From Lactobacillus sp. CBA3606 (GTDB lineage: Bacteria > Bacillota > Bacilli > Lactobacillales > Lactobacillaceae): a DNA stretch of 64,000 bases. Location of the stretch: contig NZ_CP027194.1 in assembly GCF_002970935.1 (NCBI RefSeq), positions 1,736,001-1,800,000 on the forward strand, in the 5' to 3' direction. The position numbers and the translations under genes are program-made. Below are positions 1 to 64,000 of the stretch, piece by piece. Position 1 is the first letter of the stretch. Each line of letters begins with the position of its first letter. Below the pieces are notes generated by a model. It ran no database searches. It was not told the origin of the DNA and was given only the letters and a program-made list of their open reading frames with translations.

Positions 1-879
1 GAGTGGTAACCCGGCAATCGAATAATCTTGAAATAAGGCTTGAAAATGAATGCCGTGGGTCATGCCAACCGGAGCAGTGGCTTGACCGAGCCGGTGTTGA
101 AGCTCGCTGGGACTCCATTCACCCCAAGCAGTGTTACTGGCGAGTAGGCCGAGTGGTGAGATTAAGGCCAACCCAATCAGGAGATACAACCATGGTCGTC
201 GGTTCGTCCGTGGGGTAGCTTGATATAAGTTGAGCGGGGCGACTTTCTTAACGAACTGATAAACCAGTAACGTAAAACCGACTTCCACCCAACCGGCGAC
301 TAATAAATGAGCCGCTAACATGGCTGGTACGGCGATGTTAAGCCCGTATGGACAGTAAAGCGGCGTGCCGTTGGCCGTATGAGCTAATAAAGGTTGCAAG
401 CCTAGCTCAATTCCCGCAACTAAGGCAGCGGTGTTAATGCCAAGGTAGGCCCCAACTGCGAGGCCTATTTTTTCGTGATGCCATTTTTGACCGATACGAT
501 AGCAAGCATAACCAACAAACGGCATGATGACTGCCATATTAAATGCATTAGCACCAAAGGCCAGAATCCCGCCGTCACCGAAAAGTAGGGCCTGTAGTAA
601 TAAGGTCACGGTTAACGCTAAACAGGCCGCCCAGGGCCCAATCAGCACCGCTAACAGCGTCCCACCCACAGCATGTGCGGTGGTCCCGCCTGGAATTGGC
701 AGATTAAACATCATGATTAAAAAAGCCAACGCGGCAGCAATGCCGAGCATCGGTAAGGTTTCATGGTGGGTTTTAATCTGAACTTTAACCTTTAGTACTG
801 CCACGGTCCAAATGGGCGCCATGGCGGCAACGAGTGTGCCACAAGTGGCAGGGCTTAAATAGTTATCCGGAATATGCAC
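1..879 (-). CDS. larMN: Nickel ECF transporter membrane component (CbiM/CbiN type), 3' end outside window
   Basis: The minus-strand frame stays open for 293 codons to the window edge, so the C-terminus is missing. It begins with GTG at 877-879, behind an AGAGGTG ribosome site. The protein starts VHIPDNYLSP, the classic CbiM opening in which the N-terminal His helps bind Ni or Co, and continues as a polytopic membrane protein with the conserved PGGTTAHAVGGTL segment. CbiM-type proteins are the substrate-binding membrane subunits of nickel/cobalt ECF importers. It lies 15 bases behind larR on the same strand and back to back with the lactate racemase operon, so it most likely supplies nickel for LarA. 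In L. plantarum this gene is a CbiM-CbiN fusion called larMN; the N part of the fusion would lie outside the window. Confidence 0.88.
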   Translation of the reverse strand, partial: MHIPDNYLSPATCGTLVAAMAPIWTVAVLKVKVQIKTHHETLPMLGIAAALAFLIMMFNLPIPGGTTAHAVGGTLLAVLIGPWAACLALTVTLLLQALLFGDGGILAFGANAFNMAVIMPFVGYACYRIGQKWHHEKIGLAVGAYLGINTAALVAGIELGLQPLLAHTANGTPLYCPYGLNIAVPAMLAAHLLVAGWVEVGFTLLVYQFVKKVAPLNLYQATPRTNRRPWLYLLIGLALISPLGLLASNTAWGEWSPSELQHRLGQATAPVGMTHGIHFQALFQDYSIAGLPL

Positions 880-894
880 GGATGAGCACCTCTT

Positions 895-1560
895 CTAATT
901 AGCAATTTGATCTAAGAGATAACTGATGTCTTGAATAATGAACTTATGATTTTGAACCAACAATACGTTATCAGCCCGCAATTCTTTCAACATTCGGTTG
1001 ACGCTACTCCGTGAACTAATCCCACAAAATCCCGCAATATCTTCATTAGTGACGACAAAATCAATTAAAATCCCAGCTTTAATTTGACGGCCAAATAAAC
1101 CAACTAGACTGTAAATAAAAGCACAGATAGCGCCTTTTTTACCGTTCATGACCATACGTTGCAAGCGTAAAATGTTTTCGGACAATTTCTTCCGATAATA
1201 ATTTTTGACGTAATTTTGTAATTCCGGGGTATGGTTCACATATTTCCAAAAATCGACGCGATTAACTTGGTAAAAAGTAGCATATTCGGATTCAATCCGG
1301 ACGTTAAAAGGTTGATCGGTCGACCGTGAAACTTCATCACGGAGTAAAGAAATCACATCAGGCTTGGCAATGTACGATAAATTAAATTCGCGGCCGTCTT
1401 GTAAAATGATGCTGTTCTTGATGATGCCATCCTTTAAGACGTACGTGTAGTGCTCTGCTAAACCATGATAGGTCAAGTAAGTATGGCGTTTTTTTTGAAT
1501 TGTCGGGACATGATGGGCTTCTAAATAGCTCAGTAAATATTCAATATCAGTTAATACCAT
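895..1560 (-). CDS. larR: Crp/Fnr-family regulator of lactate racemization
   Basis: This 221-residue protein has the Crp/Fnr layout: an N-terminal beta-rich sensor half (about residues 10-120), a long helix, then a C-terminal helix-turn-helix where EDIAGFCGISSRSSVNRML (about 175-195) reads as the recognition region. It is divergent from larA and directly upstream of larMN. In L. plantarum, LarR is the activator that induces the lar operons in response to L-lactate and is antagonised by D-lactate. That role is assigned here from gene position and fold. The ATG at 1560 is not preceded by a strong ribosome site. The 226-base space to larA holds an inverted repeat that could be its operator. Confidence 0.9.
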   Translation of the reverse strand: MVLTDIEYLLSYLEAHHVPTIQKKRHTYLTYHGLAEHYTYVLKDGIIKNSIILQDGREFNLSYIAKPDVISLLRDEVSRSTDQPFNVRIESEYATFYQVNRVDFWKYVNHTPELQNYVKNYYRKKLSENILRLQRMVMNGKKGAICAFIYSLVGLFGRQIKAGILIDFVVTNEDIAGFCGISSRSSVNRMLKELRADNVLLVQNHKFIIQDISYLLDQIAN

Positions 1561-1660
1561 CTTAGTTTCAGTTCTTTCGTGAATAGATTTAGGGTCACGA
1601 TTGTCCTAATCACGATCAGTCCGTTGTTAAGCATACCTTTTTTATGAATTAGTACAATCG

Positions 1661-1705
1661 CATTTAAAGTATACATTTGTTAACGCATTTTGAAAACTTT
1701 AAATG
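1661..1705. promoter_or_regulatory. Inverted repeat in larR-larA intergenic region, candidate LarR operator
   Basis: CATTTAAAGT at 1661-1670 is repeated exactly inverted as ACTTTAAATG at 1696-1705, with a 25-base spacer that itself contains ATTTGTTAACGCATT. A TATAAC -10 candidate for larA lies at 1732-1737 with no good -35, which is the usual look of an activator-dependent promoter. Binding by LarR is inferred; the exact published Lar box was not compared. Confidence 0.5.
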
Positions 1706-1786
1706 TAGCAGTTAATTTTGGCAGGGACGAGTATAACAAAAGGTGCGTGTAAAAAATAGTTTAATGAAAGAGGATGGCCAAAAGAC

Positions 1787-3061
1787 ATGGTTGCAATTGA
1801 TTTACCCTATGATAAGACCACGATTACCGCTGAAATTCCAGAAAAGAATTTCGCCGGTAAACTAGTCTCACAAGCTGCAACATATCATAACAAATTATCC
1901 GAAAGTGAAACGGTGGAACAATCACTAGATCACCCCATTGGCACGGATAAATTAGAAACTTTAGCTCAAGGAAAAAAGAATATCGTCATTATTAGTTCTG
2001 ACCATACCCGGCCGGTACCGTCACACATTATGACGCCTATTTTATTACGGCGGTTACGGTCCGTTGCACCAGATGCACGGATTCGAATTTTAGTCGCAAC
2101 GGGCTTCCATCGGCCATCAACCCATGAGGAATTAGTTAACAAATATGGTGCTGACATCGTCGCTAATGAAGAAATCGTGATGCATGTGTCAACCGATGAT
2201 AGCAGTATGGTTCAAATCGGCCAGTTACCATCTGGTGGCGCTTGCATTATTAATAAAGTCGCCGCTGAAGCCGACTTACTAATTTCAGAAGGCTTCATTG
2301 AATCTCACTTCTTTGCCGGCTTTTCTGGTGGGCGTAAGTCAGTTTTGCCAGGGGTAGCGTCTTATAAGACCATCATGGCAAACCATTCCGGTGAATTTAT
2401 TAATTCACCTAAAGCCCGGACCGGTAATTTAATGCATAATCCGATTCATAAAGATATGGTTTATGCAGCTCGGACTGCCAAGCTCGCATTTATTTTGAAC
2501 GTAGTCTTAGATGAAGATAAAAAAATTATTGGCTCCTTTGCTGGTGACATGGAAGCAGCGCACAAAGTTGGTTGTGACTTTGTCAAAGAACTTTCCAGTG
2601 TCCCTAAAATTGATTCTGATATTGCAATTTCAACCAATGGTGGTTACCCCTTAGATCAAAACATTTATCAAGCGGTTAAAGGGATGACAGCCGCTGAAGC
2701 AACGAATAAAGAAGGCGGGACGATCGTGATGGTTGCCGGTGCCCGTGATGGTCACGGTGGCGAAGGTTTCTTCCATAACTTGGCTGATGTTGACGATCCG
2801 AAAGAATTCTTAGACCAGGCGATTAATACGCCACGGTTAAAGACAATTCCTGACCAATGGACGGCACAAATTTTTGCCCGCATTTTGGTGCATCATCATG
2901 TTATCTTTGTGTCAGATTTGGTTGATCCAGCATTGATTACGGGAATGCATATGGAACTTGCTAAAACCTTAGATGAAGCCATGGCTAAAGCTTATGCTCG
3001 TGAAGGAGAAAACGCCCGCGTAACGGTAGTGCCAGACGGTTTAGGTGTCATTGTAAAATAA
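1787..3061 (+). CDS. larA: Nickel-pincer lactate racemase
   Basis: LarA interconverts L- and D-lactate, giving the cell D-lactate for its peptidoglycan precursors. The 424-residue sequence carries all residues known from the L. plantarum enzyme at the expected numbers: His108 (TGFHRP) and His174 (ESHFFAGF) as acid/base pair, Lys184 (SGGRKS) for covalent attachment of the nickel-pincer nucleotide, and His200 as nickel ligand. The ATG at 1787 follows AAAGAGG with a rather long gap of about 12 bases. It is the first gene of the larABCDE operon, only one base ahead of larB. Confidence 0.98.
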
Positions 3062-3062
3062 C

Positions 3063-3800
3063 ATGACAACTGATGAAATCTTACAAGCCGTCGCTGCTGG
3101 CAATCTCAGTCCAACGGCCGCCGCACACCAATTAGAGGCCACCCAAACCGCTGATTTAGGATTTGCCAATGTTGATTTAAGTCGTCAACGGCGCAATGGT
3201 TTTCCAGAAGTCGTCTACGGTGCGGGTAAAACTGCTGCTCAAATTGTCGATATTGTCACTGCCATGACGACCACTGCAGCACCGATTCTAACAACACGGT
3301 TGTCAGCGGCGAAGTTTGCGGCTATTCAGCCGGCCTTACCAACCGCGGTGTATCATGCTACGGCGCAATGCATGACGGTTGGGGCATTAACCCCAGCGAA
3401 GTCAGCGGACTATATTGCCGTGGTGACAGCCGGAACATCAGACATGCCAGTAGCAGAAGAAGCGGTGATTACTGCCCAGACTTTTGGTAACCGGGTTGAA
3501 CGGGTCTACGATGTCGGTGTGGCTGGGATTCATCGGTTATTTGCTAAGTTAGACGTGATTCGCGGTGCTAAGGTTGTCATCGTGGTTGCGGGCATGGAAG
3601 GCGCTTTAGCCAGTGTGGTTGGCGGCTTAATCGACAAACCGTTAATTGCGGTGCCGACCAGCATTGGTTATGGCACGAATTTTCAAGGCATGACCGCGCT
3701 GTTGACCATGCTAAATAGCTGTGCGTCCGGGATTACCGTGGTTAATATTGATAATGGTTTTGGCGCGGCGTATTCAGCCAGCATGATTAACCAATTATAG
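3063..3800 (+). CDS. larB: Nicotinate adenine dinucleotide carboxylase/hydrolase LarB (cofactor synthesis)
   Basis: LarB carboxylates the pyridinium ring of NaAD and hydrolyses the phosphoanhydride, the first step toward the nickel-pincer cofactor of LarA. The 245 residues show the AIR-carboxylase (PurE-like) C-terminal half, with the glycine-rich segment [13 protein letters not shown] followed by [14 protein letters not shown]. The ATG sits one base after the larA stop, so translation is coupled. There are 35 bases to larC1, with an AGAGAGGAAA ribosome site there. Confidence 0.96.
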
Positions 3801-3835
3801 GATTGTTCACTTAACTGAACAGAGAGGAAAATAAC

Positions 3836-4621
3836 ATGCGAACACTCTATTTAGATGCTTTTTCCGGCATTAGCGGGGATATGTTTTTAGGGGCACTCTT
3901 GGATTTAGGCTTGGATTTTGAGGCCTTAAAAACCGAACTTGCCAAATTACCCGTGACTGGCTATACCTTAACGCATGCGCGGTTAGCTAAAAGTAGCATT
4001 TATGGTACAAGTTTTGATGTGCAAGTCGCTGGTGGCAAGGATCATGGTTTTGTGGAACATCATCATCCGGCTGCGGATCACCATCATCATGGTGCAGCCC
4101 GTCATTTAAGCGATATTTTAGCGCTAATTGATAACAGTGCCTTATCGACCACGGTGAAAAAGCGGGCGCAAGCTATTTTTACTGAAATTGCGCAGGCTGA
4201 AGCGACTGTTCATCAAATGCCACTTGCCGAGGTTCATTTTCATGAAGTCGGGGCATTAGATTCGATTGTGGATATCGTCGGTTGTTGTGTGGCCTTGGAA
4301 TTGATGAAAATCGACCAGCTAATTGCGTCACCATTAAGTGATGGTAGCGGGTTTATCCAAGTAGCACATGGGCAGATGCCTGTACCAGTACCTGCAGTGA
4401 TGCAGATGCGTGTCGGTACGCAGATTCCAATTCACCAACGGTTAGATGTGCAAACGGAATTGATTACGCCGACCGGGATGGGCTTGGTTAAAACTTTAGT
4501 GCATGAATTTGGGCCATTGCCCGCCGATCAGACGCCACTCAAAGTTGGCTATGGTTTTGGACAACGGGATACTGGTGGCTTCAATGCATTACGTGCAGTT
4601 TTATTCGAAAAAAAAAACTAA
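3836..4621 (+). CDS. larC1: Nickel insertion protein LarC, N-terminal part (0-frame product)
   Basis: LarC inserts nickel into the pyridinium bis-thiocarboxylate mononucleotide made by LarB and LarE. This frame gives 261 residues starting MRTLYLDAFSGISGDM, with a His-rich internal stretch (about residues 77-92, many HH and HHHH runs) suited to metal storage. It ends abruptly with EKKN and TAA inside a run of ten A residues, while the rest of the protein continues in the -1 frame. In L. plantarum the active protein is the fusion LarC1C2 made by ribosomal frameshifting, so the stop is expected and not a mutation. Confidence 0.95.
   Translation: MRTLYLDAFSGISGDMFLGALLDLGLDFEALKTELAKLPVTGYTLTHARLAKSSIYGTSFDVQVAGGKDHGFVEHHHPAADHHHHGAARHLSDILALIDNSALSTTVKKRAQAIFTEIAQAEATVHQMPLAEVHFHEVGALDSIVDIVGCCVALELMKIDQLIASPLSDGSGFIQVAHGQMPVPVPAVMQMRVGTQIPIHQRLDVQTELITPTGMGLVKTLVHEFGPLPADQTPLKVGYGFGQRDTGGFNALRAVLFEKKN
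4608..4621 (+). promoter_or_regulatory. Programmed -1 ribosomal frameshift site in larC
   Basis: A run of ten A residues occupies 4608-4617. In the larC1 frame, bases 4612-4618 read A AAA AAC, a textbook X XXY YYZ slippery heptamer, immediately followed by the TAA stop at 4619-4621. Slipping back one base gives AAA CTA AGT CAT and so on, running without interruption into larC2. The slippery site and frames are seen directly; frameshifting itself is known for this gene pair in the species. Confidence 0.85.
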
Positions 4622-4629
4622 GTCATCAA

Positions 4630-5091
4630 TTGGTTGATCAGACAGCGGATGCTGTGGTCTTGATTGAAGCGAATTTGGATGATCAAACAGGGGAAAGTTT
4701 AGGTTATGCGATGGCGGAGCTTTTGGCAGCCGGCGCTTATGACGTCTACTTTACTCCCATTCAGATGAAGAAAAATCGACCTGCTACGAAGTTGTCGGTA
4801 TTAGGTCAGCCGCGTGATCGTGAAAAACTAACTAAAATTATTTTAACGGCCACTAGCACGATGGGCGTGCGTTATCAGACTTGGCAACGGACCATTATGC
4901 GGCGGCGGTTTACAAGCGTTGAAACACCATACGGACTCGTGCAAATCAAAATCGCAACGTATGACGACCTTGAAAAGCGGACGCCAGAATATGCGGACTG
5001 TGCACATTTAGCGCAGCGTTACCATATTCCGTTTATGACCGTTTACCAAGCTGCCTTAGTGGCCGCAACTGATTTGAAGCAGGAGGAATGA
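4630..5091 (+). CDS. larC2: Nickel insertion protein LarC, C-terminal part (reached by -1 frameshift)
   Basis: This segment encodes the C-terminal domain of LarC, starting around LVDQTADAVVLIEANLDDQTGE and ending KQEE, about 154 residues. The frame is open upstream through the A10 run, so it is read mainly as the tail of LarC1. A separate start is unlikely: the only candidate, TTG at 4630, lacks a ribosome site. EANLDDQTGE and the RRRF...ETPYG region are typical of LarC C-terminal domains (DUF111 family), which bind CTP and nickel. Its stop overlaps the AGGAGGAATGA that serves larD. Confidence 0.93.
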   Translation: MVDQTADAVVLIEANLDDQTGESLGYAMAELLAAGAYDVYFTPIQMKKNRPATKLSVLGQPRDREKLTKIILTATSTMGVRYQTWQRTIMRRRFTSVETPYGLVQIKIATYDDLEKRTPEYADCAHLAQRYHIPFMTVYQAALVAATDLKQEE

Positions 5092-5094
5092 GTT

Positions 5095-5808
5095 TTGTTA
5101 CATCAATTAATTGCCGAATTTATGGGCACCGCCTTGATGATTATTTTTGGGGTCGGCGTGCACTGTAGTACGGTGCTCAAAGGAACCAAATATCGTGGTT
5201 CTGGTCATATTTTTGCAATCACTACATGGGGATTTGGGATTACGATTGCCTTATTTATTTTTGGCAATGTTTGTATTAATCCGGCCATGGTTTTGGCCCA
5301 ATGTTTATTAGGCAATTTGGCTTGGAGTCGGTTCATTCCTTATTCCATCGCCGAAGTTTTAGGTGGGGTCGTTGGTTCTGTCATCGTGTGGATTATGTAT
5401 GCGGATCATTTCAAAGCATCGGCCGATGAAATTTCACCGATTACGATTCGAAATTTATTTTGTACGTCACCAGCCGTACGGAACTTACCGCGGAACTTTT
5501 TCGTCGAATTATTTGATACGTTTATTTTTATTTCAGGAATTTTAGCTATTTCGACGGTAAAGACGCCCGGGATTGTGCCAATCGGTGTGGGCTTACTAGT
5601 TTGGGCTATCGGGATGGGACTTGGGGGTCCTACCGGTTTCGCCATGAACTTAGCGCGTGATATGGGTCCCAGAATTGCGCATGCTATTTTACCTATTGCC
5701 AATAAAGCGGATAGCGACTGGCAATACGGTATTGTGGTTCCCGGGATTGCACCATTTGTCGGGGCAGCCTTGGCAGCTTGGTTTATGCATGGATTTTTTG
5801 GTATTTAA
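5095..5808 (+). CDS. larD: Lactic-acid aquaglyceroporin
   Basis: This MIP-family channel of 237 residues with six membrane spans is also called glpF1. In L. plantarum it passes lactic acid through the membrane and so feeds substrate to LarA. The first pore motif is a canonical NPA at residues 62-64. The second appears as NLA at 185-187 within AMNLARDMGPR, keeping the selectivity arginine. Translation uses TTG at 5095: AGGAGGA at 5081-5087 is ideally spaced for it, and the ATG at 5088 is out of frame. It overlaps nothing and lies four bases after larC2. Confidence 0.93.
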   Translation: MLHQLIAEFMGTALMIIFGVGVHCSTVLKGTKYRGSGHIFAITTWGFGITIALFIFGNVCINPAMVLAQCLLGNLAWSRFIPYSIAEVLGGVVGSVIVWIMYADHFKASADEISPITIRNLFCTSPAVRNLPRNFFVELFDTFIFISGILAISTVKTPGIVPIGVGLLVWAIGMGLGGPTGFAMNLARDMGPRIAHAILPIANKADSDWQYGIVVPGIAPFVGAALAAWFMHGFFGI

Positions 5809-5837
5809 TTTAAACTAAATAGAAGAGGGTCATTAGA

Positions 5838-6677
5838 ATGACAACTTTAGCAACTAAGAAAGTAACTTTAACCAACTTATTAAAAGATTTAAAACGCGTT
5901 ACCGTCGCATTTTCAGGCGGAATTGACAGTACCTTAGTTTTAAAAATGGCTTTAAACACATTGGGCGCTGAAAACGTCACAGCCGTTGTTGCTAATTCAG
6001 AATTATTTACGGACGAAGAATTTGAAAAGGCTGTTAGCTTGGCACAAGAATTAGGTGCTACTGTTCAAACGACCACCTTGGATTATTTGAGTGATACGCA
6101 TATTGAACATAACACGGCAGACAGCTGGTACTATGCAAAGAAAATGTTCTATGATCGTTTGACCGCTTTAGCTGCTGAAAATGGGAGTGCCACTGTTCTT
6201 GATGGTATGATCAAAAACGATGAACAAGATTATCGTCCTGGTTTGAAGGCACGGACCGAAGCCGGTGCTCGTAGCTTGTTACAAGAAGCAGACTTTTACA
6301 AGGTAGATGTTCGGGCCTTGGCACAAGAACTTGGCTTAACAAACTGGAATAAAGTTGCCTCATGTTCCGTTTCTTCACGGTTCCCTTATGGCACCACGTT
6401 GACGCATGCTAACGTCAAACAAGTCATGGCAGCAGAAAAATACTTGCGTAGCTTAGGCTTCCCAACGGTTCGGGTTCGTTATCATGATGATATTGCTCGG
6501 ATTGAATTACCAGAAGCTCGGATTGGGGATTTCTTGGTCTTCAATGACCGTGTTAATCGGCAATTACAATCATTAGGTTTCCGATATGTTACCTTAGATT
6601 TAGGTGGCTTCCGGAGTGGTCATATGAATGATACGTTGACTAAGCAACAATTAGCGACGTTTGCAACTCAAAACTAA
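5838..6677 (+). CDS. larE: ATP-dependent sacrificial sulfur transferase LarE
   Basis: LarE adenylates the carboxylate groups of the LarB product and transfers sulfur to them. The 279 residues have the PP-loop SGGIDST at 26-32 and Cys176 in NKVASCSVSSR, the cysteine that in the L. plantarum enzyme gives up its own sulfur and becomes dehydroalanine. It is the last gene of the operon, preceded by AGAAGAGGG and followed 18 bases later by a strong terminator. Confidence 0.97.
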   Translation: MTTLATKKVTLTNLLKDLKRVTVAFSGGIDSTLVLKMALNTLGAENVTAVVANSELFTDEEFEKAVSLAQELGATVQTTTLDYLSDTHIEHNTADSWYYAKKMFYDRLTALAAENGSATVLDGMIKNDEQDYRPGLKARTEAGARSLLQEADFYKVDVRALAQELGLTNWNKVASCSVSSRFPYGTTLTHANVKQVMAAEKYLRSLGFPTVRVRYHDDIARIELPEARIGDFLVFNDRVNRQLQSLGFRYVTLDLGGFRSGHMNDTLTKQQLATFATQN

Positions 6678-6694
6678 ATAATTAATGCACTTAG

Positions 6695-6726
6695 AAGCGT
6701 TTGGCTGAAAGGTCAAACGCTTTTTT
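6695..6726 (+). terminator. Terminator of lar operon
   Basis: The inverted repeat AAGCGTTTG / CAAACGCTT (6695-6703 and 6714-6722) runs into TTTTTT, directly behind larE. Confidence 0.9.
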
Positions 6727-6915
6727 GCTGTCCAAAATTCCTTGTGGTTAGTCGGGTTTATTTAATTAATAAACGACGCAATAATCACATAAAAAAATTA
6801 GTCGCTTATTATTAAACCTCAACGTGATTATATTGTTTTTACTTTAAAATTATAATTGAATATTAATTTCCTATCAATTGGAAAAAGTTCAAATGAGAAG
6901 TAGTGGGGCGAAATA

Positions 6916-8400
6916 ATGGCGGAAAATAATAATAAAATAACGCTAACGGCGTTAGTTATGATGATCTTTACCACAGTTTTTGGCTTTGCCAATAGTACAG
7001 TGGCATTTTACTTGATGGGCTATGCGTCAATCTTGTTCTATCTGTTAGCAGCGGTACTCTTTTTCATTCCGTTTGCGATGATGATGGCGGAATATGGTGC
7101 GGCGATTAAGTCAGATAGCAGTGGGATGTATAAGTGGCTGGAAGTGAGTGTCAACGCACGTTTTGCGTTTGTTGGTACTTTTATGTGGTTTGCTTCTTAT
7201 ATCATTTGGTTGGTTTCGACGTCAGCGAAAGTTTGGATTCCCTTTACCACGATGTTTTTTGGGAGTGACCAAACGCAAAAATTTGCGTTTTTAGGCTTGA
7301 ACGCCACCCAAGTAATTGGGTTACTATCCTGTTTGTGGATGGTCATTGTGACATTAGTATCCATCAAAGGGGTCAAAGGAATTGTGCGGGTTACGAGTTT
7401 AGGGGGCTTAGCGGTCACCAGCTTGAATGCGATTTTATTGGTTGTTTCAGGAGTCATTTTGGCCTTGAATCATGGCCATTTTGCACAACCAATGACGCAT
7501 CTGTTGGATTCGCCTAATCCAGGTTATCAGCAGCCGGTGGGATTGATGAGTTTTGCAGTGTTTGCCATCTTCGCTTATGGCGGACTGGAAGTTCTTGGTG
7601 GCATGGTCGATAAGACGAAAAATCCAGAAAAGACCTTCCCCCGCGGTATTATTATTTCGGCCATCGTGATTACACTTGGCTATGCGTTGGGGATTTTATG
7701 TTGGGGGATTAGTACGAATTGGCAAGCCGTCTTAGCTAACCCAACGACGAATATGGGGAATATTAGTTACGTGATGATGCGTAATTTAGGGCTAGTCTTA
7801 GGGCAGTCATTAGGGTTGAGCCAAGCGACGAGTAATTTAATCGGGTTGTGGTTTGCCCGCTATACCGGATTAGGGATGTTCTTGGCTTATTCGGGAGCGT
7901 TCTTTACGCTAACTTATTCACCACTAAAAACCTTGATTCTGGGGACGCCCAAGTCGTTATGGCCAAAAAAGTTTACTAAATTAAACGAAAATAAGATGCC
8001 TAGCTATGCCATGATGGTGCAATGTGCGATTGTTATTGTCATTATTTTGGTGGCTTCCTTTGCAACGAGTGATGCATCGGCCTTTTATAATGTTTTAACG
8101 TTGATGGCCAATGTTTCGATGACTTTGCCATACTTATTCTTGCTCTATGCTTTTCCAAAGTTCAAGCAAAATCGAGCGATTCAAAAACCGTTTGAAGTCT
8201 ATAAATCACCACGATTAACGGTGCTGATTAGTTGGGTTGTGTTTGTCGTCGTCTTAGGTGCGAATATCTTCACGTTGATTCAACCGGTTCTAGCTACGGG
8301 GAACTTTAAGAACACGTTTTGGATGTTAGTTGGGCCAGTCTTGTTTGGTCTGATTGGGATAATCTGGTATCAAGTACATGTTCACCGCACGACTCGTTAA
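6916..8400 (+). CDS. APC-superfamily amino acid permease (YjeM/glutamate-GABA antiporter-like)
   Basis: The 494-residue polytopic membrane protein has about 12 predicted spans and an amino acid-polyamine-organocation layout. The opening TALVMMIFTTVFGFANS, the segment MMAEYGAAIKSDSSGMYKWLE and the GGLEVLGGMVDKTKNPEKTFPRG block are typical of the glutamate/GABA-antiporter branch, closest in my reading to YjeM. Substrate cannot be told from sequence. GTGGGGCG precedes the ATG. It stands alone between the lar terminator and a small flavin-fold gene, with about 190 AT-rich bases upstream in which no clean promoter stands out. Confidence 0.8.
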   Translation: MAENNNKITLTALVMMIFTTVFGFANSTVAFYLMGYASILFYLLAAVLFFIPFAMMMAEYGAAIKSDSSGMYKWLEVSVNARFAFVGTFMWFASYIIWLVSTSAKVWIPFTTMFFGSDQTQKFAFLGLNATQVIGLLSCLWMVIVTLVSIKGVKGIVRVTSLGGLAVTSLNAILLVVSGVILALNHGHFAQPMTHLLDSPNPGYQQPVGLMSFAVFAIFAYGGLEVLGGMVDKTKNPEKTFPRGIIISAIVITLGYALGILCWGISTNWQAVLANPTTNMGNISYVMMRNLGLVLGQSLGLSQATSNLIGLWFARYTGLGMFLAYSGAFFTLTYSPLKTLILGTPKSLWPKKFTKLNENKMPSYAMMVQCAIVIVIILVASFATSDASAFYNVLTLMANVSMTLPYLFLLYAFPKFKQNRAIQKPFEVYKSPRLTVLISWVVFVVVLGANIFTLIQPVLATGNFKNTFWMLVGPVLFGLIGIIWYQVHVHRTTR

Positions 8401-8482
8401 AATTAATCCAAACATACGTTCCCTTATGAGCTGAAAAGGGGTATAATAAAAGTTATCAATTAGTAGGAAAGGTGATTTTATC

Positions 8483-8917
8483 ATGGAGATTTCTGCCTTA
8501 CAACAAGTCGTTAAAACGAGTAACAAAATTGCGTTAAGTACAGCGTTGGATCATCAAGCTGATGTTAAAATCGTTAATTTTATTTGGTTAGCTGAGCAGC
8601 CCGACCGCTTGTTTTTTTCATCGGTTAAAGATAGTTCGGCGCTAGCTATTTATGCGCAAAACCCTGACCTAGCGTTCATCTCGGTCCCAAAGGATGGGAC
8701 ACCCGGTAATCCTTATATGCGGGCGCAACATGTGCAGTTGCGGCCCTCTAAGAAGACGATGACCGAGTTATTGCCGAGTTACCTGGCAACGGTCCCAAAT
8801 TATCAAAAAGTTTGGGATTTAATCGGGTCTAAGTTAGTCGTCTTTGAACTCGTGCTTAAAGATGTCTATGTTGATCCGGGACTCGGACAACCCAAAGGAA
8901 CGTTACATTTCAAGTAA
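8483..8917 (+). CDS. Pyridoxamine 5'-phosphate oxidase-fold protein
   Basis: This 144-residue protein looks like the flavin-binding split-barrel (PNPOx-like) family. An N-terminal strand pattern (KIALSTALDHQADVKIVNFIW) is followed by PDRLFFSSVKDSSALAIYAQNPDLAFISVP and the conserved VQLRPSKK turn. Members reduce or bind flavin or F420-type substrates; the actual role here is unknown. AGGAAAGGTG lies in front of the ATG at 8483. It is monocistronic, with a terminator 35 bases after its stop. Confidence 0.7.
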   Translation: MEISALQQVVKTSNKIALSTALDHQADVKIVNFIWLAEQPDRLFFSSVKDSSALAIYAQNPDLAFISVPKDGTPGNPYMRAQHVQLRPSKKTMTELLPSYLATVPNYQKVWDLIGSKLVVFELVLKDVYVDPGLGQPKGTLHFK

Positions 8918-8952
8918 TACGTTAAACGAATTGGCTGATAAATAAAATAAGT

Positions 8953-8995
8953 ATGCGCTGAATGACCGATTGAGTTGGGTTCAGCGCATTTTTTT
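8953..8995 (+). terminator. Terminator after PNPOx-like gene
   Basis: ATGCGCTGAA at 8953-8962 pairs perfectly with TTCAGCGCAT at 8980-8989, followed by a seven-T run. Confidence 0.88.
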
Positions 8996-9013
8996 GCGCC
9001 CAGTTTAAGAACT

Positions 9014-9060
9014 AAAAGCAGTATGGTTTCCGCCAACGAGGGGCACCATACTGCTTTTTA
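9014..9060. terminator. Bidirectional terminator between convergent genes
   Basis: A perfect 14-base-pair stem (AAAAGCAGTATGGT at 9014-9027 with its complement at 9045-9058) carries A-runs and T-runs on both sides. It can stop the minus-strand oxidoreductase gene as well as plus-strand read-through. Confidence 0.8.
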
Positions 9061-9121
9061 GCTAAATATATTAAGAATATAGGCGTTACCTGCTGGTCGT
9101 TGTAACCCTTTTTTTCGCGCG

Positions 9122-10261
9122 CTACTGAACGATATCAAACCAATCACCCGAATTTTGCAATAATTGCCATAATTTATCAGGTAATTTCATATTGGCTAAT
9201 TGAGAGATGTGCAATTGTTTCTCGATATCGGCGGTTGCGCCAGTTTTAACTTTCTCAGCCCAATCAGGATTGATAATTAGGCCATGTGCGATTGCGGCCA
9301 AATCTAACCCGGCGTTTAAGGCTTGCTCGGCCTGCTCTGGTGTATCTAATGACCCAGCAGAAATCAATGGGACCCGCTGATCGATGTGTTGAGCTAATAT
9401 GTCGAGATAGGTCGGTCCTGTTTTTGAATTGCCAATTGGTTTAGAAGTTAATACATTGTTCAATGTGACATGAACATAATCAATATCGTGGTTAATCAGC
9501 TCATCGATTAAGGCCAATGAATCATGTAACCGTAAGCCACCATCGAGATGTTCTTCAAGTGTAATCCGGTACCCTAAAATAAAGGGGTGTTTGGCATAAC
9601 GTGCAATGACCGCTTTTATTTCATCAACGACAGCTAAGGCAAACCGCATTCGATTTGTAAGGGACCCACCCCATTGATCATGCCGTTTGTTATAGTATGG
9701 CGAGAGAAAGTTTTGGAATAAGAAGCCAAATGCCCCATGTAATTCGACGCCATCAAATCCAGCAGCGATTGCTCTTCTAGTCGTTTCACCAAATGCTTTG
9801 ATGATAACCAAGATTTCTTTTTCAGTTAACGCTCGTGGACTCAAGGCTTTGACAAAAGTACTTTCTTTGGTTGTGATTGTACTTGAACTGACGACATCTT
9901 GAGGGTCCACTAAGTCGGTATTAGCCTTATTACCTGCATGTAGCAGTTGCAGGATTGCTTTGGCGCCACCACTCTTAGCAACGTCGGCTAGCCGTGAAAA
10001 ACTTGGAATAAACTTGTCATCATAGCCAGCAAATTCGTCACTGAAGCCAATTGCATTTGCGGCGACGGGGGTTGATCCAGTGATGACTAGTCCTAAGCCG
10101 TTAACTCGACGACGATAATAAGCAATCTCTTGATCAGAGACTGTGCCATCAGCATTGCCAGACCAGGTCGTCATTGGTGCCATGACCATCCGGTTATTTA
10201 GAGTCAGGCCGTTCTTAAAAGTAAAAGGAGAAGTGCTCTTCGTATAGTTATTGTTTGTCAT
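9122..10261 (-). CDS. Old yellow enzyme family NADH:flavin oxidoreductase
   Basis: The 379-residue TIM-barrel flavoenzyme has NNRMVMAPMTTWSGN near the start, GVELHGAFGFLFQNFLSPYYNKRHDQWGG in the middle with the family HGAxGxLxxxFLSP motif, and a C-terminal FMN-binding segment (LISAGSLDTPEQAEQAL). Such enzymes reduce activated C=C bonds with NAD(P)H. The inner ATG at 10261 is chosen because AAAGAAG lies in front of it; the frame is open to an ATG at 10279 that has no ribosome site. It follows the MerR gene on the same strand by about 40 bases, a pairing common for electrophile-stress regulation. Confidence 0.85.
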   Translation of the reverse strand: MTNNNYTKSTSPFTFKNGLTLNNRMVMAPMTTWSGNADGTVSDQEIAYYRRRVNGLGLVITGSTPVAANAIGFSDEFAGYDDKFIPSFSRLADVAKSGGAKAILQLLHAGNKANTDLVDPQDVVSSSTITTKESTFVKALSPRALTEKEILVIIKAFGETTRRAIAAGFDGVELHGAFGFLFQNFLSPYYNKRHDQWGGSLTNRMRFALAVVDEIKAVIARYAKHPFILGYRITLEEHLDGGLRLHDSLALIDELINHDIDYVHVTLNNVLTSKPIGNSKTGPTYLDILAQHIDQRVPLISAGSLDTPEQAEQALNAGLDLAAIAHGLIINPDWAEKVKTGATADIEKQLHISQLANMKLPDKLWQLLQNSGDWFDIVQ

Positions 10262-10302
10262 TGATAACGCTTCTTTCATATCAGTTGAATTTTCGAGGAA
10301 AT

Positions 10303-10734
10303 TTATTTCGGTTGCGGAATTTTAAACTGTGACATCCGCCAAAGCTCCTCAACATGATCAGCATCCATTTCGCCAGTTTTGAACTTGGCGGTGTGGTCTT
10401 CAAAGGTATCGATCTTATGTTGTAGGAGGGCTTGAGTTCGTTTCATTTCGGCCAATTTTCGATTGAGGTCTGTCAATTGTTCTTGCAAAATGGCTTTTTG
10501 CGCGGGCTCATTTTCGCCACGTTGGTTCAATGTGGCAAATTCAATTAATGCTGCCATTGACAAGCCAGCATCTTTTAAACACTTGACCAAAAATAACCAG
10601 TTTAAATCATTGGGACGGTAATCGCGATACCCATTTTGGTCACGCTTGATTGGTGGAATTACACCAATATTTTCGTAATAACGTAGGGTGTCAGTTGAGA
10701 AACCAATTAAGTTTGAAACTTCTTTTCTATTCAT
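10303..10734 (-). CDS. MerR-family transcriptional regulator
   Basis: This 143-residue protein starts with a MerR winged helix (MNRKEVSNLIGFSTDTLRYYENIGVIPPIKRDQNGYRDY) and continues with a coiled-coil dimerisation helix (about residues 75-120). No metal-binding cysteines are visible, so it belongs to the broad TipA/YfmP-like branch sensing organic or oxidative signals. It lies upstream of and is probably cotranscribed with the old-yellow-enzyme gene, its likely target. Confidence 0.85.
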   Translation of the reverse strand: MNRKEVSNLIGFSTDTLRYYENIGVIPPIKRDQNGYRDYRPNDLNWLFLVKCLKDAGLSMAALIEFATLNQRGENEPAQKAILQEQLTDLNRKLAEMKRTQALLQHKIDTFEDHTAKFKTGEMDADHVEELWRMSQFKIPQPK

Positions 10735-10845
10735 GGAAATTTGCCGGCTTTCCTAATTGATGGTTGTAGTATAAACCTGGGACCTAACTCCCAAGCAAGT
10801 GAAAGGTTTAAAGTCTTGTTTAAATTAGTCGTTTACTTTGGTTAC

Positions 10846-10881
10846 TAAAAAAGAGCTTGGGCGTTTAGGCCCAAACTCTTG
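10846..10881 (-). terminator. Terminator of small hypothetical gene
   Basis: AAGAG-c-TTGGGC at 10851-10862 pairs with GCCCAA-a-CTCTT at 10868-10880. On the minus strand it is followed by TTTTTAG, placed just after the stop at 10889. Confidence 0.75.
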
Positions 10882-10888
10882 GTCGTGA

Positions 10889-11152
10889 TTAGAGACGACT
10901 GTTATAAATTAAGAAACTAATATAGCATTGATCACCATCGGGTAAATCATAACCAGTGTTGAGGTTACTACCGTCATTTTCATGTAAAACGACGAATTCA
11001 CCAGAACCGTAATCTTGATCATTTAAATATTGAACGAGTAGTTCGTCACATTCAGCTAAAGTTTTACCAGTAACGACGCGGCGATTCCACCCACGATGAA
11101 CGGCACCATTCGGGTTAATCAAATTCTCCAACTCCTTATTATATAAAGTCAT
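10889..11152 (-). CDS. Small protein of unknown function
   Basis: The 87-residue soluble protein begins MTLYNKELENLINPNG and contains a hydrophilic, acidic C-terminal half (YDLPDGDQCYISFLIYNSRL). I do not recognise a family. No membrane span, signal peptide or metal motif is seen. The ATG at 11152 is used here; the frame is open to GTG 11161, and neither has a strong ribosome site. It has its own terminator and is divergent from the thiamine riboswitch, so it is probably monocistronic. Confidence 0.6.
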   Translation of the reverse strand: MTLYNKELENLINPNGAVHRGWNRRVVTGKTLAECDELLVQYLNDQDYGSGEFVVLHENDGSNLNTGYDLPDGDQCYISFLIYNSRL

Positions 11153-11275
11153 CAATCGCACTATTGACGAAAAATCGTGATAATAGTGTCACTTTGATGG
11201 ACAGTGTTGAATCTGTTTGACAACTAAGGCTACTAGCCCTAGTTAATCATAGCAAAGTTTAGCTCAGTTAACCAG

Positions 11276-11304
11276 TTGACGGTAACGCTTACAACCAGTA
11301 CACT
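11276..11304 (+). promoter_or_regulatory. Promoter of thiamine salvage operon
   Basis: TTGACG at 11276-11281 and TACACT at 11299-11304 are separated by exactly 17 bases, about 10 bases before the riboswitch begins. Confidence 0.65.
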
Positions 11305-11314
11305 GAAAATATAT

Positions 11315-11403
11315 ACACTAGGGGTGTCCATGACTGGGCTGAGACAGTGCCGATGCGCTGATCCCTTTGAACCTGTAAGTTCAGACTTGCGTAGGGAAAG
11401 TGT
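11315..11403 (+). ncRNA. TPP (THI-box) riboswitch
   Basis: The closing helix P1 is ACACT (11315-11319) with AGTGT (11399-11403). Inside are the conserved TPP-sensor pieces GGGCTGAGA, CCCTTTGAACCTG and GCGTAGGGAA. It precedes thiM and is followed by an intrinsic terminator, so binding of thiamine pyrophosphate should stop transcription of the thi genes. Confidence 0.95.
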
Positions 11404-11425
11404 CATAGCTAATGAAGTAATAGCT

Positions 11426-11468
11426 AGCGGTCCCGGGTTCAATGAAAGTTGAAGCGGCCGCTTTTTTT
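11426..11468 (+). terminator. Riboswitch-controlled terminator before thiM
   Basis: AGCGGTC at 11426-11432 pairs, with one G-T, to GGCCGCT at 11456-11462, followed by seven T. This is the expression platform of the TPP sensor. Confidence 0.75.
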
Positions 11469-11508
11469 GCGTGGCCGTGAGTAACGTTATCTGTAAGGGG
11501 GAACCGAA

Positions 11509-12312
11509 ATGGATTTAACTTTATTAGCAAAGCTCCGACAACAAAACCCAGTGGTCCTTAATTTAGCGAACTGGGTGACCGCGCAGGCGGTAGCGAATGG
11601 ATTGAATGCTGTCGGTGCGTCGCCAATTATGTCGGCGGAAGTGCAAGAAGCAGCGGCGGTCGTCAAGATTGCGGGCGCTGTTTGTTTTAATCTAGGGACG
11701 GTGACCACGTCACAAGTTGAACAGATGCAGGTGGTGGGGCGTTTCGCTAATGCGCAGCAGAAGCCCATTGTATTGGATCCAGTTGCGGTTGGTGCCGTGC
11801 CTTATCGACGCCAAGTGGCGCTCGGGTTATTGACAACTTGCCAAGTTGCGGTTATTCGTGGGAATGCAGGCGAAATTGCGGCTTTAGCGGATTTTGACTG
11901 GCAAGCTAACGGCATCGACGCTGGCACTGGTACTGGTGATCTAGTTAAGATTGCGCAGGCCTGCGCCCAAAAATATCACTGCGTCGTCTTGTTATCGGGA
12001 CCAACGGATATCATTACGGATGGTCACCGAGTCATTCAACTCACCAATGGAACCTCGTTATTTCAATTACAAGTGGGGGCGGGCGACCTGTTATCAAGTC
12101 TAGTTGCGGCCATGCTGGCCGTCAGTCCAACGGCGGTTTTTGAGGCAACACAAGTGGCTAGTGCAGTGTTAGCAACGACAGGGGAATGGGTTGCTAATCA
12201 ACTCGTTTCTGAGCGTCCCGGTTCATTTGGGACGGCCTTAATTGATAAGTTACATTTAGTGACAGCAGCTGAGATTCAAGCTATTTTGACGATTAAAGGA
12301 GCAGATAACTAA
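11509..12312 (+). CDS. thiM: Hydroxyethylthiazole kinase
   Basis: ThiM phosphorylates 4-methyl-5-(2-hydroxyethyl)thiazole for thiamine salvage. The 267 residues show the ribokinase-like ThiM fold: NLANWVTAQAVANGLNAVGASPIM, VLDPVAVGAVPYR, RGNAGEIAAL and the C-terminal VGAGDLLSSLVAAML, where GAGD holds the catalytic aspartate region (family usually GxGC or GxGD). AAGGGGGAA precedes ATG 11509. Its stop overlaps the thiD start as TAATG, so the genes are translationally coupled. Confidence 0.95.
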   Translation: MDLTLLAKLRQQNPVVLNLANWVTAQAVANGLNAVGASPIMSAEVQEAAAVVKIAGAVCFNLGTVTTSQVEQMQVVGRFANAQQKPIVLDPVAVGAVPYRRQVALGLLTTCQVAVIRGNAGEIAALADFDWQANGIDAGTGTGDLVKIAQACAQKYHCVVLLSGPTDIITDGHRVIQLTNGTSLFQLQVGAGDLLSSLVAAMLAVSPTAVFEATQVASAVLATTGEWVANQLVSERPGSFGTALIDKLHLVTAAEIQAILTIKGADN

Positions 12313-13136
12313 TGGCAGATTTTCCACAAGCTTTGACGATTGCTGGGACGGATAGCGGTGGTGGTGCCGGAATGATGGCAGATTTAAAGACGATGCAAGC
12401 GCGACAAGTTTTTGGTGCGGGCGTAGTGGTCGCCGTTACGGCGCAAAATACTTTGGGCGTGCAGGACTTTATGGCCTTACCGCCACATTTGATTGATGAA
12501 CAGTTTGCTTCATTAGCGGCGGATTTGACGATTCGAGCCTGTAAGACCGGGATGCTGGCGGATGCGACCCATGTTAAAGCTGTCGTGCGCAATCTAAAAC
12601 GGTACGACTTTGGCCCGTTAGTGGTCGATCCAGTGATGATTGCCAAAGGTGGGGCGTCATTATTAGCGGCTGATGCCATTCAAGTGGTGCGTTCTGAGCT
12701 AGTCCCGTTGGCAACTTTGATCACGCCGAATTTGCCAGAAGCTGAACAACTGACTGGATTAACAATTACCGATACAGTTGGGATGGTAGCGGCGGGTAAC
12801 GCATTACAAAAATTAGGCGCTAAAAATGTCATGATTAAAGGCGGACATCAAACTGATGCTGTATGCGCCCGTGACTTCGTATTATTGGCAGATGGAACGG
12901 CTTTTTGGCTAACAGCTCCTCGGACTGTAACGCAACGTACTCATGGGACCGGAGATACATTATCAGCTTGTATCACAGCTGAACTGGCGAAAGGACAGCC
13001 GTTGCGAGCAGCAATTAAAACGGGCAAGGCGGTGGTGACAGCAGCCATTGCGGCCACGATTCAAGTCGGGCACGGTCATGGGCCTTTAAACCATTGGGCG
13101 AGTCCCAGTCTGGCGGTGACTGAAGATGATGCTTGA
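12312..13136 (+). CDS. thiD: Hydroxymethylpyrimidine (phosphate) kinase
   Basis: ThiD phosphorylates HMP and HMP-P in pyrimidine salvage for thiamine. The 274 residues start ALTIAGTDSGGGAGMMADLKTMQA (substrate binding) and end with the ribokinase anion hole GTGDTLSACITAEL, Asp being the catalytic base. VVDPVMIAKGG and TPNLPEAEQLTG are family hallmarks. The start overlaps thiM by one base and the end overlaps thiE by eleven bases. Confidence 0.95.
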   Translation: MADFPQALTIAGTDSGGGAGMMADLKTMQARQVFGAGVVVAVTAQNTLGVQDFMALPPHLIDEQFASLAADLTIRACKTGMLADATHVKAVVRNLKRYDFGPLVVDPVMIAKGGASLLAADAIQVVRSELVPLATLITPNLPEAEQLTGLTITDTVGMVAAGNALQKLGAKNVMIKGGHQTDAVCARDFVLLADGTAFWLTAPRTVTQRTHGTGDTLSACITAELAKGQPLRAAIKTGKAVVTAAIAATIQVGHGHGPLNHWASPSLAVTEDDA

Positions 13137-13773
13137 TTTTGAGCCAGCACAGTTACGGGCTTATTTTGTGGCAGGCACGCAAGATGTCCCCGGTCAGGAT
13201 TTACGGCAGGTCTTACAACAAGCTGTGGCTGCTGGGATTACGGCGTTTCAGTATCGCGATAAAGGCACAAGTCAATTAACCCCGCAGCAGCGTTACGAGT
13301 TAGGCCAATCATTACGTGCTGCTTGTGCGCAGGCGCAAATCCCATTTATCGTGGATGATGATATTGATTTAGCGTTGGCATTAAAGGCCGATGGTGTGCA
13401 CGTCGGTCAAAGTGATGGTCAGGTGCAGCAAGTGTTACAACGTGCCGCCGATAATTTATTTGTCGGACTATCCTGTGCCAATCTGACAGAAGTTCACGCA
13501 GCTAATCAGCTTTCAGGGTTGGCCTACTTGGGCAGTGGTCCAATCTTTCCAACAACGTCGAAACGTGATGCTGCCCCAGCAATTGGCTTAGCTGGATTAA
13601 CCCAATTAGTCCAAGCGACAACGCGGCCAATTGTGGCAATTGGTGGAATTACAGTGGCTCAATTACCAGCCATCATAGCTGCCGGTGCTGCGGGCTCAGC
13701 CGTTATTTCGTTGCTAACGCACAGTCCCAATTATCAAGCGACCGTCCAAGCGATGTTAGCAGCAACGCGTTAA
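13126..13773 (+). CDS. thiE: Thiamine phosphate synthase
   Basis: ThiE joins HMP-PP and thiazole phosphate. The 215-residue TIM barrel carries YRDKGT (phosphate/pyrimidine site), DDDIDLALALKADGVHVGQSD and GSGPIFPTTSKRDA, plus the phosphate-binding GGI near the end. It overlaps thiD, with two adjacent ATG codons (13126 and 13129) as possible starts. With only thiM, thiD and thiE present and no thiC or thiG here, the operon is a salvage pathway. Confidence 0.95.
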   Translation: MMLDFEPAQLRAYFVAGTQDVPGQDLRQVLQQAVAAGITAFQYRDKGTSQLTPQQRYELGQSLRAACAQAQIPFIVDDDIDLALALKADGVHVGQSDGQVQQVLQRAADNLFVGLSCANLTEVHAANQLSGLAYLGSGPIFPTTSKRDAAPAIGLAGLTQLVQATTRPIVAIGGITVAQLPAIIAAGAAGSAVISLLTHSPNYQATVQAMLAATR

Positions 13774-13786
13774 AAATCAGGATTTA

Positions 13787-13800
13787 ATTTCCCGGGAAAT
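13787..13800. promoter_or_regulatory. Noc-binding-site-like palindrome (NBS 1)
   Basis: A perfect 14-base palindrome ATTTCCCGGGAAAT lies just after thiE, outside coding sequence. It equals the consensus site for the nucleoid-occlusion protein Noc known from Bacillus. A second identical copy is at 28202-28215. Confidence 0.7.
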
Positions 13801-13881
13801 AAACGCCTTAATTAACACTACTAGTCGTAATTGTTGGGGTGCTAACTTATTAGTTGACATTCGAATTGATTAAACCTAATC

Positions 13882-13992
13882 TATAATTAATCGAATCATC
13901 ATTTTTCTTTAATTAAAGAGTTAATGGTAGTTTAGGGTGGCGTCATGAAAACCAATCCCCTGTGGACCTGTGATGGTGTACAGGGGATTTTT
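13882..13992 (+). ncRNA. Attenuator leader with T-box-like 3' half
   Basis: TATAAT at 13882-13887 is a good -10 for a short leader. The leader carries TTTAGGGTGGCGTC at 13932-13945 and then a strong terminator: AATCCCCTGT (about 13961-13970) pairs with ACAGGGGATT (about 13979-13988), followed by TTTT. AGGGTGG...CCA-ATCCCCT can form a competing antiterminator like that of T-box RNAs, but no full-size Stem I fits in the roughly 40 bases before it. The controlling signal is unknown. Confidence 0.45.
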
Positions 13993-14024
13993 ATGGCGTC
14001 GATAGAGAGGAGTTTATAAAACGA

Positions 14025-14765
14025 ATGGTTAAACCAATTATTGGTATTGCACCGGGAGTTTTAACGGTGAATAGTCAGATGTTTCCCGGGCGACAACGCG
14101 ATTATGTGAACCGCGATTATTTAAAATCAGTGACTGATAATGGTGGCATCCCACTGGTCTTGCCGGTGACGACGGATGTAGCCACCATGCAACGATACGT
14201 TCAGTTGATAGATGGGTTACTACTGTGCGGTGGTCAAGATATTGATCCGCTTACTTATGGTGAAGAACCGTTAGCTGAGCTAGGGGCAATTGATCCGCAA
14301 CGTGACCAGTATGAACGGGCGTTAGTCGCCATAGTCCATGCGGCGCATAAGCCTATTCTGGGGATTTGTCGTGGCTTACAACTGCTGAATACGTTATATG
14401 GTGGGACGTTGTATCAAGATATTACCGACATGCCAGCTGGCGAGGGAACCCTGAAACATATGCAGGCGCAATTACCCGCATATGGCATGCATCATATTCA
14501 GGTTGAAGCAACGTCGCAATTAGCAACGTATCTAGGTCAAACATCGTTAACGGTTAATTCGTTTCATCATCAGACATTGCATCGGATTGCACCAGGTTTT
14601 CAAGTGGTTGCGACTGCTCCGGACCACGTTGTCGAAGCGATTGAGGCGACTGCTGGCGGTATGCAGTTGGGTGTGCAATGGCATCCAGAAATGATGCAAA
14701 CTGACAATCCAGTGATGGCCCAATTGTTTGCTAAATTTATTAACACAAGTACAGTAACAAATTAA
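14025..14765 (+). CDS. Class I glutamine amidotransferase-like hydrolase (PuuD/gamma-glutamyl-GABA hydrolase type)
   Basis: This 246-residue peptidase C26 family protein opens with PIIGIAPGVL and has the nucleophile elbow GICRGLQLLN (Cys catalytic) and QWHPEMMQ with the His-Glu pair. LLCGGQDIDPLTYGEEP is typical of PuuD-like gamma-glutamyl hydrolases. The substrate is inferred only as a gamma-glutamyl amide. It lies behind an attenuator leader and is followed 23 bases later by an OppA-type lipoprotein gene, so both may belong to one amino acid or peptide use operon. Confidence 0.82.
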   Translation: MVKPIIGIAPGVLTVNSQMFPGRQRDYVNRDYLKSVTDNGGIPLVLPVTTDVATMQRYVQLIDGLLLCGGQDIDPLTYGEEPLAELGAIDPQRDQYERALVAIVHAAHKPILGICRGLQLLNTLYGGTLYQDITDMPAGEGTLKHMQAQLPAYGMHHIQVEATSQLATYLGQTSLTVNSFHHQTLHRIAPGFQVVATAPDHVVEAIEATAGGMQLGVQWHPEMMQTDNPVMAQLFAKFINTSTVTN

Positions 14766-14788
14766 ATTCTAGGTGGGGAGTTAGTTCG

Positions 14789-16417
14789 ATGAAAATAAAT
14801 AAAAAAGGGTTAATTGGGCTGGGCGTAGTGGTATTGGGAATTGGCCTAGCCAGTTGTACCACTAACTCACCGCAAACTAAAACGAGTTCAGCAGCCTTAA
14901 AGGTAACTGCGTCGCAGGCGATTGCCACGGCTGATCCGAATAAAGCCGATGACATTGCGAGTCAAGCTGCAATTGCCCAATTTATGGAGGGGTTATACAC
15001 GACTAATGCGCACGGCAAAATCGTACCGGCGATTGCGACTAAGCTGGTCAAGCCGACGAATGGTGGTAAAACGTACACTTTCACGTTACGCCATAATGCC
15101 AGGTGGTCAAATGGACAAAAGGTGACGGCAGCTGATTTTGTGTACGCCTTGCAACGCCAAGTTAATCCCACGACGAAATCTCAGGAAGTCGGTCACGTGG
15201 CCGAAATTAAGAACGCAACTGCGATTATGGCTGGCAAAAAGTCGGTTAAAGCTTTAGGGGTTAAAGCCTTAGGTCGCTATCGACTGCAATTAACCTTAAC
15301 GCAAAAAGTGCCGTATTTTAATTACCGGTTAGCGACTGAAATCTATCCGTTAAAGCGGACATTTACTGAAAAGTACGGCAATAAATATGGCACGACGGCT
15401 AGTAAGACACTCGCAAATGGCCCTTACGTGTTAACGGCTTGGAATGGCACGAGTGATACGTGGCAATATACTAAAAATCCCTATTATTATGCGCGACAAG
15501 GTGTCCGGATTAAGACGGTGAAAGTGCAAACGGTTAAAACTAATAGTACGGCCCAAAACTTATTTGAAAGTAATGGGGTGCAAGTAACTCAGCTGACTGG
15601 GACGCAGGTTGAAAATGCGCAACGCGGGCAATTGAAGACTAATTTGACGATTACGAAATTAAACCAGCTTTACTTTATGCCTTGGAATCAACGTCGCACG
15701 GTGACCAAAAATGTGGATTTGCGGCGAGCGGTTAGTTATGCTTTGAACCGCCAATCATTAGTTAAAAATGTTTTAAAGGATGGCTCGACCGCGGCGACCT
15801 CCTTAGTTCCAACGGGGAACACGACTAATCCAACGACCGGGAAAGACTTCAATGTGGATACGGGAAACTTATACCCCTACAGTCCTACCAAAGCTAAAGC
15901 TTATTGGAAAAAGGCGCAAGCTAGCCTAGGTCATCAAAAAATAACGTTGCAATTGTTAACTAATGATAGTGATGTGAATAAATCGGTCGCCGAGTTCATT
16001 CAGGCGGCCATCGAGAAAAATTTGGCCGGTGTGACGGTTAACATCAAGTCGGTACCGTTGACGAATGAAATCTCGAGCTTGAGTAATGGTGATTTTGATT
16101 TTGCGACGTTATCGTGGTCGAGTGATTTTCAAGATCCAATTGATTTCTTGAATAAGGCTTCCGTGACTAATTCAGTTGATTTTGGAAAGTTCAAGTTACC
16201 AGCTTATGAAGCGCAAATCGCACAACTGGCGGCTGGTACTCAAAGTACAACGCAACGGTATCAAACGATGCAGCAAGCCGCTAAATTAGTTGCGACTGAA
16301 CAAGGTGTCACGCCATTGTATCAAACTGCGGCTGCTCATTTGGTTAGTGATAAGGTCGGGGGCATTCATTTTACGTTGTTACGAGATGCCTTGTATCGTT
16401 ATGCTTATTGGAAATAA
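14789..16417 (+). CDS. Peptide-binding lipoprotein of an Opp-type ABC transporter
   Basis: This 542-residue solute-binding protein of family 5 (OppA-like) has a charged N-terminus (MKINKKG), a hydrophobic stretch and lipobox LASC with Cys about residue 23, then the Thr/Ser-rich linker. Domain marks include TYTFTLRHNARWSNGQKVTAADFVYALQRQ. It is membrane-anchored outside the cell. No permease or ATPase genes are next to it, so it is an orphan receptor using another Opp system. TGGGGAG precedes the ATG. No obvious terminator follows; a parS site comes about 80 bases later. Confidence 0.9.
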   Translation: MKINKKGLIGLGVVVLGIGLASCTTNSPQTKTSSAALKVTASQAIATADPNKADDIASQAAIAQFMEGLYTTNAHGKIVPAIATKLVKPTNGGKTYTFTLRHNARWSNGQKVTAADFVYALQRQVNPTTKSQEVGHVAEIKNATAIMAGKKSVKALGVKALGRYRLQLTLTQKVPYFNYRLATEIYPLKRTFTEKYGNKYGTTASKTLANGPYVLTAWNGTSDTWQYTKNPYYYARQGVRIKTVKVQTVKTNSTAQNLFESNGVQVTQLTGTQVENAQRGQLKTNLTITKLNQLYFMPWNQRRTVTKNVDLRRAVSYALNRQSLVKNVLKDGSTAATSLVPTGNTTNPTTGKDFNVDTGNLYPYSPTKAKAYWKKAQASLGHQKITLQLLTNDSDVNKSVAEFIQAAIEKNLAGVTVNIKSVPLTNEISSLSNGDFDFATLSWSSDFQDPIDFLNKASVTNSVDFGKFKLPAYEAQIAQLAAGTQSTTQRYQTMQQAAKLVATEQGVTPLYQTAAAHLVSDKVGGIHFTLLRDALYRYAYWK

Positions 16418-16497
16418 CGGCTTTTAGCAGTGAGTTCTGCCAGCGTCATAGCCTGTTTATTTGCTCAGATTACGGTAAAATAGAAGATAACCCAAGA

Positions 16498-16513
16498 TGT
16501 TTCACGTGAAACA
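16498..16513. promoter_or_regulatory. parS site 1
   Basis: TGTTTCACGTGAAACA is a perfect palindrome, extended by one more pair on each side. It matches the ParB/Spo0J centromere consensus TGTTNCACGTGAAACA and lies in an intergenic space. Confidence 0.88.
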
Positions 16514-16548
16514 TTTAAAATTAACGGTTAGTGAAGGGATTGGTCAGC

Positions 16549-17955
16549 ATGGCGGCAAAGTTTCAATTCGAACCAACAGCAATAACGGCATTAAAGGATC
16601 AGTATGATGTGATTATTATTGGTTCTGGCAGTAGTGGCTTAGTTAGTGCAGTTCAGGCCCATGAGTTAGGATTGCGGCCGGTTATTTTAGAAAAAATGCC
16701 TAAAATCGGTGGCAATACGACGCGGGCATCTTCTGGGATGAATGCGGCTGAAAGCTTGGTGCAATTAAAACACCACGTGGTGGATAGCTATGCTGATTTT
16801 TATCATGAGACTTTGATTGGTGGCGGTCGTCAAAATGACCCAGCCTTGTTGGATTATTTTGCGTCACATGGCGCCTTAGCGCTTGATTGGCTGGCAGCAC
16901 ATCAGATTGAACTAGACGACTTAACCATTACCGGAGGGATGCGAGTTAAACGCACCCACCGACCAAGTAGTCTAGCACCAATTGGGGGCTTTTTGATCAC
17001 GCAATTATTAAAAGTGATTGCAGCTGAAAAGATTCCACTGTTTACTGAAGTCACGGTGACCAGCTTACAACAAACGGAAGCTAAAGTTACGGGAGTACGA
17101 GTGACCTTAGCCACCGGTGAAGAACGAACGTTACAAAGCGCAGCGGTAATTTTAGCCACCGGTGGTTTTGGCGCCAACCGGACTTTGATTGGCAACTATC
17201 GGCCAGATTTGACGGCTTATCAAACCACTAATCAACCAGGTGCGACCGGTGATGGCTTAACTTTAGCCACCCAGGTCGGCGCACAACTAGTTGATATGGA
17301 TCAGATTCAGGTTCATCCGACTGTGCAACAAGAGACGGATCATCCGTTCTTAATTGGTGAAGCCGTGCGTGGCGAGGGCGCTATCTTGGTCAATCAAGCG
17401 GGACAACGGTTTGTGAACGAGTTAGCGACCCGAAAAGCTGTCACAGCGGCGATTGACCAGTTACCAACTAAGCATGCTACTTTGATTTTGGATCAATCTG
17501 TACGGCAACGCGTGCCCGCAATTGAATTTTACGATCATATGGGGTTAGTTGAAACCGGCGCAACCTTAACTGAATTAGCGGCTAAAATTAATCTGCCAGC
17601 TGCGGCGTTAACGCAAACCGTGACGACTTGGAATACGGCCGTGGCGACACAAAATGATGCGGCTTTTAACCGGAAAACTGGCATGAGTCATGGCCTTAAG
17701 ACGGGACCATTCTATGCGATTCGCATTGCACCAGCTGTACATTATACGATGGGTGGGGTTAAGATTAACCGGCAAACCCAAGTCTTAAATGCCAACCAAC
17801 AAGTGATTCCAGGGCTCTATGCGGCCGGTGAAGTAGTTGGCGGGCTGCATGGAAATAACCGGATTGGTGGTAACTCAATTGCTGAAACCGTGATTTTTGG
17901 TCGGCAGGCAGGGCAACAAGTCTATCGTTATTTAACGGCACTTAAAACTGAATAA
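16549..17955 (+). CDS. FAD-dependent fumarate reductase/flavocytochrome c-type oxidoreductase
   Basis: This 468-residue soluble flavoprotein has the FAD-binding motif DVIIIGSGSSGLVSAVQA near residue 20 and ILEKMPKIGGNTTRASSGMNAAES. It also shows the GEAVRGEGAILVNQAGQRF active-site loop and a C-terminal GGVKINRQTQVLN...GLYAAGEVVGGLHGNNRIGGNS block of the fumarate reductase/KsdD family. No heme or FMN-attachment domain is seen. It probably reduces fumarate or a related enoate as an electron sink. ATG 16549 is used because GAAGGG lies ten bases ahead; the frame is open to a GTG at 16531 without a ribosome site. Confidence 0.85.
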   Translation: MAAKFQFEPTAITALKDQYDVIIIGSGSSGLVSAVQAHELGLRPVILEKMPKIGGNTTRASSGMNAAESLVQLKHHVVDSYADFYHETLIGGGRQNDPALLDYFASHGALALDWLAAHQIELDDLTITGGMRVKRTHRPSSLAPIGGFLITQLLKVIAAEKIPLFTEVTVTSLQQTEAKVTGVRVTLATGEERTLQSAAVILATGGFGANRTLIGNYRPDLTAYQTTNQPGATGDGLTLATQVGAQLVDMDQIQVHPTVQQETDHPFLIGEAVRGEGAILVNQAGQRFVNELATRKAVTAAIDQLPTKHATLILDQSVRQRVPAIEFYDHMGLVETGATLTELAAKINLPAAALTQTVTTWNTAVATQNDAAFNRKTGMSHGLKTGPFYAIRIAPAVHYTMGGVKINRQTQVLNANQQVIPGLYAAGEVVGGLHGNNRIGGNSIAETVIFGRQAGQQVYRYLTALKTE

Positions 17956-17958
17956 ACT

Positions 17959-17994
17959 AAAGCGGGGCCGTCAAATATGGCGGCCCCACTTTTT
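17959..17994 (+). terminator. Terminator of fumarate-reductase-like gene
   Basis: AAAGCGGGGCCG (17959-17970) pairs with CGGCCCCACTTT (17981-17992) with one mismatch, followed by TTTT. Confidence 0.85.
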
Positions 17995-18120
17995 GTAACT
18001 GATTGGAAGGGGTGCTGAAATCGGCAAAACTGTGGCAATTAATGTGTTTGTTCAGAGAACTAAACAGCCGAAAGTGACTAACCAATTGGTACTTTATTAG
18101 GTTGTCACGATAAATAAGTG

Positions 18121-18152
18121 CTGATTTGGATGCGATGGGGCATCCAAATCAG
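18121..18152. repeat. Perfect 12-bp hairpin in intergenic region
   Basis: CTGATTTGGATG at 18121-18132 and its exact complement at 18141-18152 enclose an eight-base loop. No T-run follows on either strand, so it is not a classic terminator. The 258-base space around it (17995-18252) otherwise holds only a doubtful 14-codon frame. Confidence 0.5.
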
Positions 18153-18200
18153 CTACGACCGAATTATGGGTGCACCCCTTATTAGTGGGGAGTGTTTTCG

Positions 18201-18245
18201 ATGAAGCCAAAAGCATTTTTACCAATCGGTCAACTTGGAAAGTGA
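18201..18245 (+). CDS. Possible 14-residue peptide
   Basis: ATG at 18201 opens MKPKAFLPIGQLGK and stops at 18245, with GGGGAG nine bases before the start. The peptide is too short to judge and may be chance. It faces the Nudix gene tail by tail. Confidence 0.2.
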   Translation: MKPKAFLPIGQLGK

Positions 18246-18252
18246 AAACGAC

Positions 18253-18711
18253 TTAAGCTTGCTTGATGAAGTTTTGACCGGCTTTAATTAAGTCAGCGGT
18301 CTGCTGATTAAGTAGCGGTGGTAATTGGTCGAAATCAAAGTAGGCTAGTTTTAAAGTTTCATTGGTGGCTTGACGTAAAACCTGTCCGCCAACTGCGCGG
18401 ACTAAGAATAGTCGCGTGATTGTTTGGGCGATATCGCCATTTGGATAGGCGGTTTCGCCGCGATCAAAAATACCAATGGGGGCTACTATCTCAACCTTGA
18501 GGCCACTGTCTTCTTCGTATTCGCGGACGCAAGCAGTGGCATAAGTTTCGCCGTATTCTAAATAACCACCGGGTAAGCTCCAATTATGGGTATCAGTCCG
18601 TAAGTTCAGGAGTACCCGTTGCTGTTCATCAACTAAAATTCCAGCGGCCGTGTTTAAAATAATGGGCTTGTGGCCCACTAAAGCGCGAATTTCTTGAATA
18701 TAATTTGCCAT
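18253..18711 (-). CDS. Nudix hydrolase
   Basis: This 152-residue Nudix-fold protein has the Nudix box starting at GGYLEYGETYATACVREYEED and ending SGL, giving the metal-binding GX5EX7REUXEEXGU pattern complete. It hydrolyses nucleoside-diphosphate-linked compounds; the substrate is not predictable. GGTGAGG lies before the ATG. It is divergent from the following amino acid permease and has no partner gene. Confidence 0.88.
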   Translation of the reverse strand: MANYIQEIRALVGHKPIILNTAAGILVDEQQRVLLNLRTDTHNWSLPGGYLEYGETYATACVREYEEDSGLKVEIVAPIGIFDRGETAYPNGDIAQTITRLFLVRAVGGQVLRQATNETLKLAYFDFDQLPPLLNQQTADLIKAGQNFIKQA

Positions 18712-18930
18712 TATTATGCCTCACCTTCATGGTTGTTAAAGTTAATTATACGCGTTGCTGATAATAAATAAACCGGTTACAGCCGCGGAAATTGCCAATT
18801 TTGTTGGGCCTTAAATAGCGACTTTAATGCTAACTGGGTTTGCGCATCCGTCGTTTTTTAGCTAAGATGGTAGCTATATCCTGCTATCATAGTAGCAGTA
18901 GTTCTTTGAATAATGAAAAGAGAGAAAACG

Positions 18931-20292
18931 ATGCAAAGAAAATTAAGTACGGGCCAAATGCAGATGATTGCATTAGGTGGCACGATTGGCGTAGGGCTCT
19001 TCATGGGTTCTGGCTCAACCATCAAGTGGACCGGACCGTCAGTTTTGATTGCGTATATCGTCGCCGGCGCTTTTTTGTACCTGATTATGCGAGCTTTGGG
19101 TGAAATGCTGTACGTTGATCCAAATACGGGGTCTTTTGCCAAGTTTGCTTCTGAATATATTCATCCGGTCTTCGGCTATTTAACCGCATGGAGTAATGTC
19201 TTCCAGTTTGTGGTGGTTGGGATGAGTGAGATGATTGCGTTAGGCGGCTATTGCCGCTATTGGTGGCCAAACTTACCAGACTGGATTCCAGGCTTAATTG
19301 CGATTGGTTTTTTATGTGCGGCTAATTTGATTTCGGTCAAGATGTTTGGCGCCTTGGAAACTTGGTTCTCCCTCATTAAAGTGGTCACCATCATTTTAAT
19401 GATTATTGCGGGGCTGGGACTGATCTTGTTTGGTTTTGGGAATCATGGTCATGCTATTGGTATCAGTAACCTGTGGGCGCACGGCGGCTTTTTCACGGGT
19501 GGGGTGAAAGGTTTCATGTTTGCCTTAGCAATTGTCTTGGCGTCTTATCAGGGGATTGAACTGATTGGTGTGACGGCTGGTGAAGCTGAAAATCCGCAGA
19601 GCACGTTAGTTAAAGCGATCCGGTCGACCGTCGCTAGAATTTTGATTTTTTACGTCGGCGCCATTTTCGTGATTGTTAGTATTTATCCCTGGGATCAATT
19701 GAGTCAGATCGGCTCCCCCTTCGTTCAAACGTTTGCCAAGATTGGGATTACTGCGGCCGCGTCGATTATTAATTTCGTGGTCATCACGGCCTCACTATCT
19801 GGAACGAATTCTGGGATTTATAGTGCCAGTCGGATGACGTATACCTTAGCGGAAAATCGACAATTACCACACAAGATGACCTTGTTAAATCGCCATGGGG
19901 TCCCGTTTTATGCGGTCATTTCAATTTCAATTGGAATTTTAATTGGGGTGTTACTAAATGTGATTTTGCCCTATTACTTTAAAAGTGCCAGTGAAATTTT
20001 CGTGATGGTTTATAGTTCGAGTGTCTTACCTGGGATGGTGCCGTGGATTGTGATTTTGATCAGTCAGATTGAATTTCGCAAACAAAATGCGGCTAAGATG
20101 GTCAACCATCCTTTCAAGATGCCATTTTCACCGTATTCGAATTATTTAACGTTAGCTTTTTTAGCGTTAACCTTGGTATTTATGTTTATTAATCCGGAAA
20201 CGCGGTATTCGATTTTAGTGGGAGTTGTCTTTTTAGTTATCATGACGATCATTTACTTCCGAAAATATCGCCAATCAACGGATACACATTAA
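18931..20292 (+). CDS. Amino acid permease (APC superfamily, AAT type)
   Basis: The 453-residue protein has 12 predicted membrane spans. MIALGGTIGVGLFMGSG near the start is the hallmark of the AAT/CycA group, and GELIGVTAGEAENPQ-like sequence (here GIELIGVTAGEAENPQS) lies in the middle. Probable substrates are neutral or D-amino acids, unresolved. ATG 18931 is preceded by AAGAGAG at seven bases; the upstream in-frame ATG at 18913 lacks a site. A terminator follows its stop. Confidence 0.85.
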   Translation: MQRKLSTGQMQMIALGGTIGVGLFMGSGSTIKWTGPSVLIAYIVAGAFLYLIMRALGEMLYVDPNTGSFAKFASEYIHPVFGYLTAWSNVFQFVVVGMSEMIALGGYCRYWWPNLPDWIPGLIAIGFLCAANLISVKMFGALETWFSLIKVVTIILMIIAGLGLILFGFGNHGHAIGISNLWAHGGFFTGGVKGFMFALAIVLASYQGIELIGVTAGEAENPQSTLVKAIRSTVARILIFYVGAIFVIVSIYPWDQLSQIGSPFVQTFAKIGITAAASIINFVVITASLSGTNSGIYSASRMTYTLAENRQLPHKMTLLNRHGVPFYAVISISIGILIGVLLNVILPYYFKSASEIFVMVYSSSVLPGMVPWIVILISQIEFRKQNAAKMVNHPFKMPFSPYSNYLTLAFLALTLVFMFINPETRYSILVGVVFLVIMTIIYFRKYRQSTDTH

Positions 20293-20308
20293 TCAGTTAT
20301 CAATGATC

Positions 20309-20338
20309 AGCTTGTGACTTAATGGTCACCGGCTTTTT
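20309..20338 (+). terminator. Terminator of AAT-type permease
   Basis: AGC..GTGAC (20309-20318) pairs with GTCAC..GCT (20325-20334), running into TTTTT. Confidence 0.7.
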
Positions 20339-20400
20339 ATTTGGGCAAAAGTTGCGGTAAAATTGGGTATCAACGGATTAATGAAGGGGGTTTTGAGGCA

Positions 20401-21072
20401 ATGGTTAAACAAGGACATTATGCTAGCTCAAGTCGACGGAAGGTTGTCCATCAGCTCAAACAGCATCATCAAGCGCAGGCTGATCGGGTCATTGCCACAG
20501 CGGCGATAGCCGAATTTTTACAGGTCCGGTATCATTTGACGCAGGCCGGTGCACAACGGCCAATCGTACGTAAAACCATGCAACGCTGGCTAACGCAGTG
20601 GTTGGCATTAGCCACAGCGACGCCTGCCACGACTTGGTCGGTCGCCACTTTGACGGCACAAACGTTGCAAGCATTCAACCGGCAGTTACCTTGGCAGGGG
20701 TATGCGCTGGTATTACAAAATTTTGCAGCGTGGCAAGCTTTCTTGGTTAAAGAGGTTCCCGCAGTGCCACTGACGACACGGCTAACGTTGACGGCATTGC
20801 AGTCGCCGACACAGATTCAAGCACAGGTGATGCAACAATTGGCGGTGAATGGCTTGTTAGGCTTGCTGGGCCAAGATGAACAGCGATTAGCCCAAGTGAC
20901 GACGACGCAGGTGGCACAATTACAAACAAGTCTACAAGTAGCGGGTAAGGTGGACTGGCAACGGGTCGCCACGTTACTAGAACCAGTTGCGGCCACGGCT
21001 ACCAGTCAAGATATAAGTACACAGACTTGGGTGCAACAACTGAGAAAATTAACACCGAAAGATTTTGACTAA
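20401..21072 (+). CDS. Protein of unknown function, Gln/Ala/Thr-rich
   Basis: This 223-residue protein has a basic N-terminus (MVKQGHYASSSRRKVVHQLKQHHQ) and a helical, Gln-, Ala- and Thr-rich body ending LRKLTPKDFD. I do not recognise a family, and there is no signal peptide or membrane span. The segment PIVRKTMQRWLTQWLAL followed by YALVLQNFAAWQAFLVKEV suggests an all-helical fold. AAGGGGG precedes ATG 20401. It sits 23 bases before an alpha/beta hydrolase gene and is probably cotranscribed with it. Confidence 0.6.
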   Translation: MVKQGHYASSSRRKVVHQLKQHHQAQADRVIATAAIAEFLQVRYHLTQAGAQRPIVRKTMQRWLTQWLALATATPATTWSVATLTAQTLQAFNRQLPWQGYALVLQNFAAWQAFLVKEVPAVPLTTRLTLTALQSPTQIQAQVMQQLAVNGLLGLLGQDEQRLAQVTTTQVAQLQTSLQVAGKVDWQRVATLLEPVAATATSQDISTQTWVQQLRKLTPKDFD

Positions 21073-21095
21073 ATGTTCAAAAAGGAGATGCACTA

Positions 21096-21896
21096 ATGAA
21101 ATTTATGACGTCTGATCAGGTGACTTTAGATTATACGGATGCGGGCCACGGACAAGCAGTGGTTATTTTAACCGGTTTTGGTGGTGCTAAAGCTATCTGG
21201 GCGGCCCAAATCCCGGTGTTGCTTGCTGCGGGCTATCGGGTTATTAATCTGGATGGCCGGTGCCAAGGGCTTTCAGAACACACGGCAAAAGGATTACGGA
21301 TGAGTCGGCGGGCCCTGGATGCGGCTGAATTAATTGCAGCCTTACAATTAGAAAAACCGATTTTAATGGGAAATTCTATGGGAGCAGCAACTTGGTTTGC
21401 TTACCTATCCTTGTTTGGGGATGCTAACGTTGGCGCAGTGATTGATGTTGATCAATCGCCTAAAATGATCAACACCCCCCAATGGCCTTATGGCTTTAAA
21501 AAATTAACTTGGACAGATTTTCCCGCTAGTTTCCAGCAACCATTGGGGCGTTCGACCTTCAAACACATTGATGACGCAACGTATGCGCAAGTTAAAGCGG
21601 TTGCCAACCAAGCGCCATTTGATGCCCCCTTAATGGGCCCTTTACTGATCAATCACGCTGTTCAAGACTGGCGCGATGTGATCCAACAACTGACCAAGCC
21701 GTTTTTGATTATTGCAGGTCAAGAATCCCCTTACTTTAATTCAGATTTTGCGGCGGTTGTGGCGCAGACCGCCCCACAAGGGCAAAGTGTTGTGATTCCA
21801 GCAGCCGGCCATATTGTTATGGCTGAACAGTCAGCCGCGTTTAATACCGCATTATTACATTTTTTAGCAACGGTAACGTCAAGCGATGAGGATTAG
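21096..21896 (+). CDS. Alpha/beta hydrolase
   Basis: The 266-residue alpha/beta hydrolase has an oxyanion region LTGFGGAKAIW, the nucleophile elbow MGNSMGAAT (Ser), an acid after AGQESPYF and a catalytic His in PAAGHIVMAEQ. The closest general type is the haloperoxidase/lactonase-like family 6 hydrolases. Substrate is unknown. An AAAAGGAGATG ribosome site gives a firm start. Confidence 0.82.
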   Translation: MKFMTSDQVTLDYTDAGHGQAVVILTGFGGAKAIWAAQIPVLLAAGYRVINLDGRCQGLSEHTAKGLRMSRRALDAAELIAALQLEKPILMGNSMGAATWFAYLSLFGDANVGAVIDVDQSPKMINTPQWPYGFKKLTWTDFPASFQQPLGRSTFKHIDDATYAQVKAVANQAPFDAPLMGPLLINHAVQDWRDVIQQLTKPFLIIAGQESPYFNSDFAAVVAQTAPQGQSVVIPAAGHIVMAEQSAAFNTALLHFLATVTSSDED

Positions 21897-22001
21897 CATC
21901 GCTGTTTAGTTGTTTTTGTTGACTAAATATGCCATAATTTGTTCGAATATATTTTAGCGATGGGGTAGGCTAAATTAAGCGAACGAAATGGGGATGGCTT
22001 A

Positions 22002-22796
22002 ATGTCAATTCATCAAAACAATTTTTATGCTAACGAATTAGGCCGGCTGGTTAACGTGACGGTGATTTTACCGGAGCCAATGAATTCGGCGGGGAAGGTC
22101 GCCGCTACTTTCAGTCGCGGGTCAGCCCAATTACCTGTTATCTGGCTGTTACATGGTTTAGGTGGCGATGCGACGACGTGGATCCGCCAGACTGCAATTG
22201 AACGTTTAGCGACCCAGTATCGCGTCGCTGTCGTGATGCCACAAACGGAACGCGGCTTTTATACGGATATGGTCACTGGACCCCGGTATTGGACCTTTTT
22301 GACGACTGAATTACCAGACCGATTACGATTCATGTTCCCACTAAGTGCCGCCCGTGAACAAAATTTTGTGGTCGGAAATTCCATGGGTGGGTATGGGGCC
22401 TTGCGATGGGCGCTAACGTATCCAGAACGTTTTGCCGCCGTTGCTGCACTATCACCAGTGACGGATTTGGCACGTTTTCGGGTAGAACAGGCCGCAATTA
22501 TGCCCGATTTTGACTTAGCGTTTGATCCGCAACATTTAAGCGATACGCCGGTTGGCATTGATTACTTGTTACAGCACTTGTCCGCACCTAGCCAGACCTT
22601 ACGAGTCTTAATGACGACGGGGAGTGAAGATATGTTGCGGGCAATGGATGTCGCCTATCAGCCCCGGTTTGCCAATGCCTTTAAAACGAATTTTACGTGG
22701 CAAGAATTACCTGGACGTCACGATTGGCCGTTGTGGAATCAGCAGTTGCCGATGGTGATGCAATGGCTATGTGGCGAACAGTTGGCGCCATTGTAA
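22002..22796 (+). CDS. EstA-like esterase (esterase D family)
   Basis: The 264-residue serine esterase resembles lactococcal tributyrin esterase EstA and S-formylglutathione hydrolases. It has the oxyanion motif LLHGLGGDATTW, the nucleophile GNSMGGYGALRWAL, an acid near GSEDML and His in GRHDWPLWNQ. It likely acts on short-chain esters in the cytoplasm. ATGGGGATGG lies before the ATG at 22002. The gene is followed at once by a parS site and a strong terminator. Confidence 0.83.
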   Translation: MSIHQNNFYANELGRLVNVTVILPEPMNSAGKVAATFSRGSAQLPVIWLLHGLGGDATTWIRQTAIERLATQYRVAVVMPQTERGFYTDMVTGPRYWTFLTTELPDRLRFMFPLSAAREQNFVVGNSMGGYGALRWALTYPERFAAVAALSPVTDLARFRVEQAAIMPDFDLAFDPQHLSDTPVGIDYLLQHLSAPSQTLRVLMTTGSEDMLRAMDVAYQPRFANAFKTNFTWQELPGRHDWPLWNQQLPMVMQWLCGEQLAPL

Positions 22797-22799
22797 AAT

Positions 22800-22815
22800 T
22801 GTTTCACGTGAAACA
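22800..22815. promoter_or_regulatory. parS site 2
   Basis: TGTTTCACGTGAAACA, with palindromy extended to 22 bases (22797-22818), sits between the esterase stop and the terminator. Confidence 0.9.
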
Positions 22816-22828
22816 ATTGCTAAAACTC

Positions 22829-22872
22829 AAAAAAATCCCCGCCGGAAATTAGCTTCCAGCGAGGATTTTTTT
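22829..22872. terminator. Bidirectional terminator between convergent genes
   Basis: An interrupted stem (AAAAATCC..CGC..GGAA with TTCC..GCG..GGATTTTT) with A-run and T-run flanks lies between the convergent esterase and P-type ATPase genes. Confidence 0.85.
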
Positions 22873-22890
22873 GTTAATCAGTTTTAAGAT

Positions 22891-25623
22891 TTAATTTAAG
22901 CCCGGATCTTTTTCCAAAAAGTGGAAGCGGATGAACTTACCAATTTCAGTGACAATTAGGACCACAATTCCAGCTAGGATGGGAATTCCCCAGCCGTAAC
23001 CAAAGCTAACGTTGGTTGTGTGGAAGACTGATTGCATAAATGGCAAGTAGACAATCCCTAACTGTAGCAGAATAAGAATGCCGACAATGTAAAAGGCCAT
23101 TTTATTTTGAAAGAGGTATTTAGAAATGACGGGATGGTTATTCCGCAAGTTAAACAGGTAGAAAATCTTCCCAAAGATAATGATGTTTAACGACATCGTA
23201 CTTCCGACCACATTTGGCAAACCTAACGCAGTTAAGTAGTCGTAGGCGAAAATACCTAGTCCGGAAATGAGCAACGAAACATAGACAATTTCAAAGGAGT
23301 CTAACTTGGATAAAAGTCCGGCTTTGACGTTTCGCGGCCCGCGGGCCATAATCCCAGCCTCGGGTGGTTCGAAAATAAACGCAAACTGAATTGTTAATGC
23401 CGATACCATGTTAATCCAGAGTAACTGTGTCGGGTAGAGGGGCAATTCATGGCCCATTAGAATACTGATGATGACGACCAAGCCTTCTGCAAAACTGGTT
23501 GGCAGTAAAAAGCGAATCGTTTTCCGAATATTATCAAAGACGTGGCGACCTTCACGGACTGCCGCCACTATGTCGGCGAAATCATCGTCTGCTAAGACCA
23601 TATTAGCAGCTTCTTTGGCGACTTCAGTTCCCTTAATCCCCATAGCAACCCCAATATCGGCTTGTTTTAAGGCTGGTGCATCGTTGACCCCGTCACCAGT
23701 CATTGAAACGACGTGTTGATTAGCTTGTTGTGCGCGGACAATCCGTAATTTATTGGCCGGAGTAGCGCGGGCAAAGACATTGTAGTCATCAATTTGGGCG
23801 TTGAGTTGTTGATCATCTAAAGCATCGATTTCAGGCCCCGTGATGGTTTTGACGTGTGGCGCTAAAGCCAACTTGTTGGCAATTGCCATCGCCGTATCTG
23901 GGTGGTCACCGGTAATCATTTTAACTTGGACACCAGCTTGGCGAAGTTCCGCAATGGCGGCAGCGGCTTCTTCACGGGGTGGGTCAATGATTCCGACCAT
24001 ACCGGCTAAGGCTAAGTTGCTAATGTTTTTGGCATCAATGGTCGTCATGTCTGGCGCAACGACTTGATAAGCTAAGGCGACGACGCGCAAGCCATCTGCG
24101 GTTAGGTCGGCCATGGCATGATCCCAATAAGTGGGAGCTGTTTTTTGATCGGTTAATCGCAAAATAGTAGCGGGCGAGCCTTTGACCATCAATAAGCGTT
24201 GGCCGTTAAAGTCAGCTAAACGTGCGGAGAATCGGAAAGCAGAGTCAAAAGGTAGCGAGTCGACTTCGGCTACTTTCGGATCATGACCAGTCATCTTACG
24301 ATAAAGCGTTGTTAAGGCGCCATCGGTCGGTTCACCGGTCAGTTCCCATTTATTGTTTTCAAAATGCAATTGTGCATCAGTGGTTTGACCGGCAATATTG
24401 ACTAGCCATTCCATGCTTTCATCCTGATGCCAATCCATTGTTTGACCGTTTAGTTTTAAGGACCCGTCGAAGTTAACGCCACCATCGGCATCATAACCCA
24501 CACCAGTAACATCGAAGAAATGGTGTGGGGTGACCACTTTCGTGACGGTCATTTCATTTTTAGTTAAGGTCCCAGTCTTATCGGTATTAACAATATCCAC
24601 GGCCCCCAGGGTTTCGACAGCGGGTAATGATTTAACGATGACATTTTTCTTCGTCATGCGCCGGGTCCCCATGGCTAAGACAACCGAAGTACTGGCAGGT
24701 AAGCCTTCTGGCATGGAACCCACGACCATGGTAATCACGGCAATTAGTAGGGTTGGTAAGCTGTAAGTATCCATCAGCAGGCCCAGACCAAATAACAAGA
24801 CGGCTGCGACGACGATGGCGATTGATAAGCCGAGACCCAATGAATTCAAGTTTCGCATTAGCGGGGTCGGCTTTTCTTTGACAGCGCCAACCGATTGTTG
24901 AATGGCCCCGATTTCGGTTGCTTCGGCGGTTGCCACGACAATGCCTAAGCCGGAACCACTCGTGACCGCCGTTGAAGCATAGACCAAGTTACGCCGATCT
25001 GCCAAGGCCAATTGCTCAGCTGGCATGGGCTCTTCAATCTTTTCAACCGGATTGGTCTCACCAGTAAGAATGGATTCTTGCACACTTAGATTATCGGCAG
25101 AAATGAGGCGCATATCTGCCGGGACGGCGTCGCCCGCCTCCAAGTTGACCAAGTCACCAACTACTAAGTCGCGCGCATCAATCTCAAGTTTTTGGTTGTC
25201 GCGAATGACAAAGTTTTTAGATATCAGCATTTCACGGATGCGCTCTAAGGCGTTTCCCGCTTGACGTTCTTGCACGTAACCAATGATGGCATTGGCAATG
25301 ATGACCAACCCGATGACGATGGAATCTGAGTAACGATGCATGAGAAACGTCATAATTGCGGCGGCAGCTAAAATATAAATAATACTATTATTAAACTGCT
25401 TGATGAACTGAATGAAGCGAGAAGTGTGCTTGGTTTCCAGTTCATTCCGACCGTTTTGTTGTAAACGGTGCTCAGCTTCGGCAGCACTAAGGCCAGTCAC
25501 AGGATCAGTCCGGTACTTGGTTGCTAAAGTTGGTTCATCAAGCTGCCACAAATGGGTGGTATCCGGAGGCACCTGATCTTGGTCTTCCGGGTTAGTCAAC
25601 TGCTGATTGTTATTATCTATCAT
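22891..25623 (-). CDS. P-type cation ATPase, calcium-pump (P2A-like)
   Basis: This 910-residue pump has an N-terminal cation-ATPase domain, TGET (actuator loop), the phosphorylation motif DKTGTLT, the nucleotide-binding KGSPATIL region, GDGVNDAPALKQADIGVAMG, and about ten membrane spans. PEGLP in the fourth span and the PMR1/PacL layout indicate Ca2+ (or Mn2+) export rather than heavy metals. ATG 25623 is used because ATAGGAGT lies eight bases before; the frame is open to GTG 25632. It is monocistronic. Confidence 0.87.
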   Translation of the reverse strand: MIDNNNQQLTNPEDQDQVPPDTTHLWQLDEPTLATKYRTDPVTGLSAAEAEHRLQQNGRNELETKHTSRFIQFIKQFNNSIIYILAAAAIMTFLMHRYSDSIVIGLVIIANAIIGYVQERQAGNALERIREMLISKNFVIRDNQKLEIDARDLVVGDLVNLEAGDAVPADMRLISADNLSVQESILTGETNPVEKIEEPMPAEQLALADRRNLVYASTAVTSGSGLGIVVATAEATEIGAIQQSVGAVKEKPTPLMRNLNSLGLGLSIAIVVAAVLLFGLGLLMDTYSLPTLLIAVITMVVGSMPEGLPASTSVVLAMGTRRMTKKNVIVKSLPAVETLGAVDIVNTDKTGTLTKNEMTVTKVVTPHHFFDVTGVGYDADGGVNFDGSLKLNGQTMDWHQDESMEWLVNIAGQTTDAQLHFENNKWELTGEPTDGALTTLYRKMTGHDPKVAEVDSLPFDSAFRFSARLADFNGQRLLMVKGSPATILRLTDQKTAPTYWDHAMADLTADGLRVVALAYQVVAPDMTTIDAKNISNLALAGMVGIIDPPREEAAAAIAELRQAGVQVKMITGDHPDTAMAIANKLALAPHVKTITGPEIDALDDQQLNAQIDDYNVFARATPANKLRIVRAQQANQHVVSMTGDGVNDAPALKQADIGVAMGIKGTEVAKEAANMVLADDDFADIVAAVREGRHVFDNIRKTIRFLLPTSFAEGLVVIISILMGHELPLYPTQLLWINMVSALTIQFAFIFEPPEAGIMARGPRNVKAGLLSKLDSFEIVYVSLLISGLGIFAYDYLTALGLPNVVGSTMSLNIIIFGKIFYLFNLRNNHPVISKYLFQNKMAFYIVGILILLQLGIVYLPFMQSVFHTTNVSFGYGWGIPILAGIVVLIVTEIGKFIRFHFLEKDPGLN

Positions 25624-25930
25624 TAAATTCACTCCTATAAAAGTTTTAAATTAAGCTTAACGATGGGGCGCAGTAAAATCGTTACGTTTTTTGGGCGTTA
25701 AGCAGGCCAAGGTGGCCACATCCCTTCCGGTTTTAGGTTGTCGTTAGTTATTATTATAAACGAATATTAATCGGCGTTGTTATAAAAATGTTTTACAGTT
25801 ATATAACGCTTAATTACTTTAGTTGCAATAGTATATCAGATTACCCGTTAAAAGGCGCTAGTTAGCATTGCAACCCGGGTTTAAAACCAGTATGATGGCT
25901 AATAAATATAACTAAAAGGAAGCTAACTTG

Positions 25931-26413
25931 ATGATTACCTATCGCTATTCTGTGGCGGCGGATTTACCGGCATTATTCGCCATTGATCAAACTATCTGGA
26001 ATTCACAAAATAGTCCGGGGCCGATACTAGCCAAGGACCTCGCGGCATATACGCAAAATTATCCAAGCGGCAGTCAATTGGTGGCAGTTCAAGATGAGCA
26101 AATTTTAGGGATGATTTCTTGGAATCCAATGCCGCCCTTTATGTCAATGCGATTTACTTGGGATATTGGCATCGGGATTTTACCGCAAGCACAACATCAA
26201 GGCGTTGGGCGTGGTTTGATGACGAAACTTAAGGCTGAAGCGCGGCGTCTCGGGATTCATCGGCTTGAATTACGGGTGCTAGCGACTAATTTGGTGGCCC
26301 GGCAGTTCTATGCACAACTGGGATTTCAAGTAGAAAGTGTGGCCCGTGAGGCCTTTTACTTAGATGGTCATTTTGTGGATGACTATGGCTTGGCTTATTT
26401 GATTGATGAGTAG
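25931..26413 (+). CDS. GNAT-family N-acetyltransferase
   Basis: This 160-residue GNAT-fold protein has the acetyl-CoA pyrophosphate-binding motif QHQGVGRGLMTKL, preceded by a DIGIGI strand and followed by RLELRVLATNLVARQFYAQLGF. The substrate is unknown. AAGGAAG is seven bases before ATG 25931 and the TTG in front is not needed. The tail faces a PspC-domain gene across a shared terminator. Confidence 0.85.
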   Translation: MITYRYSVAADLPALFAIDQTIWNSQNSPGPILAKDLAAYTQNYPSGSQLVAVQDEQILGMISWNPMPPFMSMRFTWDIGIGILPQAQHQGVGRGLMTKLKAEARRLGIHRLELRVLATNLVARQFYAQLGFQVESVAREAFYLDGHFVDDYGLAYLIDE

Positions 26414-26451
26414 TGGAAATCAGTCAAGATCGGCGTTAATAATCGTTACAA

Positions 26452-26485
26452 AAAAGCGCTCGGGCAACTTTGTCCTGAGCGCTTA
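26452..26485. terminator. Bidirectional terminator (GNAT / PspC genes)
   Basis: AAGCGCTC (26454-26461) pairs with GAGCGCTT (26477-26484) plus GG/CC inside. T-runs lie on the minus side and weaker ones on the plus side. Confidence 0.75.
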
Positions 26486-26507
26486 GTGTTTTAAAGGCAT
26501 TACTAGC

Positions 26508-26699
26508 TTAGTCGATAGGGTCCTTCATGAGTAACCAAAGGATTAAGTAGGCGATTAATCCAGGAAACATCGGTGTAATTGCGAGTACGATGAAAATAAG
26601 CCGTGCGAGATTGGCATTCCAGTCGTAACGGGTGGCAATGCCGCCAATGACACCGGCAATCACACGATTTTGATTGGAACGATGAATGTTAATTTTCAT
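26508..26699 (-). CDS. PspC-domain small membrane protein
   Basis: The 63-residue protein is a lone PspC domain: RVIAGVIGGIATRYDWNANLARLIFIVL followed by a second hydrophobic helix (MFPGLIAYLILWLLM). In Gram-positive bacteria such small PspC proteins sit in the membrane and respond to envelope stress. AAGGAGGG precedes the ATG. It stands alone, with a terminator on the 3' side. Confidence 0.88.
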   Translation of the reverse strand: MKINIHRSNQNRVIAGVIGGIATRYDWNANLARLIFIVLAITPMFPGLIAYLILWLLMKDPID

Positions 26700-26772
26700 G
26701 ACGAAAGCCCTCCTTGAAGTGTATTTACACCTAGTGTAGCGTGTTCAGACTGGTCCGTCTACTAAGAGGCTT

Positions 26773-27375
26773 TTAAGCGGTTGGAAATGGATGTTCAGTG
26801 AGTACTGTTGTGTAGTAAGCGATTTCCTGGAGTGCTTGTGATAAGCCTTTGGTATAGCGTGCTTTTAGTGGGGCTGCCGCGATGAAGTGACCATCGGGTT
26901 GCAGGTTGTTTTGTAACTGACCAACAGGGGTGGGTTTAGGTAAGACCAGCATGCCTAGCCGTTGTAAGACGGGGACCAGCGCTGCCGCACCAAACTGGCC
27001 ACCACGCATGTTATCAGCATATGAAACGAGTTTAACCGGTTTACGCTGGCCTTCAAAAGCCAGAAAATCGAGGGCATTTTTGAGCGCGGCCGGCATCGCA
27101 TGGTTATACTCTGGTGTCAAGATGAGGTAACCGTCTGCTTGGGCCATATCACTAACCCATTGTTGCTGATTAGCGGGTAAGTGACGCTGGTTGTTTGCCA
27201 TTGGTGGTAGTGCTTCATCAAAAAAGGGTAGATTGTATTGAGCTAAGTCTAAAAAGGTCGTCTTGAGACCTAATTCAGTACATAATGCAGGTGCCGTCAG
27301 CTGCAAATGGTTGAATAAAGCCCGACCGAGGGAACTTTTACGGGTACTACCTAAAATAATCGCAATTGTTTGCAT
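26773..27375 (-). CDS. NADPH-dependent FMN reductase family protein
   Basis: This 200-residue flavodoxin-fold reductase (FMN_red) opens with IAIILGSTRKSSLGRAL (FMN phosphate loop) and has the conserved LTPEYNHAMPAALKNALDFL loop and a GGQFGAAALVPVLQRLGM segment. It likely reduces quinones, azo compounds or chromate, or supplies FMNH2. It is divergent from a MarR gene, with MarR-type operator repeats between them, so it is probably repressed by that protein. Confidence 0.87.
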   Translation of the reverse strand: MQTIAIILGSTRKSSLGRALFNHLQLTAPALCTELGLKTTFLDLAQYNLPFFDEALPPMANNQRHLPANQQQWVSDMAQADGYLILTPEYNHAMPAALKNALDFLAFEGQRKPVKLVSYADNMRGGQFGAAALVPVLQRLGMLVLPKPTPVGQLQNNLQPDGHFIAAAPLKARYTKGLSQALQEIAYYTTVLTEHPFPTA

Positions 27376-27399
27376 AAGTAATTAACTCCATTTCGTTAT

Positions 27400-27472
27400 T
27401 GATTCGCATGAATACAAAATGTTATTATAGACGGATAATCTTAATAATACAAGTATTTATTCATGTGAATTA
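27400..27472. promoter_or_regulatory. Pair of inverted operator-like sites between FMN reductase and marR
   Basis: TGATTCGCATGAATA at 27400-27414 and TATTCATGTGAATTA at 27458-27472 are related as inverted copies (13 of 15 bases). Each contains the dyad ATTC-N4-GAAT. One lies in front of each divergent gene, the usual place for MarR operators. Confidence 0.6.
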
Positions 27473-27488
27473 AAAAGGAGATGAAAAG

Positions 27489-27962
27489 ATGACCGAACCG
27501 TTAATCGAGCAGATAATGTCTGAATTAAATGCATTTATCGCCCAAGATGGCGTTGATGATGACGAGAAACAATGGGCGCAACGACAGACGACGGATGTCC
27601 ACCTGCAACAGCAACTCAAGCAATTGTCGACTACCGATATTAAGGTAATTGCGCAATTAGCGACACAATCGGCGACGCACGCTAAAGCATTGCCACAACT
27701 AACGACGTTGTCACAAGCGACCATCTCACGAGCAGTTACTAAGTTAGCGCAGGTGGGCTTAGTTGAAAAATTTCGGAGTTTGCAAAACAATAAAGAAGTT
27801 TTAGTGCGGTTAACGACAGCGGGGCAACAGGTGGCACAACTCCAGCACCAATTAAAGCTGGCGATTGCTGCACAAGCCAGCGCCATTGCTGCAGACTATA
27901 CGCCAGCAGAATTGACCCGGTTCGTGACCTTGATGCACCGAATTCGCCAAATCAAGCTGTGA
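27489..27962 (+). CDS. MarR-family transcriptional regulator
   Basis: This 157-residue winged-helix protein has DIKVIAQLATQSATHAKALPQLTTLSQATISRAVTKLAQVGLVEKF as recognition region and NNKEVLVRLTTAGQQVAQ as wing. No sensing cysteine is visible in the sequence, which argues against OhrR-type thiol sensing. AAAGGAGATG precedes the ATG. It probably controls itself and the divergent FMN reductase gene. Confidence 0.85.
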   Translation: MTEPLIEQIMSELNAFIAQDGVDDDEKQWAQRQTTDVHLQQQLKQLSTTDIKVIAQLATQSATHAKALPQLTTLSQATISRAVTKLAQVGLVEKFRSLQNNKEVLVRLTTAGQQVAQLQHQLKLAIAAQASAIAADYTPAELTRFVTLMHRIRQIKL

Positions 27963-28303
27963 CTAGCATCTGGGAATGATAAGTCATTGACAGCCACGGT
28001 CAAAATTGTAAGTTAATAGCTGACAAGCCATACTCAGTTCTGGTATTGAAAGCGATAATGACCTTTTATATTCAGTCGTAAAATTGGAATTTTCGTTGAG
28101 ATACTAATTTTGATCAAAGCTTAGTAAAACAGATTTTACTTGTTGAAACCTCCTATGAAATGCAGCGCACTGAAAATCAAAGGTGTGCCAGTTACGCTAA
28201 TATTTCCCGGGAAATAATCGTGAACTACTCAAAAAATGTGGGCTGAAATGTGATAAGCTAGGTTGTACTATCTTGACTTACAAAAAATTAGTAGTCGCTA
28301 GAT
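27963..28303. other. Gene-free stretch of about 340 bases with Noc-type site
   Basis: No open frame of note and no RNA motif is seen. The only clear signal is the palindrome at 28202-28215. The last 60 bases should hold the promoter of the MFS gene, but no strong -35/-10 pair stands out. Confidence 0.5.
28202..28215. promoter_or_regulatory. Noc-binding-site-like palindrome (NBS 2)
   Basis: ATTTCCCGGGAAAT, part of a 16-base palindrome (28201-28216), lies in intergenic DNA and is identical to the copy at 13787. Confidence 0.7.
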
Positions 28304-28318
28304 TTGGAGATGATAGTT

Positions 28319-29551
28319 GTGGATGACGCAGAACGTGAGCGCGGACCATGGCATCGTAATTTAATTGTTTTATGGTTTTGTACCTTTGTGGCTGGGATGG
28401 CATTTAGTGAAATTATGCCATTTTTGTCATTGTTTGTGAGCCAGCTAGGAGACTTTAATAAGCAGCAAGTGACCTTTTATAGTGGTCTTGCCTATGCGGC
28501 TGATTATGCTATTTCTGCTATTTCCGCACCATTATGGGGTATTATTGCGGATAAAAAAGGTCGTAAAGTGATGTTACTACGCGCTTCGTTAGGGATGGCG
28601 TTGGCGATGGGGTTAATGGGGTTTGTCACCAATGTTTGGCAATTAGTTGCTTTACGGGCTTTACAAGGTGTCTTTGCCGGTTTTATTTCCAATGCGCAAG
28701 CGCTAGTCGCTTCTCAAACACCACGTAAATATAGTGGTCACGCATTGAGTACCTTAATCACTGGGGCCGTTAGTGGTCAGTTATTTGGGCCGGTTATCGG
28801 TGGTGTCTTAGCCGAAGTGTTCTCGATTCGAAATACGTTCTTTATTACGGCGGGGTTATTAGTTGGTGCATTCTTGCTGAGTTTGTTCTTCGTGCAAGAA
28901 CATTTCAAACCAGTTGATCATCATCGAGAACCGGGTGCTAGTCGCAATCCATTGGCAGCCTTTCAAAATCCTAAGTTAATCATTATCATGCTGTGCTCGA
29001 CCATGATTGTCCAACTAGGGAATGCGTCAATTGCGCCGATTATTAGTTTATATGTGCGCGAATTGATGCATTATAAAGGCCCAATTACGGTTGTGGCCGG
29101 GATTATTGCTGCCTTACCCGGAATTTCTAATATTTTAGCGGCCCCTCGGCTAGGTCGGTATGGCGACCAGCATGGTTCAGGGCGGGTGCTATTGTTTGGG
29201 TATGTTTTTGCAGTTATTATGTATTTCCCACAAGGTTGGGTCACGAGTGTGATTGCCTTAGGGTTGTTACGATTTGCGATTGGAATTTCTGATGGGGCAC
29301 TGTTCCCAGAAATTCAAACCTTATTGACTAAGAATACGCCAGTGCATTTGACGTCAACGATTTTCAGTTACAATCAGTCTTTTCAGGCGATTGGTAATAT
29401 GTTAGGCGCTTTGTTAGGTGGCGTAATTGCTGGGATTTTTGACTATAATTCAGTCTTTATTCTGACTGCCGTGATGTTGGCCATTAACTTAGGCTTGATT
29501 TTGTGGTTGGTCCCAGGAATTTGGAAACAACAGGGGTCATTAGCTGAATAG
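28319..29551 (+). CDS. MFS transporter, multidrug-efflux type
   Basis: This 410-residue, 12-span major facilitator resembles the MdtG/TetA-like DHA1 group: WGIIADKKGRKVMLLRASLGMALAMGLMG after span two is the MFS signature loop, and ALQGVFAGFISNAQALVASQTPRKYSG is motif C-like. GTG 28319 is taken as start because GGAG at 28306-28309 is eight to nine bases ahead; the ATG at 28310 abuts the ribosome site. A hairpin terminator follows, separating it from an ArsR gene. Confidence 0.8.
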   Translation: MDDAERERGPWHRNLIVLWFCTFVAGMAFSEIMPFLSLFVSQLGDFNKQQVTFYSGLAYAADYAISAISAPLWGIIADKKGRKVMLLRASLGMALAMGLMGFVTNVWQLVALRALQGVFAGFISNAQALVASQTPRKYSGHALSTLITGAVSGQLFGPVIGGVLAEVFSIRNTFFITAGLLVGAFLLSLFFVQEHFKPVDHHREPGASRNPLAAFQNPKLIIIMLCSTMIVQLGNASIAPIISLYVRELMHYKGPITVVAGIIAALPGISNILAAPRLGRYGDQHGSGRVLLFGYVFAVIMYFPQGWVTSVIALGLLRFAIGISDGALFPEIQTLLTKNTPVHLTSTIFSYNQSFQAIGNMLGALLGGVIAGIFDYNSVFILTAVMLAINLGLILWLVPGIWKQQGSLAE

Positions 29552-29559
29552 TACGGTCT

Positions 29560-29596
29560 AAATGGTTAGGGAGGCGTACCTCGCTAACCATTTTTT
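29560..29596 (+). terminator. Terminator of MFS gene
   Basis: AAATGGTTAG (29560-29569), GAGG/CCTC inside, and CTAACCATTT make a long stem followed by TTTT. Confidence 0.85.
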
Positions 29597-29632
29597 GTTG
29601 TCAAAATTGAAACGAAGGCGTATGGTAATTCT

Positions 29633-29932
29633 ATGACTATCGAACTAAAACAACAGATTAGTGAAGACCAACAACGTATCGCAATCTTTAAAGCTTTGGC
29701 TGATCAAAACCGATTGCGAATTATCCGAGTACTTTATCAGACGAACCGTGAAATGACTTGTAGTGAGGTAGGTGCGCAATTAAAGATTAGCAAGTCCACG
29801 GTGTCTTATCATTTTAAAGCCTTACGATTAGTTGGTTTAACTAATACACGGCGCGTGGCGCAGACGAAGTATTTGTCTTTACGCGCCGCGACGTTTGACC
29901 AGTATTTACCTGGTTTTTTAAGCACGCTATAA
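29633..29932 (+). CDS. ArsR/SmtB-type winged-helix regulator
   Basis: The 99-residue regulator has the winged helix ALADQNRLRIIRVLYQTNREMTCSEVGAQLKISKSTVSYHFKALRLVGL. Cys at the MTCSEV position alone is not a complete metal site, so it is likely a non-metal ArsR protein. It precedes a CynX-type MFS gene by 60 bases and probably controls it. Confidence 0.85.
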   Translation: MTIELKQQISEDQQRIAIFKALADQNRLRIIRVLYQTNREMTCSEVGAQLKISKSTVSYHFKALRLVGLTNTRRVAQTKYLSLRAATFDQYLPGFLSTL

Positions 29933-29992
29933 TTTTTCTGAAACTTAGTTCGATATTTGTCGAATTAAGTAAGCTAAGAGGAGTGGATTTTC

Positions 29993-31180
29993 ATGTTGAA
30001 CACGCATCAGCATAGCCGTTATCTGACTTTAGGCATGATGTTAGCCGCCGCTAATATGCGTTTGCCGATTACAATGATGCCAGGGTTAATCAGTAGTTTA
30101 AAACGAACTTTAGGTTTACCGAGCTCAATGGCAGGTTTATTGACGACGATTCCGTTGCTGACCTTTGCCGTGATGTCACCACTAATTTCACGGTGGGGTC
30201 GCCGGTTTGGCAATGAGCTGACCATTTATGCCATGCTGGTTATTTTAGTCATCGGCAGTTATTTACGGGTGATTCCGTCAATTACTTTACTATTTTTAGG
30301 GACGTTATTGGTTGGAATTGGCGCTGATGGTGGCAATGTCTTGATTCCAGCAATTATTAAGGATAATTTTCCAACTAAGATTGGCGTCGCTACCAGTGAG
30401 TATACCTTGTCAATGCTACTTATCGGTGCCTTTGGGACGGGACTTTCTGGCGTACTAACAGCGTATTGGTCGCTACCAGTTACAATGGCAGTGCTGTCGG
30501 TGCTAGGGATAGTTAACTTAATTGCTTGGGGACCAAATCTGAAATATAATCACCGTGCTGAACGTCCCACCGTTAAGCGTCAGGTGAGTGCCGTAGCACA
30601 TGCTAGTGTCTGGCGGTTACCCTTAGCTTGGGTGGTGACGGCGTTCTTTGGGTTACAAGCCTTGGTCTATTATTCATTGTTAACGTGGTTACCGACTATT
30701 TTAGTGGCACATGGCTTCACGCTAGTTGCTGCCGGAAACTTAGTCACTGTCATGCAATTAAGTGGACTACCAATGTCGTATTTAGTACCGGCGACGGCTA
30801 GTAAGCCAGCCGGTATACGCGCAATGGTGGCGGTTGTCGGTGTTGGCTTTATCGCTGGGATTGCTGGCATTTTGGTTGGGGGACTCAACTTTGTAGTTGT
30901 TGCCGGCTTATGTGTGTTAATCGGTCTCGGCTCAGGTGCGGCTTTTAGCCTGGCAGTGGTGTTCTTTACGCAAAAAACGACGACTGGTTTTGAAACCGCA
31001 GACTTGTCAGGGATGGCCCAATCCGCCGGCTATTTACTGGCGGCCGTGGGTCCGGTTGTTTTCGGTTGGTTAGGGAGTCAGCTTGGCTGGACGCCAGTTC
31101 TGTGGTTGGCAATTGTTTTTTCAGCCTTACTCACATTAGCAGGCCTGGTCATACAGCGACATCCGTCAATCTATGACTAG
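29993..31180 (+). CDS. MFS transporter, CynX/NimT cyanate-permease-like
   Basis: This 395-residue, 12-span MFS carrier is of the cyanate/2-nitroimidazole transporter (CynX, YeaN) type: AAANMRLPITMMPGLISSLKRTLGLPSSMAGLLTTIPLLTFAVMSP is the family opening. No cyanase gene is nearby, so cyanate is not implied. AGAGGAG before ATG 29993 is strong. It most likely forms an operon with the ArsR gene. Confidence 0.82.
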   Translation: MLNTHQHSRYLTLGMMLAAANMRLPITMMPGLISSLKRTLGLPSSMAGLLTTIPLLTFAVMSPLISRWGRRFGNELTIYAMLVILVIGSYLRVIPSITLLFLGTLLVGIGADGGNVLIPAIIKDNFPTKIGVATSEYTLSMLLIGAFGTGLSGVLTAYWSLPVTMAVLSVLGIVNLIAWGPNLKYNHRAERPTVKRQVSAVAHASVWRLPLAWVVTAFFGLQALVYYSLLTWLPTILVAHGFTLVAAGNLVTVMQLSGLPMSYLVPATASKPAGIRAMVAVVGVGFIAGIAGILVGGLNFVVVAGLCVLIGLGSGAAFSLAVVFFTQKTTTGFETADLSGMAQSAGYLLAAVGPVVFGWLGSQLGWTPVLWLAIVFSALLTLAGLVIQRHPSIYD

Positions 31181-31316
31181 GGTGTTGGGAGTGTCATTTT
31201 ATTAAATTAAAAAAATTTAAAATTTACGAACTAATTAGTTGCCTTAGAGTAGGACTAAGGTCTTAAACTGAGCATTGTTAACTTAATCAAGCTATCTTAA
31301 TTAGGAGGGCCCAACA

Positions 31317-31427
31317 ATGGCAGTAATTCAGATTTTAGTCGTTGTCTTGGTTGCGACTGGGTTATTGACCCTTATTGGTGATCCGACACGACCACTAGCA
31401 ACACAACGGATTAGACGGCGGCACTAA
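31317..31427 (+). CDS. 36-residue single-span membrane peptide
   Basis: ATG 31317 is preceded by a perfect AGGAGG eight bases away (31303-31308). The peptide MAVIQILVVVLVATGLLTLI then turns hydrophilic and basic (GDPTRPLATQRIRRRH). One hydrophobic helix with a positive C-terminus suggests a small membrane protein with the C-terminus inside. An inverted repeat CCTTAG/CTAAGG (31242-31260) lies upstream. Function is unknown. The strong ribosome site makes it likely real despite its size. Confidence 0.6.
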   Translation: MAVIQILVVVLVATGLLTLIGDPTRPLATQRIRRRH

Positions 31428-31475
31428 GCCGATTTTAACTAATGAATTTAATTATAGAAATGGAGATTTCTAAAA

Positions 31476-32324
31476 ATGACAGTACTAACAGATACGTATA
31501 CTTTAACCAATGGGGTTGAAATTCCACAGGTGGCTTTCGGTACTTGGCAAATTCCAAGTGGTGATACCACCTATCAAGCAGTTAAAAATGCGTTAGCTGC
31601 GGGCTATCGGCATATCGATACTGCTTTAGCTTATGGTAATGAACGTAGTGTCGGTGAAGCTATTCGTGATGCCGGTATTCCACGTGACGAGATTTTTGTC
31701 ACGACAAAACTACCTGCTGAAACGAAGTCTTATCAAGGAACATTAGCGGATTTTGACCAATCACTAAAAAACTTAGGTTTGGACTATGTTGACTTGTATA
31801 TCATCCATGCGCCATGGCCATGGGGTCAACTTGGAAGCAATTATGATGAAGCTAATCTAGAAGTTTGGCAAGCGATGGAAGCTATTTATCGAAGCGGTCG
31901 GGCCAAAGCTATCGGGGTTTCTAACTTTGCTGTCCACGACTTGAAAAATCTACTAAAACAGGCTGAAGTTAAACCAATGGTTAATCAGATTCAATACTAT
32001 TTAGGCTATACTGAACCTAAGATTACGGCGTTTTCAACGGCCAACGGGATGTTGGTTGAGGCTTATTCGCCTTTAGCAACGGGTGGACTGGTCCACAATC
32101 CGGCAATTCAGCAAGTCGCTGATCACTATCAGGTTAGTGTCCCACAGTTGGCGTTACGTTTTGTGCTCCAAAATGGCATTTTACCGCTACCTAAGGCAAT
32201 CAATCCGGCCCATATTGAGGCCAATACTAAGTTAGATTTTGAAATTAGTGCGGCGGATATGGTGACCTTAAATGCGATGTCGGTTGTGGATGCTTCTGTT
32301 TTTCACAATCCAACCCAAGGTTAA
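31476..32324 (+). CDS. Aldo/keto reductase (2,5-diketo-gluconate reductase type)
   Basis: This 282-residue TIM-barrel reductase carries the AKR catalytic set: Asp and Tyr in HIDTALAYGNE, Lys in VTTKLP, His in IIHAPWP. NAD(P)H binding is expected from LPKAINPAHIEANTKLDFE. It probably reduces small aldehydes such as methylglyoxal. GGAG is found before the ATG. A second, different AKR gene follows after about 95 bases. Confidence 0.9.
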   Translation: MTVLTDTYTLTNGVEIPQVAFGTWQIPSGDTTYQAVKNALAAGYRHIDTALAYGNERSVGEAIRDAGIPRDEIFVTTKLPAETKSYQGTLADFDQSLKNLGLDYVDLYIIHAPWPWGQLGSNYDEANLEVWQAMEAIYRSGRAKAIGVSNFAVHDLKNLLKQAEVKPMVNQIQYYLGYTEPKITAFSTANGMLVEAYSPLATGGLVHNPAIQQVADHYQVSVPQLALRFVLQNGILPLPKAINPAHIEANTKLDFEISAADMVTLNAMSVVDASVFHNPTQG

Positions 32325-32419
32325 AAAGTTGCGGGTCAAATAATTGACCGCCCCCCGGTGACAGGGACTACACTAAGACTTGTAAATGAAGCCAATAAAA
32401 ATGATAGGAGCAAAATTTG

Positions 32420-33292
32420 ATGGCAACAATTAATGCCGCTAATGCGGGCACTTATGCATTTGATGATAATTTTAAGGTTAATCGGTTAGGTTACGGGACC
32501 ATGCAATTGACTGGACCTGGAACCTGGGGTCCTTACAAAGACCCTGAAGCAGGGATTAAAGTCGTTAAGCAAGCCCTTGATTATGGGATTAACTTCTTTG
32601 ATACTGCGGATTCTTATGGCCCTTGGTTTGCGGATCGGTATTTAGCAGCTGGTTTAAAGGGCGCTGCTAACCGGGATCAAATCTTTATTTCGGATAAAGT
32701 TGGTCAAACTCGGCAAGGACCAAATATTTGGACGCCACATGGTGAAGCCAATTATTTGCGGCAACAAGTTGAAGTGTCCATGATGACGTTGGGCTTAGAC
32801 CATGAAGACTTGGTATTCTTGCATCGAATTGACAGTCATTTTTCAGTGGCCGAACAGGTCGGTGAATTGAAGAAATTACAAACCGAAGGCAAAATCAAGC
32901 ATATCGGCTTAAGCCAAGTATCGGTTGCCCAAATCAAAGAAGCTCAAAAGGTCGCTAAGATTGATGCGATTGAAAACTTATACAACGTTGCCGACCATCA
33001 TGATGATGACGTGGTTGATTATGCGGCTGAACAAGGCATGGCTTTCTTGCCTTGGTTCCCATTGGCAACTGGTAAATTAGCACAGCCCGGCAGTGCATTG
33101 AGCACGATGGCTGAAAAGTATCACGTTAGTCCGGCTCAAATCGCCTTAGCTTGGTTATTGAAGCGGTCAGCGAATATCTTGCCAATTCCTGGGACCAGTT
33201 CCGTGGCTCATTTGGCGGATAATGTTGCAGCTGCCAACGTCGATTTGACGACGGCTGACTTCAACGAACTAAGTCAATTAAGTCTTAAATAG
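32420..33292 (+). CDS. Aldo/keto reductase (YdbC/AKR11-like)
   Basis: This 290-residue AKR of a different subfamily from its neighbour has NRLGYGTMQLTGPGTWG, then Asp/Tyr in FFDTADSYGPW, Lys in ISDKVG, His in FLHRIDS, and the cofactor end LPIPGTSSVAHLADNVAA. ATG 32420 is nine bases after AGGAG. The two AKR genes share direction but have their own upstream regions, so they may be transcribed separately. Confidence 0.88.
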   Translation: MATINAANAGTYAFDDNFKVNRLGYGTMQLTGPGTWGPYKDPEAGIKVVKQALDYGINFFDTADSYGPWFADRYLAAGLKGAANRDQIFISDKVGQTRQGPNIWTPHGEANYLRQQVEVSMMTLGLDHEDLVFLHRIDSHFSVAEQVGELKKLQTEGKIKHIGLSQVSVAQIKEAQKVAKIDAIENLYNVADHHDDDVVDYAAEQGMAFLPWFPLATGKLAQPGSALSTMAEKYHVSPAQIALAWLLKRSANILPIPGTSSVAHLADNVAAANVDLTTADFNELSQLSLK

Positions 33293-33298
33293 ATTATT

Positions 33299-33328
33299 AG
33301 CGTTTGGGCTCAAACCCGAACGCTTTTT
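33299..33328 (+). terminator. Terminator of aldo/keto reductase
   Basis: AGCGTTtGGG pairs with CCCgAACGCT, followed by TTTTT. Confidence 0.88.
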
Positions 33329-33399
33329 TGTGCTTGTTTTTTTGAACCAGTTACGTTTAGAATAGAGAAAGCTTAAGTTGAAAGAGGATGGATAATCAG

Positions 33400-33855
33400 A
33401 TGAAGACGCGCCTTGAAAGTAAGACACCAATGATTTATTTGGCGGGACCTTGGTTTACAGCGGGTCAACCCGAACGGTTAGCGAAGATTGAACAACTCAT
33501 GAATGAGTTAGAATTAACGTATTACAGCCCACGCCTAGATGGAATCGATCTTACGCCAGATGCAACTGAGGCTGACCGTAATGCTGTTTTTGATGACAAT
33601 GTAGCGCATTTGAAGCAAGCTAAGTTAGTCGTTGCGGTTGTGGATGGTTTTGACACAGGGACAATCTGGGAGACTGGTACGGCCTTTGGACTGAACATTC
33701 CAGTGGCCTATTACGCTGAGACTTTAGCTGATGGAACTTTTAATGTAATGTTGGCGAAATCAGGCAAAGCAACAGTCCAAAACATGGCTGATTTGAAGGC
33801 ATTTTTACAGGATCCGACGACGGATGACTTTCAGTATGCTGGTGCGATTCGATAA
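33400..33855 (+). CDS. Nucleoside 2-deoxyribosyltransferase family protein
   Basis: The 151-residue protein reads as PF05014: PMIYLAGPWFTAGQPERLAKIEQLM at the start, YYSPRLDG, and the catalytic strand-helix VVAVVDGFDTGTIWETGTAFGLNIPV where the Asp and Glu active-site pair sits (GTxxExG). It exchanges bases on deoxynucleosides in purine or pyrimidine salvage. ATG 33388 directly abuts AAAGAGG, so ATG 33400 is preferred. It is convergent with the RpiR gene. Confidence 0.8.
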   Translation: MKTRLESKTPMIYLAGPWFTAGQPERLAKIEQLMNELELTYYSPRLDGIDLTPDATEADRNAVFDDNVAHLKQAKLVVAVVDGFDTGTIWETGTAFGLNIPVAYYAETLADGTFNVMLAKSGKATVQNMADLKAFLQDPTTDDFQYAGAIR

Positions 33856-33872
33856 ATACCATAATCATATAA

Positions 33873-33920
33873 CTAAATAACGCCATTCTGATAATTTTTT
33901 ATCAGAATGGCGTTATTTAG
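33873..33920. terminator. Bidirectional terminator, 20-bp perfect stem
   Basis: A 20-base stem from 33873-33892 is exactly matched at 33901-33920 around a T-rich loop. It lies between two convergent genes and serves both. Confidence 0.9.
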
Positions 33921-33938
33921 TTTAAGTAGATTTTTAAA

Positions 33939-34754
33939 CTAATCTAAACTTTTATCAAGAATTGAACGTAGAACTTTCTCACGTAGTGCAACTGCATCTA
34001 CTTGGTTACGATTTTCATAGCCTTGAGTGAGCACATCACAAATGTATAGCTGTGAAATTCGCCCAGCAACTGAACCACCATTTAGAAATTCTTCGATGGC
34101 TGTTTGTAAAACGACATCACCGAGTTGAGCGACAGGACTATTTAAATTATTGGTAATCGCAATAACCTTAGCCTGGTTATTCTTGGCAATTTTTAGGGCA
34201 TCATAGGTATCTTTAGTTCGGCCGGTTAGAGACAGACCGATAACTAAATCAGTTGATTTAAATAATGAGGCAACTTGCGCCTGAATATGTGGATCACTAA
34301 CGGGCGTCGCTTGCACGCCCACACGTAAAAGGATTGAAGCAAATGATTCACTTACTTGGGCACTGCCACCAACACCAAAAATATAAATCGATTTAGCCTG
34401 ACTCAGCAAATCAATAGCCTGGTTTAGTCGGTTAGGATCAATTAATTGAGCAGTCGCAGTTAAAGCATCTTGTAGATGGCGATTAATATCATCATAGTAA
34501 TCAGCTGGTCGGGTCTGTTCCTTTTGAGTAAAATCCTCTTTAGCAATTTCGATTTTGAAGTCAGAAAAGCCACTAAAGCCTAATTTTTGACAAAAACGAA
34601 TAATGGTTGCATCACCAACTTTAGTTGCCATTTTGATATCACTCATTGTAGCGTACATTAGTTGACTACCAACTTTTAAGACGTAGTCGGCAACTTTTTT
34701 TTCTGAACGGGTTAGCGTTTCATACTGTTCATGAATTAAGTAATCATAGCGCAA
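33939..34754 (-). CDS. RpiR-family regulator with SIS domain
   Basis: This 271-residue protein has an N-terminal HTH_6 domain (TRSEKKVADYVLKVGSQLMYATMSDIKMATKVGDATIIRFCQKLGFSGFSDFK) and a C-terminal sugar isomerase (SIS) domain, with IYIFGVGGSAQVSESFASILLRVG and DLVIGLSLTGRTKDTYDAL as phosphosugar-binding loops. It is divergent from nanE-PTS and most likely represses or activates that operon in response to a phosphosugar such as ManNAc-6-P or GlcNAc-6-P. Confidence 0.9.
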   Translation of the reverse strand: MRYDYLIHEQYETLTRSEKKVADYVLKVGSQLMYATMSDIKMATKVGDATIIRFCQKLGFSGFSDFKIEIAKEDFTQKEQTRPADYYDDINRHLQDALTATAQLIDPNRLNQAIDLLSQAKSIYIFGVGGSAQVSESFASILLRVGVQATPVSDPHIQAQVASLFKSTDLVIGLSLTGRTKDTYDALKIAKNNQAKVIAITNNLNSPVAQLGDVVLQTAIEEFLNGGSVAGRISQLYICDVLTQGYENRNQVDAVALREKVLRSILDKSLD

Positions 34755-34809
34755 CAGTTATCACCATCCTTATAGGTAATATTATACGCTATTCCAAATG
34801 AAATTAAAT

Positions 34810-34893
34810 TGGAGTATTACTCCATAAAAATAAATAAAGCGCTTTACATTATCCAAAACAGCTGTTATATTTTATTTGGAGATAAAATCCAAA
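34810..34893 (+). promoter_or_regulatory. nanE-PTS promoter with RpiR and CcpA operator candidates
   Basis: TTTACA (34843-34848) and TATATT (34866-34871) are spaced by 17. AAAGCGCTTT (34836-34845), a cre-like core, covers the -35. TGGAGT-N3-ACTCCA (34810-34824) lies upstream and TTTGGA-N7-TCCAAA (34875-34893) just after the start point; both share TGGA/TCCA half sites and are good RpiR operator candidates. Confidence 0.6.
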
Positions 34894-34921
34894 AAGATTG
34901 TTTATGGAGGAATTACGGATA

Positions 34922-35611
34922 ATGAAAAAATCACAATTTTTATCACAAATTAAAAATGGTCTCATTGTTTCTTGCCAAGCATTACCGGGGGAACCGTTGT
35001 ACACCAAGACTGGTGGGGTGATGCCACTATTAGCAAGTGCCGCACAACAGGCCGGAGCAGTCGGAATTCGGGCGAATTCAATTCGGGACATCAAGGAAAT
35101 TCAAGGCGTTGTTGATTTACCAATTATTGGCATTATAAAAAAAGACTATTTACCAGAGAAACCATTCATTACAGCCACCATGCAAGAAGTTGATGCGTTA
35201 GTTGCGGCCGGGGTTGAAGTAGTTGCGTTTGATTGTACTGATCGTCAACGTCATGATGGGCTAACCGTGACGGCCTTTATTCAGCAAGTTAAAGCCAAGT
35301 ATCCTGATCAATTATTGATGGCTGATATTTCAACTTTTGATGAAGGGATAACTGCTTGGCAACAAGGGATTGACTTTGTCGGAACCACACTCAGTGGCTA
35401 TACAGAAGAAAGTCCTAGACTAATTGGCCCTGACATTGATCTGATTAATAAGCTAGTAGCTGGCGGGGTTGACGTGATTGCCGAAGGTCGTATTCATAGT
35501 CCTGAACAAGCGCAGGTCGTTCATAGTTTAGGTGTGGCTGGAATGGTCGTTGGTGGGGCAATTACGCGGCCTTTAGAGATTGCAACGCGCTTTATTCAAG
35601 CAATCAAATAA
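34922..35611 (+). CDS. nanE: N-acetylmannosamine-6-phosphate 2-epimerase
   Basis: NanE converts ManNAc-6-P to GlcNAc-6-P. The 229-residue TIM barrel has [14 protein letters not shown] at the start, [18 protein letters not shown], the [11 protein letters not shown] catalytic stretch, and [12 protein letters not shown] with the phosphate-binding GGAITRP. ATG 34922 is used; GGAGG lies about 11 bases ahead. It is followed 20 bases on by PTS genes, so the sugar is likely phosphorylated on entry to ManNAc-6-P. Confidence 0.93.
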
Positions 35612-35631
35612 CTTTTTAGGAGGATTGAAAA

Positions 35632-37131
35632 ATGTTTAAACAATTTTCTAAGCTGGGTCAAGCTTTTATGCTGCCAATTGCTATTTTACCCGCAGCAGGA
35701 TTATTACTTGGATTAGGTGGGGCTCTAACGAATAAAAGTGCGTTGACGGCATACCCTTTCTTAGATGTCAGTTGGTTACAAACCATTCTAAAAGTAATGA
35801 ATTTTGCAGGAAATGCTGTTTTTGCTAATATTGCGCTAATCTTTACAGTTGGGATTGCAGTTGGTTTAGCTAAAGGGGATAAAGGGACGGCAGGGTTGTC
35901 TGGGGCGGTAGCGTATCTAGTGTATACCGCTACAATCAGTGGATTATTACAATTGTTTTCCGCCAAAGATGCTGCAATTGATACGGGTGTTTTAGGGTCC
36001 ATTGTCGTTGGTGGGGTAGTTGCCTATTTACATAACCGCTACCGTAAAATTGAATTACCACAATTTTTAGGTTTCTTTGGTGGATCAAGGTTCATTCCCA
36101 TTGTTTCTTCCTTCGCAGCAATCGTTTTAGGTATGATTTTTTACTTAATTTGGCCACCGATTCAGGGATGGTTAGTGGTTGCGGGGAAAGAAATTGCAAC
36201 CTTAGGTAGTATCGGAACTTTTCTCTATGGCTTCTTACTTCGTTTACTTGGTGCGGTTGGTCTGCATCATACTATCTATCCTATGTTTTGGTACACCTCT
36301 TTGGGCGGAACCGAAGTTGTAGCTGGTCATACGATTCAAGGGGCACAGAACATTTTCTTTGCTCAATTAGCTGACCCCAACCATACGGGATTGTTCACCT
36401 ATGGGACACGATTCTTTGCTGGTCGATTTGCAACAATGATGTTTGGCCTACCAGCTGCGGCACTAGCAATGTATCATGCCATTCCAAAACGTAATCGTAA
36501 ACAAAATAGTGGCTTGTATTTTAGTGGCGCTTTGACATCGTTTTTAACAGGTATTACTGAACCTTTAGAGTATACGTTTTTATTTGTTGCACCCTGGTTA
36601 TATGTTATTCATGCGTTCTTAGATGGCTGTTCTTTCTTTGTTGCTGATATTTTAAATATTCGAATTGGCAATTCATTTTCCGGTGGCTTGATTGATTATT
36701 TACTCTTTGGTGTGCTACAGGGTCAAGATAGGACGCATTGGATGTATGTTATTCCTTATGGGATTGCTTGGGCATTTATTTACTATTTTGTTTTTTCATT
36801 TTGTATCAAAAAATTTAAAGTTGCTATTCCAGGAATGGTAGATGTCGATAACACTAGTGTCGTAGAATCCAGCAGTAGCGATAGTGATTTAAATACGCAA
36901 TCGCAAATAATCATTGACGCATTGGGCGGTGCAACGAATATTGAATCAATTGAAGCTTGTGCGACGCGATTACGAATTGCGGTTAAAGATAGTGGCCTAG
37001 TTGATAAAACGCAGCTTAAATCATTAGGTGCAACTGCTGTTCTTGAAATGGGTGGCGGTATTCAAGCTGTTTTCGGTGGTAAAGCAGATTTGTATAGTCA
37101 AGAGATTAATCAGATTTTAGGTACTGATTAG
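35632..37131 (+). CDS. PTS EIICB of the glucose/N-acetylglucosamine family
   Basis: The 499-residue membrane permease has the EIIC domain (about 1-400, ten spans, GLHHTIYPMFW and the GITEPLEYTFLFVAP signature). A Ser-rich linker follows (about 410-425), then EIIB with the phosphorylation Cys in IEACATRLRI. The neighbouring nanE makes N-acetylmannosamine the most likely substrate. AGGAGG before the ATG. EIIA follows as a separate gene after 13 bases. Confidence 0.9.
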   Translation: MFKQFSKLGQAFMLPIAILPAAGLLLGLGGALTNKSALTAYPFLDVSWLQTILKVMNFAGNAVFANIALIFTVGIAVGLAKGDKGTAGLSGAVAYLVYTATISGLLQLFSAKDAAIDTGVLGSIVVGGVVAYLHNRYRKIELPQFLGFFGGSRFIPIVSSFAAIVLGMIFYLIWPPIQGWLVVAGKEIATLGSIGTFLYGFLLRLLGAVGLHHTIYPMFWYTSLGGTEVVAGHTIQGAQNIFFAQLADPNHTGLFTYGTRFFAGRFATMMFGLPAAALAMYHAIPKRNRKQNSGLYFSGALTSFLTGITEPLEYTFLFVAPWLYVIHAFLDGCSFFVADILNIRIGNSFSGGLIDYLLFGVLQGQDRTHWMYVIPYGIAWAFIYYFVFSFCIKKFKVAIPGMVDVDNTSVVESSSSDSDLNTQSQIIIDALGGATNIESIEACATRLRIAVKDSGLVDKTQLKSLGATAVLEMGGGIQAVFGGKADLYSQEINQILGTD

Positions 37132-37144
37132 GAGGAAAAATAAA

Positions 37145-37630
37145 ATGTTTAAATTTTTGAAGAAAAAAGTAGCGTTGAAGTTAGTGGCACCGGTTGATGG
37201 TCAAATAGTAGCGTTAGAAAATGTGAACGATCCTGTTTTTTCACAAAAGTTAATGGGAGAAGGGTTTGGTATTCAGCCAACCAGTGGTCAAGTGTATGCG
37301 CCGATTAGTGGTACGATTACTAGTGTGTTTAAGACTAAACATGCCATCGGTCTAACGACGCCGGAAGGATTAGAAATATTAATACACATTGGTTTGGATA
37401 CGGTTGAATTGAATGGTGTACCATTCAGCATCCAGGTTAAAAAAGATGATCAGGTTACTCCTAAGACCGTTTTAGCGGATGTCGATTTTGAGCAAATTAA
37501 AGCTGCTGGTAAAGAGACCGTTGTATTAACGTTGGTTACTAATTCTGCGACCCAGTTAGCTGAGTTAACGGCGATTAGCACGCAACCGATTAAACATGGG
37601 GCGGAAGTCACTAGTCTAACCCTTAAATAA
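37145..37630 (+). CDS. PTS EIIA of the glucose (Crr) family
   Basis: The 161-residue EIIA domain has APVDGQIVALENVNDPVFSQKLMGEGFGI at the start and HIGLDTVELNG with the phosphorylatable His. It receives phosphate from HPr and passes it to the EIIB Cys of the gene before. AGGAGG precedes the ATG. It is the last gene of the nanE operon, which lacks nagA and nagB, so those must be elsewhere. Confidence 0.92.
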   Translation: MFKFLKKKVALKLVAPVDGQIVALENVNDPVFSQKLMGEGFGIQPTSGQVYAPISGTITSVFKTKHAIGLTTPEGLEILIHIGLDTVELNGVPFSIQVKKDDQVTPKTVLADVDFEQIKAAGKETVVLTLVTNSATQLAELTAISTQPIKHGAEVTSLTLK

Positions 37631-37637
37631 AGTATCA

Positions 37638-37677
37638 AAAAGGTTGCTTGATCAGATTTTGATTAAGCAGTCTTTTA
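37638..37677 (+). terminator. Terminator of nanE-PTS operon
   Basis: An imperfect stem (TTGCTTgATCA against TGATtAAGCA) is followed by TCTTTT, directly after the EIIA gene. Confidence 0.65.
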
Positions 37678-37770
37678 AGTTAAAAATAAATAAAGTAATA
37701 AAAAGCCTAAGTTCATTAAGGCGAGTTAAAGAACTGGCTGGTTGCTGTCGTTTGAGTAGCATTTTAACGG

Positions 37771-38586
37771 TCAATCGGTTAATTTGAAGAAGTCCCGAAG
37801 ATAAACTGCCACGCCATCTTGCGTATTGGGCAATGTGACTGCCGTTGCGGCTTGTTGCACAATAGCTGGCGCGTTACCCATGGCGATACTGTGATCGGCA
37901 ACTTGAAACATACCCAAGTCATTCAAGCCATCACCAAAAACTAAAGTGTGCGCACGGTCAATGCCGGTTGCTTGTTGAATGGTGGTAATAGCAGTGGCTT
38001 TATCAACACCATGCGGGATTAATTCTAAATTATGCGGGTTAGAACTCGATAAATTTAGGGTGGTTGTCTGGCCTAGTTCAGTGCGAATTGCCGCCAACTG
38101 AGCAGGGTTTCCGTAGGCAATTGCATTGGTGATATACCCAGCAAGCTTGGGCAGATATTCAGGCCCAATCAACGGTAATGCATTTAAATCTGGCATTGTG
38201 ACGACGTTGGCGCGGGCAGCGTCAGCTTGATAAGGCGGTTCGTCACCCGTGTAGTATAAACGATTGGTTTCAAAGAAGAAGACTTTGCAATCGTGGCCTA
38301 AGACGGTCTGATAAATGGTTGTGAGCTGGTTGGCTGATAAATAGGCCGTCTGTAGCTGGTCGCCGAGTTCAAAAGTCGCACCGTTTGCGGCGATAATTTT
38401 AACTGGACCGCCAATTTGGGCCGCTGCTTGTCGAGCTAAGGGCAACATACGGCCGGTAGCAATGTAGAAGTGGTGTCCGCGCGCCATCAAGCGCTGGAGG
38501 GTAAGCTGGGTCGCCGTCGTCAGGCGGGTATGGTCAATCATAAGTGTCCCGTCGACGTCGGAAAAGATTAAATAAGGTGTCATCAT
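37771..38586 (-). CDS. Cof-type HAD hydrolase
   Basis: This 271-residue HAD-superfamily phosphatase of the Cof/SupH subgroup has motif I LIFSDVDGTL, a C2 cap domain (about 85-190), and motif IV FGDGLNDLGMFQVADHSIAMGNA. It dephosphorylates sugar phosphates or cofactors; the substrate is not predictable. ATG 38586 is placed eight bases after AAGGAG; the frame is open to GTG 38595. It is monocistronic and convergent with the PTS operon. Confidence 0.87.
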   Translation of the reverse strand: MMTPYLIFSDVDGTLMIDHTRLTTATQLTLQRLMARGHHFYIATGRMLPLARQAAAQIGGPVKIIAANGATFELGDQLQTAYLSANQLTTIYQTVLGHDCKVFFFETNRLYYTGDEPPYQADAARANVVTMPDLNALPLIGPEYLPKLAGYITNAIAYGNPAQLAAIRTELGQTTTLNLSSSNPHNLELIPHGVDKATAITTIQQATGIDRAHTLVFGDGLNDLGMFQVADHSIAMGNAPAIVQQAATAVTLPNTQDGVAVYLRDFFKLTD

Positions 38587-38788
38587 TAACGTCACTCCTT
38601 ATTAAACGATTATACTAGAAGTTAATCGCGGTTGGTGTAAAGGCCAATAAATATCATGATAAAAGCCTAAATTAATCGTAATTAAATGAAAGTAAGGGCT
38701 TTTTTTCAGTTCAAACTAGACAATTGATATCCAAGTTGTATAATGTACCTGTAAGCGTTAACAAAATCCGAATTTGGGGGCGTTAGTT

Positions 38789-40483
38789 ATGGTTAAAAGT
38801 AAAGCAATTATGATTGGTGCTGGGCTATCGAACATGGCTTCAGCAGTGTATTTGATTCAAGATGGTCATTGGGATGGCAAAGATATCACCTTTTACGGGG
38901 TTGATATGCATGGTGCCAATGATGGCGGGTCAACCGCAGACTTCACGAACGAATATTGGAACAAGAATCATCCCATGGAGAACACGACCGGGTATGTTGC
39001 TCGGGGCGGTCGGATGTTAAATTATCGGACCTATGTGGATTTAATGGAATTGTTAGACCGGATTCCATCAATTACGGAACCAGGCATGACAGCCGCAGAA
39101 GATACTCGCGACTTTGATGCAAAACACCGGACTTTTGATAAGGCACGGCTATTACAAGGTGGCAAGGGTATTATCAATGCCAGCAAGTTAGGCTTTAACA
39201 ACAAAGATCGGACCTTACTCACGAAGCTGATTTTGATGCCAGATGCTGAGGAAGAAAAACTCGACAATGTGACTATCGCAGAATACTTTGCGGATGATCC
39301 ACATATGTTCCAAACGAACTTCTGGTACATGTGGGAAACAACCTTTGCGTTCAGAACACAAAGTTCTGCACAAGAATTACGGCGTTATATGCATCAAATG
39401 ATTTATGAATTTACTCAAATTGAACATTTAGTTGGGGTTAATCGGACGCGTTACAACCAATTTGAAAGTATGATTGAACCATTAATTAAGTATTTACAAG
39501 CTCAAAATGTGACCTTTATTGACAACAAGATTGTTGAAGATTGGCAATTTAAAGATACTGCGATGCAAGATGAAATCACGGTGACAGGATTAGTTGTGAA
39601 AGATGCTAAAACCGGTGAGACTGAAGAAGTTGAAGTCGATGATGACACTGCAGTAATCTTTACCAATGGGTCAATTACCGATTCTGCAACGATGGGGGAT
39701 TACAATACGCCCGCACCTGAAAATATGGAATACGGGATTAGTGCCGCCCTCTGGAAGAAAGCCACGGAACGCTTCTATAACTTGGGTACGCCGGACAAAT
39801 TCTTTAATGATCGGAATGCAAGTGAATGGGTCAGCTTTACGTTAACGACCAAGGATCATGCTTTCTTAAATGAAATCGTGCGGATTACGACGCAAGAACC
39901 AGGGAATGCGTTGAACTCCTTCCTATCAACGACGCCAATTACACCTTTGAATCAAAAAGATATTAATATGTCGATTGTTATTCATCATCAGCCACACTTT
40001 ACTACCCAAAATCCAAATGAAACCGTACTCTGGGGTTACTTCCTTTATCCACGGCGACAAGGCGAATTTGTTCACAAGCCATACATTAAGATGACGGGTA
40101 AAGAAATGGCGCAAGAATTAATTGGTCAGCTTTCGAAAGTTGATCCTGGTCCTGGCAACATTAAGGATAAGGAAAAAGAATTATTAGATAGCATCATCAA
40201 CAATATTCCGGTTTACATGCCATATGCCTCTGCGTTGTTCAATAACCGGGCTAAGACTGATCGGCCAGAAGTTGTCCCACAACATTCAACCAACTTAGCC
40301 TTTACGGGTGAATTTGCGGAACAACCTTACCAAATGATTTTCACGGAACAAAGTGCAGTTCGTTCTGGTGAAATTGCAGCCTATCACTTTGCAGGGGTTC
40401 CAATGGATAACTTAGTTAAGACACCACGTTATGACAAGGATCCAAAGACCTTGTTGAAAGCGACTAAGAAAATGTTTGACTAA
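38789..40483 (+). CDS. ohyA: Oleate hydratase (myosin-cross-reactive antigen family)
   Basis: The 564-residue FAD protein adds water to the cis-9 double bond of free unsaturated fatty acids, giving 10-hydroxy acids. The FAD-binding GAGLSNMASAVYLIQDGHW lies near the N-terminus. NDGGSTADFTNEYW, RGGRMLNYRTYVDLMELLDRIPS and NNRAKTDRPEVVP are family hallmarks. GGGGG precedes ATG 38789; the upstream TTG at 38774 is not needed. It is the last core-like gene before the accessory island. Confidence 0.95.
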   Translation: MVKSKAIMIGAGLSNMASAVYLIQDGHWDGKDITFYGVDMHGANDGGSTADFTNEYWNKNHPMENTTGYVARGGRMLNYRTYVDLMELLDRIPSITEPGMTAAEDTRDFDAKHRTFDKARLLQGGKGIINASKLGFNNKDRTLLTKLILMPDAEEEKLDNVTIAEYFADDPHMFQTNFWYMWETTFAFRTQSSAQELRRYMHQMIYEFTQIEHLVGVNRTRYNQFESMIEPLIKYLQAQNVTFIDNKIVEDWQFKDTAMQDEITVTGLVVKDAKTGETEEVEVDDDTAVIFTNGSITDSATMGDYNTPAPENMEYGISAALWKKATERFYNLGTPDKFFNDRNASEWVSFTLTTKDHAFLNEIVRITTQEPGNALNSFLSTTPITPLNQKDINMSIVIHHQPHFTTQNPNETVLWGYFLYPRRQGEFVHKPYIKMTGKEMAQELIGQLSKVDPGPGNIKDKEKELLDSIINNIPVYMPYASALFNNRAKTDRPEVVPQHSTNLAFTGEFAEQPYQMIFTEQSAVRSGEIAAYHFAGVPMDNLVKTPRYDKDPKTLLKATKKMFD

Positions 40484-40612
40484 AATCAAAATTGGTTTTA
40501 AGAGATAAAGTGAACCCCCTGAGTTGGAGTAAATCCAAACTTGCTATGATCCCTTTATGGTTGTCAGATGAAATAATATAATTCATCTGACATTCCATGG
40601 AGGGATTTTTGT

Positions 40613-41303
40613 ATGCCAAGGTCTAGATATACACTAGCCGAAAAACTGGCTTTAATTACTGAGTTTCAGAGCTCCAGTCTTTCTATTACTGCATTTAGTA
40701 AGCAACATGGGTTGGATCATCACACCATTGGTCAATGGAAATTACGTCTTCAACGCGATGGTATCAATGGATTAATGGCAACCACTAAGAATCAGCATTA
40801 CAGTAAAGCGTTCAAGCAAATGATTATTCAAGCAAATGATTATTCAAGCATATTTGAATGGCGAGGGAACACTTCAAGAATTAACTAATAAATACCAAAT
40901 GCGCTCAACTTCACAGCTAAGAAACTGGCTAATCAAGTATAATAGGGACCAAACTGTGACGGCTTCGCCGTCTAGAAAGCAGGTCCCTAAAATGAGCCGT
41001 AAAACAACTTTTAATGAACGTGTAGAAATTGTGGAGTGGATTAATAAAGGTAATCATTCATACAGTGAAGCCACCAAGCATTTTAACGTCTCTTATCAAC
41101 AAGCTCGTTCTTGGGCCTTAAAGGCCCAAGCCAAAGGTTTTGAAGCCTTGGTTGATAACCGAGGGCATCGTAAACCTGAATCAGAACTAACGGATCTGGA
41201 TAAAGCCAACCTCCGAATTAGGCAATTAGAGTCACAAATTAAGGATCAGCAATTATTAGAGGCATTCATAAAAAAATATCAGGAACTTCAGCGCAAGGGG
41301 TGA
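40613..41303 (+). pseudogene. IS3-family orfA (HTH protein), broken by 16-bp duplication
   Basis: The N-terminal frame gives MPRSRYTLAEKLALITEF..., two HTH_28-type helices, then shifts. CAAATGATTATTCAAG at 40817-40832 is repeated directly at 40833-40848. Removing one 16-base copy restores one frame of about 225 codons running FKQMIIQAYLNGEGTLQELTN into the second half, which ends with a leucine-zipper-like stretch (LRIRQLESQIKDQQLLEAFI). The duplication is an obvious replication slip. Confidence 0.85.
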
Positions 41304-42194
41304 AACATCAACGTCGACTGGCTTACCACGCAATCAAGGAAGTTAGTCAAAACAATCATGGGACGATTACTAAGTTATTAGCAATACTTAAGGTTAGTCG
41401 TCAAGCCTATTACAAAGGGCTACATCGTAACGTAACGGATTGGGAGATTCGAGATAACTTCTTAACTGAACGGGTTCAATATTGGTATAACCAACATCAT
41501 CAAAGTATTGGCAGTACCAAAATATTATCTAATCTCAGAAAAGACCTGGCCGTCACCGAACAGGTGACGTTAAAGCAAGTTAAGCGGATTATGATCAAGC
41601 TAGGAATTCGTTGCCAGGTTCGTCAGAAAAAGCATTCACGAATCCAAACAACAGGAGCAATACTTACAAGATAATTTTTTAAATCAGTGTTTTAGCGTTA
41701 ACCAACCAAACCTGGTTTGGTTAGCTGATTCAACGGAATTGACCTATGGTGTTAACGGTCAGTATAAAGTGCGTTTGAGTGGCGTACTGGATCTTTACGG
41801 TCGCCATCTAATTGCCCATAAATTAAGTGAAACTGAAACTTCGAAGGCAGAAGTTCAGGTTTTTCAACGGGCCTTTAATTTTGCGGGTGACGTCCACCCT
41901 GTAGTGCATACTGACCGAGGTTCGGCATACACATCAGGAACATTCAATAACTTTTTGGCGCAACATGAAGTCACCCGTAGTATGTCACGACCAGGAACGC
42001 CGTATGATAACGCACCAATGGAACGTTGGTGGAACGAGTTCAAATTGCGCTGGATTGATCGACACGCTAAACCAGTTACCTATAAAGAATTAGTGGCCTT
42101 GGTCGAAGAAGGCATCAACTATTTTAATCAACTAGATCGTTCACCAGCAAGAAACGACCGCACCCCAGCGGAATACTGGAATGAGGCCGTTTAA
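41300..42194 (+). pseudogene. IS3-family orfB (DDE transposase), frameshifted
   Basis: The first part (41300-41674, 124 codons) holds the HTH_21 region (HQSIGSTKILSNL). The second part (about 41660-42194) holds the rve integrase core, with catalytic Asp in WLADSTELTY, Asp in HTDRGSAY and Glu in NAPMERWWNEFK. The two are in different frames. A one-base gain near 41658 (ACAACAGGAGCAA where ACAACAGAGCAA would read TTEQYLQDN) explains it. Confidence 0.83.
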
Positions 42195-42308
42195 GCAAAG
42201 CAAAACAAAACTTATATTATTTCAAATGACAACTTGACAGGGACTAGTACAAACTTAGGGGCTTTATTGCTCTAACTGTTTTTCAGATAATTCTCTGCAA
42301 ACCGAGTC

Positions 42309-42336
42309 TGACCATTAGGATATACCCTAGTGGTCA
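42309..42336. repeat. 28-bp imperfect palindrome upstream of resolvase
   Basis: TGACCA...TGGTCA forms a dyad of 28 bases with 24 matching positions, centred on TATA. It sits 70 bases before the resolvase gene. It may be a recombination (res) subsite or a terminator-like element of mobile origin. Confidence 0.45.
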
Positions 42337-42404
42337 TTTTTAGCTTAGTGCTATACTGGTGATTATAAATGTTCATTAGAGCTGTCCAAAAGGGAACGCT
42401 GAAA

Positions 42405-42989
42405 ATGGCTAAAATCGGTTACGCGAGGGTGAGTTCCAAAGATCAAAATCTGGATCGGCAGTTAATGGCTTTAAAGGACGTTGATCAACTATTTACGGAT
42501 AAATTAAGTGGGGTCAACACCCAGCGCCCGGCGCTGAAAAAGTTGTTGGCCTATATTCGCGAGGGTGACGTTGTCCTAGTCACCGAATTAGATTGCTTAG
42601 GTAGGAACAACCAGGATTTAACCAAGATCATGAACACTATTCAAACTAAGGGTGCCACCTTGGATGTCCTAAATCTACCTTCCATGACCGGAATTGCGGA
42701 TCCGAACTTGCGCCAATTGATGACCAACCTCATTATTGAATTGTATAAGTACCAAGCCGAGAGTGAACGTAAACGGATCATCGAACGTCAGCAACAAGGG
42801 ATTGCCTTGGCCAAACAGCAGGATAAGTATCGCGGACGGAAGCCTCAATATGCCGAAGATGATTCGTGTTTGCAACATGCTTTTAAGCTTTATAAAGCAG
42901 GCATGAGTGATGTGGATGTTGCCAGGAATACAGGTATTAAACGGACTACCTTTATTCGATATCGAAAGAAATTCGATGTGAAAAGATGA
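42405..42989 (+). CDS. Serine recombinase (resolvase/invertase)
   Basis: This 194-residue small serine recombinase has catalytic Ser in YARVSSKDQNLDRQL, Arg residues in the ELDCLGRNNQDLTKI region, the long E helix (about 105-135) and a C-terminal HTH (GMSDVDVARNTGIKRTTFIRYRKKF). Plasmids and transposons of lactobacilli use such enzymes for dimer resolution or inversion. ATG 42405 with AAGGGAA is chosen over the longer frame. It borders the CBASS-like pair and supports a mobile origin of this island. Confidence 0.88.
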   Translation: MAKIGYARVSSKDQNLDRQLMALKDVDQLFTDKLSGVNTQRPALKKLLAYIREGDVVLVTELDCLGRNNQDLTKIMNTIQTKGATLDVLNLPSMTGIADPNLRQLMTNLIIELYKYQAESERKRIIERQQQGIALAKQQDKYRGRKPQYAEDDSCLQHAFKLYKAGMSDVDVARNTGIKRTTFIRYRKKFDVKR

Positions 42990-43088
42990 CGTTTACATGA
43001 GATAATCATGTCAAAAAAGATTAGTAAGTAGAAAATTCGCTAGAAAAACACAAGCTGAAGACGATGATAAAAAAAGGGGTATGTGTTT

Positions 43089-44072
43089 ATGACTGTAGAT
43101 TCTTGGTTTAGCAATTATGTTTCAGAAAACATAAATATAGATAGTAAAAAAAGCACAGGTGCAAGAAATAGTAGAAATTGGTTAACTTCAAATATTAAGG
43201 ATCTTAGTCAAAGAAACGAGGAAAACCTTGAATTATACTCGGGCTCAGAATTTGCATTAAAAATGGGATCATTTGCTCGAAAGACACAGATTAGACCTCT
43301 TGACGATGTTGACCAAATGATTATCTTTTCGGCAAAGGGGAGCACCGCTAATTTAGATACATCTCAATGGAATCAGGTGTTTGTAAATGTTCCAGATAGC
43401 GCTCCTGAATTAAAGAAAATGGATGGAGAAAATGGGCTTAGTTCTATAAAGGTCTTGAATTATCTTAAACAGCTATTGAATGGAATATCGCAATATCAGT
43501 CGGCAGATATTAAAAGGAGTCAGCAGGCACTCAGACTGGAATTGTCAAGTTACGACTGGGGATTTGATATAGTCCCTGGATTTAGAACTGTTACTGATGG
43601 TCAGGGATATTACTACTACATCATTCCAAATGGGGAAGGTGCCTGGGAAAAAACAAATCCACGAATAGATCGTCAAAACTTAACTGAATATCAAAAAGAA
43701 GCCTCAATTGATCTAAGGGAAGTAGTGCGTATTCTCAAATATTGGCGAAAGGCTCATAATGCAGTATGCAAGCTTAATTCTTATGCACTAGAGACCATGG
43801 TTCTTGACTTTATAGACACTAATCCAATATACTCCAACTCCCGAGAGTTTGTAGAAAGTTTCCTTCTTTATCTTTCAAAAGCAGTTTTCGGTTCTGTTCA
43901 AGACAGAAAAGGATTTCAAGGAGATTTGAATTTTTTAGATTTTACAGCTCGTTTAGAAATTCAGAAAAAAGCAATATATTACCATGACGTGATAAAAGAG
44001 GCTAATAAATACGAAACTGAATTTATGAGTGAGCAAGCAATAAAATCTTGGACTAAGTTTTTTGGGAACTGA
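43089..44072 (+). CDS. CBASS CD-NTase (SMODS-family cyclic oligonucleotide synthase)
   Basis: The 327-residue nucleotidyltransferase of the cGAS/DncV-like superfamily shows Gly60-Ser61 in KMGSFARKTQIRPL, the metal-binding pair Asp73 and Asp75 in LDDVDQM, and a third carboxylate Asp160 in YDWGFDIVPGF. The helical LREVVRILKYWRKAHN segment is typical of the SMODS C-terminal domain. In the known family such enzymes make cyclic di- or trinucleotides on phage infection. ATG 43089 is used, ten bases after AAGGGG. It lies four bases before a four-span membrane protein. The DNA is AT-richer than the core genes. No E1/E2/JAB or HORMA/TRIP13 genes follow, which fits a minimal type I system. Confidence 0.85.
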   Translation: MTVDSWFSNYVSENINIDSKKSTGARNSRNWLTSNIKDLSQRNEENLELYSGSEFALKMGSFARKTQIRPLDDVDQMIIFSAKGSTANLDTSQWNQVFVNVPDSAPELKKMDGENGLSSIKVLNYLKQLLNGISQYQSADIKRSQQALRLELSSYDWGFDIVPGFRTVTDGQGYYYYIIPNGEGAWEKTNPRIDRQNLTEYQKEASIDLREVVRILKYWRKAHNAVCKLNSYALETMVLDFIDTNPIYSNSREFVESFLLYLSKAVFGSVQDRKGFQGDLNFLDFTARLEIQKKAIYYHDVIKEANKYETEFMSEQAIKSWTKFFGN

Positions 44073-44075
44073 TAG

Positions 44076-44954
44076 ATGAAAATGAAAATTGACATAGCTA
44101 AGCAAAACACACCCAAAGCAATTCGGTTATTGTCTGCACAAAGGAATTTATATTCTCAAGCAAAATTTATAGAGCTTTTTAGCCTGTTGTCAACATTAGT
44201 TCCGATTGTCCTTGTACTTTTTATTGGAAATGGGATTTGCATTCAATTCATTACAACAATCGCCCCCGTGATAGCTCTTTTACTAACTCAGTGGTCAAAA
44301 AACGAAATAAAAAGCGCCGCAAGAATTCAAGAAAAATTTGACACTATTATATTCGGGCTATATTGGAATGAAATATTAGTCGGGAGAGAACCAAGTCCAG
44401 AGATTATTAATAAGTTTTCAAAAAATCAGGATCAAAGTATTTTAAAAAATTGGTACACTAATCCAGGTTTAGATTCAGATGAATTAAATATAATCATTTG
44501 CCAAAGGAATAATGTGGTATGGAATATACAGCTCCATAAAATCTGTAAAAATATAATAGTATTTTTGCTTTTGCTATTTCTAGGATTTATTACTGCTGGT
44601 ATCTTTTTTAAAGATTACATGTGGGTACATGCTATGGATACTGCTATCGTTACTATAATTCCAATTGTTATCAAACTGGTAAGTTATTGGATCAGTTTTA
44701 AAGCTTTGCTAGATGAAGAAACCCAACTAATTAACAAGATAGATGATATCATTCACTCTATAGATGAAAATAGATATTCAATTTCTGTTGAAGACTTAAG
44801 ATCTATTCAAGATTTTATATTTATTAATATTAGATCTGCAACTGTTTTAGTTCCAAATTGGATTTACTTTGTTACCAAGAAAAACCGTGAAGAAGCAATG
44901 GAATCCTCTACAAAAAGTATTGCTGACAATTTAAAAAAGCATTCGGAACATTAA
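44076..44954 (+). CDS. SMODS-associated four-span membrane effector (S-4TM type)
   Basis: The 292-residue protein has two hydrophobic pairs: FSLLSTLVPIVLVLFI with FITTIAPVIALLLTQW (about 35-80), and IIVFLLLLFLGFITAGIFF with IVTIIPIVIKLVSYWISF (about 160-215). A cytosolic segment of about 80 residues lies between them and a charged C-terminal helix region follows. This layout and its place right behind a CD-NTase match the S-4TM effector family predicted to form pores on binding the cyclic nucleotide. The intergenic gap is three bases, so translation is coupled. Pore formation here is inferred from family and context. Confidence 0.78.
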   Translation: MKMKIDIAKQNTPKAIRLLSAQRNLYSQAKFIELFSLLSTLVPIVLVLFIGNGICIQFITTIAPVIALLLTQWSKNEIKSAARIQEKFDTIIFGLYWNEILVGREPSPEIINKFSKNQDQSILKNWYTNPGLDSDELNIIICQRNNVVWNIQLHKICKNIIVFLLLLFLGFITAGIFFKDYMWVHAMDTAIVTIIPIVIKLVSYWISFKALLDEETQLINKIDDIIHSIDENRYSISVEDLRSIQDFIFINIRSATVLVPNWIYFVTKKNREEAMESSTKSIADNLKKHSEH

Positions 44955-44967
44955 TCTTATGGTGTAA

Positions 44968-45507
44968 GATCATGTTCTGGATCTTGCTCAATTAAAAGAA
45001 CCTAAGAACATAGATACTAATAGATACAATATAGATACTCAAAAGTTGGACTTTCCCACAACTTATTTCTCACCAGCAGAAATTGAAAAACAAAACAGAG
45101 ACCTGGTCACTCATGCTGATAAATTCCTAACTGATGAAGACAGTGGACTACCAGCTTTCTTAGAACTCGAAGCGGTTCAATTACTTAGCTTTTGGTGCCG
45201 AACCCCGCAACAGATGCGCCGGTTTATCGGTATTATTCTCAATGCCAAGTACGAGGTCGAAAAGGAACGTCAAAACATTGGGGTCTATATTCCACTAGAC
45301 GATGAAGAGCTAAAGCCCTTGATGACCAGGACTTTAAGACGCTACTTTAACGCCCTTAGAAGTAATGAGAAACATATCAAAGACGTTGAGAATTACCTAT
45401 ACGGCACCATTCAAAATCTATTTGGGGTTTGGTGGAATAAACATGTTGCCAGAGATTATGCCGCCAAACACCCCGAAAATGCTAATAACGATCATGCTTG
45501 GAATTGA
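44968..45507 (+). pseudogene. Plasmid replication initiator (RepA-type), C-terminal fragment
   Basis: The frame is open from just after a stop at 44965-44967 and encodes the C-terminal part of a lactobacillus plasmid RepA-like initiator: AQLKEPKNIDTNRYNIDTQKL, then SPAEIEKQNRDLVTHADKFL, WCRTPQQMRRFIGIILNAK, ending HAWN. The N-terminal HTH part is absent and no good start or ribosome site exists. The piece begins only 13 bases after the effector gene, marking a plasmid-derived junction. The family is recalled from similar plasmid proteins, not searched. Confidence 0.7.
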
Positions 45508-45650
45508 AGGCCTGTATAAGCTTATATCTAGATCTTTAATCGTGTGAGGACCATTTAATTGGAAACAGCTTAAAACCGTTTAGAACAAAAAATAGATAGC
45601 TTAAACGGCACATGCTGGATAAGTAGCTGAACATGAAAGGAGCTTTTAAA

Positions 45651-45848
45651 ATGACTAAACCAATCAAAAAAGTCGGAAAGATAGAGCAATTGTTGGCTGA
45701 CCCGTGGGCAGTCGATATTCAAGAAATTTGGGAGCAAGCAGCACATAATCCTGATCCTGATAAACGCAAACTCTTTGACGCTTTACACACTTACCTCTTA
45801 GACAAACGTCAAGAACAAATCATCAATGAAAAACACTTTGTGGTCTAA
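45651..45848 (+). CDS. Small protein upstream of zeta toxin, probable antitoxin
   Basis: This 65-residue protein starts MTKPIKKVGKIEQLLADPWAVDIQEIWEQAAHNPDPDKRKLFDAL and ends EQIINEKHFVV. It does not look like the classical epsilon antitoxin in sequence, but is of similar size and helical character, and the toxin ATG lies one base after its stop. AAAGGAG is nine bases before ATG 45651. Antitoxin function is inferred from position alone. Confidence 0.65.
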   Translation: MTKPIKKVGKIEQLLADPWAVDIQEIWEQAAHNPDPDKRKLFDALHTYLLDKRQEQIINEKHFVV

Positions 45849-45849
45849 T

Positions 45850-46536
45850 ATGAGTGAACAAAAAAGATATATCATTGTGGCTGGAATAAACGGCGCTGGG
45901 AAAAGTACTTTGTATCGTACACGGCCAGAATTATTTGCGCATTCTAAACGATTGAACGCTGATGAAATTCTGCAAGCAATGGGTGGTGATTGGCGAAAAA
46001 ATCGTGATAATTTTAAAGCCATGCGCGAAGAAATTAAACAGTTACATGCTGCTTTAAATCAGCGACAGAGTATTCACGTTGAAACAACCTTATCTGGACA
46101 AGGTAAGGCTCAATTGAATCTAATTGATCGTGCTCACAAAAATGGTTTTGAGGTCACGCTTTTATATGTGGCTTTAAAAAGCGAAAAAATAGCAATTAAT
46201 CGTGTTCATGAGCGGGTCAAAAAAGGTGGGCATGGTGTACCAGATGAAGTTGTAAAAAAACGTTATAGTCAATCAAATCATAATTTGCCAGCAGTTGCCT
46301 TCAAAGTTGATAACGTAGTGATCTATGATAATAGCCAAAAATTTGTGTCAGTTTACAGAAGAGAGCATGACCAGGTGATTAAAAATAAATTGAGTGAATA
46401 TCCTTGGATTAATTCTAAAATCACTTTTGAAGCAGCCATTCAAAAACAACTAAATGGCTTTGTTAAAGATAATCCAGATTTAAAAATTGAAAATCCAATG
46501 AATGATCCAGAAAATAAAGACGAGTCCGGGACATAA
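45850..46536 (+). CDS. Zeta-type toxin (UDP-N-acetylglucosamine kinase family)
   Basis: This 228-residue P-loop kinase has Walker A GINGAGKST at 12-20, RLNADEI (catalytic Asp of the zeta fold) and VETTLSGQGKAQLN, plus KKRYSQSNHNLPAV typical of the zeta/PezT C-terminal part. Zeta toxins phosphorylate cell-wall precursors and kill or arrest the cell. ATG 45850 is coupled to the small gene before it. The last residues (DESGT) lie within the left end of an IS1182-type element, so the natural C-terminus may have been replaced by the insertion. Confidence 0.82.
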   Translation: MSEQKRYIIVAGINGAGKSTLYRTRPELFAHSKRLNADEILQAMGGDWRKNRDNFKAMREEIKQLHAALNQRQSIHVETTLSGQGKAQLNLIDRAHKNGFEVTLLYVALKSEKIAINRVHERVKKGGHGVPDEVVKKRYSQSNHNLPAVAFKVDNVVIYDNSQKFVSVYRREHDQVIKNKLSEYPWINSKITFEAAIQKQLNGFVKDNPDLKIENPMNDPENKDESGT

Positions 46537-48197
46537 CTCGGATTCCATAAGAAAATGAGGTAGTAAATTCTCGAATTTTGAGAATTTACTACCTCATTTT
46601 TTCTTTGCCCCTCCGGGTCTGCAAATAGCATGGCTAATTTTGCCATATTATTTGCCATTAATGCGATACCAACTTCATTCCATGTACCCATTAAACCTCG
46701 CACCGAGAAACGGTTGAACGACAAATGAGCTTTCAAGTTGGCAAAAATTGGTTCAACATCAATTTTACGTTGCGCGTAAATTTGTTGGCCAACTTGACTT
46801 GAAAGCTGTTCTTTTGCTTTGTTTTTAAAATATTCCCAATTTGAGTTAATACTGATTTGGCGCTTGTTACCCTTGGGGGTAGTGGCTAATTTTTGCCGAA
46901 TAGGATCTTCAAAATATTTAACAGCTCGATACACTTTGAAGTTTCGCTCAGCACCGTATTTATCGTGACGAGTGCTGTAATTAGAAAAGACAAATTGAAT
47001 GCCATCCAAATCAGTAAAACAATCGTTCTTTTCATCATAATTCCAATTAGCAACTTTCCGTTTGTCTTTATGATAAGAACGTTTTTGTTCTTTTTCATAC
47101 ATGCCATATGGAATCAAAAAATTAGTTTTAAGCTCATCAGTAATATATTGATAGTTCATTTCACTACCATAACCGGCATCAGCAACAATATACCGGGCAG
47201 TATATTGGTTGGTATCAAAGATAGTCGATAAAAATGGCTGTAGCGTCCGAGTATCGGTAGGGTTATGGAATAAATCGAAGAATAATGTAAATTGATTTTG
47301 ACTTGCGACCTGAAGATTATATCCTGGTTTTAGTTGACCGTTCTTCATTGGATCCTCTTTCATACGCATGAAAGTTGCCGCAGGATCAGTCTTAGAGAAA
47401 CTATTGCGTTTACCAAAAGTCCTATTGGCAAACTCGTATTTTTGTTTGCGTGGAATCAGATCGTTGTGTAGCAAATGTGAGTAATGTTTTAGTTTACGAC
47501 GACGGCGCTTATTTTGAGAGCCACCGGGTTTAATCTTTTCGTCGGCAATAATTGTATTCAAATGAGTGATTTCATCATCCACTTGATTGGAGATTACATC
47601 TAAACTAGCACTATCAAGAGGCCGATCGGTCTCTTGATTGACGGCCAAATCAACTTTAGCTTGAATTAAATCCTGATAAAGTTGGCTAGTTTTAACATTA
47701 AGCTTAGGCTCATTTTTCTCAACAGACTTTCGCCATACAAAAGTATATTTATTAGCGTTAGCAAGCAGTTTAGTACCATCAATAAATAATGCCGAGTCAT
47801 CAATCAGCCCCAATGCTTCTAACCGTTGGCGGAAAGTTAAGAAAAGCCGTTTGATCAGTGTTTTAGTTTGCGGTTTAACCCGAAAACGATTGATAGTTCG
47901 ATAACTAGGTGTTGTTTGGATATTGCCTAATAGCCAACGCATCGGTAAGTTTTCTTCCGCCATTTCAGCGATTTTTCGACCAGAAAAAACTTTACGAGAA
48001 TATCCAAATAATAACATTTTAAGTAATAATCTAGCAGGATACTCAGGACGACCGGTCCGAGAGGACTCGGCGTCCAAATCAGCCATTGAAATTGATTCAA
48101 CTAAAGTATTGATTGCCCAAACAATGTGATTACTTTTGGGTTGCCAGTCCAATTCTAGTTTCAAAATAGTTTGATTATTGATATAATTCATTTGCAT
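46440..48197 (-). CDS. IS1182-family transposase, reading out of its element
   Basis: The 585-residue transposase opens MQMNYINNQTILKLELDW with the IS1182 N-terminal domain (SRTGRPEYPARLLLKMLLFGYSRKVFSGRKIAE), has DDE-type core residues in FIDGTKL and VADAGYGSEMNYQYI, and FANLKAHLSFNRFSVRG near the C-terminus. GAGGTG precedes ATG 48197. No stop lies inside the element: the frame passes the terminal hairpin and inverted repeat and ends inside the zeta gene, adding about 25 foreign residues. It may still be active. Confidence 0.85.
   Translation of the reverse strand: MQMNYINNQTILKLELDWQPKSNHIVWAINTLVESISMADLDAESSRTGRPEYPARLLLKMLLFGYSRKVFSGRKIAEMAEENLPMRWLLGNIQTTPSYRTINRFRVKPQTKTLIKRLFLTFRQRLEALGLIDDSALFIDGTKLLANANKYTFVWRKSVEKNEPKLNVKTSQLYQDLIQAKVDLAVNQETDRPLDSASLDVISNQVDDEITHLNTIIADEKIKPGGSQNKRRRRKLKHYSHLLHNDLIPRKQKYEFANRTFGKRNSFSKTDPAATFMRMKEDPMKNGQLKPGYNLQVASQNQFTLFFDLFHNPTDTRTLQPFLSTIFDTNQYTARYIVADAGYGSEMNYQYITDELKTNFLIPYGMYEKEQKRSYHKDKRKVANWNYDEKNDCFTDLDGIQFVFSNYSTRHDKYGAERNFKVYRAVKYFEDPIRQKLATTPKGNKRQISINSNWEYFKNKAKEQLSSQVGQQIYAQRKIDVEPIFANLKAHLSFNRFSVRGLMGTWNEVGIALMANNMAKLAMLFADPEGQRKNEVVNSQNSRIYYLIFLWNPSYVPDSSLFSGSFIGFSIFKSGLSLTKPFSCF
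46552..46600. terminator. Left subterminal hairpin of IS1182-type element
   Basis: A 21-base-pair perfect stem (46552-46572 with 46580-46600) around a seven-base loop, with A and T runs on the sides, can stop transcription entering or leaving the element. Confidence 0.75.
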
Positions 48198-48275
48198 AGA
48201 AAGCACCTCTATTTTCTTTTTTGTTTGGTCGCAATAAGAATACCAGAGAACTTTCTCTGCGTACATAAAGAATGA

Positions 48276-48323
48276 AAAAATAGTTCTGAGAAATCAAAAA
48301 ACGATTTCTCAGAACTATTTTTT
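48276..48323. terminator. Right subterminal hairpin of IS1182-type element
   Basis: A stem of about 20 base pairs (TAGTTCTGAGAAATC with its complement) lies between A-run and T-run, unrelated in sequence to the left hairpin but in the mirror position. Confidence 0.75.
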
Positions 48324-48402
48324 AGAATCTAGGACTTTTGTCCCAAACTCGTCTTTTAGTTATGCCTTTAGGCCCAGTTGAGCGCGCTAAAGCGTGCGAA
48401 AC

Positions 48403-49166
48403 AAAAAACCACCCGCTATGCGGGTGGATGGCAAAATGGTTAAACCAAAACGCCCCCATCAGATTTAGAATGTAGGTGTCAGAGCCAAACATTCAAAATC
48501 GAAAGGGGACGTCAGAAATGGCGAATAAGCTAAATAGTCTTGCGCATACCAAATGGCTGTGCAAGTACCATATTGTATTCACTCCAAAGTATAGGAGAAA
48601 AATAATTTATAATCAATATCGACGTGATTTGCAAGAGGATATTCGATTGTTGTGCCAATATAAAGGCGTAAAAATTTTGGAAGGCCATATGATGCTTGAA
48701 CATGTGCATTTATTGGTAAGTATCCCACCGAAGCTGAGTGTATCAAGTTTCGTGGGGTATTTGAAAGGTAAATCGGCATTGATGATGTTTGATCAGCATG
48801 CAAATTTAAAATATAAATTTGGAAATCGACATTTCTGGTCAGTTGGTTATTATGTCAGCACGGTTGGATTGAATGAAGCAACCATCGAGAAGTATATCCG
48901 TGATCAGGAGAAAAATGATCAAGCGGAAGATTGCTTGAGTGTTCGGGAATATGAGGACCCTTTTATGGGTCAAGGTAAGTAATACCAACACCACTTAAAG
49001 CGGTGGCAAAAGTGACAAGAGCAAGTTTGGCTTTGATACACAAAAGCCAGAGCTTTGAGACGCTGGCAAGGACATAGGGCTTATAGCCCTGGAGCAAACT
49101 ACCCGTTTTACGGGTAGTTATGATTTGTCGGTGTTTGAGTCTAAAAAAGCCCACTATGCGGGCTAG
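48403..49166 (+). mobile_element. IS200-like element
   Basis: A single Y1-type transposase gene is flanked by hairpins: CCACCCGC/GCGGGTGG at about 48409-48427 on the left, and AACTACCCG/CGGGTAGTT (about 49097-49119) and AGCCC/GGGCT (about 49147-49164) on the right. There is no inverted terminal repeat, as expected for IS200/IS605-group elements. Exact ends cannot be fixed by eye. Confidence 0.65.
48518..48982 (+). CDS. tnpA: IS200/IS605-family Y1 transposase TnpA
   Basis: This 154-residue HUH transposase has the HUH motif in LEHVHLLVSIPPK and the nucleophile Tyr in the GYYVSTVGLN helix. LCKYHIVFTPKYRRKI at the start is the Y1 family signature. It cuts single-stranded DNA at hairpins. AAAGGGGA precedes ATG 48518. 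No tnpB is next to it, so it is an IS200-type element. Confidence 0.9.
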   Translation: MANKLNSLAHTKWLCKYHIVFTPKYRRKIIYNQYRRDLQEDIRLLCQYKGVKILEGHMMLEHVHLLVSIPPKLSVSSFVGYLKGKSALMMFDQHANLKYKFGNRHFWSVGYYVSTVGLNEATIEKYIRDQEKNDQAEDCLSVREYEDPFMGQGK

Positions 49167-49229
49167 AAAAACTAAGCGGTGATCCTTGGTCTAATTATTT
49201 GAATAATTCAGTGTGACGCATTGTGTTAG

Positions 49230-50108
49230 TCATGACGGTGCTAGCGCTTCTTGTACTGCATGCAAAAAAGCTTGGGCTGCTGTAGTAAGGGAGAGGTCTT
49301 TGGACCAGACTAAATTAACGGCCACAGGTGGTATGTCGGCTAGCGGAACGAAAGCTAGTGCAGTACTGGCGGTGTTGTAGATACCTTCAATGGCGATGGC
49401 GGCACCTATCCCAGCCTCAACAAACTTAGTAGCGTTGTAGAGTAGATTATAGGTTGCTATCACATTTAACTGAGTGATATTTTGCCCAAACCAGTCGGCA
49501 ATTTCTGTGTTAACCCCGCGTTGATAGGACATCATCAAGGGAACTGTGAATAAATCAGTCGGTACAATTTGGGCGTGTTTGGCCAGTGTTGAAGTCTTGG
49601 GTAAGAGTAATCCCCAATGACTGTGACTTGGCAAATTAATGAAATTAAGCCGCTCTTTGTCGACATGACCTACTAGGAGACCAAAATCCAGTAGGCCTGC
49701 AGCTAATTGCCGTTTCACGTCGTCTGCATTCAGGCTGGATAGCTGGAAGGTCACTTGTGGATGCTGATTGGTCAGTGTCTTAGCCGCTTGTGCGATGGTG
49801 GTAATGCTGGGGACTTCGCCACCGCCAATGGAGACGTTGCCACTGAGTGTGGTTGTTTTTTGAATATTATAGATAGTCTTGTCCGCAAGTGCCACAATTT
49901 GACGAGCCTGTTGGGCGAAATAAGTGCCACTGGCAGTTAAGGCAATTGTGCGGCTGCCACGTTCGAATAAGGTCACGTCTAGTTCATCCTCTAAATCGTG
50001 CAGTTGTCGTGAGATGGTGGGTTGAGAGATGTGGAGTTTGGTGGCGGCCCGGCTGATATTTTGTTCTTGGATGACGGTGAGAAAATAACGTAGAACTCGA
50101 ATTTCCAT
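49230..50108 (-). CDS. LysR-family transcriptional regulator
   Basis: This 292-residue regulator has the N-terminal HTH (MEIRVLRYFLTVIQEQNISRAATKLHISQPTISRQLHDLEDEL) and a periplasmic-binding-like effector domain (about 90-290). AGGAGG lies six bases before ATG 50108; the longer frame has no site. It is divergent from the SDR gene and probably controls that operon. It is the first core-like gene after the island. Confidence 0.88.
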   Translation of the reverse strand: MEIRVLRYFLTVIQEQNISRAATKLHISQPTISRQLHDLEDELDVTLFERGSRTIALTASGTYFAQQARQIVALADKTIYNIQKTTTLSGNVSIGGGEVPSITTIAQAAKTLTNQHPQVTFQLSSLNADDVKRQLAAGLLDFGLLVGHVDKERLNFINLPSHSHWGLLLPKTSTLAKHAQIVPTDLFTVPLMMSYQRGVNTEIADWFGQNITQLNVIATYNLLYNATKFVEAGIGAAIAIEGIYNTASTALAFVPLADIPPVAVNLVWSKDLSLTTAAQAFLHAVQEALAPS

Positions 50109-50221
50109 GAGAAACCTCCTATGCTTTTTAAGCATGATATATTAATCAATTTAGGTATTAGACATACTATAGTTTACCAGTTATGCTAGTCTCCACAAAG
50201 TCATTGAAGGAGATTAAAAAA

Positions 50222-50965
50222 ATGAGTGTTGAAAATAAGGTTGTAGTTGTTACTGGAGCATCTAGTGGCATTGGTGCGGCCACTGTTAAATTATTAGTTA
50301 ATCAAGGCGCCAAAGTGGTTTTTGGTGCGCGACGTGCTGATAAATTGGCAATGGTTGCGGCTGATTTACCTAAGGATCAAATTGCTTATCAGGTGACGGA
50401 TGTGGCAGAACTCGTATCTGTTCAGGAATTAATTCATTTGGCTGTTAGCACATTTGGCAAGATTGATGCCCTCTTTAACAATGCTGGAGTGATGCCCACG
50501 GCTAATTTAGCTGAGAATCATCATGATGAGTGGCAACGGATGTTAGATATTAATGTGATGGGCGTATTAAATGGGATATCAGCGGTACTTCCTGTCATGC
50601 ATCAACAAGGATTCGGCCACATCTTAGCAACGGATTCGGTTGCAGGTCACTTGGTTTATCCAGGATCTGCGGTGTATTGTGGAACGAAGTTTGCTGTACG
50701 AGCGATTATGGAAGGCTTACGACAAGAAGAAATTCAGAATCGGATTCGCACGACGATTGTGTCACCAGGAGCAGTTGATACGGAACTATACCGGTCTATC
50801 AGTGATTCTAAGACGGCTAAAGACTTAGTGACCGCTTGGCATGCAACATCAGATAGTGCCCTGCAGCCCGAAGATCTTGCGGCTGCTGTCGTTTATGCTA
50901 TTGGTGCACCTAGCCGTGTAGCAGTAAACGAAGTCTTGATCCGTCCCGCTGGTCAGGCGATGTAA
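50222..50965 (+). CDS. Short-chain dehydrogenase/reductase
   Basis: The 247-residue classical SDR has the cofactor motif TGASSGIG, NNAGV at the usual place, catalytic Ser in LATDSVAG, and Tyr/Lys in YCGTK. The FGARRADK Arg residues suggest NADPH preference. Substrate is unknown. AAGGAG precedes ATG 50222. An acetyltransferase gene follows 16 bases later. Confidence 0.88.
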   Translation: MSVENKVVVVTGASSGIGAATVKLLVNQGAKVVFGARRADKLAMVAADLPKDQIAYQVTDVAELVSVQELIHLAVSTFGKIDALFNNAGVMPTANLAENHHDEWQRMLDINVMGVLNGISAVLPVMHQQGFGHILATDSVAGHLVYPGSAVYCGTKFAVRAIMEGLRQEEIQNRIRTTIVSPGAVDTELYRSISDSKTAKDLVTAWHATSDSALQPEDLAAAVVYAIGAPSRVAVNEVLIRPAGQAM

Positions 50966-50981
50966 GAAAGTGAGTAAATAA

Positions 50982-51575
50982 ATGCAGAAGACAACGATTC
51001 TTGACCGTGCTCTGGCGGGTGAACGACTCGTGTTTACGGATCCGGAATTTGCGATTGTGGAGCAAAAAGTTGTCCACACAGCTCGGCTTTTACAGATGTT
51101 TAATCAGACTACGCAAACCGGAGCAGAACGCCGACAATTACTCAGTGATATTTTTGGGACAACTGTGCCAATTTCAACGGACATTAAGGCACCGCTCCAT
51201 AGCGATTTTGGCGGTCATATCTTTGTTGGAGAAAATGTCTTTATTAATCAAGATGTGATATTAACTGATCTTGGCGGTATTTATTTAGGGGATGGTGTCT
51301 TGATTGGACCACGGTCAACGTTGATTACAGTGAACCATGTGGAAGCTCCTAAACATCGGCGTGATCTTTTGCCGCAAGCAATCCATATTGAAGCGGGGGC
51401 CTGGTTAGGTGCTGGTGTAACGGTTCTTCCCGGTGTTACAATCGGAGAAAATACCATTATTGGTGCTGGTGCAGTGGTGACTAAGGATATCCCCGCCAAT
51501 GTGGTCGCAGTGGGAACACCTGCCAAAATACTGCGACATGTTTTGGCGGAGGTAGACGATGAATCGGCAATATAA
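50982..51575 (+). CDS. Hexapeptide-repeat O-acetyltransferase (maltose/galactoside type)
   Basis: This 197-residue left-handed beta-helix acetyltransferase of the LacA/Maa group has LLSDIFGTTVP, HSDFGGHIFVGENVFINQDVILTDLGGI, catalytic His in LITVNH, and the hexapeptide ladder VTVLPGVTIGENTIIGAGAVVTKDIPANVVAVGTPAKI. The acceptor is not known. It overlaps the next gene by 17 bases, so the two are coupled. Confidence 0.88.
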   Translation: MQKTTILDRALAGERLVFTDPEFAIVEQKVVHTARLLQMFNQTTQTGAERRQLLSDIFGTTVPISTDIKAPLHSDFGGHIFVGENVFINQDVILTDLGGIYLGDGVLIGPRSTLITVNHVEAPKHRRDLLPQAIHIEAGAWLGAGVTVLPGVTIGENTIIGAGAVVTKDIPANVVAVGTPAKILRHVLAEVDDESAI

Positions 51576-52083
51576 AGTTGCGGGTAAGATACTTTTCGTC
51601 GTTTTAGTTAGTGTGCTAGTTATTGTGAGTGCCTGGTTTTGGCAGACGCATCGCCAATCTAGCCAACAGCCGTCATTTCAGAGGACAGCATCGCAATCAG
51701 TAGTGGGGACAAACAATCGGCGGATAATTGTGACTATTGGACACAAACAGCTTACTGCTCGTTTAAATAAAACGGTACCGGCCCAGCAGTTATGGCAGCA
51801 ATTGCCGATGACGGTTAGCTTTACTGATTTTGGGAGTGGTTTTGTAGAAAAAATTGCGCCACTACCGCAATCACTACGAACAACAGGTACGCCAGTAGGT
51901 GCGAATCCACATCCCGTTGATATTGCTTATTGGTCGCCACAACCCCGGTTGGTCTTCTACGGGGGGAATGCGGGATACTATGAAGGCATTCATATCATTG
52001 GTCATTTTGAACAGCGAAAAAAGGCGCAACGATTACTGCAACGACACATGGGTCGGATAAAAATACAAATTACCCGGGATTAA
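51559..52083 (+). CDS. Membrane-anchored cyclophilin-like-fold protein
   Basis: The 174-residue protein has an N-terminal membrane anchor (ILFVVLVSVLVIVSAWFW, about 11-28) and an extracellular domain that resembles the Cyclophilin_like family (RRIIVTIGHKQLTARLNKTVPAQQLWQQLPMTVSFTDFGSGFVEKI, then PQPRLVFYGGNAGYYEGIHIIGHF). Similar domains often sit next to flavin reductases and SDRs; the function is not known. A terminator overlaps its stop. Confidence 0.72.
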   Translation: MNRQYKVAGKILFVVLVSVLVIVSAWFWQTHRQSSQQPSFQRTASQSVVGTNNRRIIVTIGHKQLTARLNKTVPAQQLWQQLPMTVSFTDFGSGFVEKIAPLPQSLRTTGTPVGANPHPVDIAYWSPQPRLVFYGGNAGYYEGIHIIGHFEQRKKAQRLLQRHMGRIKIQITRD

Positions 52084-52119
52084 ATGGACGGAGCAGTGTT
52101 TATTTCACCGTCCGTTTAA
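52082..52119 (+). terminator. Terminator of SDR-acetyltransferase operon
   Basis: AAATGGACGG (52082-52091) pairs with CCGTCCGTTT (52108-52117), one G-T pair, then TTAAT. Confidence 0.75.
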
Positions 52120-52388
52120 TAAATGAAAATCGTATCCGTTTTCAATACTAGTGCTACTAAGTTTTTTTGAAGATTAATAAAGTCGCTCAATAGCGTTCGA
52201 TTTAGTTATTATTAGACTATGAATGTGAACAGATAAAATAAATGTGTTTTGAAAATGAATTGTCAGCAAATCTGAATGGATGCAGCCATGGTAACCGTCA
52301 GTATTAATCATAATTAGGCTTATCAGCACGGATTTTTAGCGAGGTATGCTATGCTAGAAAAAGACTTTTTATGGGGAGTGGAATTGAT

Positions 52389-53894
52389 ATGCCAGCAATG
52401 ACCACGTTGATTACGCCAGCTGAGAATCGCTTTTTTTTATTGAGCGAACGGGCCCGACGAACCACGACATTACAACAAATTAGCGGTTTGCTTCGAGACC
52501 ATGTGACGGTCAAAGTAACTAGTGATTTTTTATTAGACACGGTTCGTAATTTGATTTTGCATGACCATGCGGCATGGATGACGGCGTGTAGCCATGAATG
52601 GCAGCTTTTAGCGAGCTTGCCATATGTGATTAATCCGAGCGATGATCGGCATAATTGGCACCATTGTGAGCTGTGCCATAAGCCAGTACGCTACGAATAT
52701 CATGTGCAAAATAAACATAACCAGCAAGCCTTAGTGGTGGGTTCTGAGTGCGTGAAGAAGTTCATGAATGCCGAAACGCGGTATCTAATGGTGATTACGA
52801 CGGAAGATAACTTTTATGCGGTCGCGCAATACCAAACATTGACGGCACAAGTTCCGGTGATCCCAACGATTATGTTCAAGCAACCGTGGCTGCCGCAATT
52901 ACCAAGCGACCAGCATGCCCAAGCAAAGCAGTTGCGAACGATGACCAGCCAAACCGTGACGACTTATCTGAAACGGCGCACGACGACCTTGCCATTGTTA
53001 GCCTTAAAGCCAGCCTTGAAGGATTATGACCAATTGGTCCAGTTGGAAGCGAAAACAGTCGCAACTCAAGCCGTTGTAAAAGAAGCCCAAGCGGTTGCAA
53101 CTCAGCAACAACGGACCAAAGCAGTGCAACGGACGGTGCAGTCGGCTGTCGAAAAGCTTAAGACTAGCCCGCTTTACCGCCAATATTTACATCAATTAGC
53201 GGTCATTATTGTGTCACGTCCAGACCGTGCGACAGCTAAAACCCTGTTCAGCAAACTGACACCGCCAGCAACCACCCGGCCACTAGTCAATTCTTACCAA
53301 TTTGGCTTAATGGTAACGGAGTATCAGCAGATCGGCCAAATCCAAGTGCGACGATTGGCAATGTTGGACCGTGATTTTGTGCAAGCGTTGAACCAAGTTA
53401 CCCGCCAATTAGACCAACGCCAAACGATTCGGTTTTATGATGATGTTTATAATAGTTGTTGGGGGTGGACCTACCATCAGGCCGCCAATCAACGGGCCGA
53501 TTGGCAACGTTTATTAGCAACTCGGTTTGGTACTGATCTGTCATTGGCTTGGTTTCAAGAACTGACTCAGCAGACTGACGCTACCGTGGTTGCTTGGTTA
53601 GCTAAGCATGCCGATACAATCATGCAAACTCAGTTGAAACAGCGGCTCAAGACGGCCGGACCAATTGCCAGATCACGGTTAACCCGGTCAGAATTACGGG
53701 AATTTTGTCAGCGTGAGTTGACTGCAAGTGCTACAGCGGTGGATTTTCAGCGAGCTTTTGACCGTTATTATCAGTTGCCAGCTGAGCGTCAAACGCAATG
53801 GCACGAGACTTTAGCGTATTATTACGTGGCGAAGCATAGTACTGCCGACCATCAAGTTGCGCTCCAGCAATTGCAATGGTTATTGCGGCAATAG
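52389..53894 (+). CDS. Large protein of unknown function with a zinc-finger-like cluster
   Basis: This 501-residue protein has HHCELCHKPVRYEYHV and, about 20 residues on, VVGSECVKKFM. These give Cys-X2-Cys and a third Cys, a likely zinc knuckle (about residues 94-130). The rest is Gln- and Arg-rich and helical, without membrane spans or a signal peptide. I recognise no enzyme motif. GGGGAG precedes ATG 52389. It stands alone; a parS site follows its stop. Confidence 0.65.
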   Translation: MPAMTTLITPAENRFFLLSERARRTTTLQQISGLLRDHVTVKVTSDFLLDTVRNLILHDHAAWMTACSHEWQLLASLPYVINPSDDRHNWHHCELCHKPVRYEYHVQNKHNQQALVVGSECVKKFMNAETRYLMVITTEDNFYAVAQYQTLTAQVPVIPTIMFKQPWLPQLPSDQHAQAKQLRTMTSQTVTTYLKRRTTTLPLLALKPALKDYDQLVQLEAKTVATQAVVKEAQAVATQQQRTKAVQRTVQSAVEKLKTSPLYRQYLHQLAVIIVSRPDRATAKTLFSKLTPPATTRPLVNSYQFGLMVTEYQQIGQIQVRRLAMLDRDFVQALNQVTRQLDQRQTIRFYDDVYNSCWGWTYHQAANQRADWQRLLATRFGTDLSLAWFQELTQQTDATVVAWLAKHADTIMQTQLKQRLKTAGPIARSRLTRSELREFCQRELTASATAVDFQRAFDRYYQLPAERQTQWHETLAYYYVAKHSTADHQVALQQLQWLLRQ

Positions 53895-53916
53895 TGCGTG
53901 TCACACAACTTTAGAT

Positions 53917-53932
53917 TGTTTCACGTGAAACA
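53917..53932. promoter_or_regulatory. parS site 3
   Basis: TGTTTCACGTGAAACA lies between two convergent genes, identical to the sites at 16498 and 22800. Confidence 0.9.
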
Positions 53933-53936
53933 TCTC

Positions 53937-54260
53937 CTAGGATGTCAAAAGGGCTTCTGCTAAAGCGAGCACTTTTTGACCGTTCATTGTGCCATAGTCG
54001 TGCATATTGATAATGGCCATGGGAATATGTAATTGGGTCGCTAGGACTTTAACTTTTGGTGCTAAAAAGCTGATTTGCGGGCTTAATAAGAGGACATCTG
54101 GCCGTTGAGCGGCCGTTAAGGCGCGGTCAATTGTGGCCGCTGCAGTGGCAAAAATGTGGTAATTAGTATTGCGCTGTTCGGCGACTGTCTGCATCTTAGC
54201 AACGAGTAATGAGGTGGATATGCTACTGGTGCAAGCTAACATGATGGTTTTTTTAGGCAT
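53937..54260 (-). CDS. PTS EIIB-like protein of the lactose/cellobiose family, altered active loop
   Basis: The 107-residue protein matches the IIB Lac/Cel fold: KTIMLACTSSISTSLLVAKMQ at the start and PDVLLLSPQISFLAPKVK. The phosphate loop reads CTSSISTSL where the neighbouring IIB has CSAGMSTSL, so the usual G-M after Cys is lost though Cys is kept. AAAGGAG lies before ATG 54260. It is separated from the next IIB gene by a strong terminator, so it is a duplicate with its own transcription. Confidence 0.78.
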   Translation of the reverse strand: MPKKTIMLACTSSISTSLLVAKMQTVAEQRNTNYHIFATAAATIDRALTAAQRPDVLLLSPQISFLAPKVKVLATQLHIPMAIINMHDYGTMNGQKVLALAEALLTS

Positions 54261-54341
54261 GGATGAGGCTCCTTTACGACGGTATATTAAGCAATACCTT
54301 AGCATAGCTAGCATCAAATGAAAAGCGGCGACTGCGACAAA

Positions 54342-54387
54342 AAATAGCGACTGTAAGAATTCACGTGAATTCTTACAGTCGCTATTT
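54342..54387 (-). terminator. 46-base perfect palindrome acting as terminator of the cellobiose-type PTS operon
   Basis: Bases 54342-54364 are exactly complementary to 54365-54387, centred on CACGTG. On the minus strand the stem is followed by TTTTTT, behind the IIB gene at 54472. The centre resembles but does not match parS. Confidence 0.85.
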
Positions 54388-54471
54388 GGTATCGGTGATC
54401 AAGCGGTTTTAAAGGTATACCAATAATCAATTTGTTCCGCTAAACCTGAAAACGCGTTTTTAGTTAGCCAA

Positions 54472-54798
54472 TTACTTATCGCCTAATAATTTTTCAGCAG
54501 TAGTTAGGACGTTTTCACCATTCATCATGCCATAATCTTGCATATTGATGAGAGCCATTGGAATCCCAGCCTGGTCCGTTTTCTTTTTTACATCATCAGC
54601 CATATAACTAATCTGTGGTCCCAGCATCAAAACATCTGGTTTGTGTTCAGACTTTAGTTGATGATCAATGTCGGATGAAGCGGTGGCAAAAATCTTGTAA
54701 TTAACGCCATCGGCTTTAGCGGCCGCTTCCATTTTTGAAACTAGTAATGAGGTTGACATGCCGGCTGAGCAAGCCAACATAATTATTTTTTCAGCCAT
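54472..54798 (-). CDS. PTS EIIB of the lactose/cellobiose family
   Basis: The 108-residue EIIB has the phosphorylation Cys in IMLACSAGMSTSLLVSKM and the fold element PDVLMLGPQISYMADDVKK. It passes phosphate to the sugar carried by the IIC before it in the operon. AAAGGAG before the ATG. It is the last gene of the bgl-IIC-IIB transcript on the minus strand; no EIIA of this family is in the window, so it must come from elsewhere. Confidence 0.92.
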   Translation of the reverse strand: MAEKIIMLACSAGMSTSLLVSKMEAAAKADGVNYKIFATASSDIDHQLKSEHKPDVLMLGPQISYMADDVKKKTDQAGIPMALINMQDYGMMNGENVLTTAEKLLGDK

Positions 54799-54819
54799 AA
54801 TGATGAACTCCTTTTAATC

Positions 54820-56295
54820 TTATAATTTTTCAGTAGCGGCATTGCCAGCGGCTGCTTCAGCAGCGGCTTTGGCGCCTTCTTGTTTCGTCAAGACAGCATC
54901 GTATTTCTTAGCAAATGGGAAGTAGATACCGACAGACATTAACAAGGTAATCGTTTGCCAAATGGCCATCTTCCAACCACCGATTAAGAACCCAGAAATG
55001 ATGGCAGGCGTTGTCCAAGGTGCGGCGAACCCATTTAATGGCGGTACAATCCCAAAATAGATGACTAAGTAAGTCGACAAAGCGACGATCACCGGTGTCA
55101 AGAAGAATGGAATTGCCAAGAATGGATTCATAACAATTGGTAAACCGAATAGGAAAGGTTCGTTAATGTTAAAGAGGGCTGGGACTAATTCAATTTTCCC
55201 AATCGTCTTAAATTGCACTGATTTAGCGGCAACTAACGTAAAGATAACCAACCCAATTGTAATCCCGGAACCTGTTAAGTTAATGAAGTTATTGTAGAAT
55301 TCATTGGTTACAATATGAGCACCATTAGCAACGGTTAATTTACCGGCTTTATATAAAGCGGCATTGTCAAAGGTGTTTGGAATCAACAAGCCACTGGTAA
55401 TGGCCCCCATGATTAAGCCACCATGGACCCCAAAGAACCAGAAGAATGGGACCAATAGCGCGATGACTAGGGCACCGCCTAAGGAATCAGATAATCCTTG
55501 TAAAGGTGTTTGTAAAACTTTATAAATAAATTGCAAAATATCAGTGTTACCAAAAGCATTGAAAGCAGCATAGATTAACATTGAAACAAATAGAATAATC
55601 CCAGCAGGAATCATCGCTGTAAATTGATTAGCGACACTTGAAGGAACTTGTTCAGGTAAGGTGATCTTCCAGCCGGCGCGAATCATTGCAGAGTATGACC
55701 AACCAACTAGAATCCCAACGATAATAGCGGCAACCATCCCTTGACCACCTAGCCAAGTGATGTTAATGACACCGGTAACGGGCGAGGTCACAAAGTTTTG
55801 TAAAGCGGTTGGTAACTTGTCGATATTGGTTGCAACAGCGCCACCAGACATGACTACTTTACCAGCGGCATTAGTAATCCCAGTACCGGCTTTGCCCATT
55901 GCTCCAGCTAATGGGCTAGCAATGTTCAAAGTTTGCAATAGGAGGAAAGTTGCCATCGACGTTAAGCCAGCTGGCAAAGCTTCGTAACCTTCATTACGGA
56001 CATAAACATAGGCAATCCCAACAGCGGCCCAAAGTGACATAATCCCGAAAGTGACGGTATAGGCTTGGTTAAAGAAGGCTGACCAGCCAGAAGCTTTCAC
56101 CGCTGCTGCAACGGAAGCGATTGGGATATTTGATAGAATTAAGAAGACTGACCCAATAATGATAAAGGGGAGGGCGTAAACCATCCCATCTTGTAAGGCC
56201 TTCACCGGTTTAGTGTTCACGAACTTCATAATCGGTGGTAGCACTTTTTTGTTAATGAAATTACTGAAAGCACTGTTACTACTTGTTTCATCCAT
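54820..56295 (-). CDS. PTS EIIC of the lactose/cellobiose family
   Basis: This 491-residue permease has about ten spans: VYALPFIIIGSVFLILSNIP near the start, FFWFFGVHGGLIMGAITSGLL and the family motif FNINEPFLFGLPIVMNPFLAIPFFLTP. The C-terminus is an Ala/Glu-rich tail. The start overlaps the stop of the beta-glucosidase gene (TAATG). The neighbouring glycosidase points to cellobiose or an aryl-beta-glucoside as substrate. Confidence 0.92.
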   Translation of the reverse strand: MDETSSNSAFSNFINKKVLPPIMKFVNTKPVKALQDGMVYALPFIIIGSVFLILSNIPIASVAAAVKASGWSAFFNQAYTVTFGIMSLWAAVGIAYVYVRNEGYEALPAGLTSMATFLLLQTLNIASPLAGAMGKAGTGITNAAGKVVMSGGAVATNIDKLPTALQNFVTSPVTGVINITWLGGQGMVAAIIVGILVGWSYSAMIRAGWKITLPEQVPSSVANQFTAMIPAGIILFVSMLIYAAFNAFGNTDILQFIYKVLQTPLQGLSDSLGGALVIALLVPFFWFFGVHGGLIMGAITSGLLIPNTFDNAALYKAGKLTVANGAHIVTNEFYNNFINLTGSGITIGLVIFTLVAAKSVQFKTIGKIELVPALFNINEPFLFGLPIVMNPFLAIPFFLTPVIVALSTYLVIYFGIVPPLNGFAAPWTTPAIISGFLIGGWKMAIWQTITLLMSVGIYFPFAKKYDAVLTKQEGAKAAAEAAAGNAATEKL

Positions 56296-57677
56296 TACAA
56301 TTCATCTCCATTTTTTTCTAAAACTGCTTGTAACCAATAATAAGATTTCTTCGGTACACGTTTTAGATCCTTTAAATCATGATTACTCCGGTTAACATAA
56401 ACAACCCCGTAACGTTTTTCGATATCCGCATGTGAGCTCGGAATATCAATGAGGCCCCAGCCCAAGTAACCTAACACTTGGGCGCCATCTAGAAACATCG
56501 CATCTTTCATCGCTTTTAAATGTTCGGCGTGATAACGAATCCGTAAGTCATCGGCAATCGGATGCTGACCATCCCAATGTTCACGGATGCCAATGCCGTT
56601 TTCAATCGGAAAGACAGGGACTTGGTAACGATTGTATAAATCAGTAATTAAATTGCGGAAACCTAAAGGATCAATCGACCAGTCCCATTCGTTAGTCTCT
56701 AGAAAGCGGTTACTTTCCATGCCGAAATTTAAGTAGCGATTTGGCGCCGTATGTGCGGGAATTTTATCAGCGTTAATCGTCGTTGACCGATAATAACTGA
56801 AAGCTAAGAAATCAGCATGCATTGCCGCTAAAATGGCTTCATCGCCAGGTTGTAAATCATAATCAAGGTGCTGGTTCTTAATAAATGTCAGAACTTCATG
56901 GTCATAGTGCCCATTAACGAAGGCTGTATTCAAATTTTGATTCAAAAATTGATCCAACTGACGGGCGGCGAAAACATCGTTCGGTTTGGCAGTCGCCGGG
57001 TAAACTGGGGTGTAAGCCAACATGCCACCAATTTTGACGTCAGAATAGTTTGCATGCACGAAAGCGTCTAATTGCGCATGGGCGAGCATCGTGTGATGAA
57101 AAATCGTGTATAACTCACTCAATGACCGATCACCAGTGGTATAGCCGGAAATATTAAAGGCCTCATCACTGAAATAGAGGTTATGTTCATTGAACGTAAT
57201 CCAATATTTAACGCGATCAGCAAAATGTTCAATAACCTTTTTACCAAAACGGACGAACGCCGCGACCGTATGGCGGGACATGAATCCGTTTTCTTTTTGA
57301 GCTAACGCTAATGGCATGTCAAAGTGATAGAGACAAATCATTGGGGTGATACCACGTTTTAGCATGCCATCGACGAGACGATCATAGAAGGCCAAGCCTG
57401 CGGGATTAAAGGCGCCATCACCGTCAGGGACGATTCGTGACCATGAAATTTGAATGCGATACATGTTCATATGCAACGCTTGCATGAGGTCTAAATCCTC
57501 ATCATACCGGTGATACTCATCAATCGCATCGTGCCAGTCGGCGGTAGTGGCCGTCGCTGGTCGAACATCATAAACTGATAAGCCTTTACCATCCACATTC
57601 CAGGCACCTTCAGTTTGCATGCTTGAAACGGAATTTCCCCAGAAAAAATCTTTAGGCATTTTACGTGATTCTTGCAT
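56295..57677 (-). CDS. 6-phospho-beta-glucosidase (GH1)
   Basis: The 460-residue GH1 enzyme opens PKDFFWGNSVSSMQTEGAW, with acid/base Glu in YWITFNEHNLYF and nucleophile Glu in VFPIENGIG. The loop near GIREHWDG and the C-terminal YGVVYVNRSNHDLKDLKRVPKKSYYW bind the 6-phosphate. It splits phosphorylated beta-glucosides delivered by the PTS. TTGGAG precedes ATG 57677; the longer frame runs into the promoter. Confidence 0.94.
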   Translation of the reverse strand: MQESRKMPKDFFWGNSVSSMQTEGAWNVDGKGLSVYDVRPATATTADWHDAIDEYHRYDEDLDLMQALHMNMYRIQISWSRIVPDGDGAFNPAGLAFYDRLVDGMLKRGITPMICLYHFDMPLALAQKENGFMSRHTVAAFVRFGKKVIEHFADRVKYWITFNEHNLYFSDEAFNISGYTTGDRSLSELYTIFHHTMLAHAQLDAFVHANYSDVKIGGMLAYTPVYPATAKPNDVFAARQLDQFLNQNLNTAFVNGHYDHEVLTFIKNQHLDYDLQPGDEAILAAMHADFLAFSYYRSTTINADKIPAHTAPNRYLNFGMESNRFLETNEWDWSIDPLGFRNLITDLYNRYQVPVFPIENGIGIREHWDGQHPIADDLRIRYHAEHLKAMKDAMFLDGAQVLGYLGWGLIDIPSSHADIEKRYGVVYVNRSNHDLKDLKRVPKKSYYWLQAVLEKNGDEL

Positions 57678-57703
57678 CGTTTTCTCCAATCTAAAAGTTA
57701 TAA

Positions 57704-57758
57704 CAGGAAGCGCTTTCCTTAACACTGATAGTATAGCCTGAACTGGTATTAAAAACAA
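57704..57758 (-). promoter_or_regulatory. Promoter of beta-glucoside operon with cre site
   Basis: On the minus strand, TTGTTT (57753-57758) and TATACT (57730-57735) are spaced by 17. GGAAAGCGCTTCC lies about 10 bases downstream of the -10 (57706-57718), a good CcpA cre placed to block initiation. Confidence 0.72.
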
Positions 57759-57868
57759 TCCTTTTAACTATATTTGTATATTCTTTTGTTAGATAATTGC
57801 GGCGTATTCAAGTTTAACGTTGGTATCAGTACCTTTTGAACAACTGTAAAAAGGACTAATGCCAGCAA

Positions 57869-57902
57869 AAAAATGAGCCAACTTTTAAAGTTGACTCATT
57901 GA
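57869..57902 (-). terminator. Terminator of ECF transporter operon
   Basis: AATGAG-CAACTT with AAGTTG-CTCATT, followed on the minus strand by TTTTTTT, lies behind the EcfT gene. Confidence 0.82.
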
Positions 57903-57929
57903 TCAGGTGATTGTTAGCTATTGGTTCAG

Positions 57930-58769
57930 TTAGTTTTTAAAAGGATTCCAGAAACGGCCGCCATTGAGTTTAAAGCCGGCGATACCGAGAAGAATTAAGA
58001 AGAGGACGATGACTAGTGCCAAGTAATCACGCCACTGAAATTTTTGGGCACGGTACCAAGTCCGATGTTTTCCCTTCCCGAAGCGCCGCAATTCCATGGC
58101 TTGACTAATAATTTCGATACGATCAAGACTTGAAAAAATCAATGGCAAAAGAATTTGGATGCCACCCCGAATTCGCGTTGTTAGCGTGGCTTTTTTTGAG
58201 AGTTCAAAGCCACGTGCTTGTTGGGCTAGACTAATTGTCCGATAGTCATTTTGAACATCCGGAATGTAGCGCAAGGCGATGGCAACTGAATAACTAATGC
58301 GATAAGAAATCCCGATCTTATTGAGACTGGCGGCAAATTCACTGGGATTAGTCGTCATTAAGAAGATGAGTGCAAGGGGTACGGCAAACGTGTATTTGAG
58401 CAATAAATTAAACTCATAGAATAGTTGTTCAGCGGTGAGGTTAAAGTAATGCTGGTTGCTACCTAACAGCAAATGTTCCGGCCCATAAATGGTCACGCCA
58501 TAGTGCGGTGCAAAAATATAAACCATGATCAGATTGAGCACTGAAAAGCCGATAATGACACTGACGACAACTGAAATCTCATGGAACTTTATTTTTGAAA
58601 AGTGAAATAAAATAAGCGAAAAAATCATGATTCCAATCAGATAGCGGGTATCGTAAGTCATCATACCGATGATTGATAGGCCGATGAAGCCAAGTAACTT
58701 AGTGCTGCCACTCAGCCGATTTAAGAAAGTCTTTCGATCAGTATAACCAATGAGGAGTTGATGTTGCAT
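57930..58769 (-). CDS. ECF transporter transmembrane (T) component
   Basis: This 279-residue CbiQ/EcfT-type protein has spans at about 15-60 and 90-145, plus the coupling helix motif SLAQQARGFELSKKATL (Ala-Arg-Gly box) and a second one, SQAMELRRFGKGKHRTWY. These helices contact the ATPase. GGGAGG precedes ATG 58769, which overlaps the stop of the ATPase gene. It forms, with the two genes before it, a complete ECF importer. Confidence 0.92.
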   Translation of the reverse strand: MQHQLLIGYTDRKTFLNRLSGSTKLLGFIGLSIIGMMTYDTRYLIGIMIFSLILFHFSKIKFHEISVVVSVIIGFSVLNLIMVYIFAPHYGVTIYGPEHLLLGSNQHYFNLTAEQLFYEFNLLLKYTFAVPLALIFLMTTNPSEFAASLNKIGISYRISYSVAIALRYIPDVQNDYRTISLAQQARGFELSKKATLTTRIRGGIQILLPLIFSSLDRIEIISQAMELRRFGKGKHRTWYRAQKFQWRDYLALVIVLFLILLGIAGFKLNGGRFWNPFKN

Positions 58770-58770
58770 C

Positions 58771-60471
58771 TTAACGTGCCTCCCGTTCCGCTTGGACGAA
58801 TTTGGCGACAAATTCAGTTGGATTAAGTTGATGTTGCGCTGCTAAGGTATAAAGGCTCGTCTTAGCTAAGCCGGCGGTTTTGATGGTAGCGGTATCGGTT
58901 AAGACGTCGGCTGGGGCCGCATCCTTGATGATTTTGCCATGACCTAACACGATGGTTCGATTGGTATATTCAAGCATCAAGTGCATATCGTGGGTGATGA
59001 GCATAATTGTCAAATGCTGTTGCTGATTAAGCGTCGTTAAGAAGGTCATCATCTCAGTATAGTGTTTTAAATCTTGGCCGGCTGTAGGTTCATCTAGGAT
59101 GAGCATGGTGGGTTCCAAAACTAAAATGGCCGCAATGGTCACGCGTTTTTTCTGACCGAAACTTAAAGCCGAGATGGGCCAATGGCGAAATTCGTAAAGG
59201 CCACAGACTTTTAAAGTCGCTAAGACCCGCTGTTTAATGGTGGTAGCCGCAACGCCACGTAGAATTAGGCCAGTTGCGACCTCATCAAAAATCAATGTCT
59301 TTGATAGCATTTGATTAGGATCTTGTAAAATATAACCGATTTTATCTGCCCGTTCTTTAACGGATTGGGTCAAGAGGTCGTGACCGTCAAAAGTTAAGTG
59401 GCCCGCTTGCGGCGTTAAAAAGCCGGTGATGAGATTGCTAAGCGTCGACTTACCGGTCCCGTTTTGGCCGACTAAACTAATCATTTCACCGCGATACAGT
59501 GTTAATGATAGTTGGGTAATAATGGGCTTCTTGGGGTCATAACCAAAGCTAAGTTGGTCGATGTTAAGCAAGGGATCAAGATGTTGCACAGGTGACTTTA
59601 AGGCGACCCCGGCGGTCCAATGTTGCAAGGTTGCCGTTAAGTTCGGCACGGTTAACCGTTGCAAATCTGCCACATGACTTACTGCATGTAGGTCGATGCC
59701 GGCTAATTTTAAGGCGGCTAAGTAAAGCGGTTCGCGGAGGCCTAATTGCGCTAACAATGAGGTCTTCAGAATAACTTCAGGTCGATCGTTCGCTACGATT
59801 TGACCGTCGTTCATGATGACTAAACGGTCAATTGGCTGTTCTAAGACGGCTTCAATGCGATGTTCAATAATAACCACGGTTAAAGCTTCTGTGTGGGTTA
59901 ATTGCTCGATTAAAGCCATTGACGCTTTACCCGCTGCGGGATCAAGACTTGCTAAGGGTTCATCGAATAAAAGAATTTTGCTGTTATCAATTAAGACGCC
60001 AGCCATGGCAACGCGCTGTTTTTGACCACCGGATAACGCTTGCGGCCGTTGGTTCAACAGTGTTTGCAGGTGTAACGTTTGCGCCCATTTGGCAGTGGCA
60101 GCTTGCATCTGTGGTTGTGATTGCTGGTCATTTTCAAGGGAAAAGGCCATGTCTTCTACCACGGACAAGCCGACAAATTGACTATCGGGATCTTGCAAGA
60201 CCGTCCCAACGGCCAGCGAACGTTCAAAAATGGACGTCGTTTGGACCGCTTGCCCGTTCACACTAGCTTCACCGCTGAGCTGACCCTTGAAAGATTGCGG
60301 GATTAAGCCATTGAGACAACGGCCTAGTGTTGATTTTCCTGAACCAGATGGCCCAGCAATCAGCACCTTTTCACCTGGATAAATGGCGAGATTGAGGTGA
60401 CGTAACGTTGGTTCCGTTTGACTATCATATTGAAATGAAAAGTCTTTGAAGGTAATAATCGGTGCAGTCAT
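58771..60471 (-). CDS. Tandem ECF ATP-binding protein (two ABC domains fused)
   Basis: The 566-residue protein has two ABC ATPase domains. The first carries Walker A GPSGSGKST, signature LSGGQKQRV and Walker B ILLFDEPLASLD. The second carries GQNGTGKST, LSFGQKKRV and MLILDEPTAGQD. It powers the ECF importer with EcfT and the UPF0397 protein. The second signature has Phe in place of the first Gly. It lies three bases behind the S component gene on the minus strand. L. plantarum annotations list an orthologous two-domain protein next to UPF0397. Confidence 0.92.
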   Translation of the reverse strand: MTAPIITFKDFSFQYDSQTEPTLRHLNLAIYPGEKVLIAGPSGSGKSTLGRCLNGLIPQSFKGQLSGEASVNGQAVQTTSIFERSLAVGTVLQDPDSQFVGLSVVEDMAFSLENDQQSQPQMQAATAKWAQTLHLQTLLNQRPQALSGGQKQRVAMAGVLIDNSKILLFDEPLASLDPAAGKASMALIEQLTHTEALTVVIIEHRIEAVLEQPIDRLVIMNDGQIVANDRPEVILKTSLLAQLGLREPLYLAALKLAGIDLHAVSHVADLQRLTVPNLTATLQHWTAGVALKSPVQHLDPLLNIDQLSFGYDPKKPIITQLSLTLYRGEMISLVGQNGTGKSTLSNLITGFLTPQAGHLTFDGHDLLTQSVKERADKIGYILQDPNQMLSKTLIFDEVATGLILRGVAATTIKQRVLATLKVCGLYEFRHWPISALSFGQKKRVTIAAILVLEPTMLILDEPTAGQDLKHYTEMMTFLTTLNQQQHLTIMLITHDMHLMLEYTNRTIVLGHGKIIKDAAPADVLTDTATIKTAGLAKTSLYTLAAQHQLNPTEFVAKFVQAEREAR

Positions 60472-60474
60472 AGG

Positions 60475-61035
60475 TTAACGTTCCTTTTTTAAGCTGCCAT
60501 GTTGAGTCCGCGTCCGGGCGTATAAAACGAGGAGGATGGTCCCAATAACGGCCACTGAAATTGAGTCGACAATCCAAGTGGTGATACCTTGGACATAGAC
60601 TTTGCTAGCAGGTTCGTGATAAATAATGATGTCGCCGGTGGGTGCTAAAATGACCCAGCCGATAAAGTTAATGATAATTTGGTAGAGGTTGAACCAAATT
60701 AACTTCGCTTTACTTAAAACGCCCTGGTCAATCTTAAGGCGATTTTTGGCGAGACCAAAGGCTACACCGATTAGGCCGTCGACAATGACCCAAGTCCACC
60801 AAGGGGAGCCGTATGTGACGAAGTCATTTAAGGCATGGCCGATAAAAACAGCTAATCCAGCTGCAACGGGGCCAAAAATGGCGCCCAATAAGGCTAAAAA
60901 TCCCATAGCAACGTTAAATTGGGTATTCGGGACTCCGGTTGGGATGGCGACGAATTTCATGAGGACAAAAATGACGGCGGCGCCAATACCAGTGGCGACA
61001 ACGGTCCGAATGGAAGTTGATTGTTTATTTTGCAT
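60475..61035 (-). CDS. UPF0397 ECF substrate-binding (S) component, probably for methionine
   Basis: This 186-residue, six-span membrane protein of family UPF0397 has SIRTVVATGIGAAVIFVLMKFVAIPTGVPNT, FGPVAAGLAVFIGHALNDFVTYGSPWWTWVI, and a basic C-terminus. This family has been linked by regulon comparison to methionine uptake (MtsU). A T-box with an apparent AUG specifier upstream supports methionine here. The first gene of the operon; AAGGAG before the ATG. Confidence 0.88.
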   Translation of the reverse strand: MQNKQSTSIRTVVATGIGAAVIFVLMKFVAIPTGVPNTQFNVAMGFLALLGAIFGPVAAGLAVFIGHALNDFVTYGSPWWTWVIVDGLIGVAFGLAKNRLKIDQGVLSKAKLIWFNLYQIIINFIGWVILAPTGDIIIYHEPASKVYVQGITTWIVDSISVAVIGTILLVLYARTRTQHGSLKKER

Positions 61036-61088
61036 CTAATGACACACTCCTTATAATGGCTAGATCAGTTAAAGTTGTACAGATGACG

Positions 61089-61335
61089 AAAAAAAACGCG
61101 CCTGAAAGCGAAATGCTTTCGAGGACGCGTTTGCGTGTTACCACCTGAATTTTCCCAGTATTGGGACTTGTCTTGATGGTAACGGATCGCTCCGACTGAG
61201 ATTACCCTCAGTAGCTTCTTCAAGACCATCTTCACTAGTTCACGTCATCGCTTGCACCAAACACGACTCTCTTAGGACGCTGGCCTAGTTACTCATCTCG
61301 TCACAGCTTTTTCTCATCTGAATTTAACTTACCAT
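61089..61335 (-). ncRNA. T-box riboswitch, apparent methionine specifier
   Basis: On the minus strand the leader has Stem I (about 61303-61220) with the AGTA S-turn, helix ACTAG/CTAGT and GAA on the opposite strand, followed by G and ATG (61227-61229 complement) as specifier. The apical AGAGAG...GGTGCAAGC loops are present, then CAGGTGGTAACACGC (61147-61133), a T-box antiterminator. A stem with a T8 run (61132-61089) terminates. Uncharged tRNA-Met should switch on the ECF genes. Specifier choice is my reading of the fold. Confidence 0.8.
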
Positions 61336-61411
61336 AGCATACGCTAAACTAACCAGATAAGCAAGTAAATCCGAACGAATAAAGCCGTTTACACTAAATT
61401 GAACGGCTAAT

Positions 61412-61681
61412 TTATTTGTTATGGACCTTATGCGCCATATAATAAGCGCCCCATTCGGCTAATTGCCCTTTTGAAATAGCTTTGGCGTAGCCTTGTTCTA
61501 ATAATTTTTGGAAAATTACGGTAAATTGTTCAGTGGTGGCCTGGGCTAAAATCTGGGCCTCCGCTTGGTTGGATAGTTTTGAAAAATCAACGTCGATTTC
61601 GGGCTTGAAATCAGCCAGCGCCTTAATAGCGGCTGAATAAATCACGGCGTCTTGGTCAAGTTTCAATGAATGTACTTCCAT
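61412..61681 (-). CDS. Small protein of unknown function
   Basis: The 89-residue, mostly helical acidic protein (MEVHSLKLDQDAVIYSAAIKALADFKPEIDVDFSKLSNQ) has a C-terminal GQLAEWGAYYMAHKVHNK. No known motif is recognised. There is no signal peptide or membrane span. GAGG before the ATG is present. It is divergent from a GntR pseudogene and has its own upstream region. Confidence 0.6.
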   Translation of the reverse strand: MEVHSLKLDQDAVIYSAAIKALADFKPEIDVDFSKLSNQAEAQILAQATTEQFTVIFQKLLEQGYAKAISKGQLAEWGAYYMAHKVHNK

Positions 61682-61870
61682 CGTTAATCACCTCATTAAA
61701 AGAAATTGCAGTCTAGTTATCGTTATTATAGCGATTAATCGCAGCTAAGGGGAACGATAAACCCCAGAATTGATAAAAATGACAATTAAAATAAAAAGTA
61801 TATACAAATGTTTTGTTTTCGCGCCAAAATAGGTTAGACTGTTGGAAAAGAAGACTAATGAAGAAGGAAT

Positions 61871-62595
61871 GTGACTAATTTGGCTTACAAATATGAAGCC
61901 ATCGCAACTAGTTTGCGGCAAGACATCAAAACCGGTAAATATGCGCCCGGAGAATTGATGCCTGATCAAAATAAGTTAGCAACCACGTTTGACACGACCC
62001 GGATTACGATTCATAAGGCGATTCAGTTACTGATTATTGAAGGCATGGTTTATTCTAAGCGCGGTGCTGGGACCTTTGTGCGAAAGGATTTTGGTTTAAA
62101 AGAACAGCGGCAAGCAACTCAGGTTGACCGCCCCTTGGAACAACGCGGACCAATCAGGGCAAAAAAGTAACTAGCAAAGTGTTAGAACTCCAGGCCCGGC
62201 TACCAACGACGCATGAAGCTGAACAACTCATGATTGATGAGATGGATCCCGTGTACGTGATTCGCCGAACGCGGTTTGTGGATGGCAAGGTGTGGGCCTA
62301 TGAGCATACCATTATGCCAACCAGTATTGTGACGTTAACGAAGACGGTGCTAGAAGGTTCAATCTATGGTTACTTAGAACAAGCCCGGGGCATGTCGTTA
62401 GCTGGGTCGCATCGGCTAATTTCGGCGGCCAAGGCCACTACGGAAGACGTTGAAGCAATGGGGGCCCAATTGAATGATCCCGTGTTAGTGATTAATCAAG
62501 TCAGTTATACGGACGATGGCCAACCCTTCGAATTATCAGAATCACATTTTCCGTATGCCAGCAGTACGGTAGTGGCAGATATTCAAGTGCACTAA
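61871..62595 (+). pseudogene. GntR-family regulator (HTH plus UTRA), frameshifted
   Basis: The first part has the GntR winged helix: YKYEAIATSLRQDIKTGKYAPGELMPDQNKLATTF, ending at a stop at 62168-62170. The UTRA ligand-binding domain continues one frame away with GKKVTSKVLELQARLPTTHEAEQL and ends in ADIQVH. A loss of one base (or gain of two) near 62130-62150 in the linker explains the break. The UTRA part has no ribosome site of its own. Start may be GTG 61871 or TTG 61880. Confidence 0.8.
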
Positions 62596-62610
62596 TGACC
62601 GAAAATTATT

Positions 62611-62638
62611 AGCCCATGGCTGTCGCATGGGCTTTTTT
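62611..62638 (+). terminator. Terminator after GntR pseudogene
   Basis: AGCCCATG (62611-62618) with CATGGGCT (about 62625-62632), then six T. Confidence 0.85.
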
Positions 62639-62723
62639 GAGTGGTTTGCATTCGGTAAATAAGAGGTGCATAATTTATTTGAAAAAGTAAGCGTTTTCTA
62701 AAACGCTAAAGGAGGGTCTTCAA

Positions 62724-63053
62724 ATGGCTGAAGATTTTTATCAACGTTTGATTGATAAGTATGAACCAATGACGGAAGCGGCTTTTTTAATTTTAGTGAG
62801 TGTCCGGCAACCGATTAAAAGTGAGGCGTTACCAGCAAAAATTGCGGCGTTGACGCAGGGAAAATTGCAATTGGGATTAGGAACCTTATTTACGACCTTA
62901 CATGCGATGACCAAGGATTATTTGATGACGGAGCGTTTAGACGCCGATGATCAGGCCATTTATGAAATCACTGGGAGTGGCGCAGCCGTATTGGCGGCCG
63001 AACGCGATCGCCTGCAACTACTAACCGCGATTTTAAAACAAGAACAAGTCTAA
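62724..63053 (+). CDS. PadR-family transcriptional regulator
   Basis: The 109-residue winged-helix protein has MTEAAFLILVSVRQPIKSEALPAKIAALTQGKLQLGLGTLFTTLHAMTKDYLM, a PadR N-terminal domain, and YEITGSGAAVLAAE as wing and dimer helix. It stands 35 bases before a DUF2812 membrane protein gene, a standard pair in Firmicutes. AAGGAGGG before the ATG. It probably controls that gene and itself. Confidence 0.85.
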   Translation: MAEDFYQRLIDKYEPMTEAAFLILVSVRQPIKSEALPAKIAALTQGKLQLGLGTLFTTLHAMTKDYLMTERLDADDQAIYEITGSGAAVLAAERDRLQLLTAILKQEQV

Positions 63054-63088
63054 GTACGTTAATTTAGAGTGACTGGGGAAGCGAGTCA

Positions 63089-63886
63089 ATGTGGCGTTAT
63101 CGGTTTTTAATTAAAGGATCAGCACAAGAGTTAACTTGGTTGAATCAGTTGGCCCAAAAAGGGTGGTTGCTGGCTCAGATTCGGGGAAATTGGTATCACT
63201 TTCGGCGGACGAAGGTGACTTATCGTCTATTTAGTGAGTATGTGCCCACTGAATTGATGACGACTGTGGCACCGGGTAATCAGCTGTTTAGCGTGTTAGC
63301 CACGGTTCAAGTCAAGAAGCCAGCTATTCAAATTGTTTATACGGGGAGTCCGCAAGCTGTGGTCCAAGCTATCCGGTTATCACCGGGAGATGCGTCCATG
63401 CGGTTAAAAGTCGCGCTCAGTTTACGTGATCGCGCGCTCAATACGATGAATCTATTGATTTATTTAGGCGTTGGCTTTTTTGGGTTGCTTATTTTTACCA
63501 TGGATAGTGATTTGCAACTTATCTTACTGACGGTGTATGGGGCAATTGGTATTTATGTCGTATTGCGATTTGCGAAGGCAACTAAGAATTTACAGGCACA
63601 AATCATGATTTTACGGCGCGCCACGGCAGATTATGATGGCGCATGGCTGCCAACGATGCACGTCTTTTTGACGGCCATGCCTAGTGACTTAGCGTTAGAA
63701 CCAGTAGCGAGTTTGGGCCGTTGGACGCTAGTTGGCCATAGTCATAACGGCACTTATTGGTATGACTTGCAAACATTAGCGTCAGCAGCCGAAATTAAAC
63801 AAACGCTCCAACCATTTTTACCAGCCACCACCCAAGTGAATGTGATTAGTTGGCTGGGATTAGCACCACTTGGTTGGGTTATTTAA
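63089..63886 (+). CDS. DUF2812 membrane protein
   Basis: The 265-residue protein has the DUF2812 start (WRYRFLIKGSAQELTWLNQLAQKGWLLAQIRGNWYHFRR), then two membrane spans (NLLIYLGVGFFGLLIFTM and LILLTVYGAIGIYVVLRF). The C-terminal half repeats a similar beta-rich module. DUF2812 proteins are found with PadR regulators; their function is not known. GGGGAAG precedes the ATG. Confidence 0.82.
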   Translation: MWRYRFLIKGSAQELTWLNQLAQKGWLLAQIRGNWYHFRRTKVTYRLFSEYVPTELMTTVAPGNQLFSVLATVQVKKPAIQIVYTGSPQAVVQAIRLSPGDASMRLKVALSLRDRALNTMNLLIYLGVGFFGLLIFTMDSDLQLILLTVYGAIGIYVVLRFAKATKNLQAQIMILRRATADYDGAWLPTMHVFLTAMPSDLALEPVASLGRWTLVGHSHNGTYWYDLQTLASAAEIKQTLQPFLPATTQVNVISWLGLAPLGWVI

Positions 63887-63900
63887 CTAATATCAAGGTC

Positions 63901-63929
63901 GGGTCCGGAGAATTAAACGGGCCCTTTTT
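63901..63929 (+). terminator. Terminator of PadR-DUF2812 operon
   Basis: GGGTCCG (63901-63907) with CGGGCCC (63918-63924), then TTTTT. Confidence 0.82.
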
Positions 63930-64000
63930 GTGTTACCCGACGCCGGGCTTTTTTATAATATAAATAATATTAGGTGACATAAAATTAAAATAGTAGTACT

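Follow-up and report, generated by a model that had tools for sequence, protein, structure and literature searches.

Two adjacent genes in the chromosome of Lactobacillus sp. CBA3606, one for a predicted nucleotidyltransferase and one for a small membrane protein, raise the question of whether they form a complete antiphage system and how they came to be there. An earlier note, made from the sequence, had read them as a minimal type I CBASS in a mobile island. We examined them within a window of 64,000 nucleotides (positions 1,736,001 to 1,800,000 of NZ_CP027194.1), which is part of a 2.45-Mb contig; the island is chromosomal. The pair is very probably a type I CBASS with an S-4TM effector, in which a phage-cued cyclase would produce a cyclic oligonucleotide that leads to membrane breach and cell death. 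The features of the region are collected in Table 1.

Table 1. Features of the pair and its surroundings (window coordinates)
Feature	Position	Strand	Evidence
Acquired island holding the pair, 11,790 bp	40507..52296	.	missing from nearest same-genus genome G019 (L050)
Transposase ORFs, IS3-like by eye	40550-42243		between 32-base inverted ends (81% complementary)
Serine recombinase gene and upstream flank (ORF 42369-42989)	42312..42989	+	Pfam Resolvase 6.1e-31; homology blocks
CD-NTase (CBASS oligonucleotide cyclase), 327 aa	43089..44072	+	Pfam SMODS 1.4e-13; PADLOC Cyclase PDLC00802 6.6e-108
S-4TM effector, 292 aa, two pairs of hydrophobic helices	44076..44954	+	Pfam S_4TM 8.2e-53; PADLOC 4TM Effector PDLC00725 3.4e-48
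RepA C-terminal remnant (plasmid replication initiator), N-terminal part missing	44995..45507	+	Pfam Bac_RepA_C 3.4e-33
71-aa ORF overlapping zeta-toxin-like kinase	45633-46536		Pfam Zeta_toxin 3.9e-13 (kinase)

A cyclase followed by a predicted four-helix membrane protein

The profile searches that the earlier note had proposed for the two families were both positive (Table 1). Pfam SMODS matched the cyclase with 51.9 bits (gathering cut-off 26.5) and S_4TM matched the effector with 180.1 bits (cut-off 26.9). Two NCBIfam profiles also hit the cyclase, CBASS_cyclase_b with 92.3 bits and CBASS_cyclase_a with 59.5 bits, both below the curated cut-off of 200, and an NCBIfam profile search with the effector gave no match. 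The cyclase start at ATG 43089 has AGGGG upstream with a nine-base spacer, while an alternative GTG at 43083 would leave a spacer of just three bases. As noted earlier, the effector begins three bases behind the cyclase, its ATG at 44076 following the stop at 44070-44072.

Cyclase residues, numbered from ATG 43089, were compared across 22 of the 25 loci that carry this cyclase type, leaving out the broken copies L005, L026 and L038. The GS motif and three catalytic acidic residues of a CD-NTase were all present, in the places that had been claimed for them: G60, S61, D73 and D75 were conserved in all 20 aligned cyclases with letters at these positions (two others are cut off before them), and D160 in 22/22. 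D272, K274 and N281 were likewise invariant (22/22) and Q277 nearly so (20/22). Position 59 is M, F or Y and position 62 is F or Y.

Structure prediction, another check proposed earlier, gave the cyclase a nucleotidyltransferase palm fold. The AF2 model found P. aeruginosa CdnD and CdnC of E. coli MS115-1 as its top Foldseek matches; cGAS ranked level with them by VIA-align Z. The model is of fair quality (mean pLDDT 74, pTM 0.59), with values below 50 at residues 60-71, the GS loop. By profile, the nearest solved cyclases were again CdnD (strain ATCC27853; best PDB match, 2.5e-22) and CdnC, which are ∼18-19% and 14-18% identical to the CBA3606 enzyme in the Foldseek alignments. The PDB titles name HORMA as a partner of CdnD, and HORMA and Trip13 as partners of CdnC, whereas no such gene lies beside the cyclase here.

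The two pairs of hydrophobic helices described for the effector agree with its hydropathy profile, in which hydrophobic stretches are centred at residues 36-65 and 156-175/190-204 with a marginal one at 256-257, and with an all-helical AF2 model containing four long helices (mean pLDDT 85.5). Four transmembrane helices are therefore predicted. Profile and fold searches of solved structures found no convincing relative, so pore formation is predicted from the family name and hydropathy. Our literature search, which covered few subscription journals, found no functional study of any S-4TM effector; PF18159 appears in a machine-learning study of Salmonella (PMC12440251), which is not a functional study.

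The absence of ancillary genes was also borne out, since the next coding sequences after the pair are the RepA remnant, the small ORF and the zeta-like kinase. With the recombinase on the other side, the neighbours recognised by Pfam and PADLOC include no HORMA/TRIP13, Cap2/Cap3 or other ancillary gene. Both families are already catalogued in Pfam and PADLOC, and the kind of system is known: type I CBASS with an S-4TM effector (PDLC00802 and PDLC00725) has the same families in the same adjacency and no ancillary gene. Nothing essential distinguishes the CBA3606 copy from these known systems, other than its position in a chromosomal plasmid remnant. Panoptes, which has a Cas10-like minimal polymerase as its cyclase and a 2TM beta effector, was considered and rejected: the cyclase had only SMODS matches in Pfam (E up to 1) and there was no Cas10 among the best 50 fold matches. 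The two-gene arrangement is a layout described for type I CBASS (PMC10419184), and together with the family matches and the cyclase fold it supports the minimal type I reading. Cap15 systems, in which CdnE is paired with a 2TM beta-barrel effector, share the two-gene layout and a membrane effector (PMC10442399) but differ in cyclase clade and effector architecture. Type I CBASS with pore-forming effectors has also been described in Klebsiella, found with PADLOC (PMC11973324).

Lid residues and the nucleotide product

In alignments to P. aeruginosa CdnD, T189 and D194 of the cyclase take the lid 1 and lid 2 positions, and this Thr/Asp pair is invariant in all 22 aligned cyclases. The lid 1 threonine is common to both enzymes, whereas CdnD has a histidine at lid 2; the cyclase also has MGS where CdnD and CdnC have TGS or SGS. 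According to PMC13424991, the lid 2 residue of clade C and D enzymes tracks the product, Gln being linked to cAAG and His to cAAA, and the acceptor base is related to the residue that precedes GS. The clade C/D combinations given there are Thr at lid 1, His or Gln at lid 2, and S, T or Q before GS. Thr189 fits this scheme, but Asp194 and Met59 do not. Because Asp194 does not conform to the clade C/D rules, published lid rules do not predict the product. CdnD and CdnC are described as cA3 producers (PMC13424991), and our guess, from the lid 1 threonine and the clade C/D neighbours, is that the product contains adenine. A third lid residue (cf. PMC10442399) might be N281 or Q277, but the model has pLDDT below 50 at residues 275-278. 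We tentatively raise the possibility, which we hold to be well short of likely, that the cyclase represents an S-4TM-linked subfamily of CD-NTases marked by an unvarying Thr/Asp lid pair and, ahead of GS, by a bulky hydrophobic residue. The product of such an enzyme would lie outside the cAAA/cAAG clade C/D rule and would be sensed by a four-helix membrane effector of uncharacterised structure.

Gene pairing, spread and the plasmid remnant

Among the 25 loci with this cyclase type, 24 could be assessed for a neighbour (the L030 sequence stops after the cyclase). In 23 of them S_4TM is the adjacent gene, the exception being the broken cyclase fragment at L005, and the effector comes first in two of the 23 (L011 and L032). 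Thirteen of 397 Lactobacillaceae genomes had a cyclase match at E <= 0.001, eight of them at E < 1e-80. S_4TM exceeded its cut-off in nine of the 397, namely these eight and G015, a co-occurrence with a hypergeometric probability of 6e-16 when relatedness is ignored. Within the genus of the window, only CBA3606 itself had the cyclase (1/21 genomes), and a class-wide sample of 398 genomes, including its own, contained three with a match at E <= 1e-20. Distances between cyclases correlated with those between effectors (Mantel r 0.43, p 0.005) for 11 pairs taken from 16 aligned loci, with L004, L008, L009, L012 and L025 left out. The alignments (A1-A5) had 11, 10, 11, 10 and 12 rows and left out L041, which is on the same contig as L032, and the broken L033 effector.

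A strict one-to-one link between S-4TM and this cyclase type was rejected because S_4TM genes also lie beside other cyclases at L039, L040 and L059; the pairing is thus tight from the cyclase side and non-exclusive from the effector side. On the IMG/VR contigs L039 and L040, S_4TM directly precedes a ∼480-aa frame with a weak cyclase-profile match (∼1e-6), and from these loci S-4TM effectors appear not to be restricted to a single type of cyclase. L059 (G015:C10, 3-2322) is the sole other S_4TM over the cut-off among the 21 genomes of the genus and is a CBASS with an E2 gene: S_4TM stands behind a different cyclase, cut off on its 5′ side, and behind an E2-like ancillary gene carrying a SEC-C motif. 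The weaker cyclase loci L020-L024 (E 1e-4 to 1e-8), which were not counted as this cyclase type, had no S_4TM within their 1.5-kb flanks.

Close copies of the pair occur in four other genera, with cyclases 90-96% and effectors 77-92% identical to those of CBA3606. They are carried by Lactobacillus sp. UCMA15818 (L008, 562-kb contig), Periweissella beninensis (L009, 18-kb contig with RepA), Paucilactobacillus hokkaidonensis plasmid pLOOC260-2 (L004) and G287 (L025, 26-kb contig with RepA); three of the four are on plasmids or plasmid-like contigs. The similarity of the cyclases across these genera points to recent horizontal spread. The pLOOC260-2 pair (LOOC260_RS11740/11745; proteins 91% and 78% identical) has the same order and spacing, but lies on a 41-kb conjugative plasmid and is followed by an AAA ATPase gene, whereas the CBA3606 pair is chromosomal. 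A more distant variant on an E. coli plasmid (L007) was present in 18 of 5,426 complete E. coli genomes.

In nine of ten pairwise comparisons, dN/dS ranged from 0.20 to 0.45 in the cyclase and from 0.23 to 0.29 in the effector; the tenth, between the near-identical L004 and L025, gave 0.13 and 1.01. Judged by these ratios, both genes are under purifying selection. One or both genes look broken in four of the 25 loci (L005, L026, L033 and L038). In L026 (G236, 9312-11105), L033 and L038 the reading frame of the cyclase or effector is split or contains a stop, so the system is apparently decaying in some carriers. L005, on Companilactobacillus futsaii plasmid NZ_CP064861.1 (3248-6488), has a frame-shifted cyclase fragment and no effector; a second CBASS-type cyclase, seemingly intact (PADLOC Cyclase 6.7e-89) and accompanied by a 192-aa partner, precedes the fragment by 1.8 kb.

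The claim that the pair sits in a mobile island held in comparison with G019 alone, which was chosen as the nearest same-genus genome by a flanking gene (38774-40483, 94%). G019 matches 31282-40506 and 52297-62960, two segments that are separated by 23 bases in that genome, and because its flanks adjoin in this way the intervening segment is extra in CBA3606. The G+C content is 33.1% for the pair, 39.6% for the island and 41.6% for the left flank. The recombinase upstream accompanies the pair in L009, also in L025 (0.8 kb away), and the broken cyclase in L005; in the homology blocks, none was seen near the L004 pair and only pieces near L008.

Downstream, position 44995 aligns inside the complete RepA proteins of L009 (378 aa) and L025 (381 aa), which are encoded ∼3 kb after their CBASS pairs. 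This jump into mid-RepA at 44994/44995 corresponds to a loss of 3.05 kb relative to L025 and 2.89 kb relative to L009. In L025, a ParA-like ORF and others (by eye) lie between the pair and repA, and in L009 the intervening ParA-like ORFs are on the other strand. Most likely a RepA-type plasmid brought the pair into the chromosome and later lost its partition-type genes and the N-terminal part of RepA. With RepA truncated, the source plasmid could no longer replicate by this protein. A weak PADLOC E1-E2 match to the RepA piece (E 0.0027, 14 bits) was taken as chance because of the RepA match in the same piece. The 71-aa ORF and zeta-like kinase are perhaps the plasmid's old toxin–antitoxin module; a zeta gene is also annotated beside RepA on NZ_CP050495.1. 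Beyond the kinase, the island contains a DDE transposase and other genes.

A self-contained mobile unit was rejected, as repeats inside 42200-45200 were short and chance-like. The homology shared with the close copies ends on the left at 42312 or 42925 and on the right at 44994/44995 (L004, L009, L025) or 44943 (L008), edges that we read as putative recombination boundaries between plasmids. A stretch of 48 bases from the 3′ end of the recombinase (42925-42972) matches twice in L025 (12114-12773 and 13560 on), around a 0.8-kb insert upstream of the pair, which suggests an exchange there.

Proposed function and alternatives

Our reading is based on intact genes, their families, the modelled cyclase fold, catalytic residues, tight pairing, purifying selection and associated mobile elements; activation, product, ligand binding, membrane damage, including the depolarisation expected by the earlier note, and phage defence we infer from the families. 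The cyclase would rest inactive until a phage-derived cue switches it on, and would then build a cyclic oligonucleotide from nucleoside triphosphates, ATP probably among them. The four-helix effector would bind this signal through its conserved cytoplasmic region, assemble and breach the cell membrane. The effector thus probably kills the infected cell, which would die before phage release. The membrane effectors Cap13-16 of CBASS are described as oligomerising and damaging the membrane (PMC10419184, PMC12642688), and according to PMC12642688 their conformational changes are not known.

Because the genes travel with plasmids, they might mainly target rival plasmids or conjugative elements, or serve as a plasmid-keeping module, rather than act against phages. 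Indeed, the cyclase has matches at E <= 1e-5, counting distant cyclases, in 951 of 72,556 plasmid records (926 over at least 80% of the query) against one of 50,697 phage records, and the carriers of close copies include a conjugative plasmid and RepA-bearing contigs. We nevertheless consider such a role unlikely: CBASS members are described as anti-phage (PMC10419184), the cyclase is also found on nine IMG/VR viral contigs, so viral carriage is not rare, and both genes are intact in a chromosome where the plasmid's own functions are gone. The same remnant might instead hold a silent passenger that no longer works in CBA3606. The truncated RepA, the loss of the genes before it, the flanking transposase genes and the four broken loci of 25 fit this, as do promoter-like sites at chance level (9 found, 9.8 expected) and a terminator search at the pair that found none. 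It too is improbable in our estimate, given that both frames are intact with catalytic and lid residues kept, that the 100 bases upstream are recognisably similar (by eye) in the four other genera, and that dN/dS is well below 1 in nine of the ten comparisons.

The unpredictable product leaves room for a cyclase that makes a housekeeping-like dinucleotide, e.g. c-di-AMP, in a pair that regulates osmotic or envelope physiology. This we regard as very unlikely, since the nearest solved cyclases by sequence are described as making cA3 and the patchy spread, in eight of 397 family genomes and three of 398 class genomes at the thresholds above, is unsuited to such a role. The reading as a type I CBASS with an S-4TM effector, directed against phages, adds a clean, minimal and plasmid-shuttled system to the lactic acid bacteria. 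Fermentations with these organisms can fail through phage infection, which is a problem in practice. With just two genes, the pair is a handy system in which to establish the cyclic nucleotide signal as well as the structure and function of the S-4TM effector.
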